Below are positions 1 to 64,000 of a DNA stretch of 64,000 nt, one piece after another. Both the position numbers and the translations under genes were made by a program. Source of the DNA: Ulva prolifera (lineage: Eukaryota > Chlorophyta > Ulvophyceae > Ulvales > Ulvaceae); the NCBI GenBank assembly GCA_023078555.1, contig CM041198.1, positions 3,829,354 through 3,893,353 on the forward strand, written 5' to 3'. The notes below the pieces were generated by a model that had not been told where the DNA came from, made no database searches, and was given only the letters and a program-made list of their open reading frames with translations. Numbering within the stretch: the stretch's first letter is position 1; each line of letters starts with the position of its first letter.

Positions 1-1
1 G

Positions 2-263
2 GACTCCGCGCTGTGCCGCGGCCCGGTGGAGCGCGAGCCCCGGCACACGCCGTGCGACAACCTGTACGACGTCTTTGTCAACATCCTCGAGGACGAGTGG
101 GTGCGCACCGATAACAACAAAGACATATGAGTTGCATGAACGTGGATCATGCGTATAGCTGCTTATAGTGCAGCCGGGTGTTTGCAGCAGTATGTATCAT
201 CCAGATGGCACGTGATTGTGTTCGTGACCTGTGCGCCGTTTTGATGCGAGCGCAGATAAAATC

Positions 264-298
<35 letters not shown>

Positions 299-949
299 GC
301 AGTGTCCAAGACATACTGGACGGCCCAAGCTGCACCAATTTGACCTGATGTGCATCTGTTTCGAGACGTGGCGGGCTCTGCAGAGCTTGCTATGGCCACC
401 GACCCTCCCCGGTCCACTCACATCATGCACCCCACTGCCGTATGTGGGTGGGCGACTGTCCGACACGAAAGCAGGGCAGAGGTAAGCTGCGTCTATAGGT
501 TTGCATCAATGCATAACATTCGGCGAGTGGAGCAGTCTAGTCTGTGGAGATGATACGTGATTTTTTAAATAAATTTGTGCGGCGCCGTTGCAATGCTGGC
601 ACAGATAAGGCAATATTTTCTACACGCTACACCTGTGCAGCTAGCTGGTTCTGTGTGTGAAGTTGGCAGCCTCTGCAGCGCTTCCTGTGGGCACCGACGC
701 TCTGTGCTAGTTGCCTGACTCGCAAGCATCGCAGAGTCAAGGTCCGAGCCACATTCGAATGCTCTGTGCGCTGTGCAGGAGCACGTCAAGACGATGGTGA
801 TGTGCCAGGACTATGACCTCCTCGAGACCCTGAAGGTCACGCAGACTCAGTATTCGTCATCAAATGTCATCGGGCGCCGCGAGCTGTGGAACCGGTGGGC
901 GAAGGACATCAACGACATGGACCGCATGATCGAGCTCCGCAAGTGGTGA
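2..949 (+). CDS. PTOX: Plastid terminal oxidase (PTOX / alternative oxidase family), 3' end, two exons
   Basis: This is the C-terminal part of a di-iron quinol oxidase. In plastids this enzyme passes electrons from plastoquinol to oxygen. The 5' end lies outside the window. Exon 2-100 reads LYDVFVNILEDEW. Intron 101-778 has a GTGCGC donor and a GTGCAG acceptor. Exon 779-949 continues in phase with EHVKTM and ends at TGA 947-949. Splicing restores the LYDVFVN...DEWEHVKTM block, which holds the conserved ExxH iron-ligand motif (E-W-E-H) of the AOX/PTOX family. The LYDVFVN wording is typical of PTOX rather than mitochondrial AOX. The unspliced reading instead stops at 128-130. The tail after the motif (about 50 residues) is not one I recognise. 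The intron carries a 31-base C run. Confidence 0.85.
266..296. repeat. Poly-C tract (31 C) in the PTOX intron
   Basis: An uninterrupted run of C within intron 101-778. It creates spurious poly-Pro and poly-Gly reading frames on both strands. Its exact length is likely uncertain in any assembly. Confidence 0.95.
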
Positions 950-1836
950 CTGCCGCTGCCTGCATACGCCACATGCATGTGATCGCGGCGTGGGCGCGGT
1001 GGGGTGCACTCCATGCGTGGCTCGCGGGGTGTTTTGTTGACGGCGCCGTGTAGGTGACGCCACGCGGGCGTGCAGCCAGGCTACGGCAGCAGCAGACGTG
1101 TATGTGTTGGTGGTGTACGCTGTGTGGACCAGGGATGGCCCGGGAACGCTGGCGCGCAGTCGGAGGGGGTGTCGCAAAAACAATATGCATGCCAAGGTAT
1201 GCATGCCAAGGCAGGTGAATGCCGCACCTGCCTGAGTGTTGAAGGGGCTGGCAGGGCCCAGAGTATGCTTGTGATGTAGTGTTGAGAACCGGCTCTGGAA
1301 CACGGGGATAGTTGAATCTTATTGCAGGAGGTGGCCAGGTCTGGGCTGATGTTTCTTGGACATATAGGCCTGGCCTCAGTCAGCATGCCGGGCTCTGCGT
1401 TTGTGGAGCCGTATTGCGTAGTATTTTATGCTGGCTTTTATAGATGCTGAGAGAAATGTATTTAGGAGGCTGTTGCAAATGCGGCGTGGGGATACCGCAG
1501 TCGCGCGTGCCAGAGTGCGTAGATTGGTTTTGCTGGAGGACTGCATTATGTGCTGTCGGTGACACAGTTAGCAAGTTGCAAATGGCTGCAGTCGGGCGAA
1601 AGATGCCGCGAACTGCCTTTTGGGGTCCTTCTGCTCGGGATACAGAAGAAAGTACCGTATGTGCGCATGTCATTGACACCGCACAGATGGATGCAGGGTG
1701 CTGATTACACTGTGCGCTTACGTCACATTCCAAGTGCCATGTTCGGTGCATTCGATGGGCGCTGTCGTGGCCTAGCTATGTAACTGAGCCATGCTCGTTG
1801 CTAACATTGCTCGAGCCAGCGCAGCTACGTGCAAAT
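950..1836. other. PTOX 3' UTR and intergenic DNA
   Basis: No convincing coding region. A 14-bp direct repeat (TATGCATGCCAAGG-like) occurs twice near 1185-1212. Short open frames on both strands show no recognisable domain. Confidence 0.5.
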
Positions 1837-2538
1837 TGTCACAATGCATGAGCCTGCGGGCACCAGCGTGGTGACAGGTGCACCCATGCACGGACGATCT
1901 GCGGATCAGGTGCAGGGGTAAGCCGCCAGCCGGGATTGACTCGATGTAGTGAGAGAGATCGTGCGAGGGTTTCCCGTCGTAACCTTGAGTATTCAGTGTG
2001 CATATAAGCATGTGCACACTGAAATCTGTAGCCATTCTTATCACAGTTTCACGGCACTAGCTGTATCTTGTCTCCCCTCAGCATCTCTCCGATTCTACCT
2101 CTGTGCGCAGTGTTAGAAAGGCTATCCTTCGTCAGGTCAGACACGCAGTCCTATGTCAAGTCAGGAAGCCAGCATCTCATACCTGCTGCGCACAGAGGTA
2201 GAACCGAAGAGATGCTGAGGGGAGACAAGATACGACTAGTACCGTGAAACAGTAAGAAGAATGGTTACAGCTCTCTGTATGCACAGCCATATATGCACAC
2301 TGAATAGTCAAGATTACGGCGGGAGATCCTCGCAGGATCTCCCTCACTACTCCGGGACAATCCCGCTGGCGGCTTACCCCTACACATGGTCCGCGGATCA
2401 TCCGTGCATGGGTGCACCTGTCACCACGCTGCTGCCCGCAGGCGCATGCATTGTGACACGCAGCAGGTATGAGATGCTAGCCTTCTGACTTGACATAAGA
2501 CTGCGCGTCTGACCTGATGAAGGATAGACTTTCTGACA
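1837..2538 (+). repeat. 5' LTR of copia element C, interrupted by a solo LTR
   Basis: The LTR runs from TGTCAC (1837) to ...CTGACA (2538) and matches the 360-bp LTRs of element A. A tRNA-primer-site-like TGGTATTGATG follows directly at 2539. At 2110/2464 it is split by a reverse-oriented LTR. Without that insert and its target duplication the LTR is 349 bp. Confidence 0.85.
2111..2458 (-). mobile_element. Solo LTR (copia family A/B) inside the LTR of element C
   Basis: A complete 348-bp LTR in reverse orientation, starting TGTTAG and ending GTGACA. It is flanked by a perfect 5-bp target duplication CGCAG (2106-2110 and 2459-2463). The intact duplication shows a separate insertion whose internal part was later lost by LTR-LTR recombination. 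Confidence 0.85.
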
Positions 2539-2843
2539 TGGTATTGATGAATGTTTGCGTTATGTCTTTTATGGTCTTGTTCAGGAAGCCGTCGGCCAAA
2601 GTCTGTGCGCAGACATGGCGGGCATTCCACTGTTCTGCCAGCGCTCAGACCGCGGTCATGAGCGCAGGCATCATTAAGCGATCTCGTAGCACATTGTTAT
2701 TAGATACAATTCGAGAAGCTTGTTTATAATGATCAGCGCTGGGAAAAGCGAATGCGTTCGCTCATTTCCTCAACCTGTCAGCTTGCGAGCCATCCCATCG
2801 TTTAGTTGCTGTGCTACAAAACTACCGTCCGTCCTACTGCAGG

Positions 2844-4185
2844 ATGTCTAACTCCGATCGCTCTAACGCCAACTCTCCTCGCGAGGAGAGGCAGGACGAG
2901 GCTGACCAGCAACCAATCGTCAACAGGGACGCTGACCAGCAGCTCCCTGAAGGAGAATAGCCCGCGGGCATGTTACTTCGTGGCGGACGAGTTGTCCGAC
3001 CACGTCCCTCTTCCCAGACTGGGCAAAGCAGCCAGCAGGTGCCCTTTTCCTCTCATGTTGTGAACGATCATGGTCACACTGAGTCGTTCATTACGTTCAA
3101 GACGTTGACCGAAGCGCTGCGTGCATCTCGGGGACGTAACGAGCCTGATCTGTCAAAAGGAAAGTTGCCTGAATGGAATTTTAAGACCGAAAGCTTCGTT
3201 GCGTACGAGCAGAAAGTCTTTTTGTGGCTAGGACAGCTCGAGTTAGATCATTTGTTGCAGCACGCACCGTCCGCGGAAGAACAGCGTGTCCACGCTAGAG
3301 CGAGGACTCAAGTCCTTATGTCTTCGCCTGACGCGGATAGGACCACTGTCTATCGCATGTTACATCTGTGTGAAGCATGGGCCTATCTCATTGCAAAGTA
3401 TAGGCCTAGCACTGAAGCGGAGATCCACAGGCTGTGGAGTCGCTTCAACTCATTGTCACAGCGAAATAGAGACGTTGGGTCTTACTGTGGTGAGGTGATG
3501 AGTGTGTACACTCAACTGGAGGCACTAGGTGCCGATGTGGGCCAGCGATGGCTTCGATTAAAACTTTTAGAGGTGGGGGAGGAGTTCAATGCTGTGCGCG
3601 GCGAAGTTCAACACTCCTCCCCGCATGTCATCATTGCACGTTTGACTGAGCATGCTGATGTGCTCAAGCAGCAGCGGCTGCAGGCTAGGTCTGGTACGCC
3701 CGCGGGCAAACCATTCCAAGGCTGGCGCAATCAGCAGCGAGGCGACGATCCTGCGGTTGCCGCGCTCGACGCTGGCAAGGCTCCTCGCGACGAGACCATA
3801 ACCTGCTTCTTCTGCAAGAAGAAGGGACACTTGCGTGCGAACTGCCCCCCGCGCAAACAGGCCGCGGCCAAAGATGTTTGTGCTGTAGAACTGCCTGAAG
3901 AGTTCCCGGATCATGATGCATTGGCACAGTGGAATTTTATCATTGATAACGGTTTTGACATTCACATTGTGGGCAATCGCGACATGTTCACTGAACATGG
4001 TCCGTGCCAGAGGTCTGCCAATCCCGCGGGACCAGGCAAGATCCCCATTATGGGCAGGGGAACCATTCAGGTGAACCTGGGCACTTATGTGGATGAGCAT
4101 GGGAACAAGCATCCTCTGGATGTGGAAATCCCGGGTGTGTACTATGCCCCTGAGTGTCCATACAACATACTGAGTACTATGGGTC
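2844..4185 (+). pseudogene. Copia element C gag-protease fragment, truncated
   Basis: The 5' third of a Ty1/copia polyprotein, close to element A (CDS at 55644). The start ATG is at 2844. An in-frame TAG at 2958-2960 interrupts gag, and the frame reopens at 2970. A CX2CX4HX4C zinc knuckle (CFFCKKKGHLRANC) lies near 3800-3850. The protease motif is DNGFDIHIVGN where element A has DSGSDMHIVGN, so the catalytic DSG is mutated. Homology ends at 4185, where the reverse-oriented LTR of element B begins. Integrase, reverse transcriptase and the 3' LTR are missing. Confidence 0.85.
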
Positions 4186-4531
4186 TGTCAGAGAAGCTCT
4201 TTGTCAGGTCAGACGCGCAGTCTTTCGTACAGGTCGGGTCAGGGCAGCCAGCGTTCCATACCTGCTGCGCACAGAGGTAGAACCGAGGAACGCTATAAGG
4301 AGAGTGCTAGCACCGGGAAACAGTAAGGAGAAATGGTTACAGATCTCAGTGTGCACATGCTTATATGCACAATGAACACACAAGGTTACGGCGGGAAACC
4401 CTCGCGGGATCTCTCATACTACATCGAGACAATCTCGGCTGGCGGCTTACCCCTGCACTGGATCCGCGGATCGTCCGTGCATGGGTGCACCTGTCACCAC
4501 ACTGCTGCCCGCAGGCTCATGCATTGTGACA
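4186..4531 (-). repeat. 3' LTR of element B
   Basis: Reverse-oriented 346-bp LTR. Its inner edge GTGACA (4526-4531) abuts a polypurine tract (reverse complement of CTCCCCCATAAACC, 4532-4545) and then the stop codon of the B polyprotein. It aligns with the element A LTR over its whole length with many substitutions. Confidence 0.85.
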
Positions 4532-4548
4532 CTCCCCCATAAACCCTG

Positions 4549-7500
4549 CTACGTCTCCACTAGCTGGAGTTTATTACGAACCTTTAGCAAAGCAGGTCCG
4601 GGCAGCACTTTAGTAAACACATCCGCTAACTGATCAACAATGCCTACCCATTCTACCTTAAGTTCATCCATCTGGACATATTCCCGCACTCGCAAGTGTC
4701 GCACACGAATGTGCTTGGATCTGTCAGTGGACACAGCATTCACAGCCAAGATATTGGCACTCTTATTGTCACCCCACAGAGTCGGCTTATGCGGGACGAG
4801 TTTCAAATCGAGAAGCAACTGCTTCACCCACATCAACTCGTTGGCTGTTGCACACATCGCAATGAGTTCAGCCTCTGTTGTGTCCCCAGCCACTATACTC
4901 TGCTTCTTCGAGCGCCAGAGAACACAGTTCCCATACACCCGAATAACCATACCAGATACGCTTTTCAGATCAGCAGAGTTCGCAAAATCTGCATCTGAAA
5001 AAGCCTCTAGTAAGCACCCGTGTCCCTCAGAGCCTATAAATTTTATTCCTAAATTCTTTGTGGACTGCAGGTATCTCAGAACATGTTGCACGGCAGTCCA
5101 ATGTTCCTTCAGACTACTAGACATGTGCCGGGCCAGGGCATGCGCCACATAGCTCAGGTCAGGTCGTGTCACTCCTGCAATATACTAGATACTTCCTACA
5201 GCACTCATGAACCTGGAATGCTCAGCAGCACTGGCTTTTTCCAGGTCAGGATGCTCTTTCGCACTCCTTAGTTGTTGCCGCGGCACTAAGAGAGTGGGAG
5301 ACTTGCGACAGTCAAACATACAGTACTTTTCAAGCAAGTTGTGAATTTTGTTTCGTTGTGTCATGATGATTGTTTTGGCCTTGCGATCACGCATGATCTC
5401 TGTGCCAAGTGCCCATGCAAGTTCACCCAGGTCTCTTCCTTCGAATTTCGTGAGAATGACGTTGACAAGTTCTTGCAGTCCCGCAGAGCTGCTTAAAATG
5501 AACAAGTCATCGACCCACAAGAAAATAAAACAGCGACCGGATGTTCTGACATACAGTCCGGGATCACTTTGTGCGCACACAAATCCCATCTAAGCTAAGA
5601 CCTTTATTAAAGCTTTATGCCACTCGCGAGCAGCTTGCTTCAGGCCATACAAGGTTTTATGTAATCTCCACACATGTGCTGTCCCGTCAGTGAAGAACGG
5701 GGGCTGTTCAACGAACACTTCTTCTTCTAACTCACCATTCAGAAAAGCGCACTGAATGTCTATATGCCTAATCTCTAAATCTTCCTGAGCAGCAACTGAC
5801 AGCAACATACGCAGTGTCGCATAACTACCAACAGGAGACCAAGTCTCAAAGAAGTCAATCCCTTCTACCTGAGAAAAACCACGCGCTACATAACGTGCCT
5901 TATAGCGCTGAATCTCCCCCGCAGGCCCACGATTAATCTTAAGCACCCATTTGCCCGAGATAGCCCGTTTGCCCGTAGGCAAATAGCACAACCCGAAGGT
6001 TCCGTGCTCACCTAGTGCATCTACCTTCTCCTGCATGGCACGCAGCCATGCATCCCTGTCAGCACTCGCGAGTGCTTCCTTCAAAGAAGGCATATCAGGG
6101 TCGGAGGGCTTCTGCTTCGTGGCGGCAGCTGCTCTGCGCGACCCACGACGCTGAGCATTCTGCTGCTCACCAGACTCCACATGCTGAGGCTTCAGGCCTG
6201 CACAGGACACTCCACAGTCAGCCGCGGCTGATGTGTCCTGATCGCAAGTTGAAACATCAATAGCAGCTACAACTGTCTCACTGCTAGCAAAGTCAGAGCC
6301 CGCAGGCTCATGCATATGCACAGCTGCTACATCCGCAGCCAATGGAACAAGGCGTCTGCGGACAAGAGGATTGATTTTTATGCGAGGCAAGGCGGCTGGA
6401 TTGGCCCTCACCTCGTCAGGCAAATCGACCGCAACTGCGGCTGAGGGGTCCGGATCCTCTCCCCCTAATTTGGACCCGGTCTCCACCTCATCTGGCTCAT
6501 CCTCCCAGAAGGGCCTCGGCGCCTCAGCTCCTCGCGAGGGCTGAGCGACTGCCCCCGCGCCAGATGCTGAGGCCGCTGCCGAATTACTCCCGGAACGGAC
6601 CCGCTGAGCCTCCAGATTCTGATGAGCCGCAGCCCTTTCATCATCCGAGATGGTGTAATCCATGCGCTGTTCGTCATCGTCGTCACAGATGCCAGGACTG
6701 TCGTCATCCCTACCATGTCGTCATCAGACGCACTGACAGACACTTGAACAGGGAACGCAACTTCTACACCAAGGTCGTGCAACACAGCATTGCGCGTGAC
6801 AACATACTGTGCAGTGCGGGAGGGCGTGGCGACAGGGTGATGCACTTCGCCGCGCACACGAGGGGGGGCAGGGACGTCAGGGTGAGCAGCAGCTCTGGAT
6901 ATCGCACGCATGCGATGCAAAGCTGCTCTGGCTATTTCCGGTGTTGCCCTAGCAGGGTCACGTCGGATAATCTCCGCAGAGGAGCCAGCTCCAAATCGTG
7001 GAGAGTACACAGCAGGGCTGGGCTCAGGCTTGTCCTGCCGGAATGTCGTTTCCATGATACCTACCATGACCAGGGGGGGTGTGAAGCTGGTCACGCAGAC
7101 GGCGCAACACTCCCCCATCATACGTGTGCTCTGCCAAGAAAGGAGGGACATCACTATCAGTCACACGCTCGCCCTCATTATCCCCCTCAAAGACAACCGT
7201 GTAAGAGTTCGCAAACTCCGCAGGCTCACTCTTGTCCACAACAGCGGACGCATCGTACTTACATACGTGGCGTATCATCTGATCCGCTGTGCACATAACC
7301 TAGCGCACACCAAAAACCCTACCCCTAGGATCATCCTGGGCGTACACACGCTGCATGATGGGGCCCAGTCCCAACCCAGTATGCCAGGACACCCCACGGA
7401 GACAGCTTCCGCAGCATGTCATCGCTGGGGTCAGCATTCACCTCAACCCCTCATGGACGCTGCTGCCGCAGCAGATATTGGAAAACCTCAACGGAGGTGT

Positions 7501-10500
7501 CTCTGAAAAAGACATGTAGGGAATGATATCCCTGTCACAAGACCGCAACAAAATCTCGTCGGGCTCTGTCATCGCAAGCAACTGGTACTTGCGCTTTTCC
7601 TCATCCCTCAACTTATCGCGCTCGGCCTTTTTCATGCGCTTGTTGCCCTTCTCAGCCTGCTCCACATCCACAAATGCGTTGACAACATGCTGAGCTTTCT
7701 GGGACTTCAAAATTCGGGCCAGTTTATCATGGTACAACGCCGAGCACGGCGTGAGATTGTGACCATGGACAACACTGGCAAGGCATTCGATCCACAGGAA
7801 AAGAGACAGGACACTCGCAAGCAGCACAGCACGAAGTGCCTCGAAGGCAATTCCGATCCTCCGCTCGATCATGGTGTTATAGCGATGATCAGCTGTGGGG
7901 GTGGTGCGGTGAGTGATGCCACGACGCCAGAGGTAGAGTTTTAAGGCCTCAACCACGAACTCTCCCCCTTTGTCGGTGTGTAGGATGCGCACACCCGGTA
8001 TACCTGGCTTCACCACATTCACCCGAATGCACTCAATAATATAAGAGATCATGGCCGCAGCCTCACTCTTTTTGCGCAGACCGACCACAAAAGTATATCG
8101 GGTAAAGGCACACATCACAAACAAAACATATTTCACACCTCCAATTTCCACTGGAGTGACAGGGTCAGCTAAATCGGCATGCAGTTGCTCGCCAGGGTAC
8201 TTGTCCTGGCCCATGAGCTCACGATTATTGGCGAAGAAGTTGCCCGCAGGCACTTTGCCAATTCTGCAGCCACGACAACGATTCCCCATTGGCTCGGAAT
8301 CAACCCTCAGACGTAAATCACCATAAAATCCAGCATTGGCTTGCATACTGTAACAAACAAGGTGTTTGTTAGAAGTGCGAGTAGCTCTCGCTCCCAGTTG
8401 AGTGCTTTGACCTAGTTTCGACGGAATTCATGACACATACGCTTCAGGACCCACGTGGACTGCTGGAAAGACAAATGCGCTAGAAAAGCAGGTTCCAGCA
8501 AGTATGCATCATGTGGGACCTCAGCTCCCCCAGCATTGGGTCGCTTCAGTTCGATAGCCGCAGTTGTCACATGATGCCACTGCTGTTGATCCTCTATCAC
8601 AGAGGTCGGACTGCTCTGGTTAGACCAGACTACCCCCCTGTTGACAGGTTGACCAACGAGAACAGGTTTTGTATCGACACTCATCTTGAATGCAAAGACA
8701 AGGTGACCTTCCTCATCAAGCTCCTGGTAGTTGACATTATCCTCAATACCACTAGCCATGTCACCGAGACCTGGGACATACAATACACTCCTACGCGCAT
8801 CCAAGAACATCTGCTCATGCCTCAGACCCATTGTACTAAGCAGGTCATACGGACATTCGGGGGCATAGTAAACATCAAGGATTTCCACGTCCAGCGGATG
8901 CTTGTTCCCATGCTTATCAACATAAGTACCCGGGTTCACTTGAATGGTTCCCCTGCCCATGATAGGGAGCTGCCCTGGTCCCGCGGGATTGGCAGTTCTT
9001 TGACACGGACCGTACTCAGCAGAGTTGCATTAATACGCGTATCTTTCGATTTCGGTACGTTTAATACGCGTATTTTATTCTAACGTACTTTATCAGCGTA
9101 TAGTACGCGCGTACGTTTCGGACTTACGCGTTTTGAGAGAGCGTAGAGCTCTGCACTGTGGTGCACCTGTAGCCACAAGGCCGAAGGAGGTTTTTCACAT
9201 CCCTTGCATTGCATGATGAACCTGAGTAACCTGGTCATCTAATTGACTGTTAGTATATTGTATTGTTCTCTGCAATAGTGTGTCTAAGCACAGATGACAG
9301 TGACCGTGGCGCTACCAAGTCTGGCCATGACCGGCTTGGCGCCTCAGGCGCCAAGCCAGTGATGTAGCCTATACAGCGTACTTTTCAACCCCCCAAGATT
9401 GGAGCCAACGTATCATACGCGTATTTTTGCTTAACGTACTTTATCACGAAACGTACTAATGCAACTCTGGTACTCAGTGAAAATTCCACGATTTCCTACA
9501 ATATGAATGTCCGAACCATTATCAATGATTATATTCCAAGGCAAAGACGCTTCAGGTTGCGGATACTTTTCGGGCATCTCTACCGCACAGACATCCTTCG
9601 CCGCAGCCTGTTTGGGTTGGGGGCAGTTCGCACGCAAATGTCCCTTCTTCTTGCAGAAAAAACAGGTCCTGATCTCCTCGCGAGGAGCCTGGCCTGCCGC
9701 GAGAGCGGCGACCACAAGACCGTCACCACGGGGCTGCTTGCGCCAGCCATGGCCTGGTTTGCCCGTGGGCGCCCCAGACCTAGCCTGCAGCCGTTTTTGC
9801 TTGAGCAAATCGGCATGCTCAGTCAAACGAGATATGATTACATGTGGGGAAGAATGGAGAACTTTGCCGCGCACGGCGTTGAACTCTTCCCCCACTTCTA
9901 TCGGTTTCAAACGGAGCCATCGCTGGCCCACATCGGCACCTAGTGCCTCCAGTTGAGTGAAAACACTCATCACATCACCACAGTAAGACCCAACGTCTAT
10001 TATTCTGTGACAAGGAATTGAACCAACTCCACAGTCTGTGGATTTTGGCGTCAGTGCTAGGCCTATTCTTCGCTGTTAAATAGGCCCATGCATCACACAG
10101 GTGTGACATGCGATAGACAGTGGTCCTATCCGCGTCAGGCAAAGACATAAGGACCTGTGTCCTCACCCTAGCATGAACACGTTGTTTGTCCGCAGACGGT
10201 GCGTGCTGCAACAAATGGTCTAACTCGAATTGACCCAACCACAAGAAGACTTTCTGCTCGTACGCAACGAAGCTTGCGGTCTTATGATTCCATTTAGGCA
10301 GTTTTCCTTTTGACAAATCAGGCTCGTTACGTCCCCGAGATGCACGCAGCGCTTCGGTTAACGTTTCGAGCATGATGAGGGACTCAGTGTGACCAGCATC
10401 GTTCACTACATGAGAGGAAAAGGGCACCTGCTGACTACTCTGCCCAGTTTGGGAAGAGGGACGTGGTCGGACAACTCGTCCGCCCCGGAGCAACATACCC

Positions 10501-10622
10501 GCGGGCTGTTCTCCGTAAGGGAGCTGCTGGTCAGCATCACTATCGACGATTGGCTGCTGGTTAGCCTCGTCCTACCTCTCCTCGCGAGGAGAGTTGGCGT
10601 TGGAACACTCGAGATAAGACAT
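4549..10622 (-). pseudogene. Element B gag-pol polyprotein, inactivated
   Basis: A degenerate copia polyprotein from ATG 10620-10622 to TAG 4549-4551. In coding order the recognisable parts are gag (about 10496-9480), zinc knuckle CFFCKKKGHLRANC, protease DNGSDIHIVGN, the gag-pre-integrase region (8960-8412), integrase with HADL and HTDKGGEF (8346-7438), reverse transcriptase including FLWVDDLFI (6663-5185), and RNase H with GDNKSANILA (5172-4549). It is broken by an early stop in gag, a stop after KVLA (5590), a stop after AVGSI (near 5173-5184), frameshifts near 6660-7440, a stop at 8346 and the MITE in the protease region. Confidence 0.9.
9020..9469. mobile_element. Non-autonomous hAT-like MITE
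   Basis: A 450-bp element with terminal inverted repeats CAGAGTTGCATTAATACG (left) and, on the opposite strand, CAGAGTTGCATTAGTACG (right). It is flanked by a perfect 8-bp target duplication GTACTCAG (9012-9019 and 9470-9477). An 8-bp duplication with termini fitting CARNG is the hAT signature. It sits in the B protease region between two halves of otherwise continuous coding sequence. It holds no open frame of note. It has subterminal ACGCGTAT/CGTACG palindromes and an internal hairpin around TTGGCGCCTCAGGCGCCAA (near 9335-9356). Confidence 0.85.
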
Positions 10623-10740
10623 CCTGCAGTAGGACAGACGGTTGTTTGTCGCGCGCAGCAACTAACCGATGGGATGGCTCGCAAGCCGACAGGTTGAGAA
10701 AATAAGCAAACGTGTCGCTTTTCTCAGCGCTGATCATTAA

Positions 10741-11115
10741 TGTCATAAATCAGTGTCTAGGTACACCTGCAATGCATGACGCGCAAGTCTGCGCATGGGT
10801 ATGGTGGCCAAGGGCCCAACCCGTGTTATGTTAGGATAGTATGCATGAGCATACTTGGGGCGCTCCGTGAGCGGCTAGCCCCGGGCCATTGTCATTGGGC
10901 CACGGTAGACATGCACGAATGGTCGCATATAGTCGTATGCGTCCAAGTCTGAAGTAACCTTTCTCTTACATCTTCCATAGGTTCCTGCACTGTCTTGCAT
11001 CCAGTGCAGTATTCTCCCCGATCTGTGTAGTGACCTTTCGTACGACCTGGCGGCTCTCCAGGTATAGGCACTACTAACCTCCTAATGCACACATAATAGG
11101 TTCTCGTTTATAACA
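10741..11115 (+). repeat. 5' LTR of element D
   Basis: 375 bp, TGTCAT...ATAACA. It is followed directly by TGATATCAACC, a plausible primer-binding site differing by one base from the usual TGGTATCA start. Confidence 0.9.
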
Positions 11116-14100
11116 TGATATCAACCTTTGAGTTCCGTGTCGAGCTATGGTTGAAAGGCCATGGCCTGTACCATTTGCTCACTTTTTTCCCCACTGGACC
11201 TGAGACAAGTGTCCATGATAAGGTGTTGGCTGTAGTCTGTTTTCAGCTGCCTGCACAGGACTTAGAGTATGTCCGGGTTCATACTACGCTGTGTGATATT
11301 TGGGCTGCCTTGAGAGCCAAGTATATGCCTAGCAAAGAGGCTGAGGTTAGGAGTCTCTGGGATAGGTTCTCTCGTGCCACGCTCAGAGGTGCCAGGGCAA
11401 AACAAGTTGAGGATTATTGTACACTCATCATGTCGCTGGTGAACCAGCTTACTGCTCTCGGTGCTGCGCCTGCTCCATATCAGGTCAGCATCAAGTTGTT
11501 TGAGCCTCTCGGACGAGAGTATGTATCATTGCGTAGTGAGCAGGGCGGAAAAGATTTCCTGACTCAAATAGCTGCCATTACCAACCATGCCCAGGCTTCA
11601 GCTGCCTGTGGGCCCGCACATGGTGGTGGCATAGCAGGCCGAGGCCACGGCCAAGGCCATGGCTACAGAGGATGCAATGGGAACCGAGGACAACCGGCAG
11701 CTGTCGCCGCGATCGCCAATGGCGAGACGCGCCTGCCACGTATGCAAGAAGACTGGACACCTCCACAAGGACTGCCCGGATTTGCATCCGGAAGTCAGGA
11801 AGTATCTTCAGAACCAGGCTGCCAACAACGCCAGCCGCCAGGGACGAGGCGCCGGCAGAGGACGCGGACGAGGACGAGGCAATGGCAACTCTGTTGCTGT
11901 TGTGCGATTTCCTAGCGACGACTTCTCCTTGACGGATGTTGCGCACCTGGGCGAAAGCCTGAACTTCCTGGTGGACAGCGGATCTGATGTCCATGTCATT
12001 AGGAACCCCGAGCTGTTCTTGTCAATGCATGCTGCATATGTAGAGTGCATTCACCCAATAGGGGATGAGGATATTCCAGTTCTGGGGGAGGGAACTATAT
12101 GTTTCCGTCTGGGGTCCTATGTCACGATGGATGGGGAGATCAAGGATCTGACCATTGAGATCCCGAATTGCTTGTATGTGCCGCACTGTCCTTTCAACAT
12201 TTTGTCTACACATTTGTTGAAGAATGTCGGCATCACCTTGCAAACGCGTGTGGCGACAGAAGGAGGTGATCTTGTTTTTGTACCTGGGTTTTCTGACCAG
12301 GCCATGGGCCACACGGAGGGTCGGATTACTCGATCGCATGACCACCAGAATCGGCCAGTGTTTGTTGTGACTACGGATGTGGGAAAGCCAGTCCTATGGG
12401 GCTCGCGAGTTAGTAATCCCGCCGTTTGGTTTGCTGCCAATTCGGTTGCGAAAGTAGAGGATGACGAGGTCTCGTACAGTCGTGTAGCTGCTTTAGTTGG
12501 GTCTCCAAATGTGCCTGGACAAGAAAAATTGAATACTACATTCTTGTCTCATGTTAGTTTCCTCACAGGAGCCACAAACCTGCGTCTAATGGCTAAGGCC
12601 AAGATGTACCAGGGCTTGCGTATTGATCCAGCAAAAGTGAGCGCTGAGATAGACAAATGCCACGGCTGTATGATTGCTAGAAATGGTACCGGGTCTAGTA
12701 GCCAGCACGGCGAGACAGTCACGCACTCTTGTGCGACGTATCCGGGGGCGTGCTTGCATGCGGATGTTCTAGGTCCCATTACTCCTATGGGAGTTGGGAA
12801 AGCAAAGTATGCGCTGATTGTAGTTGATGAATTTTCCCGTTTTAGATTCACTATCCCTATGGATGCAAAGTCCAGAGTCCCTGAATTGCTAGTAGAGATC
12901 ATAGAACACTGCAATTCTACAGTTGTTCCTGGGCAAGTTGTCATCAAGAAAGGCCAGCCGCCTGTTCCAGGACGTGTTAGATTCCTGCGTGGTGACCGCG
13001 GCGGAGAATTTCTGGGCCATGTCTTCCAGGCCTATCTTCGTGACAAGCACATTGTTTGGGAAGACTGTGCACCAGGCAATCATCAGGGCAATGGCATAGC
13101 TGAGCGTGAATGTGGTGCCACTTCTGATAGACTGAGAGCGCTCATGTGTCCAACCAACATAACACGCCGTGCATGGCCTGAGGGGATGTTGTGTGGGACC
13201 GCTGCAGGGAATCTGGTTCCTAGTTCTGCTATCATGAACCGCCTGAAGAGGGAACATCTTGCAGACAAGCTTGAGCGCCTTTTGGCCAATTTAGGTAGAT
13301 ATAGGAATGCGACGGGTAGGGACATCAATACAGTGCAGTCTGGGGGGGTCCATAAGACCACTGCCGACATTTCGGCTGTCGAACCTAGCAAAGAAACTAT
13401 AGAACGAGTTAAGCAACAGATAGATCAAGCAAAAGAAAACGAAATGCTACGGAAAGAGTGGATAGACAATGATCTTGCAGATGTCATCTCGTATATGTTG
13501 TTCTACAAAGAGACATATGACTCTGAGCATGTCAAGCTCATGATTGCGCAGATGCTCCCATGGGGGCTGCCGGTCTACGTCTACCTGATTCTGATAAGTT
13601 GCGTAGGTTAGACCCCAGGGGTGAACTTGTACTGTGGATGGGGCCAGGGCAAGGGCCCCACATGAATAGAGTCTTCCAGCGTTGCCCCGGGGGTGGCAGA
13701 GTGCTGGAGGTGCGGCAAATGGCATACAGTGCTGCCATGTTGCGTGATCACTTGCGTACGCTAGATACTGTGACGCGGGGAAATGTGCCTCTGGTGCCTA
13801 TGGGCCCGGAAGAGGAGCTGACGTTTGGTCCCGATCTGGATAAATGTGTGATGTCTGGTGCCCCTCCGTTTCCCGATCTGGATTTGATTGAGTCCCGCAA
13901 AGAGCACATGCGCGTGCATGGCGCTGCTACTTTTGATTTCGATGGGTTCGCCATAGGTAGACAACTTGGTGAATTACATAACAGTGATTTTATCCAGCTG
14001 GCGCCCGCGCAGCATATGGAGGACACGCCAGAGCTGCGTGACTTGCGTGAGGAATTGCAAGTAGGTCGAAGCATCGCGCCCAGAGTCGGTGCGCCGGACG

Positions 14101-16909
14101 GTCCGGTAGAGTTGCAGGGAAGAACTAGGATGTCCACACCTGAGGTGGTAGAAGGAGTGCATGATGTCGTGCGCACGAAAGTGTTGGGGCAGACAGCAGT
14201 GCGCTACCCTCCTCAATCGGGGGAGATGTATGCCAATAGGGACGCTCTCAACTATTCAAACGTCCACAACTTCCGGGACTTGAGTGGCGCTCAGATCGAC
14301 ATGAGGCCCGTCACCAGGAGCCGTGCCCAGCAGGGGAGACCTCAAGAATCTGGCAGCCCCGCCAGAGCTGCGAGGTCAAATGCCCCACAGACTGATGAGG
14401 TGAGCGTCATGGACGGCGTTGAGGAACAACATCCGCCGCCAACTGCCGCGGCGGAAGCAGCTGCCCCGCCGCGAGGTGACGCAACTGATGTTGGGAGACC
14501 CTCCCTTGACATGCCCGGGTTTGGCCAAGCTGTGGCTAGCCGCCTGGGTCCAGGGGAGGAACTCATGTTCAGTTCAGGAGGCGGATTTGTCCCTAGGGGA
14601 GAGGTCAGTCCGCCCAGCTCACCTGTCGCTGGAGAGTCCATGCATCCTGCTAAGGAGATTAGTTTGCATGATGACGCTGCTGCTGATGCCCATGGGCAGG
14701 AAGCGCAGTCTGGTCCAGTTAGACAAAAAAGGAACCCGCTTGTACGCAGGCGCTTGATTCCACATGCAGATGTTGCTGCGATAGATACTGCAGCTTGTGA
14801 TGATGAGCATAGTGATGTGAGTGAGCAGACAGCAGCACCAAAGGTTGCGGGCAGTTCATGTCACAATGCATGCGCCTGCGGGCAGCAGCGTGATGACAGG
14901 TGCACCCATGCACGGATGATCCGCGGATCATGTGTAGGGGTAAGCCGCCAGCAGGATTGTCCCGGAGTAGTGAGGGAGATCCTGCGAGGATCTCCCGCCG
15001 TAATCTTGACTATTCAGTGTGCATATATTGCTGTGCACACAGAGAGCTGTAACCATTATTCTTACTGTTTCACGGTACTAGTTTGTATCTTGTCTCCCCT
15101 CAGCATCTCTTCGGTTCTACCTCTGTGCGCAGCAGGTATGAGATGCTGGTTTCCTGACTTGACACAGGACTGCGTGTCTGACCTGACAAAGCATAGCCTT
15201 TCTAACAGTTCAAGCATGGCAGCTACGGCTGACAGTGCGTTGCTTGATGCAGAGGTAGCTCAGCATGTGGAACATGGCGGTGGTCAGTCAAGCCGGCGAC
15301 GTCCATCCCGCCGGGTTGCTGCTGTCATGAAGAAGAAGCCTGCTGATCCAGACAATCCACCCTGGAAGGCAGCGTTGGCTGGGCCTGATAGGGAGAAGTG
15401 GATGGTAGCTCTGGAGGAAGAGGTGAACTCTTTGAGTGAGCATGGCACCTATGAATTGGTAGAATTGCCAGTAGGGGCCAAGGCCATCTCTTGTAAATGG
15501 GTCATGAAGATTAAGAGGGGACCTACAGGAGAGATCCAGCGTTACAAGGCGCGGTATGTTGCTACAGGGTTTACCCAGGAGGAGGGTGTAGATTTCTCTG
15601 AGACGTGGGCTCCAGTAGGGAGCTATGCCACTCTTCGTGTTGTTCTGTCAATAGCTGCAGTGGAAGATTTAGAGATGTACACGTAGACATCCAGTGTGCC
15701 TTTCTCAATGGGGTCATGAATGAGACTGTTTATGTAGAACAACCCCAGGTTTTGAACGATGGCACCAGTCGAGTGTGGAAACTGCACAAGACCCTGTATG
15801 GCTTGAAGCAAGCAACACGTGAATGGCACAAGGCGCTTGCACGTCTACTGGGTGAGATGGGCTTTGTTCGCTCACACTCAGATCCTGCACTGTATGTTAG
15901 GAAAACTAGTAGATGTTTCACCTTCCTATGGGATGATGATTTGTTTATCTTCGGACGGTCCACGGGCCTGAAGGAGTTGATAGACCGAATTCTCAAAGTG
16001 TTCACAGGAAGGGACTTGGGCGATTTGTCTTGGGCATGAGGCGCCTCTATCAAGCGTGACAGGAAGAAGAGAACGATCACGTTGTCCCGAGAGCAGAGAA
16101 TTGTGAATCTGCTAGAAAAGTTTAGCATGGCAGATTGCAGACCCAGTCCGACTCCACTGGTGCCACGGCAACAGTTGAGGAGCGCGAAGGACTACCCTGA
16201 CCTTGAGGTTGCCACTCAGGCAGAGCACGCTCAGTTCATGAGTGCTGTAGGGGGAATCCAGTACCTGGCTGTAGTTACGCGACCTGATATTTCTTATGCC
16301 TGTAATGCTTTGGCCAAGCATATGGGGTGTAGCTTAAAGGAGCATTGGTCAGCGGTGCAGCATGTGCTGAGATACCTGCAGTCCACGAAGGGACTTTGTA
16401 TGGTGTTTCAGGGCTCGTCTGAGAAGAGGTGTTTGCTTGAGGGATACACTGATGCTGATTTTGCAAATGACAAGAGTTTGAAGAGCATAAGTGGCCTACT
16501 CCTACGGGTGTATGGCAATACTGTAATCTGGAGGTCAAAGAGACACGCGATCACAACTGGTGATACGACCGAGGCAGAATTGATAGCAATGAGTAGTGCA
16601 GCAAACGAGGTGATGTGGGCCAAGCAATTGTTGCTAGACTTGCATCTTCGTCCAGAAAAACCGGTGCTTTGGGGAGATAATAAAAGTGCGAATATCCTTG
16701 CAAACAATCCAATCTCTAGTGATAGGTCCAAACATATTCGAGTGCGGCACCTACAGGTCCGAGAATTTGTAAAGGCGGATGAGATCCAAGTGCAATGGGT
16801 AGGGACCAAAGACCAGTTAGCTGATGTCTTCACTAAGGTTTTTCCTGGACCTGCATTGAAGGACGTTCGAGAGAAGCTGCATCTAATTCAAGATCAGAAG
16901 ACCTTCTAG
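11115..16909 (+). pseudogene. Element D gag-pol polyprotein, frameshifted
   Basis: A copia polyprotein in several frames. Gag runs 11115 to about 11700 and matches only the middle of gag in element A, so it lacks about 110 N-terminal residues. After a frameshift come the zinc knuckle CHVCKKTGHLHKDC (near 11734), protease VDSGSDVHVI and integrase with HADVLGP, RGDRGGEF and GIAERE (to 13611). A second shift leads to 13560-15686 with the start of reverse transcriptase (ISCKWVMKIKRG). A third leads to 15605-16909, which has a TGA at 16037-16039. The catalytic box reads FLWDDDLFIF, with Asp where A has Val. RNase H (GDNKSANIL) and TAG 16907-16909 end it. A solo LTR at 14859 adds 118 in-frame codons. 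Confidence 0.9.
14859..15207 (+). mobile_element. Solo LTR (family A/B) inside element D pol
   Basis: A 349-bp LTR, TGTCAC...TCTAACA, flanked by a perfect 5-bp target duplication GTTCA (14854-14858 and 15208-15212). With the duplication the insert is 354 bp, a multiple of three. It has no stop in the D frame, so the reading frame passes through it. Confidence 0.9.
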
Positions 16910-16914
16910 GGGAG

Positions 16915-17289
16915 TGTCATAAATCAGTGTCTGGGTACACCTGAAATGCACGACGCGCAAGTCTGCGCATGGGTATGGTGGCCAAGGGCCCAACCCGTGT
17001 TATGTTAGGATAGTATGCATGAGCATACTTGGGGCGCTCCGTGAGCGGCTCGCCCCGGGCCATTGTCATTGGGCCACGGTAGACATGCACGAATGGTCGC
17101 ATATAGTCGTATGCGTCCAAGTCTGAAGTAACCTTTCTCTTACATCTTCCATAGGTTCCTGCACTGTCTTGCATCCAGTGCAGTATTCTCCCTGATCTGT
17201 GTAGTGACCTTTCGTACGACCTGGCGGCTCTCTAGGTATAGGCACTACTAACCTCCTAATGCACACATAATAAGTTCTCGTTTATAACA
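16915..17289 (+). repeat. 3' LTR of element D
   Basis: 375 bp, preceded by a short purine-rich tract AGGGGAG (16908-16914), the likely polypurine tract, right after the pol stop codon. Confidence 0.9.
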
Positions 17290-17475
17290 ATTAAAACAAG
17301 CTTCTCGAATTGTGTCTAACAACAATATGCTACGAGAAAACTTAATGATGCTTGCGCTTGTGACCGCAGTCTGAGCGCCGGCAGAACAGTGGAATGCCTG
17401 CCGTGTCTGCGGACAGACTTTGGCCAACGGCTTCCTGAACAAGACCATAAACATACATAACATTCATCGATACCA

Positions 17476-17835
17476 TGTCAGAAATGCTACATCTTGTCAG
17501 GTCAGACGCGCAGTCTCAGTTCAGGTCACATCATGGTAGCCAGCGTTCCATACCTGTTGCGCACAGAGGTAGAACCGAGGACCGCTTAAAGAGAGAGAGA
17601 GAGAGAAGTGCTAACACCGTGAAACAGCAAGAAGAAATGGTCACAGATCTTAGTGTGCACATCCTTATATGCACACTGAACACTCAAGGTTACGCCGGGA
17701 AAACCTGGCAGGATCTCCCTCACTACATCGAGACAATCCTGGCTGGCGGCTTACCCCTGCACTGGATCCGCGGATCATCCGTGCATGGGTGCACCTGTCA
17801 CCACACTGCTGCCCGCAGGCTCATGCATTGTGACA
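17476..17835 (-). repeat. 5' LTR of element B
   Basis: A 360-bp LTR in reverse orientation. Its inner edge at 17476 is next to the reverse complement of the primer site TGGTATCGATGAATG (about 17461-17475). It contains a GA microsatellite expansion near 17589-17607 that the other LTRs lack. Confidence 0.87.
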
Positions 17836-18946
17836 GCAAGAGCTACTTCGACTTCATGTCTCAGGGCGTGAGCATCACGTGGCACAGCATTCACATTCCC
17901 TTTGGACTCAGCCTAGACAATGCAACCATCCATCGCGGGGCCATTGTAGCGATGCTGACTCCGCGCATGACACCATTCGAGGAGTACAATACGATATTGA
18001 CTGCCGCCAAGCAGCAGCTGGGAATCACGATCCCCGGCACTGCTCCAACTTTCACAGCATACATCGACGGCCTGAAGGAAGCGCGGAGAAACTTGCCAAC
18101 ATGCGAGGACACCGAGCCCAAAAAGGCTGCAAACAAGGTGATCAAAGCAGCGGAACGCGCACGAAAAGAAGCCGTCCAGACGTCTACAAAACAGTTTCTG
18201 GTGAACGCAAAGTTCCGGCGGTTCGGGTCAGCACAGCAAGTACATGCAGAGATCCGTACACGACATGATGCTCGCGCAGTTTATGCAAGCAGCAAACGCG
18301 AACAGAGACGCACCATGGGAGGCTCTATTTAGACGAGAGCTGGCCTTCAAGGATCCCGCGCGATGGCTGTGCCAGGTCGGAGAGCAGCTGATGCCTCTTG
18401 GCAAAACTACGCCAGACCTGCATCAAGCAGCCGAGATGCAAGTGGGCATGTACAAAAGCGTCGCAATTGCCCACAGCAGCAACGAGAAGGTGGCTCACCC
18501 GTGGGTGAGCAACTTGGGTGAGCCACGGATTCGCGATGTAATAAATCGTCAAAACGGCTCTAAAAGCTGCTCGAGTTCAGATCTGAACAGTCTGGAAGGT
18601 AGTACACATTGTGCTGAAATTCTTAAGAGAATGGAATCTGGAGCAGAATCTAGACTGCCCAGCGCTACTGCTTTCAAAAAGTTACGACGGCGTGATGCAT
18701 GCGGAATGTGCCAAGAGAAACCATGTCCAACCTGATGGCACACCTACGAAGAATCAGAGCTCCATTGAGCAGTCTGTTCGGCGTTTGTACATCACCGCGC
18801 AGGTTGTTGCGGCGGAAGAGGGCGAGGTCTTCCGGCCGATGCTGGCTCCGGGCTACTACGCAGACAAAGGCGGGCACCCAACAGACTGGAATGAAGCCAA
18901 TTTCCATGTGATTGGCTCGGGTGGGAACTTTCCGGAGGCGGAATAG
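17836..18946 (+). pseudogene. Remnant of an unrecognised protein-coding gene
   Basis: Directly after the B LTR an open frame with coding-like composition runs to 18332. It includes SYFDFMSQGVSITWHS and a Lys/Ala-rich stretch (KKAANKVIKAAERARKEA). A different frame, 18244-18735, continues plausibly (VHDMMLAQFMQAANANRD), and a third, 18611-18946, ends with PGYYADKGGHPTDWNEANF. The frame changes suggest a gene decayed by indels or one with unresolved introns. It is truncated on the left by element B. I recognise no family. A GTGGCTCACCC inverted repeat (18490-18500 and 18516-18526) lies at one frame change. Confidence 0.35.
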
Positions 18947-21483
18947 TCGTGATCGACTCTTGCTTGACAATTCGCTAGTGTTACGTTTGGCCGACTTACG
19001 CATTATTTTGCTTACCCAAAGCATTAAAAATAACGTTCTATAGCTAGCTGGCGGACTTTTTTCAAATTGCTATGTGATCACGCCACTGGAAAAAAAGCTC
19101 AACATGAAGGGGGTGCTACTGGGTGGAAACTGCGCCGCTCATGGACTGGACAGCGAGGGGGGTCGGCACTCACGCCTCATGCACGTCCAATTGAACCGCG
19201 AGCACCTCAGAAAGCTCAAGACAGCGCTGGGAACGTCTATGGACTCACAGTAACCGCCTGAATGCTGCTGCATCTTTGTTTTAAGTCGCTGGGCGAAATC
19301 AACCTTTGGCCCGAAATCCGCGTGCATGGCGGGGCAAAAGGCCCCATTGTGCCCAGCGAGCGCGAGAACGCGCTCAGCGGCACCAGAAGCATGCCCAATG
19401 GCTTCAAAATACCCTAATATGCCTGTAGTGCATCCTGATGCGTTATAACTTGTATGTTGTGTTGCTGCGGGCGGTACAGTGCATGCTCTGCCATGTTTGC
19501 TTCCCTGGGACGCCATCGACCGCGTCGCTAGAAGCTGGTGTGCACAGAATAATCACCGAAGGTATTTGAGATGGCTTTTCGGGTCTGGCGACACTGTTGC
19601 TTGCGCTCTGTTGCTCTGGCTGGGGCAGGCTGGCTGTTGCATTTTGTACTCCATAGCGGTGGGCGTTGTCAACAGTTGATCACGATAAAGCCAAGCACAG
19701 ACTCTGCAGCACATCAGATTGGCATGTCCTGATAGCATGTGTGACACTTGTCCTTCCATCCCGCTTACGTGTGGCGACCTGGTTGCATACATCTGTGACT
19801 CTGTAAAGTAAATCTGAATCTCAAGTGAATCAAAAGTAAACCTGTACCACTGGAACGCAGTGTATCGCCCTCGTCAGCAGATCATGGCAGGCTGTAACAC
19901 TGTGCGTGGATCTACTGCATGTTCGTGTGGATTCAAGCGAACAATGATGTGCCTACGCAAGCCTCCCATTTTGTAGAATGGTGCTTGCTTGCAGTCCATG
20001 CTGATGATAGGCATGTAAATTTCAAGTTCATATCCTGATCGCTTTTGAAGAATACATCTGGTCGGTGGTGCTGCTGTCCCTGCGATCTCAAGGTGCAAAG
20101 GAGGCTATGCTGTGTACCATGCTACATTGACTGATCCGGAGGTTCACTCAGTATTGTGTGGACAGGATTCAAAGTATAGGAAGTCTGACAACAATGCTAT
20201 CTTAAGATGAGGCTCACAACACTGGAGCTGCTGCGATGATTCGAGTCTCTCAGCAAGGAGCACGTCGTCCACCTGCTCTTTGTTCACCACACAAGACAGC
20301 TGCATATTTGCTAATAGTCCGGTAAGCTCGTCGAAATCATGTTACTCGTTGGGATTCGTCTCGCTAGTGTTCACGCCCGCCATAATGCTGGTCGGACACG
20401 AACACCGCAACACCGGTGATACAAGTGGAGCTCGAGTCGGCAGACAGTGGAACAGCAAGGCATCATATTATAGTGTTTTTCGAGTACTCTCTGCCCACTG
20501 AGCACGATGGGCATACGCTGGGCACCGTTTGAGGCCATCTTAGCCGTCGCTGGGCAAAACGGGTGTTTTGCACGAAAAACACCGATTTCGCTGGGCGTTT
20601 TCACCTGTTACGCCCAGACTGCTTGCAATCGATTCAAGAGGTTACTGTGAGTCTATAGGACTTTTCCTTGTGTTCTGGAGCTTTCTGAGGTGCTCCAGGT
20701 TCAATTGGACGTGCATGAGACCTGAGTGCCGACCCCCCTGGAGAGCGGAACTATGTGCGCACACAAGTTGCACTTAGTTCATCTTGTTCTGGGCCTTGTT
20801 GGCGGCCCCCAAGCCACATGGTCTATGCCCCGGACAGCCACCTGCTTTCTGTCTCTTTTTTGCCCTTCGACGCCTGACTTGAAGGGAGTGTCAGTAGATG
20901 GTGAGTGAGATACATGGTCCCCTGGCGCCTGGAATCCGCAGCCAATACGGTTGCTTTGTGTCTGTGAAAGGCTGGTGCCTTGAAATTGAGGCATATTTGG
21001 CCTGTTTGTGCCAAAAGTGGGGTCCAAAATGACCAGTTGAGCCTCAGTAAGAATCTGCTGGGTACTCATGGCCGACACCACTACACCCAATGCACTTGTA
21101 TGATTAATTTGAGGCTGTTGTGGGGCTGCAGCAATGTCGGTTCTGCCATGTGCAACCTCCGCCCAATCCACCAGCATATGTGTTTCATGTCTTCACAATC
21201 AGTACCTCTATCACCTCGCAGCCCCAAAATCCGTATTCCCATGACTTCGACTCTCATCTCGACGTGCATGCTGCCTTATCACTCATTCGTTTCGCGCCAA
21301 GTTACATCCGGAGGACCACCGGAATTCAATGAACATATTATTCGTTTCCGTGAAATTCATGGCCGCTGATCTCGCGTCGTGCTGAATATAATTACGCTCA
21401 GTACCTTTTGGCTCAGTTTCGGCGGGCGGCATGATGCATGGTGCTGACGCGAGGAGAGCGATTGTGCCTGAAACCAACTGACA
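18947..21483. other. Non-coding DNA holding a large imperfect inverted repeat
   Basis: No gene recognised. The arms of an inverted repeat lie at about 19139-19400 and 20500-20745 (separate entry). The central 1.1 kb shows only short, composition-driven open frames. A segment near 21429-21466 recurs near 49928-49970. Confidence 0.5.
19139..20745. repeat. Imperfect inverted repeat, about 120-250-bp arms
   Basis: The reverse complement of 19170-19265 reads through GGTTACTGTGAGTC, GAGCTTTCTGAGGTGCTC and GGTTCAATTGGACGTGCATG. The plus strand at 20639-20740 carries the same words in the same order. Weaker similarity extends inward (CGCTGGGCA...TTTTGC blocks). About 1.1 kb separates the arms. It may be a foldback or MITE-like element; no target duplication was found. 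Confidence 0.6.
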
Positions 21484-23475
21484 GCTCTGTGAGCGCCTTG
21501 TCCAGGCTCCCCATGACACCAAATGTGTTTGACAGTTTTTGAAGTCAAAGCGAGATGTCCTCAGACTTGCAAGTGCTATGCTCTCATTCCGGTCAAAACC
21601 TTAACCACGTGACCTGCATCCCCTTTCGAAGCACCCTCTCTCTGTGATGGTCCCCCACACACTTGCAAGTCAGAGCGTGCAGGCCCCGACACTGTCACAG
21701 TCTCCATGCTTTACATTAGCTTGGATGTGCATTTTGGCGAGGCGATGGAGGAAGAGGTCGCTGAGGTCCCCTCTGGAGTCCCTGCCTTCCTGTGCACAGG
21801 TTGGGGGCAGGGGGCCGCTGATTTGGTCGGTGCCCACGGATTGCTTCCCGGTCTGCACCTCCACCGTTGCCGCCAGCTGATCGTGTGGACCCTGCCATGT
21901 GAGAACATGCGCATCCGTGCACAAGTTTCAGAGAAGTTGTTCATGGGGCCTCCAAAAGCCACGTGGAAACCAGCCTGAAACACAGCTGTCCAAGTTCTGT
22001 TAAGGCATCATGGTGTCCGCTGCGTCACCCAGAACATTTTGCATGATGCCGCGGCCAGACGTGTGGCTCCTGTGTGGCATCTACATGGTGGCCAAGCAGG
22101 CCAGAGGCTCTGCGTGTGTGCCTCTCTGTACACGTGGCGGCGAGTGTGCCGCTCTCAATCTGCCCTGCGGTGGGTCAACCATCACCTCAAACCCTGTAGA
22201 GTCCAGCGTGGACATGCATGCAGCCTACAGGGCTCCAGATCTGTTCAAACTTCAGAAGAGAGGACGGGTGAATTGTAACACCTGGCACCCCAGCATCACC
22301 ACCAACATCACCAACACTCACAACAAGCACAACTGCTACATTAGACCATGAAACACCAGAGGCATTGTCATAAGCATCAGGCCGCACGGGCAACTCCTGC
22401 ACTGAATCGGCAACGGTGGAGACATGTCCCGAACGATGTGCCACGTGGACAGGTAGTAGACCTGCCCCGATGGGTGCACATGCGATGCATTATGTGCAAA
22501 TATGCACAGACATCAGTAGCCTGTGCATATTTGATATGCGGTTCACTACAGGTGGTTCACCCCTTTGGCATATGTGGTCCCGTTAGCTCGGAATTGTCAA
22601 TGTTCAAACGCATACGGCTCAGTAAATTCAGATTTACTTTAACTACTATGCCGCATACGTGACCCGTTTTCAGTTGTGTTTGCCACTATTGCGGCGGGGG
22701 CTCTCGAGATTGCTTGGTAGACATGACGAATGTGTCGCAAGCATGCAGTACTTGAAAAGAGTTGACGGCTGTCAACCGCTCAGAGAGGATCGCACCCGCT
22801 AGCCACCCCGGTGATCACTGGCATCATTGGCACCAGCCGAGAAGGGGGACATGGAGCCGCAGTTGCAGGTAAATCAATAAGCGAGGCTTCGTCATCACTG
22901 CAGGTGTCGGGGTCTTGAAAGTATGAAGCGGCAGTGGCTTGAATGCCAGGGGCGCTTGACGAGACGGCCTGGACATGCCAGCAAACTGCAGTGAGAACAG
23001 AAGAGGCGTGGGCATCAGATTTCCACGCATTCCAACAGAGAATAGGAGCTCGGGTTGCTGCGTCGAGCAGTAAACGGAGTCAGGTGGCGAGCTTGTTCAC
23101 AGCTGCGGCGTCACAATATGCTAGACTCGAATGATACAGGCACCACGACCATGCTGGCACCAACTCCAGCAAAAGAACACCGCAAGAAGTGCTAGCATCA
23201 AGGCTCTATGCTTCTTGTCTTCTTTTCATCATCACAAGCATACCTGATCACGCGCAAAGCATTAAAGACTGTGTGTCATGCTACAGCGAGATGATCCGAT
23301 ACAGTTGCCTGCGCTTGCCCCAAACAAGTCAAAATTTTCGGGTAAACTGAGTCCGAGGAGATCTGTACGCTGCAGATTAGTGCTGCATAAGCCGATGTCG
23401 CTGTCCTTGAGCAGCGCAACCGCGCCACCCAATCGACACGACCGCTGTGCTGTAGTTCACCGCCATCTGGAATAT
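21484..23475. repeat. Segmental duplication, copy 1
   Basis: Collinear, diverged counterpart of 52705-54974. Shared blocks in order: AGCTCTGTGAGCGCC...GTCCAGGCT at the start, GGTCGGTGCCCACG, TTGTTCATGGGGCC, CATCTACATGGTGGCCAAG, CTCCAGATCTGTTCAAAC, ACTGAATCGGCAA, CGTGACCCG, AAGCATGCAGTACTT, CCAACTCCAGCAAAA and a final GCTGTGCTGTAGTT. Several indels separate the copies, and the largest difference lies between about 22450 and 22650. Confidence 0.8.
22187..22444 (-). CDS. Hypothetical minus-strand coding segment conserved in both duplication copies
   Basis: An 85-codon frame ending ...HPSSLLKFEQIW...CMHVHAGLYRV. Its counterpart in copy 2 (within 53421-54125, minus) keeps the same frame and nearly the same residues, including VSTxADSVQEL and FDNASGVSW-like words. 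Frame conservation between diverged copies suggests it is or was coding, perhaps as one exon of a larger gene. No family recognised. Confidence 0.35.
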   Translation of the reverse strand: MAHRSGHVSTVADSVQELPVRPDAYDNASGVSWSNVAVVLVVSVGDVGGDAGVPGVTIHPSSLLKFEQIWSPVGCMHVHAGLYRV

Positions 23476-23764
23476 ACACACTACGCCAGACACCGATGCG
23501 AAAGTCTAGTATGCAGGGTCCTTGGCTAGGACACAACACTACTCGCTCAGGCTGGCAGTGCTTTCCCTGCGCCTTCCGCAAACATATGATAGTGCTTTGA
23601 TGATTTGCAGTAGCTCACCTGCCCTCGGCATTATACTTTGCACACATGCATTGTGCACCCAAACCTATCCCCGACCACAGATTCGTCAATGTAAAGGTGG
23701 TCCACACTAGCACACACAACATATGCAAGCACATGGACGTACACGCCAGTAGTCGCAACAGCAG

Positions 23765-26222
23765 CTATGAGGACTCTTCCTGCCACGCGTTGGCTGCAGC
23801 CTGCGCAGATGCATATTCACCTGCAACCAGTCTACTCCCAAAACTGCGCCAGTCTGCATTGCCCATGCGGCGATCCAGCAGCCACAGGATCATGTTGCCG
23901 ATGCAGTACAGGTCGACTTGCACAGTCACCTTCGTGCTGCCAAATAGGGCATCGTTCGCCTCTCCCCAGGCTTTAATGTGCGCGTCCTCATCATTCACTT
24001 CCCAGTTGAGCGGAGCAGCATGCTCTAGATCGATGATTCGTGCATGCTGCTGTATGCCTTCACCATTGTGGTCTTGATCACAAATCACAACATTGTCCCA
24101 TCGCAAGTCACAGTGGATGTACTTCAATGTGTGCAAGTGGCAAATGCCCTTCAAAACATGCAAAATGATTCCGTGCCAAGTGAGCTCAAGCGACTCATCC
24201 TGACAACCCATGATCATCATGACTGGCGTTCCTGCACAATGCTTTCGATCAATCATGCAGTTTCTATGCATTGCAGCTGGCATGTCACAAGCACAAGCGC
24301 CGTGCTAGGAATCAACAAAGCTGAAAATTTATAACCAATATGAGTCCAGAACCTCCAACATGTGATATGACCATTGGCATTGACGACATATGCGCAACTT
24401 CCCACTGCTCGATTTGTGCAATCATCGAAGCAGCCAAAGATGGATGGGCACACCCAACGGAGTGAAATCAATGTACGCCGGCCAGCCGTGGTTCAAATGC
24501 TTGATGCTGACGGGATGGATGATGTATATGCTCGGCCGACTCCGCAGCTCAGTGTACAGAGCCGTCAGCTTTGTCAGCCTTTCTGGACATTGCAGCTGCT
24601 GCTGGCTCTCGTGGCTGATGTGCTTCCGCACCACAGTCCTTGCTCCACCCACTTTGACCTCCACCTTGGAGCGGTGCGGCAAGGCGCCTGCTGTTAGTAA
24701 TAACGGTGGCTGTGTCGGTGGAAGACACCTGCTCAAGCGGTACAATATTGCAGCGCTGAGCAAAGCTTTTCGGATGATGATCATGCGTTGGCGTGGGTCA
24801 GACATGTTCATCTGTTGTCCTAAGCGGAGGCTGGAAAGCTTGAAGCCATTCTCCACAGTGGGCCGCAGCACTGCCCAGAATTGCACTCGAGGGCCGCACG
24901 CACTGTAGGCGAGGATGTATTTCACCTGAAACAGGGCACCAGGGACCATCAGGAAAGAACAGGGTGGCACCTGGCCAGATTATGCAAGCCACACGCACAC
25001 ATATTTGTGCCCACAGATCGTGTATACCTTTACCCCATACCTCAACTTGGACCATCGCTGCTGCATCTGGCTCAGTAGCTCAAATTCTGCAACGTTCTGC
25101 ATCTCTGGGCTTTCCTTCTCCTCGCCCTTAAAGAGGAGGACCGAAGAGAACAGAAGCACCATGTCAGGCCGATCTCGACTAGTGGTCACAGATGCATCTG
25201 AATTGTCGCGCGCACGGCTCCATGGTTTGTGGTCTCTCTGATCTTGCAGCAGCAGTTGCCACATTGGATTTGATATGAGATTGTCCCACATGCCTGTACA
25301 TGTGCTTCAGTGTCAGGTGCGTAACATGGAGCAATGACGTCTTATCTATGGGGTCAGTGAAGATGTGAGGATGCCACAGCACGTCACTGCACATCGGCAA
25401 CTTCCCTGAGACCTGCAGCACTGAGTAGACAACAGGCAGTGACAATCTTCACGCATCTGGAAGATCGAGCACACCAATCCACGCGCTTTCTCCTGCCAGA
25501 TCGTCAAGAAACATTCCGAAGGCAGCTTGCCCAGCACATAGGCTCAGAGTTTCATCATTGGCCTTTCCTGCCCTGAACATTGCTTTATCTTCTTCTTGGA
25601 GCTGTACTGGGGCTGGCTCTGCACCGTCGAACCACGTCTTCAGTCGTCCAATAACCGGCAGCAACAAGCCACTATCCCTGCCTTCCTGCAGCTTGTATAG
25701 GCCTTCCAACATGTCAGGTTCGGGAGGATCCTCATCTTTCAGCAGCGCGCGTGTATCCGTTCCTGCACAACGCCAGAATGGTCACAACAAGTGACGTAGA
25801 TACTTCATACGCTAGCTTGCCGTTCATTTGCATGCAAGGCCTGAAATAGCCCAGAGACAAGATCGCAGAGCGGCACACCTCGCAGGGTCGACTGGGACAG
25901 CTTTTCTGCATAGAACGCATCTCGTATAAACTATCTCGTTTTGTGATATTACGTCTGAACTGGAGCAGTGCTTCAACCGTTCAGGAGTAGGCGCACCTAA
26001 AGCGCTCGCGACGTTTCCATCCCAATCGGATCCGGTCAAATTGCGAGCGTGTTCAAACACAGCCTTGAAAGCAGCTTCATCTCTCTTACAAAGTTCGTGC
26101 AAATTCTGCCGAAGCGCCTTACTGCTGACAGATAAGAGCTTATCCAAGTCACTGTCATTGGATGGTGGCAGTGGCTGGTCTCCTGCATTTCTGACTGCTG
26201 CAACAGAGGTTGCTGACTCCAT
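23765..26222 (-). CDS. Endonuclease-like plus protein-kinase-like fusion protein (Crinkler-type module), six exons
   Basis: Modelled exons in coding order: 26222-25997, 25905-25879, 25762-25475, 25293-25034, 24925-24454, 24231-23765. They sum to 1,740 bp (579 codons plus TAG), all introns are GT-AG and phases agree. Residues about 185-265 hold RPDMVLLF...LLFKGEEK, resembling a PD-(D/E)XK nuclease core. Next comes KYILAYSACGPRVQFWAV. The C-terminal 200 residues carry PLGTPV, a catalytic loop IHCDLRWDNVV (HxD...N, with Cys for Arg) and IIDLEHA in place of DFG. This endonuclease-kinase pairing is known from Crinkler-type effector and transposon-linked families, so a DNA-damaging or signalling role is inferred, not shown. 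The 27-bp exon is the least certain. An upstream exon is possible because an acceptor-like TTCAG precedes the ATG. Confidence 0.65.
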
Positions 26223-27163
26223 AAAATATTCACTGTGGACCAGACCCTGAACACGACAGCAAATCAGCAGAATTCAGACACATGCCACTCCTCCTTCATA
26301 CCAGCAGTTCAAGATGCTTTAGAGGACATGGGAGTCGATGTAGCAGCCTTGACAGGACACTTACTTTCCCTCGCAACATTTGCACATCCACAATGTACGA
26401 ACGTAGTTTATGCGAATCGGTCGTACACGTTCAGCGTTTTGCCCCGTACGCCACGCTCGCGTGCATCGGACTGGAGAGCATTGCTCTGACGAAAAAGAAA
26501 ACAAGAGATTAGTAAGGCCTAAGCATCGGCAGATATTTTTCACTATGACATCCGACGTTAACTGACATTGCGCCCTGTGCTTTGTTGAATGCATGTGCAT
26601 GGACGCACATCACGTCCGCACCGCCTGTGCAATTTAAACACAATGTGCTGCTACAGCGGTATCGGCCCAATGAGAAAGCTTTTGACAAGCAGGGCTCACA
26701 GTCACGATGTTGTATGAATTCTGGAGTATCTGGCGCTGGATCTTAGGCGATGGGCAGCCGTCTGCAGCCTTTGAGGTGGGGCGGGGGTGTGCACGTGCCG
26801 CGCAGGGGCTGCCCTGCCTTGTGCCGGGTGTGTTTCGTGCGCAGATGGCTGCAGCGGGTGCAATGGCCGGACCATGATGTGCGTTCGCATTTGGCCGCCT
26901 GGGCCGTGCTTGTATTGGGGTTCTAGCCCCAGCAATTGCGTCGCTGCTGCCGCAGCGTGGGCTGGGTGTGTGCGCGGGAGTTTTGTTTGCATGCGCGCAG
27001 GTGAGGGTGTTGCCGTGTGATACAAGGAAAAAGTCAGACAGGCGGATAGCTCCGCTGGGGAAATACACCAGAGCAGCAACGCCACCGGATGCCGCGTCTG
27101 GGCGTGGCTGTGCGGCCGGGTGGTGTTGGTACCGGGGGTATCCGGGTGATTGCGCAACGAATG
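26223..27163. other. Intergenic DNA between the kinase-like gene and the LINE array
   Basis: GC-rich toward the right. Long open frames on the minus strand (26634-27236) look composition-driven and run into the LINE tail. No domain seen. It ends at the TATG microsatellite where LINE copy 1 begins. Confidence 0.5.
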
Positions 27164-28586
27164 TATGTATGTATGTAGTTACAAAGGACAGAGGCCGGGC
27201 AGCGAGCCGTTGCCAGGAATACACATGCAAATCCACTCACGTTGTCATGGCACTAGGCCGGGCACGAGCACGTACCACAGCTCGGCTGGTGATGCCAGCC
27301 AAAGAATGAAGCCCCGCACGGAGCACAAGAGCATTCCCCTTGCACAACGCCACACTCAACCGGCGCAGAGCATTCGTCACAAACAAAGCACGGTTCACCT
27401 TAAGTAAGTACCACACCGAGACGCAACCTCCGCCAGCCGATTAAAGTGATTCATGGCAGGCCGCCCCAAGCGACCATGCGTCTCATGCGACAACGGCACG
27501 AAACTATACGCATCAGGGTCGTACAAACGATAAGCAGTGCGTTTCTGCACGTCCCGCGTCTCCGCAGCAGCCCCGTCCTCGCGGGCCGCACGGCCGCAAT
27601 AGGAACCAGCACAGGGGTTCACAACCGACACATCTCCTATGCACAAAGGGTCACCCGGCGGCATAAACATGATGTCCCCCAGTTTCTCCTGGGCCACTGC
27701 CCTGAACACCTGCGCCACACCGTCGCCTGCGCGGCAGCGGCCTGCTCCCCAGGCCCCGCCGGATCCTGGCCACCCGGCGCCGCCGCCGCCGCCAGGGCCG
27801 CAGCCTGCGCTGCGTCTGGCGCGTGGCGCCCCATCTGGGCGCTGTGTCCAGCATCGGCGTCGGCGGCCGGAGCAGGCGTAGGTGCCGGCGCCTCGTCCGC
27901 GCGCGCGGTCGGCGGCGGCGGCGGGGCTGCAGGTATCGGCTCCGCGGGCAAGGTCACCCCGCGCGAAGGGCCCGCGATCTGGGAGGCGGGCTGGGGCGGA
28001 GCAGGGGGCGGACACGGCGGGCCAGCGTGGGGCTGCCTCGGAGCGGCCGCGAGCCGCGCGCGGACGAATGGCGCTGTGCGCGGGATGCGCGTGGATGCCA
28101 CACACGCGTGGGACCCGATCTCGCGCCATTGTTTTTCAACGATATTGTGGCGCGAAGTCCAGGTCCCCGCATTGTGTGTGCAATTCATCGCGTGGTCGAG
28201 ATCATGTGGCTGTATGAGAGTGCCACATTCGCAGCGCGAGCCGACCGCATTGGGAGGGGCTGGGGACATGCCCAGGAGATACCTGATATCGATGCTCAGC
28301 ATGAACTCCATGTCAGTCATGCGCAGCGCCTGGGAGAGCGGCAGGGTGCTCAACCAAAGGGTGGCTGCACGGCAAGCACAGCTGCGAAGCCGTGCCAAGT
28401 TGCATGCACCCTCGAGCGTGGCGACGCCACGGCTGGCAAGCAGAGCTGCCCGGCGGCGCAGGGCAACCACCTTAGTGATACGCTGCTGCATACCAGGTAA
28501 CACCTTGGCGATGGTGTCGCTGCTCGCCGGCCCGGGCAGCTCCGGATGGAGCTGCTGAGCGACGTTCAGGGCCTGCCAGGTTTCCT
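27164..28586 (-). pseudogene. LINE copy L1, C-terminal half, frameshifted
   Basis: Matches L6 from the region after reverse transcriptase to the 3' tail. Relative to L6 it has an extra AAGTAAGT-like 8-bp insertion near 27404 and changes near 27715, so the C-terminal frame is split (27395-28129 and 27637-28503). Truncated at the 5' side. Confidence 0.8.
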
Positions 28587-28779
28587 GTATGTATGTAGTT
28601 ACAAAGGACAGAGGCCGGGCACCGAGCCATTGCTAGGAACTCACAGGCAAATCCACTCATTCACCAGGCCAGTGCACACCCACTACGGGCAAGTACACTG
28701 CATATGAGAAACTTCAAAAGCGTATGTATGTATGTATGTAGTTACAAAGGACAGAGGCCGGGCAGCGAGCCGTTGCCAG

Positions 28780-29640
28780 CGTATGTATGTATGTAGTTAC
28801 AAAGGACAGAGGCCGGGCAGCGAGCCGTTGCCAGGAATACACACGCAAATCCACTCACGCAGTCATGGCACTAGGCCGGGCACGAGCACGTACCACAGCT
28901 CGGCCGGTGATGCCAGCCAAAGATTGAAGCCCCGCACGGAGCACAAGAGCATTCCCCTTGCACAACGCCACACTCAACCGGCGCAGAGCATTCGTCACAA
29001 ACAAAGCACGGTTCACCTTACCACACCGAGACGCAACCTCCGCCAGCCGATTCAAGTGATTCATGGCAGGCCGCCCCAAGAGACCATGCGTCTCATGCGA
29101 CAACGGCACGAAACTATACGCATCAGGGTCGTACAAACGATAAGCAGTGCGTTTCTGCACGTCTCGCGTCTCCGCAGCACCCCCGTCCTCGCGGGCCGCA
29201 CGGCCGCAATAGGAACCAGCACAGGGGTTCACAACCGACACATCTCCTATGCACAAAGGGTCGCCCGGCAGCATAAACATGATGTCCCCCAGTTTCTCCT
29301 GGGCCACTGCCCTGAACACCTCATCCAGCGCCGTTGCCTGCGCGGCAGCGGCCTGCTCCCCAGGCCCCGCTGGATCCTGACCACCCGGCGCCGCCGCCGC
29401 CGCCAGGGCCGCAGCTTGCGCTGCGTCTGGCGCGTGGCGCCCCATCTGGGCGCTGTGTCCAGCATCGGCGTCGGCGGCCGGAGCAGGCGTAGGTGCCGGC
29501 GCCTCGTCCGCGCGCGCGGTCGGCGGCGGCGGCGGGGCTGCAGGCATCGGCGCCGCGGGCAAGGCTGCCCCACGCGAAGGGCCCGCGACCTGGGAGGCGG
29601 GCTGGGGCGGAGCAGGGGGGGGCGGGCCCAACGGGCCAGC
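28780..29640 (-). pseudogene. LINE copy L4, C-terminal 258 codons
   Basis: 5'-truncated copy. The open frame 28855-29631 equals the last quarter of the L6 protein: Pro/Ala-rich linker and endonuclease-like C-terminus. It has no start of its own and is presumably not expressed. Confidence 0.8.
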
Positions 29641-29753
29641 TATGTATGTAGTTACAAAGGACAGAGGCCGGGCAGCGAGCTATGTATGTATGTAGTTACA
29701 AAGGACAGAGGCCGGGCAGCGAGCCGTTGCTAGGAATACACACGCAAATCCAC

Positions 29754-32639
29754 TCACGCAATCATGGCACTAGGCCGGGCACGAGCACGTACCACAGCTC
29801 GGCCGGTGATGCCAGCCAAAGATTGAAGCCCCGCACGGAGCACAAGAGCATTCCCCTTGCACAATGCCACACTCAACCGGCGCAGAGCATTCGTCACAAA
29901 CAAAGCACGGTGCACCTTACCACACCGAGACGCAACCTCCGCCAGCCGATTCAAGTGATTCATGGCAGGCCGCCCCAAGCGACCATGCGTCTCATGCGAC
30001 AACGGCACGAAACTATACGCATCAGGGTCGTACAAACGATAAGCAGTGCGTTTCTGCACGTCTCGCGTCTCCGCAGCACCCCCGTCCTCGCGGGCCGCAC
30101 GGCCGCAATAGGAACCAGCACAGGGGTTCACAACCGACACATCTCCTATGCACAAAGGGTCACCCGGCGGCATAAACATGATGTCCCCCAGTTTCTCCTG
30201 GGCCACTGCCCTGAACACCTCATCCAGCGCCGTTGCCTGCGCGGCAGCGGCCTGCTCCCCAGGCCCCGCTGGATCCTGACCACCCGGCGCCGCCGCCGCC
30301 GCCAGGGCCGCAGCCTGCGCTGCGTCTGGCGCGTGGCGCCCCATCTGGGCGCTGTGTCCAGCATCGGCGTCGGCGGCCGGAGCAGGCGTAGGTGCCGGCG
30401 CCTCGTCCGCGCGCGCGGTCGGCGGCGGCGGCGGGGCTGCAGGCATCGGCGCCGCGGGCAAGGCTGCCCCACGCGAAGGGCCCGCGACCTGGGAGGCGGG
30501 CTGGGGCGGAGCAGGGGGGGGCGGGCCCAACGGGCTAGCATGGATCTGCCTCGATGCGGCCGCGAGCCGCGCGCGGACGAACGGCGCTGTGCGCGGGATG
30601 CGCGTGGATGCCACACACGCGTGGGACCCGATCTCGCGCCATTGTTTTTCAACGATATTGTGGCGCGAAGTCCAGGTCCCCGCATTGTGTGTGCAATTCA
30701 TCGCGTGATCGAGATCATGCGGCTGTATGAGAGTGCCACATTCGCAGCGCGAGCCGACCGCATTGGGAGGGGCTGGGGACATGCCCAGGAGATACCTGAT
30801 GCACAGCATGAACTCAATGTCAGTCATGCGCAGCGCCTGGGAGAGCGGCAGGGTGCTCAACCAAAGGGTGGCTGCACGGCAAGCACAGCTGCGAAGCCGT
30901 GCCAAGTTGCATGCACCCTCGAGCGTGGCGACGTCATGGCTGGCAAGCAGAGCTGCCCGGCGGCGCAGGGCAACCAACTTTGTGATACGCTGCTGCATAC
31001 CAGGTAACACCTTGGCGATGGTGTCGCCGCTCGCCGGCCCGGGCAGCTCCGGATGGAGCTGCTGAGCGACGTTGAGGGCCTGCCAGGTTTCCTGCAATTG
31101 TTGCCCGTGCGGCCCCCGGTACGGCTGCATGCACTCGGGGCCTCCTGCGAACGCCTTTTGGCTCACCGCCGCTGCAGCGAGGTACGCTCCGTCCGCGACC
31201 TCCTGCGGCGTGGACGTGACGCCCAGGCCTCCGAGGCGCGCTGGAAGGACGGCTTGTGCGGCCGCACGAGTGTCGTCCCGCGGGACGCGCATGATTTCAT
31301 TCACCGCAGCCAGGACGGACGCCTCCGTCCGGCGCATGTGATCGGAAATGTGCGCCCACGGCACCGCCCTGGCGTAGTGCAGCATACGGCGTTGGCAGGA
31401 CATCGTGAGCAGCAAGAACTGGTCTTGCGCTTTCAGGGGCAAGCGCATCATCTTTTCGATGGTGGCGCACACCTTGTCGGCCGTCGCTTCCGCGTGCGCC
31501 GACTCGAACGCCGGGGTGCCGATGGGCGTGCCGGTGATGACGGTGCCCTCCGTGGCATGCGTTATGCCGAGCGCGGCCGCGACGGATCCCGCATGCTGGG
31601 GGTCGCGCGAGTAGGCCGTGCACTTGTGCAGCTGGGGCTCCAGCCCGAGGGGCTCTGCTGCCGAGACCAGCGCACGGAATGCGGCGGCGGCGTCCACGCG
31701 CTGCCCGGCGATGGTGCAGTCGTCATGATACGCCATGAGGGCGGCCGTGACCTCCCTCCCGGGTGGCTGGTGCTGGGCCTGCACTGCCTGGAGGGGGCCC
31801 TGGAGGGCCAGGGCGAAGAGCAGCGGGCTGATGGGGTCGCCTTGACGCACGCCGCGCTGCGACGTGATTGCAGCGGTGCCGGGCGGTGCGCCTTCGATGT
31901 AGAGATTTGCGGGGAACCTGTAAAGCATGGTGGCAAAGGGCAGCAGCGCAGGCTTGTGAGACGCAACGGCCTCCAAGATGGCTGCACGGGACATCATGTT
32001 GAATGCATTCTTCCAGTCCAGCTGCACAAGCACGACATCGTCCCACGCTTGCAGCACGGCGCGCGCAGCATGGCCCAGGTTCTGCGCGCCCCCTGGCACC
32101 CCGACCCCCACCTGCAGCGGCGCGAGGGAGGCACCCAGGCCACTGCACAGGGTCATGGCGCACAGGCTTACCAGGCGCTGCCACGTCTCTGCAATGGCGA
32201 TAGGGCGGACGCCTCCCTGTGGCTTCTCCTGCGGGAGGAGGCGGCAGTCCAGCAAGCGCGGGAGGTGTGGCAGCCGGCCGGCGAGGGCCGCGTTCACGAA
32301 GCGGTGAATCTCCGTGAATGCGGCCGTGGAGGCCGTGCCAGCAGCCCGGATGTGCTCATACGTCCACCCCGACAGGCCTGGGCCGCTGCCCTTAGGCAGC
32401 TTGTCGAGCAGTGCGCGGAGCGTCGCCTCGTCGATTTGCAGCGGGGGCGCGGGCTCGGCGGGCTGGGTGTCGGGGGGGAGCGCTTCTGCGGGATGCAGGT
32501 GCCGCAGCGCCTCATGCACTTCCGGGGTGTACCTGGCGATGGGCGGCGCCTCCACTTTCTCTGCGCCTTTGCGGACATTACCGTCGCTCAGTGACCTGTG
32601 GACGGAGCCCGCCAGGCGGCGATCCTGGTTCTGATTCAT
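29754..32639 (-). CDS. LINE copy L6 polyprotein: reverse transcriptase plus C-terminal endonuclease-like domain
   Basis: 961 codons. Residues about 65-330 are a non-LTR reverse transcriptase: LPKGSGPGLSGWTYEHI, LLPQEKPQGGVRPIA, QLDWKNAFN, RQGDPISPLLFA and the catalytic AYHDDCTI. A CxC...H...C cluster (CECGTLIQPHDLDHAMNC) follows, then a Pro/Ala-rich linker. The last 200 residues contain GDIMFMPPGDPLCIGDVSVV, KRTAYRLYD and FVPLSHETHGRLG, resembling the restriction-like endonuclease end of early-branching LINEs (inference). The frame is open upstream of ATG 32637-32639 to the truncation point, so the native protein was longer. It is almost identical to L8, consistent with recent activity. Confidence 0.8.
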   Translation of the reverse strand: MNQNQDRRLAGSVHRSLSDGNVRKGAEKVEAPPIARYTPEVHEALRHLHPAEALPPDTQPAEPAPPLQIDEATLRALLDKLPKGSGPGLSGWTYEHIRAAGTASTAAFTEIHRFVNAALAGRLPHLPRLLDCRLLPQEKPQGGVRPIAIAETWQRLVSLCAMTLCSGLGASLAPLQVGVGVPGGAQNLGHAARAVLQAWDDVVLVQLDWKNAFNMMSRAAILEAVASHKPALLPFATMLYRFPANLYIEGAPPGTAAITSQRGVRQGDPISPLLFALALQGPLQAVQAQHQPPGREVTAALMAYHDDCTIAGQRVDAAAAFRALVSAAEPLGLEPQLHKCTAYSRDPQHAGSVAAALGITHATEGTVITGTPIGTPAFESAHAEATADKVCATIEKMMRLPLKAQDQFLLLTMSCQRRMLHYARAVPWAHISDHMRRTEASVLAAVNEIMRVPRDDTRAAAQAVLPARLGGLGVTSTPQEVADGAYLAAAAVSQKAFAGGPECMQPYRGPHGQQLQETWQALNVAQQLHPELPGPASGDTIAKVLPGMQQRITKLVALRRRAALLASHDVATLEGACNLARLRSCACRAATLWLSTLPLSQALRMTDIEFMLCIRYLLGMSPAPPNAVGSRCECGTLIQPHDLDHAMNCTHNAGTWTSRHNIVEKQWREIGSHACVASTRIPRTAPFVRARLAAASRQIHASPLGPPPPAPPQPASQVAGPSRGAALPAAPMPAAPPPPPTARADEAPAPTPAPAADADAGHSAQMGRHAPDAAQAAALAAAAAPGGQDPAGPGEQAAAAQATALDEVFRAVAQEKLGDIMFMPPGDPLCIGDVSVVNPCAGSYCGRAAREDGGAAETRDVQKRTAYRLYDPDAYSFVPLSHETHGRLGRPAMNHLNRLAEVASRCGKVHRALFVTNALRRLSVALCKGNALVLRAGLQSLAGITGRAVVRARARPSAMIA

Positions 32640-32951
32640 TCTGCGCTTCTGGCTCGGAGTGGGCTCCGCCAGCCTGGGCTCCCATGTATGTAGTTACAAA
32701 GGACAGAGGCCGGGCAGCGAGCCGTTGCTAGGAATACACACGCAAATCCACTCACGCAATCATGGCACTAGGCCGGGCACGAGCACGTACCACAGCTCGG
32801 CCGGTGATGCCAGCCAAAGATTGAAGCCCCGCACGGAGCACAAGAGCATTCCCCTTGCACAATGCCACACTCAACCGGCGCCCATGTATGTAGTTACAAA
32901 GGACAGAGGCCGGGCAGCGAGCCGTTGCCAGGAATACACACGCAAATCCAC

Positions 32952-35668
32952 TCACGCAGTCATGGCACTAGGCCGGGCACGAGCACGTACCACAGCTCGG
33001 CCGGTGATGCCAGCCAAAGATTGAAGCCCCGCACGGAGCACAAGAGCATTCCCCTTGCACAACGCCACACTCAACCGGCGCAGAGCATTCGTCACAAACA
33101 AAGCACGGTTCACCTTACCACACCGAGACGCAACCTCCGCCAGCCGATTCAAGTGATTCATGGCAGGCCGCCCCAAGCGACCATGCGTCTCATGCGACAA
33201 CGGCACGAAACTATACGCATCAGGGTCGTACAAACGATAAGCAGTGCGTTTCTGCACGTCCCGCGTCTCCGCAGCACCCCCGTCCTCGCGGGCCGCACGG
33301 CCGCAATAGGAACCAGCACAGGGGTTCACAACCGACACATCTCCTATGCACAAAGGGTCGCCCGGCGGCATAAACATGATGTCCCCCAGTTTCTCCTGGG
33401 CCACTGCCCTGAACACCTCATCCAGCGCCGTTGCCTGCGCGGCAGCGGCCTGCTCCCCAGGCCCCGCTGGACCCTGACCACCCGGCGCCGCCGCCGCCGC
33501 CAGGGCCGCAGCCTGCGCTGCGTCTGGCGCGTGGCGCCCCATGTGGGCGCTGTGTCCAGCATCGGCGTCGGCGGCCGGAGCAGGCGTAGGTGCCGGCGCC
33601 TCGTCCGCGCGCGCGGTCGGCGGCGGCGGCGGGGCTGCAGGCATCGGCGCCGCGGGCAAGGCTGCCCCACGCGAAGGGCCCGCGACCTGGGAGGCGGGCT
33701 GGGGCGGAGCAGGGGGGGGCGGGCCCAACGGGCCAGCATGGATCTGCCTCGATGCGGCCGCGAGCTGCGCGCGGACGAACGGCGCTGTGCGCGGGATGCG
33801 CGTGGATGCCACACACGCGTGGGACCCGATCTCGCGCCATTGTTTTTCAACGATATTGTGGCGCGAAGTCCAGGTCCCCGCATTGTGTGTGCAATTCATC
33901 GCGTGACCGAGATCATGCGGCTGTATGAGAGTGCCACATTCGCAGCGCGAGCCGACCGCATTGGGAGGGGCTGGGGACATGCCCAGGAGATACCTGATGC
34001 ACAGCATGAACTCAATGTCAGTCATGCGCAGCGCCTGGGAGAGCGGCAGGGTGCTCAACCAAAGGGTGGCTGCACGGCAAGCACAGCTGCGAAGCCGTGC
34101 CAAGTTGCATGCACCCTCGAGCGTGGCGACGTCATGGCTGGCAAGCAGAGCTGCCCGGCGGCGCAGGGCAACCAACTTTGTGATACGCTGCTGCATACCA
34201 GGTAACACCTTGGCGATGGTGTCGCCGCTCGCCGGCCCGGGCAGCCCCGGATGGAGCTGCTGAGCGACGTTGAGGGCCTGCCAAGTTTCCTGCAATTGTT
34301 GCCCGTGCGGCCCCCGGTACGGCTGCATGCACTCGGGGCCTCCTGCGAACGCCTTTTGGCTCACCGCCGCTGCAGCGAGGTACGCTCCGTCCGCGACCTC
34401 CTGCGGCGTGGACGTGACGCCCAGGCCTCCGAGGCGCGCTGGAAGGACGGCTTGTGCGGCCGCACGAGTGTCGTCCCGCGGGACGCGCATGATTTCATTC
34501 ACCGCAGCCAGGACGGACGCCTCCGTCCGGCGCATGCGATCGGAAATGTGCGCCCACGGCACCGCCCTGGCGTAGTGCAGCATACGGCGTTGGCAGGACA
34601 TCGTGAGCAGCAAGAACTGGTCTTGCGCTTTCAGGGGCAAGCGCATCATCTTTTCGATGGTGGCGCACACCTTGTCGGCCGTCGCTTCCGCGTGCGCCGA
34701 CTCGAACGCCGGGGTGCCGATGGGCGTGCCGGTGATGACGGTGCCCTCCGTGGCATGCGTTATGCCGAGCGCGGCCGCGACGGATCCCGCATGCTGGGGG
34801 TCGCGCGAGTAGGCCGTGCACTTGTGCAGCTGGGGCTCCAGCCCGAGGGGCTCTGCTGCCGAGACCAGCGCACGGAATGCGGCGGCGGCGTCCACGCGCT
34901 GCCCGGCGATGGTGCAGTCGTCATGATACGCCATGAGGGCGGCCGTGACCTCCCTCCCGGGTGGCTGGTGCTGGGCCTGCACTGCCTGGAGGGGGCCCTG
35001 GAGGGCCAGGGCGAAGAGCAGCGGGCTGATGGGGTCGCCTTGACGCACGCCGCGCTGCGACGTGATTGCAGCGGTGCCGGGCGGTGCGCCTTCGATGTAG
35101 AGATTTGCGGGGAACCTGTAAAGCATGGTGGCGAAGGGCAGCAGCGCAGGCTTGTGAGACGCAACGGCCTCCAAGATGGCTGCACGGGACATCATGTTGA
35201 ATGCATTCTTCCAGTCCAGCTGCACAAGCACGACATCGTCCCACGCTTGCAGCACGGCGCGCGCAGCATGGCCCAGGTTCTGCGCGCCCCCTGGCACCCC
35301 GACCCCCACCTGCAGCGGCGCGAGGGAGGCACCCAGGCCACTGCACAGGGTCATGGCGCACAGGCTTACCAGGCGCTGCCACGTCTCTGCAATGGCGATA
35401 GGGCGGACGCCTCCCTGTGGCTTCTCCTGCGGGAGGAGGCGGCAGTCCAGCAAGCGCGGGAGGTGTGGCAGCCGGCCGGCGAGGGCCGCGTTCACGAAGC
35501 GGTGAATCTCCGTGAATGCGGCCGTGGAGGCCGTGCCAGCAGCCCGGATGTGCTCATACGTCCACCCCGACAGGCCTGGGCCGCTGCCCTTAGGCAGCTT
35601 GTCGAGCAGTGCGCGGAGCGTCGCCTCGTCGATTTGCAGCGGGGGCGCGGGCTCGGCGGGCTGGGTGT
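32952..35668 (-). CDS. LINE copy L8 polyprotein, 5'-truncated
   Basis: Second near-identical copy of the L6 polyprotein, including AYHDDCTI and the endonuclease-like tail. LINE sequence starts at DTQPAEPAPP. The open frame continues about 46 codons upstream into flanking host DNA and a microsatellite, so that N-terminus (to 35813) is not LINE protein. A few substitutions separate it from L6, for example DLGHAMNC for DLDHAMNC. Confidence 0.8.
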
Positions 35669-35669
35669 C

Positions 35670-37053
35670 CCACCCATGTATGTATGTATGCATGATTACA
35701 TAAACAATAATCATATGGTGCCGGCGCTGAGATAAAGGGGGTTGTTCAAGCCGGCGTGCCGGCGTGTCGGCATAGGCCCTCGTCTGCAAGATACGTGCGT
35801 TTGCAGCAAGCACTCGACGCCATTTGGCAGATAGAACATGCTATGATGTATGTGAAACTGTTGTGATGCGGTTTGAGGTATTTCACGTAACCTGGGACTG
35901 AAAGCTGTGTCCGACGTCGTCTGTACCTGTTGAGGGGGTGTCGTGCGGCCCCGCGATGCCCGATTCCGGTGAACTGCATCGTATTGGCTACTCTGATGAT
36001 GATTCGATTTTTGCGGCATCCAGTGGGTGCGGCTACGCCCTGTCGATCGCGTGTACTGTCGTGACCATTCGCACCTGCATGCATTCGATTGGTTGTATCC
36101 TGTGCTGCCTGGCCCCACGCCTGCACTGCCATGCCAGTGGCAACAATCTCGGATACGTTCCAAATAGTTTAAAACTGCCCTTGATCGCTTGATCTAGACA
36201 TCTCCGTCTTGTTCAGGCTGTCGTGATGTGTCACGGTCCCATCGACGCATCACAACCGCTCGATGTTCTTCGGTGCTGTTGTGCATGTAACATAGTCATA
36301 GGTCTCTGAGTCGCATATATGCTACTGAATGCACTGATCTGGTCGCAGCTGCGCTCATGCGGGACGATTGAGCTACGCCAGATCACTGGAACTCGCCAGC
36401 CATATTCGATACGTCCGCTGGCATGTCATTCTGACATCAATCTGACATGTAGCGTGAGCCTACTGTGGCTCTTCGTGTAGTGTTGCTCCTGCGGTTGCTT
36501 GCACTCAGTGCTGCCGCTCACGCCTGAACTGAAGCACTAGTGGGGTTAACGTATGCCACAGACGCAAATTCACAATAGCTGTTGACCGCGTTGGTGGCAA
36601 GGGCATGTATACCTCAGAGCACGCATGAATCGAGGGGTGTTACAGTGTTGGGTTGCCAGGAGGTGCTGAGGTACCATTCCGAGGAAGGCGCAAGCCTCAG
36701 CCCTCAACTGTCGTCACTGAAGAGCCTTGGCTGAGAGTCCAGTGTTCATCGTGCAGTTTGAGCCGACTCATCGTAGGTGTTCTGCATACCACGTAAATTT
36801 TGAACTGCCATGCCATGACACCGAGGTGCCACATTGGCTTCTCCCTCTACATGAGGCGTGTACCGGGCAAAGACACCAACAACACCAAGTCATAGCAACA
36901 ACCGGGCGCCACATTGGCTTCCCGTTCTACCGGACATGTTGGGATCATCACTAGTGTGGCCAAACTACATGTCATGAGGCAGTGATCATGCCACCCCCAG
37001 CGCTGGCACATCGAGGTGACCAGATGGTTGCATGGGTATTCTTCTGTGTGTAG
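35670..37053. other. Intergenic DNA, possibly with the missing 5' exon(s) of the next gene
   Basis: A TATG-type microsatellite at 35674-35692 borders the LINE array. No convincing coding sequence was found. The frame of the first recognised exon of the downstream gene has no upstream ATG, so a 5' exon may lie here or further left. Confidence 0.45.
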
Positions 37054-40000
37054 GGCTGATGGAGGATCGTCCGGGATTTTGGAGCGCCAGACTGGAGCCA
37101 ACGAAGATGCAGGCGGTGATCATCCCAAGGTCAACCCTGTGACACAGCGGAGGAAGAAAGGGCAGAGCAGCTCCGAAGCAACACAGAAGCCTAGTAACGC
37201 AGCTTCCTCTGCCTTGCCTGAGTGGTTGAGGCCTAGGCATGACGCCATTCAAGTCACTGAGGAGGACCAAATTCAGGCGGCTGCCTTCTATCAAAAATTG
37301 GACAAAAGAGCCAACGGGCCGGCTCCGAAAACGAAGTTCCCTCCACTTTTACATCTCTTGCTACGCGTCAATGATGCTGAGGATGCGCGCGGCAAAAACA
37401 TGGGGGGACAGCTGGTCAATGCAACCGCCAAGGCAAGATCCTCCAAATTTGCAGACAACACGACAGACCGAGATGTGGCAGAATCCACGGACCTGGAGCT
37501 CATACAGTTTGCCAGTCAAATTGGCATAACAATCAACAAGAAGCAACTTGACGGGCCGCTCCTACAACAGTGAGTCCCCTACCATCACGGTGGTTGCCGC
37601 AGCTTGTGCCTTTTTTCCTGATGCATGTGTGCCACACTCAGGACCGATGTGGAACCTACGCCACTGCGGAAAAGGTTGAAACAAACAATGGCCTATGTAA
37701 AGGCTCAAGTTAAGGACAGTAGTTTGAAGCCCTACACTCGCCACATTGACGAGTTCATGTTCTGGTTGCATTTCAGGCATCCAGAGTGCTTCGTGACAAC
37801 GCCGGTACGGTCAATGCTTATTGAAGACACATGTTTTGCTGCTTGTGTTGTGCGTGTTCAGCTGCTTGTGGGCTCTTTGTATGACCTGACCACACCAAGG
37901 AGGTGAGCGAAGCATAACAATTGAACAAGTTAACCAACGAGCTCTCTACAAGCTTTGATGTATGATGTGTGCAGGCCGGTGTTACTGTGCCCATCGTCCA
38001 CAAGGAATTGGCTGCCGAGTTCCTCGGTGATGTCTACGAAGAACGTCGAATGGCAATGCGGCTGTGTTACACCAATAACGTGCTACAGGATAGAGTGCTT
38101 GCGGCCCAAACGCGATTGGGTCCAACAGGACCAGCAGTGAATGGGATTGCCAAAATGGCAAGGCTACACATTACTATCGCGCAGCAAAGGGTTGTCGAGA
38201 CACTGTTCAGCGACTGCAAGGAGGATTGTCCATTGATGCATTTCAACAGTTCACTCAGGCCTGTCGTACGTTCTTATATATGCATTGATGCGTGCTTTGA
38301 TCAATGCATCTCACGGTTGGCAAGTCTGCATTAGTTTCCATATATTTTTGTCCCGCATGCTTCGGTGCCCGGGATACTGTTTATTACTCTACATTGACAT
38401 CACCATGGTGTCACAGACATGCGTACAACGGATCATTCAACAGCAGCGATCGTTGTGGGAGTTGTTCAAGCCGCATGAGGCAAGTCACATCTCTGTTGGG
38501 AACAGCAGAGCACAGAGGAAGAAAATTGAGGTGGTCGTCGTTTTGGAGCCATTCCTGAAACGAGATCAGTACAGTTGTGACGGTGCGAATCTTCAAAACC
38601 AGGATTACATCGAAGCTGCAATGTCAGTACCCCCCAGCACAACCCTCTAGTCCATATCAGAGATGGCTCTGATTGCCCCGGATTTCAGGCGCCGCGGGCT
38701 ATTCTTTTTTGGCCGGCATTGTACATCAGAAATTTCTGCAAGGAGCTCTTGACGACATCAGTCAGGTCATCGAAGTGAACAGTGCGCGGGCAACCATTTT
38801 GCTTTGCTACTGGCGGTTGTGTGCGGCGCAACATCGCATCTGGGCAGGTGCGATCTCTTCTGTTGAATCATGCTGATTGTATAGAAACCTCTGTTGAATT
38901 TCTCGCTTTCGGATTGTGTGTTTCATGCTGCGACTTCATGCAGACACAACTTTGCCATGTCTACAAGGGGTACAGCCACGCGAGACCGCTGCGTGGGCAT
39001 TGCTCGCTCTGCAGTTGCGTGGTATGGTGGCGTTGCCTGATGTCACTACTGCCATGATTGCCGATGATACGATTCTTCAAGAGGTCATCGGTGAAGCGTT
39101 TCGGGATTCTTCGTGCATTGAGGCAGCGGTGCTTGGCGCTGGGGTTGCAACCCATGAGACGGACGACGGCTCCGAGGGGGCCCGGGCAAATGCGGGTGAC
39201 AAACTGTCAGGCGCAAGTTTCCCTGCTTTCGTTGCTGCCGTTGCTGATCGGCAGGAGCTCATTGCTCTTGTCACCACGGCAGTGGCTGATGGTGACGCGG
39301 CTGAACATCAGAGCATTCGCACCAAGCTTGATCAACTTGATGAGGATGCCCGAAGTTTACGTGCGTTGTCCCTGTCGTGTATGGGCCGTTCCATGGCGGG
39401 CCTCTCCACAACACCACAAGCTGACCTTGTTGTTGTGCAGTGCATTGTGGGGGTATGAGCGATGCCGACAAACTTGCAATGAACACTAAGGATGCGGCTA
39501 CAAATCGAATGTACCACATGATGCACGAAGACCTCCTCACGTATCGGGGCCGTCCTGGGGTGTGCAAGGCCTTGATGAACGATGAGCTTGGAGGCACCAA
39601 AGGAGTCCAGCTGAAGAAACTGATCAGCAAATCAGAGAAGATGGTGGTGCGGATCCTGTACGCAGACGACACTGATGTCCTTGTATGCGAGCCTTGGCAT
39701 GATGCCCAGTATATGTTGCAGCTGGGCGACATTTCATTCCTGGAGCATGTTCAGTCTGCGATCGCAGCCCTCTTTGACAAAATGTGGAGGCCGTTAGCGG
39801 GACGAGAGCGTGAGATGATGGGCTATATGTTTTCCGAGCTGCTAGGCGCAAACACATCGTGGCAAGCTCAGGTTGCTGTGTGCAAACAGATGATCAGCGA
39901 TGAGAAGTGCGAACATGCCGCTGGCATTCTCGGCACCATGTCTTGATTCCAAAAAAATGTTTTATGCTACTGCGGCCCAGCTGTACATGACACTATGTCA

Positions 40001-43000
40001 GTGTGCTTGGGGTGCAGGGCAAAGCACGGCAAGGCGAGTTCACGTCAAGTTGTGCATGCATCATTGCCCAACGAAGCAGAACAGCGGCAGTATGACCTTC
40101 GCGGCTTTGAAGCAGGATGTTTTCGTTACTTGCCCGTTGATCCGGAGCAACGTCGGGAGCCAGTCCCGCAGCCAACTCCCAATGGCAAGGTGTTGGCAAC
40201 TGAAGCAGATTGTGAAGCTATGTCATCAATGTAGTGCGGCTCCCTTCTCTGACTGTCGGGTACCCATGTGCGTGAGGATTCTGCATTGCATTTCATGAAC
40301 ATGCTTGGACTGTTGTGTAGCCATCAGATGGTTGCCATGGAGCCGCTGCTATTGAGGGGTGATGAATTGAACCGTTTGCCCATCGTCGCACTCGGCCGCG
40401 CCACATGCACGCGGAGCAATCCGTTGTCAATGGAAGGCATCACGGTTGACCTGCAGCACTCCAAGTCTAATAAGTTGGGCGACAAAGTTGATCAAAGAAT
40501 TCTAACTTTTGGCTGTACCCTCCACAAATGTCCGTTGACCCACCTTGGTCTGCATTTCTTTCGCAAGCTCAGTGTGGACCATAATGGTGGCCCTATTCGG
40601 TGGGAGGCAATCGAAAGCGGTGAATGGTACGTAGTGCCACCGCACATTTTGTCCCGGGCTTCGCATGCACCACTCTTATCACAACTTTGTTCACGCTGTG
40701 ATCCACCTTGCAGGAGGAAATTCAATGTAATTGACATCGTTCTACCCGCCACACACTTTCAGGCTGACACGAGGGACAGGAACACTAGTGCTGGTGCTTT
40801 GACCCGTCGGGTCACGAAATCGCATGTGTACCTGTATGGGCGTGACAACATATGCAAGGTGCTGCACTTGAATAGGGTATCAAAAGCGGATGGCTTGAAC
40901 GCACAAGGGTGTGCTCCGTTTCTGCCCTGACAGTGTGCAAGCGTTGTGTCCGGTGGTCGGGTTGTTGCATCTGGCATCGAACATGATAGTCTGTTGAGGC
41001 GATTCGTTACGCAGGATGGAAGGATCTTTGGTGGACCGCCTCGGGGGCTGGACCCTGAAGACCGCCCGGCTGCTGGCTTACACTATCAGTGCCAATCCAA
41101 AGGCCACTGTCCAATGCCATGGCTTTGCAGACCTGGATGCTTTCCATCCGACCCACGCCTACCTCATCCCGCCGGATGAACTGATTGATGCTGTTTTTGG
41201 CGTGGTGCTGGTGAGGGTCATTGGCATCACATCGCATACTGAGGGTATGACTGTGAGTGAGGCAATCAGTGCATGCAAGGAACATCACTCTGCCAGCAAG
41301 GAGAAGGACTTACCTGCTTACGTCTTCTTCGAAGTTCTGCTCTTCCTCGCTCGGGCACTTCTTCAAGTGTGCACCTTCCACATGTGTCCTTACCACTTGC
41401 AGCGTGAACCACCGATGTTGTATGCGACGGTGTGGTGGTAGTAGCAGCACATATGAATATACCAAATCTGTTCACGTGCCATAGCAGGTGCACAATCTGC
41501 TGCCGTTCAATCTTGCCCGTCCATGGTGCGCCTAACGACCGACCCCAGCCTTGTGTCTGTAGTCTCTGCCGGTCATTCGTGGCACATGGCCGTCGCTGTG
41601 GATCTTCCACGAACACTCTTTGTTCCGCACCAATTCTGGCCATCCACAACAACAACTTTACAACGACTTCGCATCCTTGCAAGTCAAGGTGTACAACGCA
41701 GCTACAAACTACTATGATGGGCAGAAAGTATGTGGCGTCAAACCAAGGGCCACCGAGCCTTGGTCACCAGCTCCTCATCTTGCGCAGGAGGCTGCACGGA
41801 TCAACGCCAAGTGGGCATTTGCAGACAAATTTGGCGATGGCATTTCTGACCCGTGCCGCCAGAGAGCCTTGAAAGAGGTGAGTGTTGTTGTCACCGTTTA
41901 CGGTTGTGTACAAAGGCCAGTTTGATCTAACTGCAGTTGGCTTATGCAGTCGGCCGAGGACACTGAGACAGCGGACGATGCCATAATACCGATTCAACAG
42001 TTGACATTACAACGGCTCATCAAGCAAGCACGGGCCTTATGTCAGAACACGCAGGTGTGTCCCTATGTGTGATTAGTGGCCCAGCATGAAACTGTGTTGG
42101 CAGCAAACGCGATTTGGTGTAGGCCATTGCGCCAACACAAGGCCTAGAGGAGCCTCGTTTCATGCACATGGCCGCCCAAGTGGCTGAGTGGGTCAGGGCC
42201 TTGGAGGAGTATGATGGGCCCAGGCATGTTGATGTCCCGTGCACCATGGTACGACCTGCCACACTGCTAACCATGCATGCCGCAAACAACCAAATGTGTG
42301 GGACAACTAGTAATGTGTGCAAGTTTGTATGCATCACAATCCAAATGTTTTTGTCAACACCAATAGGGTGCACCAAATTACCAACATAGTGGCGGCAATT
42401 CGACTTCCGCGGAGCTTGTGTTGCCAATCTGGGGGCAACCCATCAGCTGGTAGTGTACACCTTTTCAAAAGTTATGTGCATAGGTTGGCGATCCACGCAT
42501 GGCTACGAATGCCACTAATCGATTGAGACAGCAGCTGACTGGCCATCGCTCGGAAGTAATGCGCGAGGTGGTTGACCTCAAAACGACACAGGAATGTAAT
42601 CAGCAGAAAACCGAGGCTCGGCTGGACGAGATTGCACAGAAAGTGAACGCACTCGGGGCATCGGCAGGCGCGCCTGTGCCTAATTTGCTTATTCAAAGTG
42701 GAGCGAGCCGCGGGAAAAGAGGATCTGCCGCCGAGACACCTGGCCCACTTCCCGAGGCTCCACAGCGATCGAGTTGCACCGAATTGTGCCCCAAGCAAGC
42801 CTCGGCAGTGACATCTTTCGGCAATAGTTTCGCTGGGTTTTCGGTGCGATCTGTTTGACTCATGGTCATGTGCCTGCACTCGCCTCTATGACGCTTCGCA
42901 TACATGACACTTGTTCTGGAGCATGACTGATGTTGCATTGTTGCATTGCAGCCACAAGATGCAGTGCGGTTGGTGCTTCATGGCCTCGTGTTGGCCAGAG

Positions 43001-46000
43001 ATGGCCTACAGCTTCCTCCGCTTGGCCTCCAAACGGCCCAAGCTAAGGCATCCATTGACTCCGTGATGTACCAGCAGGCCGTCAATAGTGTGCGTCAAGA
43101 ACTGGAGCACAATAGGGTGGACAGCACCAAAGTAAAGTGCATCATTCATGAGCTCCAAGGTGATGCTGTCATGGTCCAAGCATCGGTGAGTACTTCACAA
43201 TCCCGACGTAAATGTCCGGCCTACAATAGCTGACTCCCATGGGTGCACTGTGTACTGTAGGTGCCCTCACCGGTGCTCAAGAGCGTGGCCCCGCAGGTCA
43301 CGAAGTCGTTTGCGGCGGCGCGCAGGGCCTTATGGGTCTGGTTTCACGAGGTGACCATCTTTAGGGTCCTCAGTCGGCACAAATGTGCTCTCCATGGACT
43401 ACAACTTGCATGTGACAGTGATCGAGAGAAGATGTCATGCACAAGCATAGGACAAGAGCACGCCGCCTTCTGCCTCGCCAACCATTTCGATACCAGCTCC
43501 CGGGGCGACGGGAAGGGCCTCTCCGGGTGGGCGAGGTATGCCAAGTACACTGCTTCCAATGCTGGCACAAACAAGAAGACTTTGGACATGAAAGGAAGTG
43601 TATGTCTCCCTCTTCGATTGCGCGCGTCTGCAGCTGCATGCATGGTCCCTCCCCACAAGGCAGCAAGGCATCAAACCTTCAATCTAAGGCTTCTTGTGTA
43701 TGTAGCACGGGGCCGGGTTGATCAAGATAGCAGCGCCGCAGTGGCGGTACAACACCAACGCGGGCCGAGCATCTGGGGAGACGGTAGATGACCTTGCTGC
43801 GCCGACGTCCACAGCGCCGCCGCCTTCAGCAGCGGCGGCGGCCGCCTGTCCGGCTACGGCCTCACCTGCCACGCCGTGTTCAATTGCACCAGCCGCGCCT
43901 GCCACCCCCGCACCTGCGCCTCCTCCTCCACCGGCGGCGGCAGCCGCCTGTGCGGCGGCTGTGGCCTTAGCTGCCACGCCGTGTTCAACGGCTCCAGGCG
44001 CGCCTGCCACCCCCGCACCTGCGCCTCCTCCTCCACCGGCGGCGGCAGCCGCCTGTGCGGCGGCTGTGGCCTTAGCTGCCACGCCGTGTACAACGGCTCC
44101 AGGCGCGCCTGCCACCCCCGCACCTGCGCCTCCTCCTCCACCGGCGGCGGCAGCCGTCTGTGCGGCGGCTGTGGCCTCAGCTGCCACGCTGTGTTCATCG
44201 GCTCCAGGCGCGCCTGCCACCCCCACACCTGCGCCTCCGCCTTCCGCAGCAGCGGCGGCAGCCACTTATCCAACATTGCCAATATCTCCGGCACCGGCGG
44301 TTGCAGCCTCAGTCTCAACTATCCTCCCCTGCGCAAGTGAGAGTGAACTGCTGCAATCAGATCCTTCCATCATGCTCCTGCGCTCGCCTTCCTCCTTGCA
44401 TCAAATCCACACCGCGCAAGTTCTAGACTTGTGCATCACGGCTGTGCGCATGGTGTATGACAACATTGAGGTGCCCTCTGAGGGTGGCCCTGTGGTGTTC
44501 CGGCATGTCGGATTGGGGGGGTCAGCGGCAAGTCGCCCCCATGTTGTCACGTGGCTTCAGCGGGAGCTCCCGCAGGTTCACGCTGCCGTGACCGACAGCC
44601 GTGAGTATGTGTCAGCACTAGCACCATGCTTAAAATTCAGCGATGGTGGTGCCTTTCAAAACAAGCATGGCTCTCGTGAGTTCGTAAAAGTGGCCAGAGC
44701 ACTATTCATAGATGTCATTGCTCTGCATCGCTGCCGCATGATGACGGGCCCCCCTCCAGATGGATTTGGCCTGCGCATGCATGTGGAGGGGAAACAAGAG
44801 CAAGAGGTTCCATTCGATTGGGACCTCCTCCTTGGCCTTCTGCCGTCTGCCTATCCTGAACATGTCATGTCTGTTCACGCCACTGCGTACATCTATGCTC
44901 GCATCACAACTGGGATCAGTCATCTTGACTGCTCATGCAATTGGTATCAATTCACTAGGTGCCAGCTGGTATCTCAAGGGCTACTGCTGGTCACAACAGC
45001 CTTGAAAAATCAGCGAAGCATAACAGCTTCTACCACAGGGAGGCATCGCCGACCAGACTCTCGTGGTGCAATAGAGCGGCAAGATTTGCCTCGGAAGCCT
45101 CCGGTGCGGAAGCGTGTTCACAATTTGTTGCCCCCTGAGGAACCCGCTTTGCAGCGGAAGTCTCGGCGTCTCGCAAGCAAGTGCGATCTGTGGCTAGTGC
45201 ATGTCCACTGTGTCTTTGTAGTACACTTTGCTGAATCCCAACATGTGCGAACACTTGGTGTAGGACTGCTGCTGGAGGTGCTGCCGCTGCTGCACACGAT
45301 CCGCACCGTGATGTGGGACAGTCTTCGAAAACGAGCACTGCTGCCATTTCTGATGCAACTGCAGATGAGCAGCCCGTGGCTGCTGCCTTGCCATCTTGTT
45401 CAGACGGGCTACTATGGTCGAAGCTGCCTGCACTGCAAGGCGTGGCTGTGCCAACGGACGGAACCGATGGGTACGCTTGTCACCAGGCACTGCTCCACAC
45501 AATGCCAGCACCAGAGTGATAGTGTATGCAGTAATGTTCACACGCATCACGGCTTCAGCATGCCCATTTTGGCATGATTTGGTGCAGGTGCTTACACGAA
45601 AGTCTCACAATTGCTTTTGAGAGGCTTGTGGGTCAAGATGTCCCCATTGATGTTGATGGGGGCACTGTCAAGATCAATGCGTTCAGCGAGCTCCGAATGC
45701 CAGGCTCACGCATCCGTATCAGTCCTGAGGACTTCGCTACATGTGCCTATGGACGGCAAGTCAACGACATCGTGATCGAAATGTACGGAAAATTGCTCCA
45801 GGTACGGTATTTCTCAGACTTCCACCACCACCATGACCCAAATCCACAAGGTATGCCCGCTCACGTGTGATTCAGGAGAGGAATTTCATGGATTGTATGG
45901 CCGGGAGGGCTGGCGCCACATACATCACCACATCTCACCTGCTTCCTAAGCTGGCAGATGTGATGGATATGACATCAGCTCGATTCGATTACCATGAAAC

Positions 46001-46705
46001 CGAGCGATGGCGTACATCGAAGGCAATGGGTCAGCCGATGTTCAGAGTTTATGGTTCCCTACCCCAGCTAGATTGTGTGTTAGTGCCTGTGCACCTGCCG
46101 ATGGGGAAGGACGATGGCCACTGGGTATGCCATCTACGTCTAAGCTATGACCTACCATGACCCTGTGTCCGTGTCTCATATTGACTTCACCTACCTGATT
46201 AAATCTTGTAGCACATACTCGTGCATGGCATGTGCAGACTCTCATTGAGGTCAGGTTCAACTGGAAGGATGAGCGCGAACGGCATGTCATTAAGTACATT
46301 GACTCACTGACACCTACATCTACAATCGCGGCCAAGGCGGTGTCCACTATCATCAGATGGATTGGATGTGAGTGGTTGCGCGAACACATCGGTGCTAATG
46401 GGCGGCCTGCGGATCTGCCGCATAAATTACAGGTGTGATCAAATCCTCCACCTACCTTCTTTTTTCAGCTTTCCACTGCACACCAACGGACACATTCCAT
46501 GCAGGAACAGCAATGGGAAGTGCAACTGCAGCCAGCCAATATTCCGACGCAAAGTAGCAGTGTCGACTGTGGTTTTTTTATGATGATGGCAATGAAACGC
46601 ATTACTGCTGGCGCTTCACTGGATTTTACTCAAAGTCAGGTGTCCAACATGTTTCGTGCTTTGTGCACGTTGGAGTGTGCGTGTTTACAACTATGCAACG
46701 TGTAA
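37054..46705 (+). CDS. Crypton/Ndc10-type tyrosine recombinase fused to a C48 (Ulp1-like) protease, 22 exons
   Basis: Modelled exons: 37054-37569, 37642-37804, 37975-38265, 38417-38582, 38689-38847, 38944-39360, 39441-39871, 40002-40189, 40321-40908, 41015-41366, 41563-41877, 41950-42054, 42123-42248, 42484-42843, 42952-43185, 43261-43350, 43706-45180, 45264-45515, 45588-45801, 45876-46124, 46238-46432, 46505-46705. All junctions are GT-AG and phases agree throughout, giving at least 2,361 residues with no internal stop. Domains: N-terminal core-binding-like segment (KPYTRHIDEFMFWL), tyrosine recombinase (residues about 780-1200), coiled coil (near 42560-42660), GCR1_C-like segment, Pro/Ala repeats, C48 protease (last 280 residues). 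Probably the transposase of a very large Crypton-like element. The first exon is missing. The ends of exons 2, 7 and 8 are the least certain. Confidence 0.65.
40321..41877 (+). other. Tyrosine recombinase core (Crypton/Ndc10_II-like) of the fusion gene
   Basis: Three exons hold the catalytic signature in the expected order: Arg in LLLRGDEL (codon 40355-40357), HSKSNKLGDK, then a HxxxxGR box SHVYLYGR (His 40823-40825, Arg 40841-40843), GGW, and the presumed nucleophile Tyr in LLAYTISANPKA (41079-41081). HPTHAYLIPPDELIDAVF follows, then FLARALLQ spliced to SLPVIRGTWPSLWIF. This order, with a hydrophobic LLQ...W segment after the tyrosine, is what I recall for the Ndc10/Crypton recombinase domain. 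No HMM was run. Confidence 0.65.
43871..44290 (+). repeat. 105-bp (35-residue) Pro/Ala-rich coding repeats, four units
   Basis: Units start at 43871, 43976, 44081 and 44186, each exactly 105 bp apart, so the frame is kept. Encoded words are APATPAPAPPPPPAAAA and CAAAVALAATPC. They form a flexible linker between the GCR1_C-like segment and the protease half. Confidence 0.9.
45588..46705 (+). other. C48 (Ulp1/SENP-like) cysteine protease domain of the fusion gene
   Basis: Four exons carry the family pattern: NDIVIEMYGKLLQ (like the WLND...I..Y..LL opening), VLVPVHLP...DGHW with catalytic His (46119-46121) spliced directly into TLIEV, KYIDSL with Asp (46301-46303), then TQSSSVDCGFF with Gln (46550-46552) and Cys (46568-46570). 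The His-Asp-Gln-Cys set is complete. Family members cleave SUMO or related conjugates. In transposons their role is unknown, possibly processing the polyprotein or removing host SUMO. Confidence 0.8.
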
Positions 46706-47149
46706 AATATTGCTGCATTGCCCTGTACTGACTCGGTCTGCTCGACTTCAATCATTGCTCTGTGGATGCATTGCTGTCGTGACCATCCCGCATGCCACCG
46801 TCAAACGCGTGAGAGTTCCCAAAAACATCATCTGAGCTCAATGAAATCACAGCGACAGTAAAGGAGCGGGTGGCATCTTTACAATGTCTGTACGTCAACA
46901 CGATCTAGTGGAGTCTGCAGTCCAACTGCTGCTGGCATATCTACTACAAGTACATCTATGGGCTCCTATTGTCAAGGTGTACCTTCAACATCCTATTTCT
47001 GGATTTTCCGACGGACCTGCATGAGTTGAACCTTTTTCCTGCCAACAGACACTTTCACAACGCACACAACTGCTCAGCCACACTCAGCGATATACACGCA
47101 TTTACTGACACACAGCGACAGCATATACCACCCTGAAGTCACCAAGCAT
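46706..47149. other. 3' flank of the recombinase-protease gene
   Basis: No coding sequence seen. Presumed 3' UTR and, if the gene belongs to a transposon, its right end. It runs into the satellite. Confidence 0.5.
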
Positions 47150-49690
47150 GCTGTAACATAACAGGCAGAGGAGGGATGTGAGCACCTTCGGCATTCATTG
47201 CCTCTGGCAAACATCACAAGCAGACATGCTATCACAACCAAGAAGAAACAAACAGGCAGAGGAGGGATGTGAGCACCTTCTACACTCATTGCCCTTTGGC
47301 TAACTACACGAGCAGACATGCTATCACAACCAAGCAGAAACAAACAAGCAGAGGAGGGATGTGATCACCTTCTGCATTCATTGCCTCTGGCAAACATCAC
47401 GACCAGACATGCTATCACAAACAAGCAGAAACACACAGGCAGAGGATGGATGTGATCACCTTCTGCATTCATTGCCTCTGGCAAACATCACAACCAGACA
47501 TGCTATCACAAACAAGCAGAAACACACAGGCAGAGGATGGATGTGATCACCTTCTGCATTCATTGCCTCTGGCAAACATCACAACCAGACATGCTATCAC
47601 AAACAAGCAGAAACACACAGGCAGAGGATGGATGTGATCACCTTCTGCATTCATTGCCTCTGGAAAACATCACGAGCAGACATGCTATCACAAACAAGCA
47701 GAAACCAACAAGCAGAGGAGGGATGTGATCACCTTCTGCACTCATTGCCTCTGGAAAACATCACAAGCAGACATGCTATCACAAACAAGCAGCAACAAAC
47801 AGGCAGAGGATGGATGTGATCACCTTCTACACTCATTGCCTCTGGCAAACATCACGAGCAGACATGCTATCACAAACAAGCAGAAACCAACAAGCAGAGG
47901 AGGGATGTGATCACCTTCTGCATTCATTGCCCTCTGGCTAACTACACGAGCAGACATGCTATCACAAACAAGCAGGAACAAACAAGCAGAGGAGGGATGT
48001 GATCACCTTCTGCATTCATTGCCTCTGGCAAACATCACAACCAGACATGCTATCACAACCAAGCAGAAACACACAGGCAGAGGAGGGATGTGATCACCTT
48101 CTGCATTCATTGCCTCTGGCAAACATCACAACCAGACATGCTATCACAACCAAGCAGAAACACACAGGCAGAGGATGGATGTGATCACCTTCTGCATTCA
48201 TTGCCTCTGGCAAACATCACAAGCAGACATGCTATCACAACCAAGCAGAAACCAACAAGCAGAGGAGGGATGTGATCACCTTCTGCATTCATTGCCCTCT
48301 GGCTAACTACACGAGCAGACATGCTATCACAAACAAGCAGGAACAAACAAGCAGAGGATGGATGTGATCACCTTCTACACTCATTGCCTCTGGCAAACAT
48401 CACAACCAGACATGCTATCACAAACAAGCAGAAACCAACAAGCAGAGGAGGGATGTGATCACCTTCTGCACTCATTGCCTCTGGCAAACATCACAAGCAG
48501 GCATGCTATCACAAACAAGCAGCAACACACAGGCAGAGGATGGATGTGAGCACCTTCTGCATTCATTGCCTCTGGAAAACATCACAAGCAGACATGCTAT
48601 CACAACCAAGCAGGAACAAACAGGCAGAGGAGGGATGTGATCACCTTCTGCATTCATTGCTCATGGCAAACATCACAAGCAGACATGCTATCACAAACAA
48701 GCAGCAACAAACATGCAGAGGATGGATGTGATCACCTTCTACACTCATTGCCTCTGGCAAACATCACGAGCAGACATGCTATCACAAACAAGCAGAAACC
48801 AACAAGCAGAGGAGGGATGTGATCACCTTCTGCATTCATTGCCCTCTGGCTAACTACACGAGCAGACATGCTATCACAAACAAGCAGGAACAAACAAGCA
48901 GAGGAGGGATGTGATCACCTTCTTCATTCATTGCCTTTGGCAAACATCACAACCAGACATGCTATCACAAACAAGCAGAAACACACAGGCAGAGGATGGA
49001 TGTGATCACCTTCTGCATTCATTGCCTCTGGCAAACATCACAACCAGACATGCTATCACAAACAAGCAGAAACACACAGGCAGAGGATGGATGTGATCAC
49101 CTTCTGCATTCATTGCCTCTGGCAAACATCACAACCAGACATGCTATCACAAACAAGCAGAAACACACAGGCAGAGGATGGATGTGATCACCTTCTGCAT
49201 TCATTGCCTCTGGCAAACATCACAACCAGACATGCTATCACAAACAAGCAGCAACACACAGGCAGAGGATGGATGTGATCACCTTCTGCATTCATTGCTT
49301 CTGGCAAACATCACCAGCAGACATGCCACAACCAAGCAGAAACACACAGGCAGAGGATGGATGTGATCACCTTCTGCATTCATTGCCTCTGGCAAACATC
49401 ACAACCAGACATGCTATCACAAACAAGCAGCAACACACAGGCAGAGGATGGATGTGATCACCTTCTGCATTCATTGCTTCTGGCAAACATCACCAGCAGA
49501 CATGCCACAACCAAGCAGAAACACACAGGCAGAGGATGGATGTAATCACCTTCTGCACTCATTGCCTCCGGCAAACATCACAACCAGCCATGCTATCACA
49601 AACAAGCAGGAACAAACATGCAGAGGAGGGATGTGATCACCTTCTACACTCATTGCCTCTGGCAAACATCACAAGCAGACATGCTATCAG
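47150..49690. repeat. 91-bp satellite array, about 28 monomers
   Basis: Tandem monomers of 91 bp (a few 88 bp) share TGATCACCTTCTGCATTCAT, GGCAAACATCAC, CATGCTATCACAA and CAGGCAGAGG. Variants are ordered. The 47728-48000 block (a CTGGAAAA unit, a CTACACTC unit, then a CCCTCTGGCTAACTAC unit) recurs with few changes at 48640-48912, about 912 bp later, giving a roughly 10-monomer higher-order period. Near the right edge a 179-bp dimer (91+88) occurs twice (49269-49536). The repeated small open frames are an artefact of the monomer. Confidence 0.93.
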
Positions 49691-52600
49691 ACCCAGGCGA
49701 AAAACGAGCAGAAGTAAACAATGTGTACTACACATCACACATACAAAAGCAAGTGTGTTCGTTGTAGAAGCAAGTGTGTTCGTTGTGAGTGGAGCATGCA
49801 CGCGCAAGCTGTGAACGACGCCACGACTACTGGCGTCGGGAAAGAGGGAAAGACAAAGGCGTGCGCTCAAATCGAAAACATAGGTGGTCTGTGAGCGAGG
49901 TTCGAGTGAGTTGCGCTTTGTTTTTGGCGTGCAGCATGATGCATGGTGCTGACGCGAGGAGAGCGATTGCGCGTGCATCAGATTTCCCGGGTGTGACATG
50001 TACTGTTGTCGCCTGGCACACACTACAATTCTAGTGATACACCATTCCGGCATTTTGTAAACATGAGATTCACACAACAGAGTTTACGTTTCCCCAGCAG
50101 ATTTTTTCCGTGTCCATCCACTGCTCAGGACCCAGACTCGTAGTGGCGATCACTCTTCCACGCTTCACCTTTACGTTAGGTATCTATTGTCTGCTATTTT
50201 CTGTACGCGTTGACTGGACCGCATGCCGCCTCGCGGATGGCGGAAGTACAAGGATGGCAAACAAGCCTACTGGTGCCGACCCGCCTCCATCATCGCTCTG
50301 ACACGCATTTCCCACCAGAAAATCCAAAACGAAGCAATAGTTCTCATGTCGCGCTGACCGAGAGTGCCGTCGCTGATGCTGCGTGTTGGTGGTGTGCAAT
50401 ACAAGGTGTGCGTCATGTGGACGGACAAAGCAGCCCAGGCGCTCGACTACGCACACGAATCACGCGACCCGCGCACATCATCAGCACTTACCATATCACA
50501 CATCTTCCGCGGGCGTCGGTCAGCATCGCGGCGTCGCCAGGCCCACGACGCCGCTGCGACCGCGCGCCCCAGCGCAGCTGCTGCCCGCAGCGCTGCCGAG
50601 GCCCCGCCCGAGGCGCCCAGGTGCCTCAGATATCTCTCAGAAGAGTATCAGGATGCGTCTGGGCGTGTCTCCGTGTGCGCGGGGGCCCGGGGTCGCAGCC
50701 GAGGGCTAGCCGAGGGCAGCCCGCTGGCCCGCCGCGGCGCGCGCCGGAAGTAGGGGAGACATAGCCGTATCCATTTGGACATTGACAACTCTGAAATCCG
50801 GGACCGAGAGAGGCATCCAAGCAACATGCTGCCGCAAACTCTGTGCTACAGCGGTGGCTTGTGGGTGCAGTGCACAGGCTTGGCCATGTACTGCGCCGGA
50901 CCTGTGTGCTGGAGGGTCCTCATCACGCTGTGCCGGGTCCCCGCGCTCCCATTCTTGCCATGCGTGCGGCCCCTGCAGCACATGCTTCTCACCTCTCCGC
51001 ATGCGATGCTTCTCACCTCTCCGCATGCGATGCTTCTCACCTCTCCAAATCCAACCTGGTCTATCATGGGAGGACTCTCCGGGCTGCAAGCCCGTGCATG
51101 GGTCAACAGGCACCACCATTTTAAGGGGCTGCGCATACCTGCCTGTGTGGCTTGGTCCCAATTGAAACGCTGCCAAGGGGCAGCAGCTGCTACGTAGCTA
51201 GCATAGTATACGCCCCCATGGCCATGATGGTTTTTGTCTGGTCGAAATCGTTGTAGTTCCATACAGCAGGCCTGTACGCCAGCCTAGATGCCAGCCTAGA
51301 CGCCAGGTTGAGTGCAGTTTCCATACTTGGCCAACATGGCTGTAGCGCTAGCCAACATGGCCATGGCTACAGGTGGCCCCAATAGCATGTTACTAAGCCC
51401 ACAGTGGGTCCCCATAATCATTCCCACGTGCATGCCACCACACCATACAATCCATATGTCACATATGATATGTGTAACATATGTCCCGTGATTGCAAGTC
51501 CACCACACCGCAACGCATAGCAGACATTACACCGGCGCTCTGCCTTCACCGGCACTGCATCCTATCGAGGCCTCCAGCTGGAGCTCCACACTCGCTCTGC
51601 CAGCTGCAGCAGTAATCACTCGTATTGAGGCGGCATGCGGGAAGCCATGCGTGCCCAGCGGGGCCGCTGCAGCGGTGTCTATAGGGGCCGAGCACATTGC
51701 AAAGGCGCTTGCTTGCAAATTCATGCCAGCGCTACTGCCAATCGCGACAAACGTGTCTCAGTATGTACTTGAAGAACAGACATGGCACGCGGAACATGCA
51801 TGAACATCGGTACTGCGCCGGTGGCGCTTGGGATCGGTCAGAACAAGTTTGATCCTTCACGATCCTTGCCAACAGTACTTTGACACTCCCCTTACGAATC
51901 GGGCGGAAGTTGAAGTTGCGTTTGTATAGGCGGCCGTGTAGTCTGCAGCATGGAACAAACGATTAATACAGGCTCCTGAAGTATTCTTGACAGCAAGGTG
52001 CCAAGCAGAGATGTCTGCGCCTGAACATGAAATCTCGCACGGTGCGTGAATGAGCCTCAGTCGCTGTTGAGACGATTTCTCTGTGCGCGTTATCGGGACG
52101 CTTTCATACAATGCATCTAAGCGGCAGCTTTAACTCTTCCACTTGTGCTCTCGCCTTGATGTGTCGCTCTCTGCTTTGATGCCTCGGTTTAAATGACCAT
52201 TATCGTCGTGAATGTCTTCAGATCGCATCGCAGCATTTGTTCTGCGCTGCTGCGAGACTCGGTAATGCAGGTCGACACATTCAGCTCACCAACACCGAGC
52301 ATGCTCCTCCCACTAGACGATATCATAGATAATGAGTATGTTTGCAGTCCGTCACAGTCTCTATGCTTTTCTTGCCAATCGGCAGGCATCTGCGCGTGGC
52401 GTTCAGCCTGTGACCGACGTTTATTGTCGCCGGAACGTGGCGCCCATGTTGAGCACAGCAAGTTAGTGTGGCATGATCGTGGAACCTCAAAGAACTCTCA
52501 CTTTCAAGCGCAGCGGTGTGGACTGCCACTGTGCAGCAACGCATACACACATTCCCCTGTTTCTCTTGAATATCTACTGCGTAGCGCGTCTGGAATTACA

Positions 52601-52704
52601 CCTAAATACGTTCCTGCTTCTGCGGAATCGCGTGACATCCTGGTTCTGCGCAATCGACGAGCAGTTCCTGTGTCCTGATTGCGGCGCATGTGCTCTGCTT
52701 GTCT
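49691..52704. other. Intergenic DNA between the satellite and duplication copy 2
   Basis: A 20-bp direct repeat (GAAGCAAGTGTGTTCGTTGT-like) occurs twice near 49747-49787. A segment near 49928-49970 matches 21429-21466. 50223-50360 (45 codons, MPPRGWRKYKDGKQAYW) and 50364-50753 (129 codons, Ala/Arg-rich C-terminus) are open but unrecognised. Three copies of a 24-bp unit (CTTCTCACCTCTCCGCATGCGATG-like) lie at 50987-51045. No confident gene. Confidence 0.4.
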
Positions 52705-54974
52705 CTGCCACAGCTCTGTGAGCGCCATGTCCAGGCTTCCCATGACACCAGATTTGTTTGACAGTTTTTGACAGTCAAAGCGAGATGTCCTCAGACCTGC
52801 AAGTGCTATGCTCTCATACCGGTCAAAACCTTGACCACGTGACCTGCATGCCCTGTCCAATCACCCGTCTCTGTGATGGTCCCCCACAGACTTGCAAACC
52901 AGAGCGTGTACTCCCCGAAGCTGTCACAGTCTCCATGCTTCAGACCTGTACATTAGCTTGGATGTGAGTTGCGGCGAGGCGATGGAGGCAGAGTTCGCTG
53001 AGGTCCCCTCTGGAGCCCCTGCCTTCTCTGCACAGTTCGGGGGCAGGGGGCCGCTGATTTGGTCGGTGCCCACGCATCGCTTTCCGGTCTGCACCTCCAC
53101 CGTTGCCGCCAGCTGAACGTGTGGACACTGCCGTGTGACTACATGCGCATCCGTGCACAAATTCTAGAGAAGTTGTTCATGGGGCCCCCAAAAGCCACAT
53201 GGAAACCAGCCTGGAACACACCTGTCCAAGTCCTGTTAGGGCATCATGGTGTCCGCTGTGTCACCCAGAATATTTCGCATGATGCCGCGACCAGACGTGT
53301 GGCTCCTGTGTGGCATCTACATGGTGGCCAAGCAGGCCAGAGGCTCTGCGTGTGTGCCTCTGTGCACGTGGCGGCGAGTGTGCCGCTCTCAACCTGCCCC
53401 GTTGTGGGTCAACCATCACCTCAAACACTGTAGAGTCCAGCGTGGACATGCATGCAGCCTACAGAGCTCCAGATCTGTTCAAACTTCAAAAGAGAGGACG
53501 GGTGAATTGTAATACCTGGCACCCCAGCATCACCATGAACATCATCAACATTCACAATAAGAACGTCTGCTATCCCAGACCACGAAACACCTGAAGCATT
53601 ATCAAAACGGTCAGGCTGCGTGAGCAACTCCTGCACTGAATCGGCAAAGGTGGAGACACGCCCAGCACAATGTGCCACCTGGACAGGTAGCAGACGTGCC
53701 CCACAGAATTGTACTCGCCAGCGCTGCTGTGCCGCAGAAGCGCCAAGGTGGGACAGCCCCTGCCAATGGGAAACTCCATCAGCAGCGGTGACACATGTCA
53801 ACGACAGGCTAGAGCATCGGCGGGCACGGGGGCAGTCACTTGCTTGTACCAGAGCATCGAAATAGAGACCGAAGGAGAGACAGCCTGACCCTTCAACGGA
53901 AGTGATCCAGTATCTACAGTGACCAACGTCCAGTGCCCCCAAGCTGTACTTCCTGCACATGAAAATGTCATGATAGAATACTGAGGGCGGCAGACTCGTT
54001 GAAAGAGCCTGGTTGCTACGCTCGGCTCTAGGAGCGGACAACTGCATGGGGCTAATCCGTCCCACAAAAGCTGCCTGGCAGTCCCTGCAGCGACTGCTCA
54101 GAACCCCGCTGCTAGTGCTACTCATTCTACTGTTGTGGCGTACGTGACCCGCTTTCAGTTGTTGTGTTTGCTACCATTGCAGTGACGGCTGTCGAAATTG
54201 TTTGGTAGACATGGCGAATGTGTTGAAAGCATGCAGTACTTCCTTGACCCCTCATGTGGGGCTGTTGGGCTTGTTTATGGATTTGTATCGTCCTGCCTCC
54301 AACTCAACGTCATGACAGCTTTCTAGTATTCCCGAAATGATGGAGCAAAATCGCTGCCCGTCTCTTAGTCATGACATGGGAAGTGAGTCTCACCCCCTGT
54401 GGTCCAGCGCGCAAACCTGACAGATGGTATCAACACACTGCCTTGCTCACGAATACATTGCTCAGCTTGCAGAGTTATCTGGTGTTCTTCAGATTGTGTG
54501 TATTTTGATTGTTGACTCATCGTACGTGCGCTCTTTGACTAATTGTTGACTGTTGGAAACACAGATAACTGAATATGCTTGACTCGAATCTGAAAGATAT
54601 CATGACCGGGTTCAAACCAACTCCAGCAAAATAACACCGAAAGAAGTGCTAGCATCAGGCCGACGTTGCCGAATAACTTCTTGCTTTCATTTCAGCATCA
54701 CAAGCAAACCTTCATGAGGCGCAAAGCATTGAGAGTGGCCTGCGGTACTACAGCATGATGATCTGATACAATTGGCTGCACTACGCCAAATAAATAAAAA
54801 TTGACGTGCACACTGAGTCTGAGCAGGTCTGTACGGTGTCTTAGTGCTGTACATGCACCTCCACCGCCCACTAGGCTGTGCGATGTAACTAGGCATGATC
54901 GCTGTCCTTAAACAGCACAACCGGGTAACACATTCAAGCATCCGCTGTGCTGTAGTTAATTGCTGCCTGGATTC
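52705..54974. repeat. Segmental duplication, copy 2, ended by element A
   Basis: Counterpart of 21484-23475, in the same order and orientation. It is longer in the middle (about 53700-54130) where copy 1 is shorter or diverged. The homology runs up to the first base of the 5' LTR of element A. Past the 3' LTR the copy-1 sequence does not resume. Confidence 0.8.
53421..54125 (-). CDS. Hypothetical 234-codon frame in duplication copy 2
   Basis: Its C-terminal third is conserved with 22187-22444 (VSTFADSVQEL, FDNASGVSW, HPSSLLKFEQIW). The N-terminal two thirds (CRDCQAAFVGRISPMQ, HDIFMCRKYSLGALDV) have no counterpart in copy 1. No domain recognised. It may be one exon of a host gene duplicated with its surroundings. 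Confidence 0.35.
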   Translation of the reverse strand: MSSTSSGVLSSRCRDCQAAFVGRISPMQLSAPRAERSNQALSTSLPPSVFYHDIFMCRKYSLGALDVGHCRYWITSVEGSGCLSFGLYFDALVQASDCPRARRCSSLSLTCVTAADGVSHWQGLSHLGASAAQQRWRVQFCGARLLPVQVAHCAGRVSTFADSVQELLTQPDRFDNASGVSWSGIADVLIVNVDDVHGDAGVPGITIHPSSLLKFEQIWSSVGCMHVHAGLYSV

Positions 54975-55334
54975 TGTCACAATGCATGAGCCTGCGGGCA
55001 GCAGTGTGGTGACAGGTGCACCCATGCACGGACGATCCGCGGATCCAGTGTAGGGGTAAGCCGCCAGTCAGGATTGTCTCGATGTAGCGGGAGAGATCCC
55101 GCGAGGGTTTCCCGTCGTAACCTTGAGTGTTATGTGTTCAGTGTGCATATATGGATGTGCACACTGAGATCTGTAACCATTCTCATTACTGTCTTACGGT
55201 ACTAGCACTTATCTCCTCTTACGCGTTTCCTCGGTTCTACCTCTGTGCGCAGCAGGTATGGAAACGCTGGCTGACCTGATGTGACCTGAACTGAGACTGC
55301 GCGTCTGACCTGCAAGCTGAAACGGTTTCTGTCA
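54975..55334 (+). repeat. 5' LTR of element A
   Basis: 360 bp, TGTCAC...CTGTCA. It contains a TATA-like CATATAT near 55146 inside a GTGCACA-flanked palindrome, a possible core promoter (inference). Confidence 0.95.
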
Positions 55335-55349
55335 TGGTATCGATGAATG
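55335..55349 (+). promoter_or_regulatory. Primer-binding site of element A
   Basis: TGGTATCGATGAATG starts right after the LTR. The first seven bases match the usual copia primer site complementary to the 3' end of initiator methionine tRNA; the rest departs from it. Confidence 0.6.
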
Positions 55350-55643
55350 TTAGCGTTATGTCTGTTTATGGTCTTGTTCAGGAAGCCGTCGGCCAATGTC
55401 TGTGCGCAGACACGGCGGGCATTCCACTGTTCTGCCGGCGCTCAGACTGCGGTCAAAAGCGCAGGCATCATTTAGCTCTCTCGTAGTATATTGTTGTTAG
55501 ACACAATTCGAGAAGCTTGTTCAAATGATCAGCGCTGAGAAAAGCGAACGCGTTCGCTTGTTTCTTTCAACCTGTCGGCTTGCGAGCCAATCCCATCGGT
55601 TAGTTGCTGCGCGCGACGAAACAACCGTCTGTCCTAATGCAGG

Positions 55644-58600
55644 ATGTCTCTCTCCAACGCTAATTCTAACGCCAACTCTCCTCGCGAGGAGAGGCGTGAC
55701 GATGCTGACCAGCAGCCTCTCGTCGCCAGGGACGCTGACCAGCAGCTCCTTGACGGAGAACAGCCCGCGGGCTTGTTGCTCCGTGGCGGACGAATTGTCC
55801 GGCCACGACCATCTTCCAATACTGGGCAGAGTAGCCAGCAGGTGCCTCATTCCTCTCATGTTGTGAACGATTCTGGTCACACTGAGTCTCTCATTTCACT
55901 CGCAACGTTGACTGAGGCGCTGCGCGCATCTCGAGGACGTAGCGAACCTGATTTGACAAAAGGGAAGTTGCCTGAGTGGAATTATAAGACTGAAAGCTTC
56001 GTTGCGTACGAGCAGAAAGTCTTTTTGTGGTTAGGCCAATTTGAGTTAGACCATTTGTTGCAGCACGCTCCGTCTGCGGACGAACAGCGTGTTCATGCTA
56101 GGGCGAGGACACAGGTCCTAATGTCTTTGCCTGACGCGGATAGGACGACTGTCTATCGCATGTCACACCTGTGTGAAGCATGGTCTTACTTGACTGCCAA
56201 GTACAGACCTAGCACCGAAGCCGAAATCCACAGGTTGTGGAGTCGGTTCAATTCGTTATCACAGCACAACAAGGACGTTGCGACGTATTGTGGTGAAGTG
56301 ATGAGTGTTTACACTCAACTGGAGGCACTAGGTGCCGATGTGGGCCAGCGATGGCTTAGATTGAAACTTTTAGAAGTGGGGGAAGAGTTCAACGCTGTGC
56401 GCGGCGAAGTACTACACTCTTCCCCCCATGTAATTATATCACGTTTAACCGAGCACGTTGACCTGCTCAAACAACAGCGGCAGCTGCAGGCAAGGTCTGG
56501 GGCGCCCGCGGGCAAACCAGGCTGGCGCAAGCAGGCCCGTGGTGACGGTCCTGTGGTCGCCGCTCTCGCGGCTGGCCAGGCTCCTCGCGAGGAGACCAGG
56601 ACCTGTTTCTTCTGCAAGAAGAAGGGACATCTGCGTGCGAACTGCCCCCAACGCAAACAGGCTGCGGCCAAAGATGTTTGCACTGTTGAAATTCCTGAAA
56701 AATATCCCCAGCCAGATGCGTCTCTGCCGTGGAACATCATTGTAGATAGTGGGTCGGACATGCATATCGTAGGCAATCGTGAGATGTTCACTGAGTACGG
56801 CCCGTGTCAGAAAGTTGCCAATCTCGCGGGACCAGGGCAGCTTTCGATCATGGGTAGGGGAACCATTCTGATGAACCTGGGTACTTATGTAGACAAATGT
56901 GGGAACAAGCATCCGTTAGATGTGGAAATCCCTGGTGTTTATTACGCGTCTGAATGTCCGTACAACCTGCTCAGTACGATGGGTCTTAGGCATGAGCAGA
57001 TGTTCCTAGACACGCGTAGAAATGTCTTGTATGTTCCTGGTCTGGGTGATATGGCTACCGACGTAGAGGACGACGTCAAGTATCAGGAACTTGATGTAGA
57101 TGGTCACCCTGTCTTTGCTTTCAAAATGGCAGTAGAGACCAAACCTATTCTCGTCGGTGCGCCGGTCAATAGGGGGGTAGTCTGGTCTAACCAGAGCAGC
57201 CCAACCTCAGTTATTGAGGACCAACAGCAGTGCCATCATGTGGCGGTCGCGGCCGTTGACCTGAAGCGACCCAATGCTGGGGGAGCTGAGGTCCCACATG
57301 ATGCGTACTTGCTGGAACCTGCTTTTCTCGCACATTTGTCATTTCACCAGTCAACGTGGGTCCTCAAGCGTATGCAAGCCAACGCTGAGTTTTATGGTGA
57401 TTTAAATTTGAAAGTTGATTCCGAGCCATTAGGGAATCGTTGTCATGGCTGCAGAATTGGCAAAGTGCCTGCGGGCAAATTTTCTGCCAATGATCGTGAG
57501 CTCATGGGCCAGGCCAAGTTTCCTGGTGAGCAACTGCATGCCGATTTAGCTGGTCCTGTCTCTCCTGTAGGAATTGGTGGTGTGAAGTATGTTTTGTTTG
57601 TGATGTGTGCCTTTACCCGTTATACTTTCGTGGTCGGTCTGCGCAAAAAGAGTGAGGCTGCGGCCATGATCTCTTATATTATCGAACGCATTCGGGTGAA
57701 TGTGGTGAAGCCAGGTGAACCGGGTGTGCGCATCCTACACACCGACAAAGGGGGAGAGTTCATGGTCGAGGCCTTAAGACTCTACCTCCAGCGTCGTGGC
57801 ATCACTCACCGCTTGACCCCCACAGCCGCTCATCGCTGTAATGGCATGATTGAGCGGAGGATCGGAGTTGCCTTTGAGTCACTCCGTGCTGTGCTGCTCG
57901 CGAGCGGCCTGCCTCTGTTCCTGTGGATAGAATGCCTCGCCAGTGTTGTACATGGTCACAATCTCACGCCGTCCTCGGCACTGTACCATGACAAATTGGC
58001 GAGTATCCTCAAATCTCAGAAAGGCCAGCATGCTGTCAACGCGTCTGCGGATGTTGACGAAGCTGAGCGGAGTTTGGGGAAGGGTAAGCGCATGAAAAAG
58101 GCCGAACGCGATAGGTTGAGGGAATTCTTAAGAGGAAAAACGCAAGTACAAGTTGCTTGCGACAACATAGATGAGTTTTTAGTTCGGTCTTGTGATAAGG
58201 ATATCATTCCTTACATGTCCTTTTTCAGAGACACCTCCGTTGAGGTGTTCCAAGATCTGCTGCGGCAGCAGCGTCCGTGGGGGGTTGAGGTGTATGCATA
58301 CCCTAGGGATGACAAGCTGCGGAAGTTGTCCCAAAGGGGTGTCCTCGCATACTGGGTCGGGGCTGGGCTGGGCCCCAGCATGCAGCGTGTATACGCCCAG
58401 GATGTTCCTGGGGGTAGGGTTTTTGTTGTGCGCCAGGTTGTGTGCACTGCGGATCAGATGATCCGCCACGTACGAAAGTACGATGCGTCCGCCGTTGTGG
58501 ACAAGAGAGAACCTGAGGAGTTTGCGAACTCCTATACGGTTGTCTTCGAGGGTGACGATGAGGGTGAGCGTGTTACTGACGCCGATGTGCCTCCATTCGC

Positions 58601-61196
58601 GGCAGAACACACCTATGACGGGGGAGTGTTGCGCCGTCTGCGTGACCAGCTTCACACCCACCCTGGTCATGGTAGGGTCCCTGTCATGGAAATGACTTTC
58701 CGGCAGGATAACCCTGAGCCTAGTGAAGCCGTGTATTCTCCACGATTTGGAGCTGGCTCCTCTGCGGAGATTATCCGGCGTGACCCTGCTCGGGCCACAC
58801 CGGAGATAGCCAGAACAGCTTTGCATCGCACGCGTGCGACATCCAGAGCTGTTGCCCACCCTGACGTCCCTGTCCCCTCTCGTGTGCGTGGTGAAGTGCA
58901 TCACCCGGTCGCCGTACCCTCTCGCACTGCACATTACGTAGTCACGCGTAACGCTGCACTACACGACCCTGGTGTAGAAGCTGCGTTTCCTGTTCGAGTG
59001 TCTGTCAATGCGTCTGATGACGCCATGGAGGAGGATGATGACAGTCCTGGCATCTATGATGACGATGACGAACAGCGCATGGACTACACCGTCTCGGATG
59101 ATGAAAGGGCTGCGGCCCATCAGAATCTGGAGGCTCAGCGGGTCCGTTCCGGGAGTAATTCGGCAGCGGCCTCAGCATCTGGCGCGGGGGCAGTTGCTCA
59201 GCCCTTGCGAGGAGCTGAGGCGCCGAGGCCCTTCTGGGAGGATGAGCCAGATGAGGTGGAGACCGGGTCCGAATTAGGGGGAGAGGATCCGGACCCCTCA
59301 GCCGCAGTCGGGGTTGATTTGCCTGACGAGGTGAGGGCCATTCCAGCCGCCTTGCCTCGCATAAAAATCAATCCTCTTGTACGCAGACGCCTTGTTCCAT
59401 TGGCTGCGGATGTAGCAGCTGTACAAATGCATGAGCCTGCGGGCTCTGACGTTGCTAGTAGTGAGACAGTTGTAGCTGCTATTGATGTTTCAACTTGTGA
59501 TCAGGACACATCAGCCGCGGCTGACTGTGGAGTGTCCTGTGCAGGCCTGAAGCCTCAGCATGTGGAATCTGGTGAGCAGCAGAATGTTCAGCGTCGTGGG
59601 TCGCGCCGAGCAGCTGCCGCCAGGAAGCAGAAGGCCTCCTCCGACCCTGATATGCCTTCTATGAAGGAAGGACTTGCGGGTCCGGACAGGGATGCATGGC
59701 TGCGTGCCATGCAGGAGGAGGTAGATGCACTGGGTGAGCACGGAACCTTCGGGTTGTGCTATCTGCCTGCGGGCAAACGGGCTATCTCGGGCAAATGGGT
59801 GCTCAAGATCAAGCGTGGGCCTGCGGGGGAGATTCAGCGCTACAAGGCACGCTATGTAGCGCGGGGTTTTTCTCAGGTAGAGGGTGTAGACTTTTTTGAG
59901 ACTTGGTCACCTGTTGGGAGCTATGCGACACTTCGTGTGTTGCTGTCAGTTGCTGCTCAGGCAGATTTAGAAATTAGACACATAGATATACAATGCGCTT
60001 TTCTGAATGGTGAGCTGGAGGAGGAAGTGTTCGTTGAACAGCCCCCGTACTTCACTGACGGGACAGCACGTGTATGGAGATTGCATAAAACCCTGTATGG
60101 CCTGAAGCAAGCTGCTCGCGAGTGGCATAAAGCTTTAATAAAGGTCTTAGCAGAGATGGGATTTGTGTGCGCACAAAGTGATCCCGGACTGTATGTTAGA
60201 ACATCTGGTCTTTGTTTTATTTTCCTGTGGGTCGACGACTTGTTCATATTCAGCGGCACTGCGGGGCTGCAAGAACTTGTCGACACAATTCTCACAAAAT
60301 TTGAAGGCAGAGACCTGGGTGAGCTAGCATGGGCACTTGGCACTGAGATCATGCGTGATCGTAAGGCCAAGACAATCACCATGACACAGCGAAACAAAAT
60401 CCATAGCCTGCTTGAAAAGTACAGTATGTCTGATTGTCGAAAGTCTCCCACTCCGTTAGTGCTGCGGCAACAACTGAGGAGTGTGAAAGAGCACCCGGAC
60501 CTGGAGAAAGCCAGTGCTGCTGAGCATTCCAGGTTCATGAGTGCTGTAGGAAGCATCCAGTACATTGCAGGAGTGACACGACCTGACCTCAGCTACGTGG
60601 CACATGCCCTGGCCCGGCACATGTCCAGTAGTCTGAAGGAACATTGGTTGGCTGTGCAACACGTTCTGAGATACCTGCAGTCCACAAAGAATTTAGGAAT
60701 ACAATTTGTAGGCTCTGTGGGGCATGGGTGCCTGTTAGAGGCATTTTCTGATGCAGATTTTGCGAACTCTGCTGATTTGAAGAGTGTGTCTGGTATGGTT
60801 CTTCGAGTGTATGGGAACTGTGTTCTCTGGCGCTCGAAGAAACAGAGTATAGTGGCTGGGGATACAACAGAGGCTGAGCTCATTGCGATGAGTGCAACAG
60901 CCAACGAGTTGATGTGGGTGAAGCAGTTGCTTCTCGACCTAAAACTCGTCCCGTATAAGCCAACTCTGTGGGGTGATAATAAAAGTGCCAATATCTTGGC
61001 AGTGAATGCTGTGTCCTCTGACAGATCCAAGCACATTCGTGTGCGGCACTTGCGAGTGCGGGAATATGTCCAGATGGATGAACTTAAGGTAGCATGGGTT
61101 GGCACTGTCGATCAGTTAGCAGATGTGTTTACTAAAGTGCTGCCTGGACCTGCTTTGCTAGAAGTTCGTAAGAAACTCCAGCTAGTGGAGACGTAG
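55644..61196 (+). CDS. Element A gag-pol polyprotein (1,850 residues)
   Basis: A complete copia polyprotein in one frame from ATG 55644 to TAG 61194-61196. Order, with rough residues: gag 1-320; zinc knuckle CFFCKKKGHLRANC near 320-335; aspartic protease VDSGSDMHIVG near 367; gag-pre-integrase region 560-610; integrase with DDE residues in HADLAGP (about 634), HTDKGGEF (about 698) and GMIERR (about 735); acidic linker 1110-1330; reverse transcriptase from ISGKWVLKIKRG (about 1380) with FLWVDDLFIF (about 1527); RNase H with SDADFANS (about 1703) and GDNKSANIL. All catalytic residues I can check are present. Single-frame gag-pol is usual for copia. Confidence 0.95.
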   Translation: MSLSNANSNANSPREERRDDADQQPLVARDADQQLLDGEQPAGLLLRGGRIVRPRPSSNTGQSSQQVPHSSHVVNDSGHTESLISLATLTEALRASRGRSEPDLTKGKLPEWNYKTESFVAYEQKVFLWLGQFELDHLLQHAPSADEQRVHARARTQVLMSLPDADRTTVYRMSHLCEAWSYLTAKYRPSTEAEIHRLWSRFNSLSQHNKDVATYCGEVMSVYTQLEALGADVGQRWLRLKLLEVGEEFNAVRGEVLHSSPHVIISRLTEHVDLLKQQRQLQARSGAPAGKPGWRKQARGDGPVVAALAAGQAPREETRTCFFCKKKGHLRANCPQRKQAAAKDVCTVEIPEKYPQPDASLPWNIIVDSGSDMHIVGNREMFTEYGPCQKVANLAGPGQLSIMGRGTILMNLGTYVDKCGNKHPLDVEIPGVYYASECPYNLLSTMGLRHEQMFLDTRRNVLYVPGLGDMATDVEDDVKYQELDVDGHPVFAFKMAVETKPILVGAPVNRGVVWSNQSSPTSVIEDQQQCHHVAVAAVDLKRPNAGGAEVPHDAYLLEPAFLAHLSFHQSTWVLKRMQANAEFYGDLNLKVDSEPLGNRCHGCRIGKVPAGKFSANDRELMGQAKFPGEQLHADLAGPVSPVGIGGVKYVLFVMCAFTRYTFVVGLRKKSEAAAMISYIIERIRVNVVKPGEPGVRILHTDKGGEFMVEALRLYLQRRGITHRLTPTAAHRCNGMIERRIGVAFESLRAVLLASGLPLFLWIECLASVVHGHNLTPSSALYHDKLASILKSQKGQHAVNASADVDEAERSLGKGKRMKKAERDRLREFLRGKTQVQVACDNIDEFLVRSCDKDIIPYMSFFRDTSVEVFQDLLRQQRPWGVEVYAYPRDDKLRKLSQRGVLAYWVGAGLGPSMQRVYAQDVPGGRVFVVRQVVCTADQMIRHVRKYDASAVVDKREPEEFANSYTVVFEGDDEGERVTDADVPPFAAEHTYDGGVLRRLRDQLHTHPGHGRVPVMEMTFRQDNPEPSEAVYSPRFGAGSSAEIIRRDPARATPEIARTALHRTRATSRAVAHPDVPVPSRVRGEVHHPVAVPSRTAHYVVTRNAALHDPGVEAAFPVRVSVNASDDAMEEDDDSPGIYDDDDEQRMDYTVSDDERAAAHQNLEAQRVRSGSNSAAASASGAGAVAQPLRGAEAPRPFWEDEPDEVETGSELGGEDPDPSAAVGVDLPDEVRAIPAALPRIKINPLVRRRLVPLAADVAAVQMHEPAGSDVASSETVVAAIDVSTCDQDTSAAADCGVSCAGLKPQHVESGEQQNVQRRGSRRAAAARKQKASSDPDMPSMKEGLAGPDRDAWLRAMQEEVDALGEHGTFGLCYLPAGKRAISGKWVLKIKRGPAGEIQRYKARYVARGFSQVEGVDFFETWSPVGSYATLRVLLSVAAQADLEIRHIDIQCAFLNGELEEEVFVEQPPYFTDGTARVWRLHKTLYGLKQAAREWHKALIKVLAEMGFVCAQSDPGLYVRTSGLCFIFLWVDDLFIFSGTAGLQELVDTILTKFEGRDLGELAWALGTEIMRDRKAKTITMTQRNKIHSLLEKYSMSDCRKSPTPLVLRQQLRSVKEHPDLEKASAAEHSRFMSAVGSIQYIAGVTRPDLSYVAHALARHMSSSLKEHWLAVQHVLRYLQSTKNLGIQFVGSVGHGCLLEAFSDADFANSADLKSVSGMVLRVYGNCVLWRSKKQSIVAGDTTEAELIAMSATANELMWVKQLLLDLKLVPYKPTLWGDNKSANILAVNAVSSDRSKHIRVRHLRVREYVQMDELKVAWVGTVDQLADVFTKVLPGPALLEVRKKLQLVET

Positions 61197-61198
61197 CA

Positions 61199-61213
61199 GG
61201 GTTTATGGGGGAG
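61199..61213 (+). promoter_or_regulatory. Polypurine tract of element A
   Basis: GGGTTTATGGGGGAG ends directly at the 3' LTR, where plus-strand priming is expected. The same purine run (GGGGGAG) precedes the B 3' LTR, and the related GGGGAG precedes that of D. Confidence 0.75.
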
Positions 61214-61573
61214 TGTCACAATGCATGAGCCTGCGGGCAGCAGTGTGGTGACAGGTGCACCCATGCACGGACGATCCGCGGATCCAGTGTAGGGGTAAGC
61301 CGCCAGTCAGGATTGTCTCGATGTAGCGGGAGAGATCCCGCGAGGGTTTCCCGTCGTAACCTTGAGTGTTATGTGTTCAGTGTGCATATATGGATGTGCA
61401 CACTGAGATCTGTAACCATTCTCATTACTGTCTTACGGTACTAGCACTTATCTCCTCTTACGCGTTTCCTCGGTTCTACCTCTGTGCGCAGCAGGTATGG
61501 AAACGCTGGCTGACCTGATGTGACCTGAACTGAGACTGCGCGTCTGACCTGCAAGCTGAAACGGTTTCTGTCA
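61214..61573 (+). repeat. 3' LTR of element A
   Basis: 360 bp, identical by eye to the 5' LTR. Followed by a run of G. Confidence 0.95.
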
Positions 61574-61615
61574 GGGGGGGGGGACCACCCTTTAGCGGGA
61601 GTGGATGACCCCCTC
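61574..61615. other. Poly-G junction between element A and an inverted copia fragment
   Basis: A run of about ten G then ACCACCC...GACCCCCTC, unlike either neighbour. It lies where the right flank of element A should continue duplication copy 2. It could be filler DNA at a rearrangement or an assembly join. Confidence 0.5.
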
Positions 61616-62252
61616 ACGGTTGTTTGTCGCGCGCAGCAACTTACCGATGGGATGGCTCGCAAGCCAGGTTGAGAAAAATAGGCGTATGCGTTCGCTTTTC
61701 TCAGCGCTGATCATTAAAACGAGCTTCTCGAATTGTGTCTAACAGCAATATGCTACGAGAAAGCTAAATGATGCCTGCGCTTATGACCGTGGTCTGAGCG
61801 CCGGCAGAACAGTGGAATGCCTGCCGTGTCTGCGCACAGACTTTGGCCAACGGCTTCCTGAACAAGACCATAAACAGACATAACGCCAACATTCACCGAT
61901 ACCATGTCAGAAATGCTACATCTTGTCAGGTCAGACGCGCAGTCTCAGTTCAGGTCAGGTCAAGAGGACAGTGTTCCATACCTGCTGCGCACAGAGGGTA
62001 CAACCGAGGAACACTGAAAGAGGAAGAAGCTAATACCGTGAAAGAGTAAAGAGAAAGGTTACAGCTCTCTTTGTGCACAGCCATATATGCACACTGAACA
62101 CTCAAGGTTACGGCGGGAAAACCTCGCATGTTCTCTTTCACTACATCGAGACAATCCCGGCTGGTGGCTTACCCCTGCACTGGATCTGCGGATCGACCGT
62201 GTATGGTGCACCTGTCACCACACTACTGCCCGCAGGCTCATGCATTGTGACA
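61616..62252 (-). mobile_element. 5' end fragment of another family A/B copia copy (leader and LTR)
   Basis: Reverse complement of the element A leader (GGTTGTTTGTCGCGCGCAGC block, CTTTTCTCAGCGCTGATCATT, AATTGTGTCTAAC) followed by a 348-bp LTR at 61905-62252 ending GTGACA. Gag and everything downstream are missing. The leader is more like B than A. Confidence 0.85.
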
Positions 62253-62362
62253 GTGGCACCGGTATGGCATCTCCAGCTAGCTGCTTGTGTCCGAGATATC
62301 TGTCTGCGGATAATTGCCCCGCCCATTACCTTGCCAGCTGGAAGAGCTCTTGCGCGCTGCAG

Positions 62363-62497
62363 AAGTCTCAAGACGCAATCGCGAGGCGAAAGGCCAAGGC
62401 CGACAAGAAGGCTAACGAAGAAGCACGTGACGAGTTGAAGAAAAAGATTAAGGAGTACAAGACTCGGCTGGCGGAATATCGGTTCAAGATGTTGTGA
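62363..62497 (+). CDS. Possible terminal exon of an unrecognised gene (Lys/Ala/Glu-rich helical tail)
   Basis: After a CTGCAG acceptor-like site, 44 codons and TGA encode KSQDAIARRKAKADKKANEE... to ...AEYRFKML. The strongly charged, Ala/Lys-rich composition suggests a helical or coiled-coil tail. The copia LTR ends about 110 bp upstream, so the element may sit in the preceding intron or have replaced it. No family recognised. Confidence 0.35.
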   Translation, partial: KSQDAIARRKAKADKKANEEARDELKKKIKEYKTRLAEYRFKML

Positions 62498-63064
62498 GAT
62501 ATCTCTCACACTAGCGCATGCTGGCACAATTAACACCTTTTCTTATATGCGCAGCGGCTTGTCCAGCCATGTGGACGGTCGCACACGCATAGCTTTTGAA
62601 TTACCGATCGAGTTGTACACAGTATGATCACACGTACGCTCAGTAGGCTTACGTGCCTGCACTCGCCACGTGTGACTGCACGCGTCCACCAGCCTTACGT
62701 GCACATTGCATCAGCACTGTGTACAGCCTTCTCCCGGCACAATTTGTCCCGTCATAGGCTTATTATGGCTTTATGCGGCTAGCCGAATCGTTACTGCACA
62801 TATTACGTCTTACTGTGTGCATTACCGCCGTTACACAGGGTCCGCCCGGCGGGCTCTAGGGTTGGCATGCACGATAATATCTGTACAGCCACCCAGAGCT
62901 GCCCACGAATTACGTGCGCTGCCTTGCTTACACTCATCTCAGGCTCTGTGAGCCACAATTTAAGATCTCCCGCGCTTATGCGGGATCTAGGATCAGTGTG
63001 GCAGTTATGCGGCACGATTCGGCGAGGCCAGCTTTGACAGGGGGATTGACCTGGGCGCACAACC
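62498..63064. other. Intergenic DNA
   Basis: Nothing recognisable. Short open frames only. Confidence 0.4.
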
Positions 63065-63301
63065 GAATCGTGTGGCTTCATGGGCAAGGCTGCCGTGAGG
63101 TTCGTCGGTCAGTTGGGGGATGTGGCCGCTGCCAGTGGGCGCATCTCCAAAGGCGCGTTTGTCCAGTGGGCGCTGCGGGTGTTGTCGGTGTCATTGCAGC
63201 GCGGCAATGCGGATATGTATCGGAAGTCTGGGCTTGTCATCTCTCGGGAGCAAGGGTTGCGGTATGATGCGGGTCTGGAGGACGCGATCCTGCCGGACTG
63301 A
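63065..63301 (+). pseudogene. C-terminal end of a second LINE lineage
   Basis: The frame FMGKAAVRFVGQLGDVAAAS...GRISKGAFVQWALRVLSVSL...RGNADMY... aligns position by position with the last 75 residues of the L6 LINE protein (GRLGRPAMNHLNRLAEVAS...ALFVTNALRRLSVAL...KGNALVL). It is too diverged to be the same family. It ends at TGA 63299-63301. No reverse transcriptase upstream, so it is a 5'-truncated copy. Confidence 0.6.
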
Positions 63302-64000
63302 GTTGTGAGTGCGGTTGTAGTGTTCGTGTGTGTGTGAGTGTATGTTGCAGTTGATTCGGATGAGATTCGGTTTCAGTGTTTGTTTTCTCCCGTTCACTCT
63401 TTTGTAAAGCACCTGGGCGCACACACCCCGGTATTTATACCGAGCGCTTGCTGGGACCAGGCACGCTTTACAGTAGTCTGGTTGGGGCGCCTTCCATTCC
63501 TGCACTGGCACGTCGCATCCCTGCGTGTGAGTGTACCCCTGCTCTGTTTGTGCCTATACAGCCCTCGTGCTGCGGCAATCTTGACCCATCACCGTTTCTA
63601 CTTACTGCCATCGAGGTCTGTTACCCAAGACCAGACCAATAGGTCCCAACAGGTATCGGTGAAGCGTGATCATCAGATTAATTTTCCTGGATTATGCACA
63701 CATGCAAGGCAAGCAAAGCCTCCTGGATTTTGCATGCATATTGTTTACGAAGCTTCAGCACCTCATGCAGCCCGCGTGCACATCGGCGTTGGCTGGTACT
63801 CTGCGCATGTTTATGCCATTGTCTACTCTGTTGGAGAAATTTAATGTAGAGCTTAAACCTGCGATGGGCGGCTGTGCACAGAGCGCGGACGCGACTGCTG
63901 TTCACTTTATCACATGGTCCGTCACGCAGCTACAACAAGTGCGTGAGTCAGCAAACACAGTTAAGCGCTTCGCTGGTGACACACCGGATTATAATATTGA
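63302..64000. other. LINE 3' flank and unannotated DNA
   Basis: Begins with a GT-rich stretch (GTGTTCGTGTGTGTGTGAGTG-like) that may be the LINE 3' UTR. No further coding sequence recognised. Confidence 0.4.

Follow-up and report, generated by a model that had tools for sequence, protein, structure and literature searches.

A probable Crypton-type element whose long gene appears to join an Ndc10-like tyrosine recombinase to a Ulp1-type protease and which recurs at one position of a repeat tail

The occurrence of a tyrosine recombinase and a C48 peptidase in one Crypton has been reported before. In the sections of Kojima and Jurka (2011; PMC3212892) on which we draw, C48 peptidases are present in oomycete CryptonF elements, namely CryptonF-2_PS of Phytophthora sojae and related elements, and in some CryptonS of oomycetes and a diatom, where the peptidase is described as an additional protein. 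According to the same sections, oomycete CryptonF carry short (6-bp) terminal direct repeats, and CryptonS have 5-6-bp terminal direct repeats, mostly TATGG termini and no GCR1_C domain. Ulp1 domains are also encoded together with the transposases of Ginger1 and Mutator, and the parts of that account used here describe Ulp1 and related protease domains as recurring in unrelated transposons, with a role that is only suggested (PMC2836005).

The locus analyzed here lies in a window of 64,000 bp (C3:3829354-3893353) within a searched genome of 88.9 Mb in 44 contigs. We interpret it as a Crypton-type DNA transposon with a single long gene predicted to encode a tyrosine recombinase resembling those of Ndc10 and Crypton and, after it, a Ulp1-type cysteine protease, and place the probability of this reading at roughly 0.72. 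Observed are the repeated element with its ends and insertion sites, the chain of exons, the signatures of both enzymes and the order in which a diverged relative carries them. With CryptonF-2_PS the locus shares the recombinase, the C48 peptidase and short terminal direct repeats; it differs in the lack of a detected GCR1_C, in a gene of at least 23 exons, in an element length of 15 kb and in an internal satellite array, and the consulted sections of PMC3212892 make no statement on domain fusion in CryptonF-2_PS. With CryptonS it shares short terminal direct repeats, the C48 peptidase of some members and the lack of GCR1_C, whereas its termini are ACATA and its peptidase appears to be part of the recombinase chain. 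Ginger1 and Mutator encode a DDE transposase instead, and Ginger1 has terminal inverted repeats (PMC2836005). A sequence-only reading of this DNA had suggested an unusual and perhaps undescribed architecture; the combination of recombinase and C48 is already published, so that the new parts are the single fused gene and the target, for neither of which did we meet a report in the open literature (most subscription-journal papers lie outside this scope). The features are as follows.

35675..35697, unstranded: left flank, the tail of the target repeat, (GTAT)n then GCATGATT
35698..50763, plus strand: whole repeated element, 15.07 kb, ends set from the copies on C2, C4 and C1 and from further left-end places, both ACATA cores counted
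35698-35702: left ACATA core, followed by AACAATAATC
37054..46705, plus strand: predicted gene, 23 exons and at least 2,421 residues before the stop codon, from the exon chain, the copies and the diverged relative
37642..38265, plus strand: putative N-terminal part of the recombinase, exons 37642-37804 and 37975-38265, conserved in the diverged relative
40321..40626, plus strand: catalytic exon with Arg (LLRGD) and Lys, invariant in four families
40714..40908, plus strand: catalytic exon with His-x-x-Arg (LHLNR), from the four-family alignment
41015..41366, plus strand: catalytic exon with Gly-x-Trp and Tyr (AYTISANP), from the same alignment
42952..43599, plus strand: conserved middle region, exons 42952-43185 and 43261-43599, replacing a bridge from 43350 to 43706
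43814..44263, plus strand: coding tandem repeat rich in Ala and Pro, 4.3 copies of a 105-bp unit; the C2 and C4 copies differ by one unit
45588..46705, plus strand: Ulp1-type (C48) protease domain in four exons, from Pfam PF02902 and an alignment with SENP2
47155..49689, unstranded: tandem array, 91-bp unit, 27.9 copies, also present in the C2 and C4 copies
50759-50763: right ACATA core, after GGGGAG
50764..50843, unstranded: right flank, the other half of the target repeat

The gene is followed within the element by the satellite array and then by roughly 1 kb of right-end sequence. The copy on C4 is 98.5% identical to the left 7.4 kb (window positions 35697-43086) and resumes beyond a 10,778-bp insertion, while the copy on the minus strand of C2 is 99.2% identical to the left 8.6 kb (35682-44263) and reaches the same right end. 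The right half is also present on C1, at 87% identity over 44596-46738, and the right end GGGGAGACATA is common to the window, C4, C2 and C1. ACATA stands at both ends in the window and in C2; C4 has ATATA on the left and ACATA on the right. The gene thus sits inside a mobile element. No reverse transcriptase (RVT) match was found in the exons and ORFs scanned, the scan covering part of the element's ORFs, and PADLOC returned no match.

Junctions at the element's ends reveal a sharp target preference. The left end occurs at ten places, of which nine junctions were read (C3:11373214 was left out); the pair on C38 and C8, which share their flanks and lack the interior of the element, was set aside. 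Six of the seven left ends with element sequence (window, C2, C1:10015839, C3:11100843, C5:3003454 and C5:5067907) join the tail of the target repeat at one base; GCATGA, or at C1 GCATAA, precedes ACATA by two bases, and the outer flanks beyond (GTAT)n are different in all six. The seventh, on C4, lies in an (AT)n run. On the right, three of the five junctions read fall in the target repeat (window, C2 and C5:5067907), where the sequence continues GCCGTATCCA and then differs; those of C4 and C1 are without GCCGTATCCA, and three more places carry 23-33 bp of the right end among the matches listed. The uninterrupted joined site GCATGATTACATAGCCGTATCCA occurs 256 times in the genome at up to 3 mismatches, compared with 0 for the reversed control, and 93 of the listed places are exact. 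Eight of the 256 loci were fetched, and all have GTAT units to the left (barely more than one at L048). The right flank, which together with the core spans 85 bp at 97.6% identity to other genomic copies, matches seven of the eight from the first base over 45-85 bp, and the eighth (L050) only beyond an interrupted stretch. On the opposite strand the target repeat ends in (ATAC)n, which suggests a LINE or SINE tail.

The coding unit runs from 37054 to 46705 through 23 exons, with GT-AG junctions, all phases matching and zero internal stops. The sequence-only reading had chained 22 exons over this span; the chain itself holds, with one more exon and one of its junctions wrong. The model was built automatically and then corrected: comparison with the diverged relative (C2:8706653-8715905) shifted two exon ends of the first model, from 41429 to 41366 and from 42326 to 42248. 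An 8-bp first exon at 36974-36981 in the automatic model is not trusted; position 37054 follows an acceptor, no convincing start exon or start codon was found, and the 2,421 residues, being counted from there, are a lower bound. The argument that decayed DNA or unrelated genes would hardly permit a phase-matched chain carries little weight, as all 20 dinucleotide shuffles also yielded chains (21-36 exons, 898-1,363 aa) in codon-scored chaining. Phase matching alone is weak evidence for a real gene; score and length set the real region apart, at 302.6 versus at most 53.3 in these 20 shuffles, with a length of 2,507 aa. Codon-free chaining against a second set of 20 shuffles gave 92.9 versus at most 31.2 and 2,555 versus at most 1,673 aa; it is the fairer comparison, the codon usage having been learned from this very gene. 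Scores above the shuffles, up to 170.2, were also reached elsewhere in the window, which is to be expected from its other coding sequence. Searches of the protein database returned two fragments, P0001 (84% identity over 71% of the query) and P0002 (100% over 29%), both of which read like unspliced frames of the element, and nothing beyond these; spliced residues 1-1264, with 790-1190 as the scored region, had no match there.

In the recombinase half, the Arg, His-Arg and Tyr noted earlier are indeed in order and invariant: Arg17, Lys53, His158, Arg161, Gly182, Trp184 and Tyr194 are shared by all four families aligned (window, diverged relative, and the families on C8 and C7; the relatives' rows were spliced by eye). 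The spacing of Arg161 and Trp184 equals that of Arg292 and Trp315 of Cre. The assignment to Ndc10-type recombinases reached the Pfam cut-off through a relative and not through the window, for the C8 family member passes NDC10_II (4.9e-9, 36.1 bits, cut-off 26.3), whereas the window core is below threshold (0.14) and reaches no Pfam cut-off alone. The C7 member is also below the cut-off (0.0015, 18.1 bits), and the diverged relative has no match to NDC10_II. A profile of window and relative matched one of C8 and C7 with a probability of 99.8 over 273 columns, each profile holding two sequences. Kinship of the window recombinase to Crypton and Ndc10 recombinases thus appears only through its relatives, and together these data support a tyrosine recombinase of the Ndc10/Crypton kind as its probable identity. 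The catalytic site of Cbf2/Ndc10, by comparison, is not preserved according to the consulted sections of PMC3212892, while the catalytic set is present here. A genome-wide NDC10_II search gave one weak match elsewhere (0.77) and none in the element, whose core is split by introns. None of the five PDB matches to the two-sequence recombinase alignment was significant; malate dehydrogenase ranked first (0.8) and Flp second and fifth (1.1 and 1.8), the second-ranked match having His-x-x-Arg and Gly-x-Trp in register. In the N-terminal part, Phage_int_SAM_4 (E 0.037) was below the cut-off and second to Rer1 (0.033).

The protease half is recognized directly. The last 285 spliced residues match Peptidase_C48 (PF02902) at 56.9 bits (cut-off 20.7, E 3.3e-15), so that by sequence the C-terminus is a Peptidase_C48 domain, and its best PDB match is SENP2 (1.4e-3). 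The full His-Asp-Gln-Cys set that had been proposed aligns with that of SENP2, and the DGHW/TLIEV join restored by splicing was right.

The region between the two enzymes did not bear out its earlier description as a GCR1_C DNA-binding domain. This description depended on a splice from 43350 to 43706, but 43261-43599 is a single exon conserved in two other families: 43309-43575 aligns with the diverged relative at 37% identity, and the middle region aligns with a third family (C5:7675947-7676279) in one unbroken frame, also at 37%, over query positions 76-186 of 209. Because the skipped stretch, 43351-43599, is conserved coding sequence, the W...WFHE...WR pattern is a product of the wrong splice. 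Neither splice form of 43261-43706 matches Pfam GCR1_C, which was rejected for 43261-43350 plus 43706, and this hallmark of CryptonF was not found in the region. A genome-wide GCR1_C search was empty, but its controls found nothing anywhere, so that it is not evidence of absence.

Further evidence on whether recombinase and protease belong to one gene comes from the relatives, for which only the best candidates of the genome searches were scored. The diverged relative is colinear with window positions 37370 to 46693 on one strand, across the recombinase, middle and C48 exons; the two recombinase cores are 34% identical. In the relative, automatic splice modeling left out parts of the middle and C48 exons, with no clean splicing there, and this copy may be partly decayed. 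At a second place of its family, C5:82875-92477, recombinase and C48 lie on one strand about 9 kb apart, and the family's recombinase also occurs with the middle region at C1:12003004 and C1:11996932-11996271. The third family has the middle region and C48 at C5:7676637-7673010, with no recombinase found beside them among the best candidates scored. Two more distant recombinase families (C8:4108480-4109570 and C7:4852470-4853500) have no C48 nearby among the matches listed. The comparison supports recombinase and C48 in one colinear coding unit, which is most likely a single gene and would make one mRNA. It is distinctly unlikely that they are two neighboring genes of one Crypton-type element, one for the recombinase and another for C48, as in CryptonS, where the published peptidase is an additional protein (PMC3212892, sections consulted). 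In favor of that arrangement, the fusion is predicted here from genomic sequence and the halves evolve differently relative to C4 (dN/dS 0.38 for the first and 0.88 for the second); nevertheless, the model has no intergenic gap, its introns measure 68-235 bp, its phases match throughout, and the middle exons are kept in order in the diverged relative.

An unlikely alternative, though one to be taken seriously, is that the element is dead, its open frame a recent relic and its copies spread by duplication or by a recombinase from elsewhere. Full copies are few; C1 is frameshifted (indels of 10, 2 and 7; dN/dS 0.69), C4 is interrupted in an exon by the 10,778-bp insertion and has GC at 43600, and C2 has lost the donor at 37570. 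The window copy, on the other hand, encodes its 2,421 residues without a stop, and the element's insertions occupy distinct copies of the target whose outer flanks differ. With 43800-44300 left out and the C4 insertion removed, C4 differs from the window at 45 of 6,759 exon positions and 38 of 2,386 intron positions, and C2 at 9 of 6,765 and 9 of 2,386, respectively; dN/dS is 0.53 (C4) and 0.24 (C2), with zero stops in the aligned codons. All four exon indels in the corrected model (6, 105 and 3 in C4; 105 in C2) are multiples of three, three of them falling in the coding tandem repeat; a 10-bp insertion in C4 at 41390, exonic in the first model, became intronic once the exon end was moved to 41366. 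In C2 the two halves have dN/dS values of 0.07 and 0.94, based on 5 and 4 changes, and the lack of a low value in the second half of either copy, on few changes, is a point against our reading. Finally, it is very improbable that a DDE transposase making 3-bp ATA target duplications moves the element, with recombinase and protease as passengers. ATA does flank the element on both sides in the window, on C2 and on C4, and a Crypton mobilized by a different transposase is on record in MarCry-1_FO (PMC3212892, sections consulted); yet ATA is present at every junction read and the site is repeat-specific, no terminal inverted repeats were seen (at best 11 of 30 matches in an ungapped test at 21 offsets), and no DDE domain was found in the exons scanned.

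If the element is a Crypton-type transposon with one recombinase-protease gene, the recombinase would excise it as a circle joined at ACATA, with GGGGAGACATAAACAATAATC as the proposed joint, and the ACATA core of the circle would then recombine with ACATA or ATATA in the target, preferably GATTACATAGCC in the (ATAC)n-tailed repeat. With less certainty, the C48 part might work at the site of action by stripping SUMO, or a modifier like it, from either host factors or the transposase itself. A single chain in which Ulp1 accompanies a tyrosine recombinase, with the order kept in the diverged relative, would make this role testable. We propose more tentatively, at somewhat less than even odds, a lineage in which both enzymes form one protein of about 2,400 residues that integrates at one exact base in the tail of an abundant retroelement-like repeat; such an element would be using another as a safe landing pad. 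To our knowledge, little has been established about the target rules of eukaryotic tyrosine recombinases, and the repeated insertion site provides a natural integration assay for one. The left junction at C3:11100843 reads AGACATA, as does the right end of the element, and had raised the prospect of a wide strand exchange of about 7 bp. This idea was weakened, since a target variant explains the junction equally well; AGACATA there proves nothing because the target repeat itself can apparently read AGACATAGCC, which three listed places (query 1068-1111, 98%) seem to carry.

A remnant and possible traces of the Crypton-type element are present within its target repeat, the (GTAT)n-tailed genomic repeat in which most of its readable left ends lie. 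At C5:5067907, a remnant in the same target as the element retains part of the left end, which with its flank amounts to approximately 48 bp and nearly abuts the right-end core. At two other places (C38:7602 and C8:5962565), which have identical flanks, the target site contains a 15-bp insertion that is similar to the first bases of the element and is perhaps a footprint. The target repeat may also vary in sequence: judging from the limits and identity of the matches, the copies at C7:3554648, C7:2085215 and C2:4593988 seem to have AGACATAGCC in place of TTACATAGCC.

The near-identical element copy on C4 is interrupted by a 10,778-bp insertion (C4:7943755-7954532) that starts with CACAGGTC and ends with GACCTGTG, and is possibly a DNA transposon. 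In the diverged relative on C2, a stretch repeated at a spacing of approximately 173 bp (C2:8716293-8719405) lies 3' of the C48 exons; like this relative, the element in the window has a repeated stretch downstream of its C48 exons. Within the right end of the element (49922-49982), 46-61 bp are 87-98% identical to 29 other genomic places among the matches listed, one of which is inside the window itself.

The window also contains retrotransposons of two types. Two non-LTR copies with RVT_1 (frames of 979 and 962 aa) occupy 29754-35840 on the minus strand, the second extending to the left flank of the Crypton-type element. A Copia-type LTR retrotransposon (54975-61553) has direct terminal repeats of approximately 340 bp and a 1,852-aa open frame matching RVT_2 (1.4e-54) and rve. 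Finally, nested and broken Copia-like fragments are found at 1837-17838, with repeated stretches of approximately 340 bp in both orientations.
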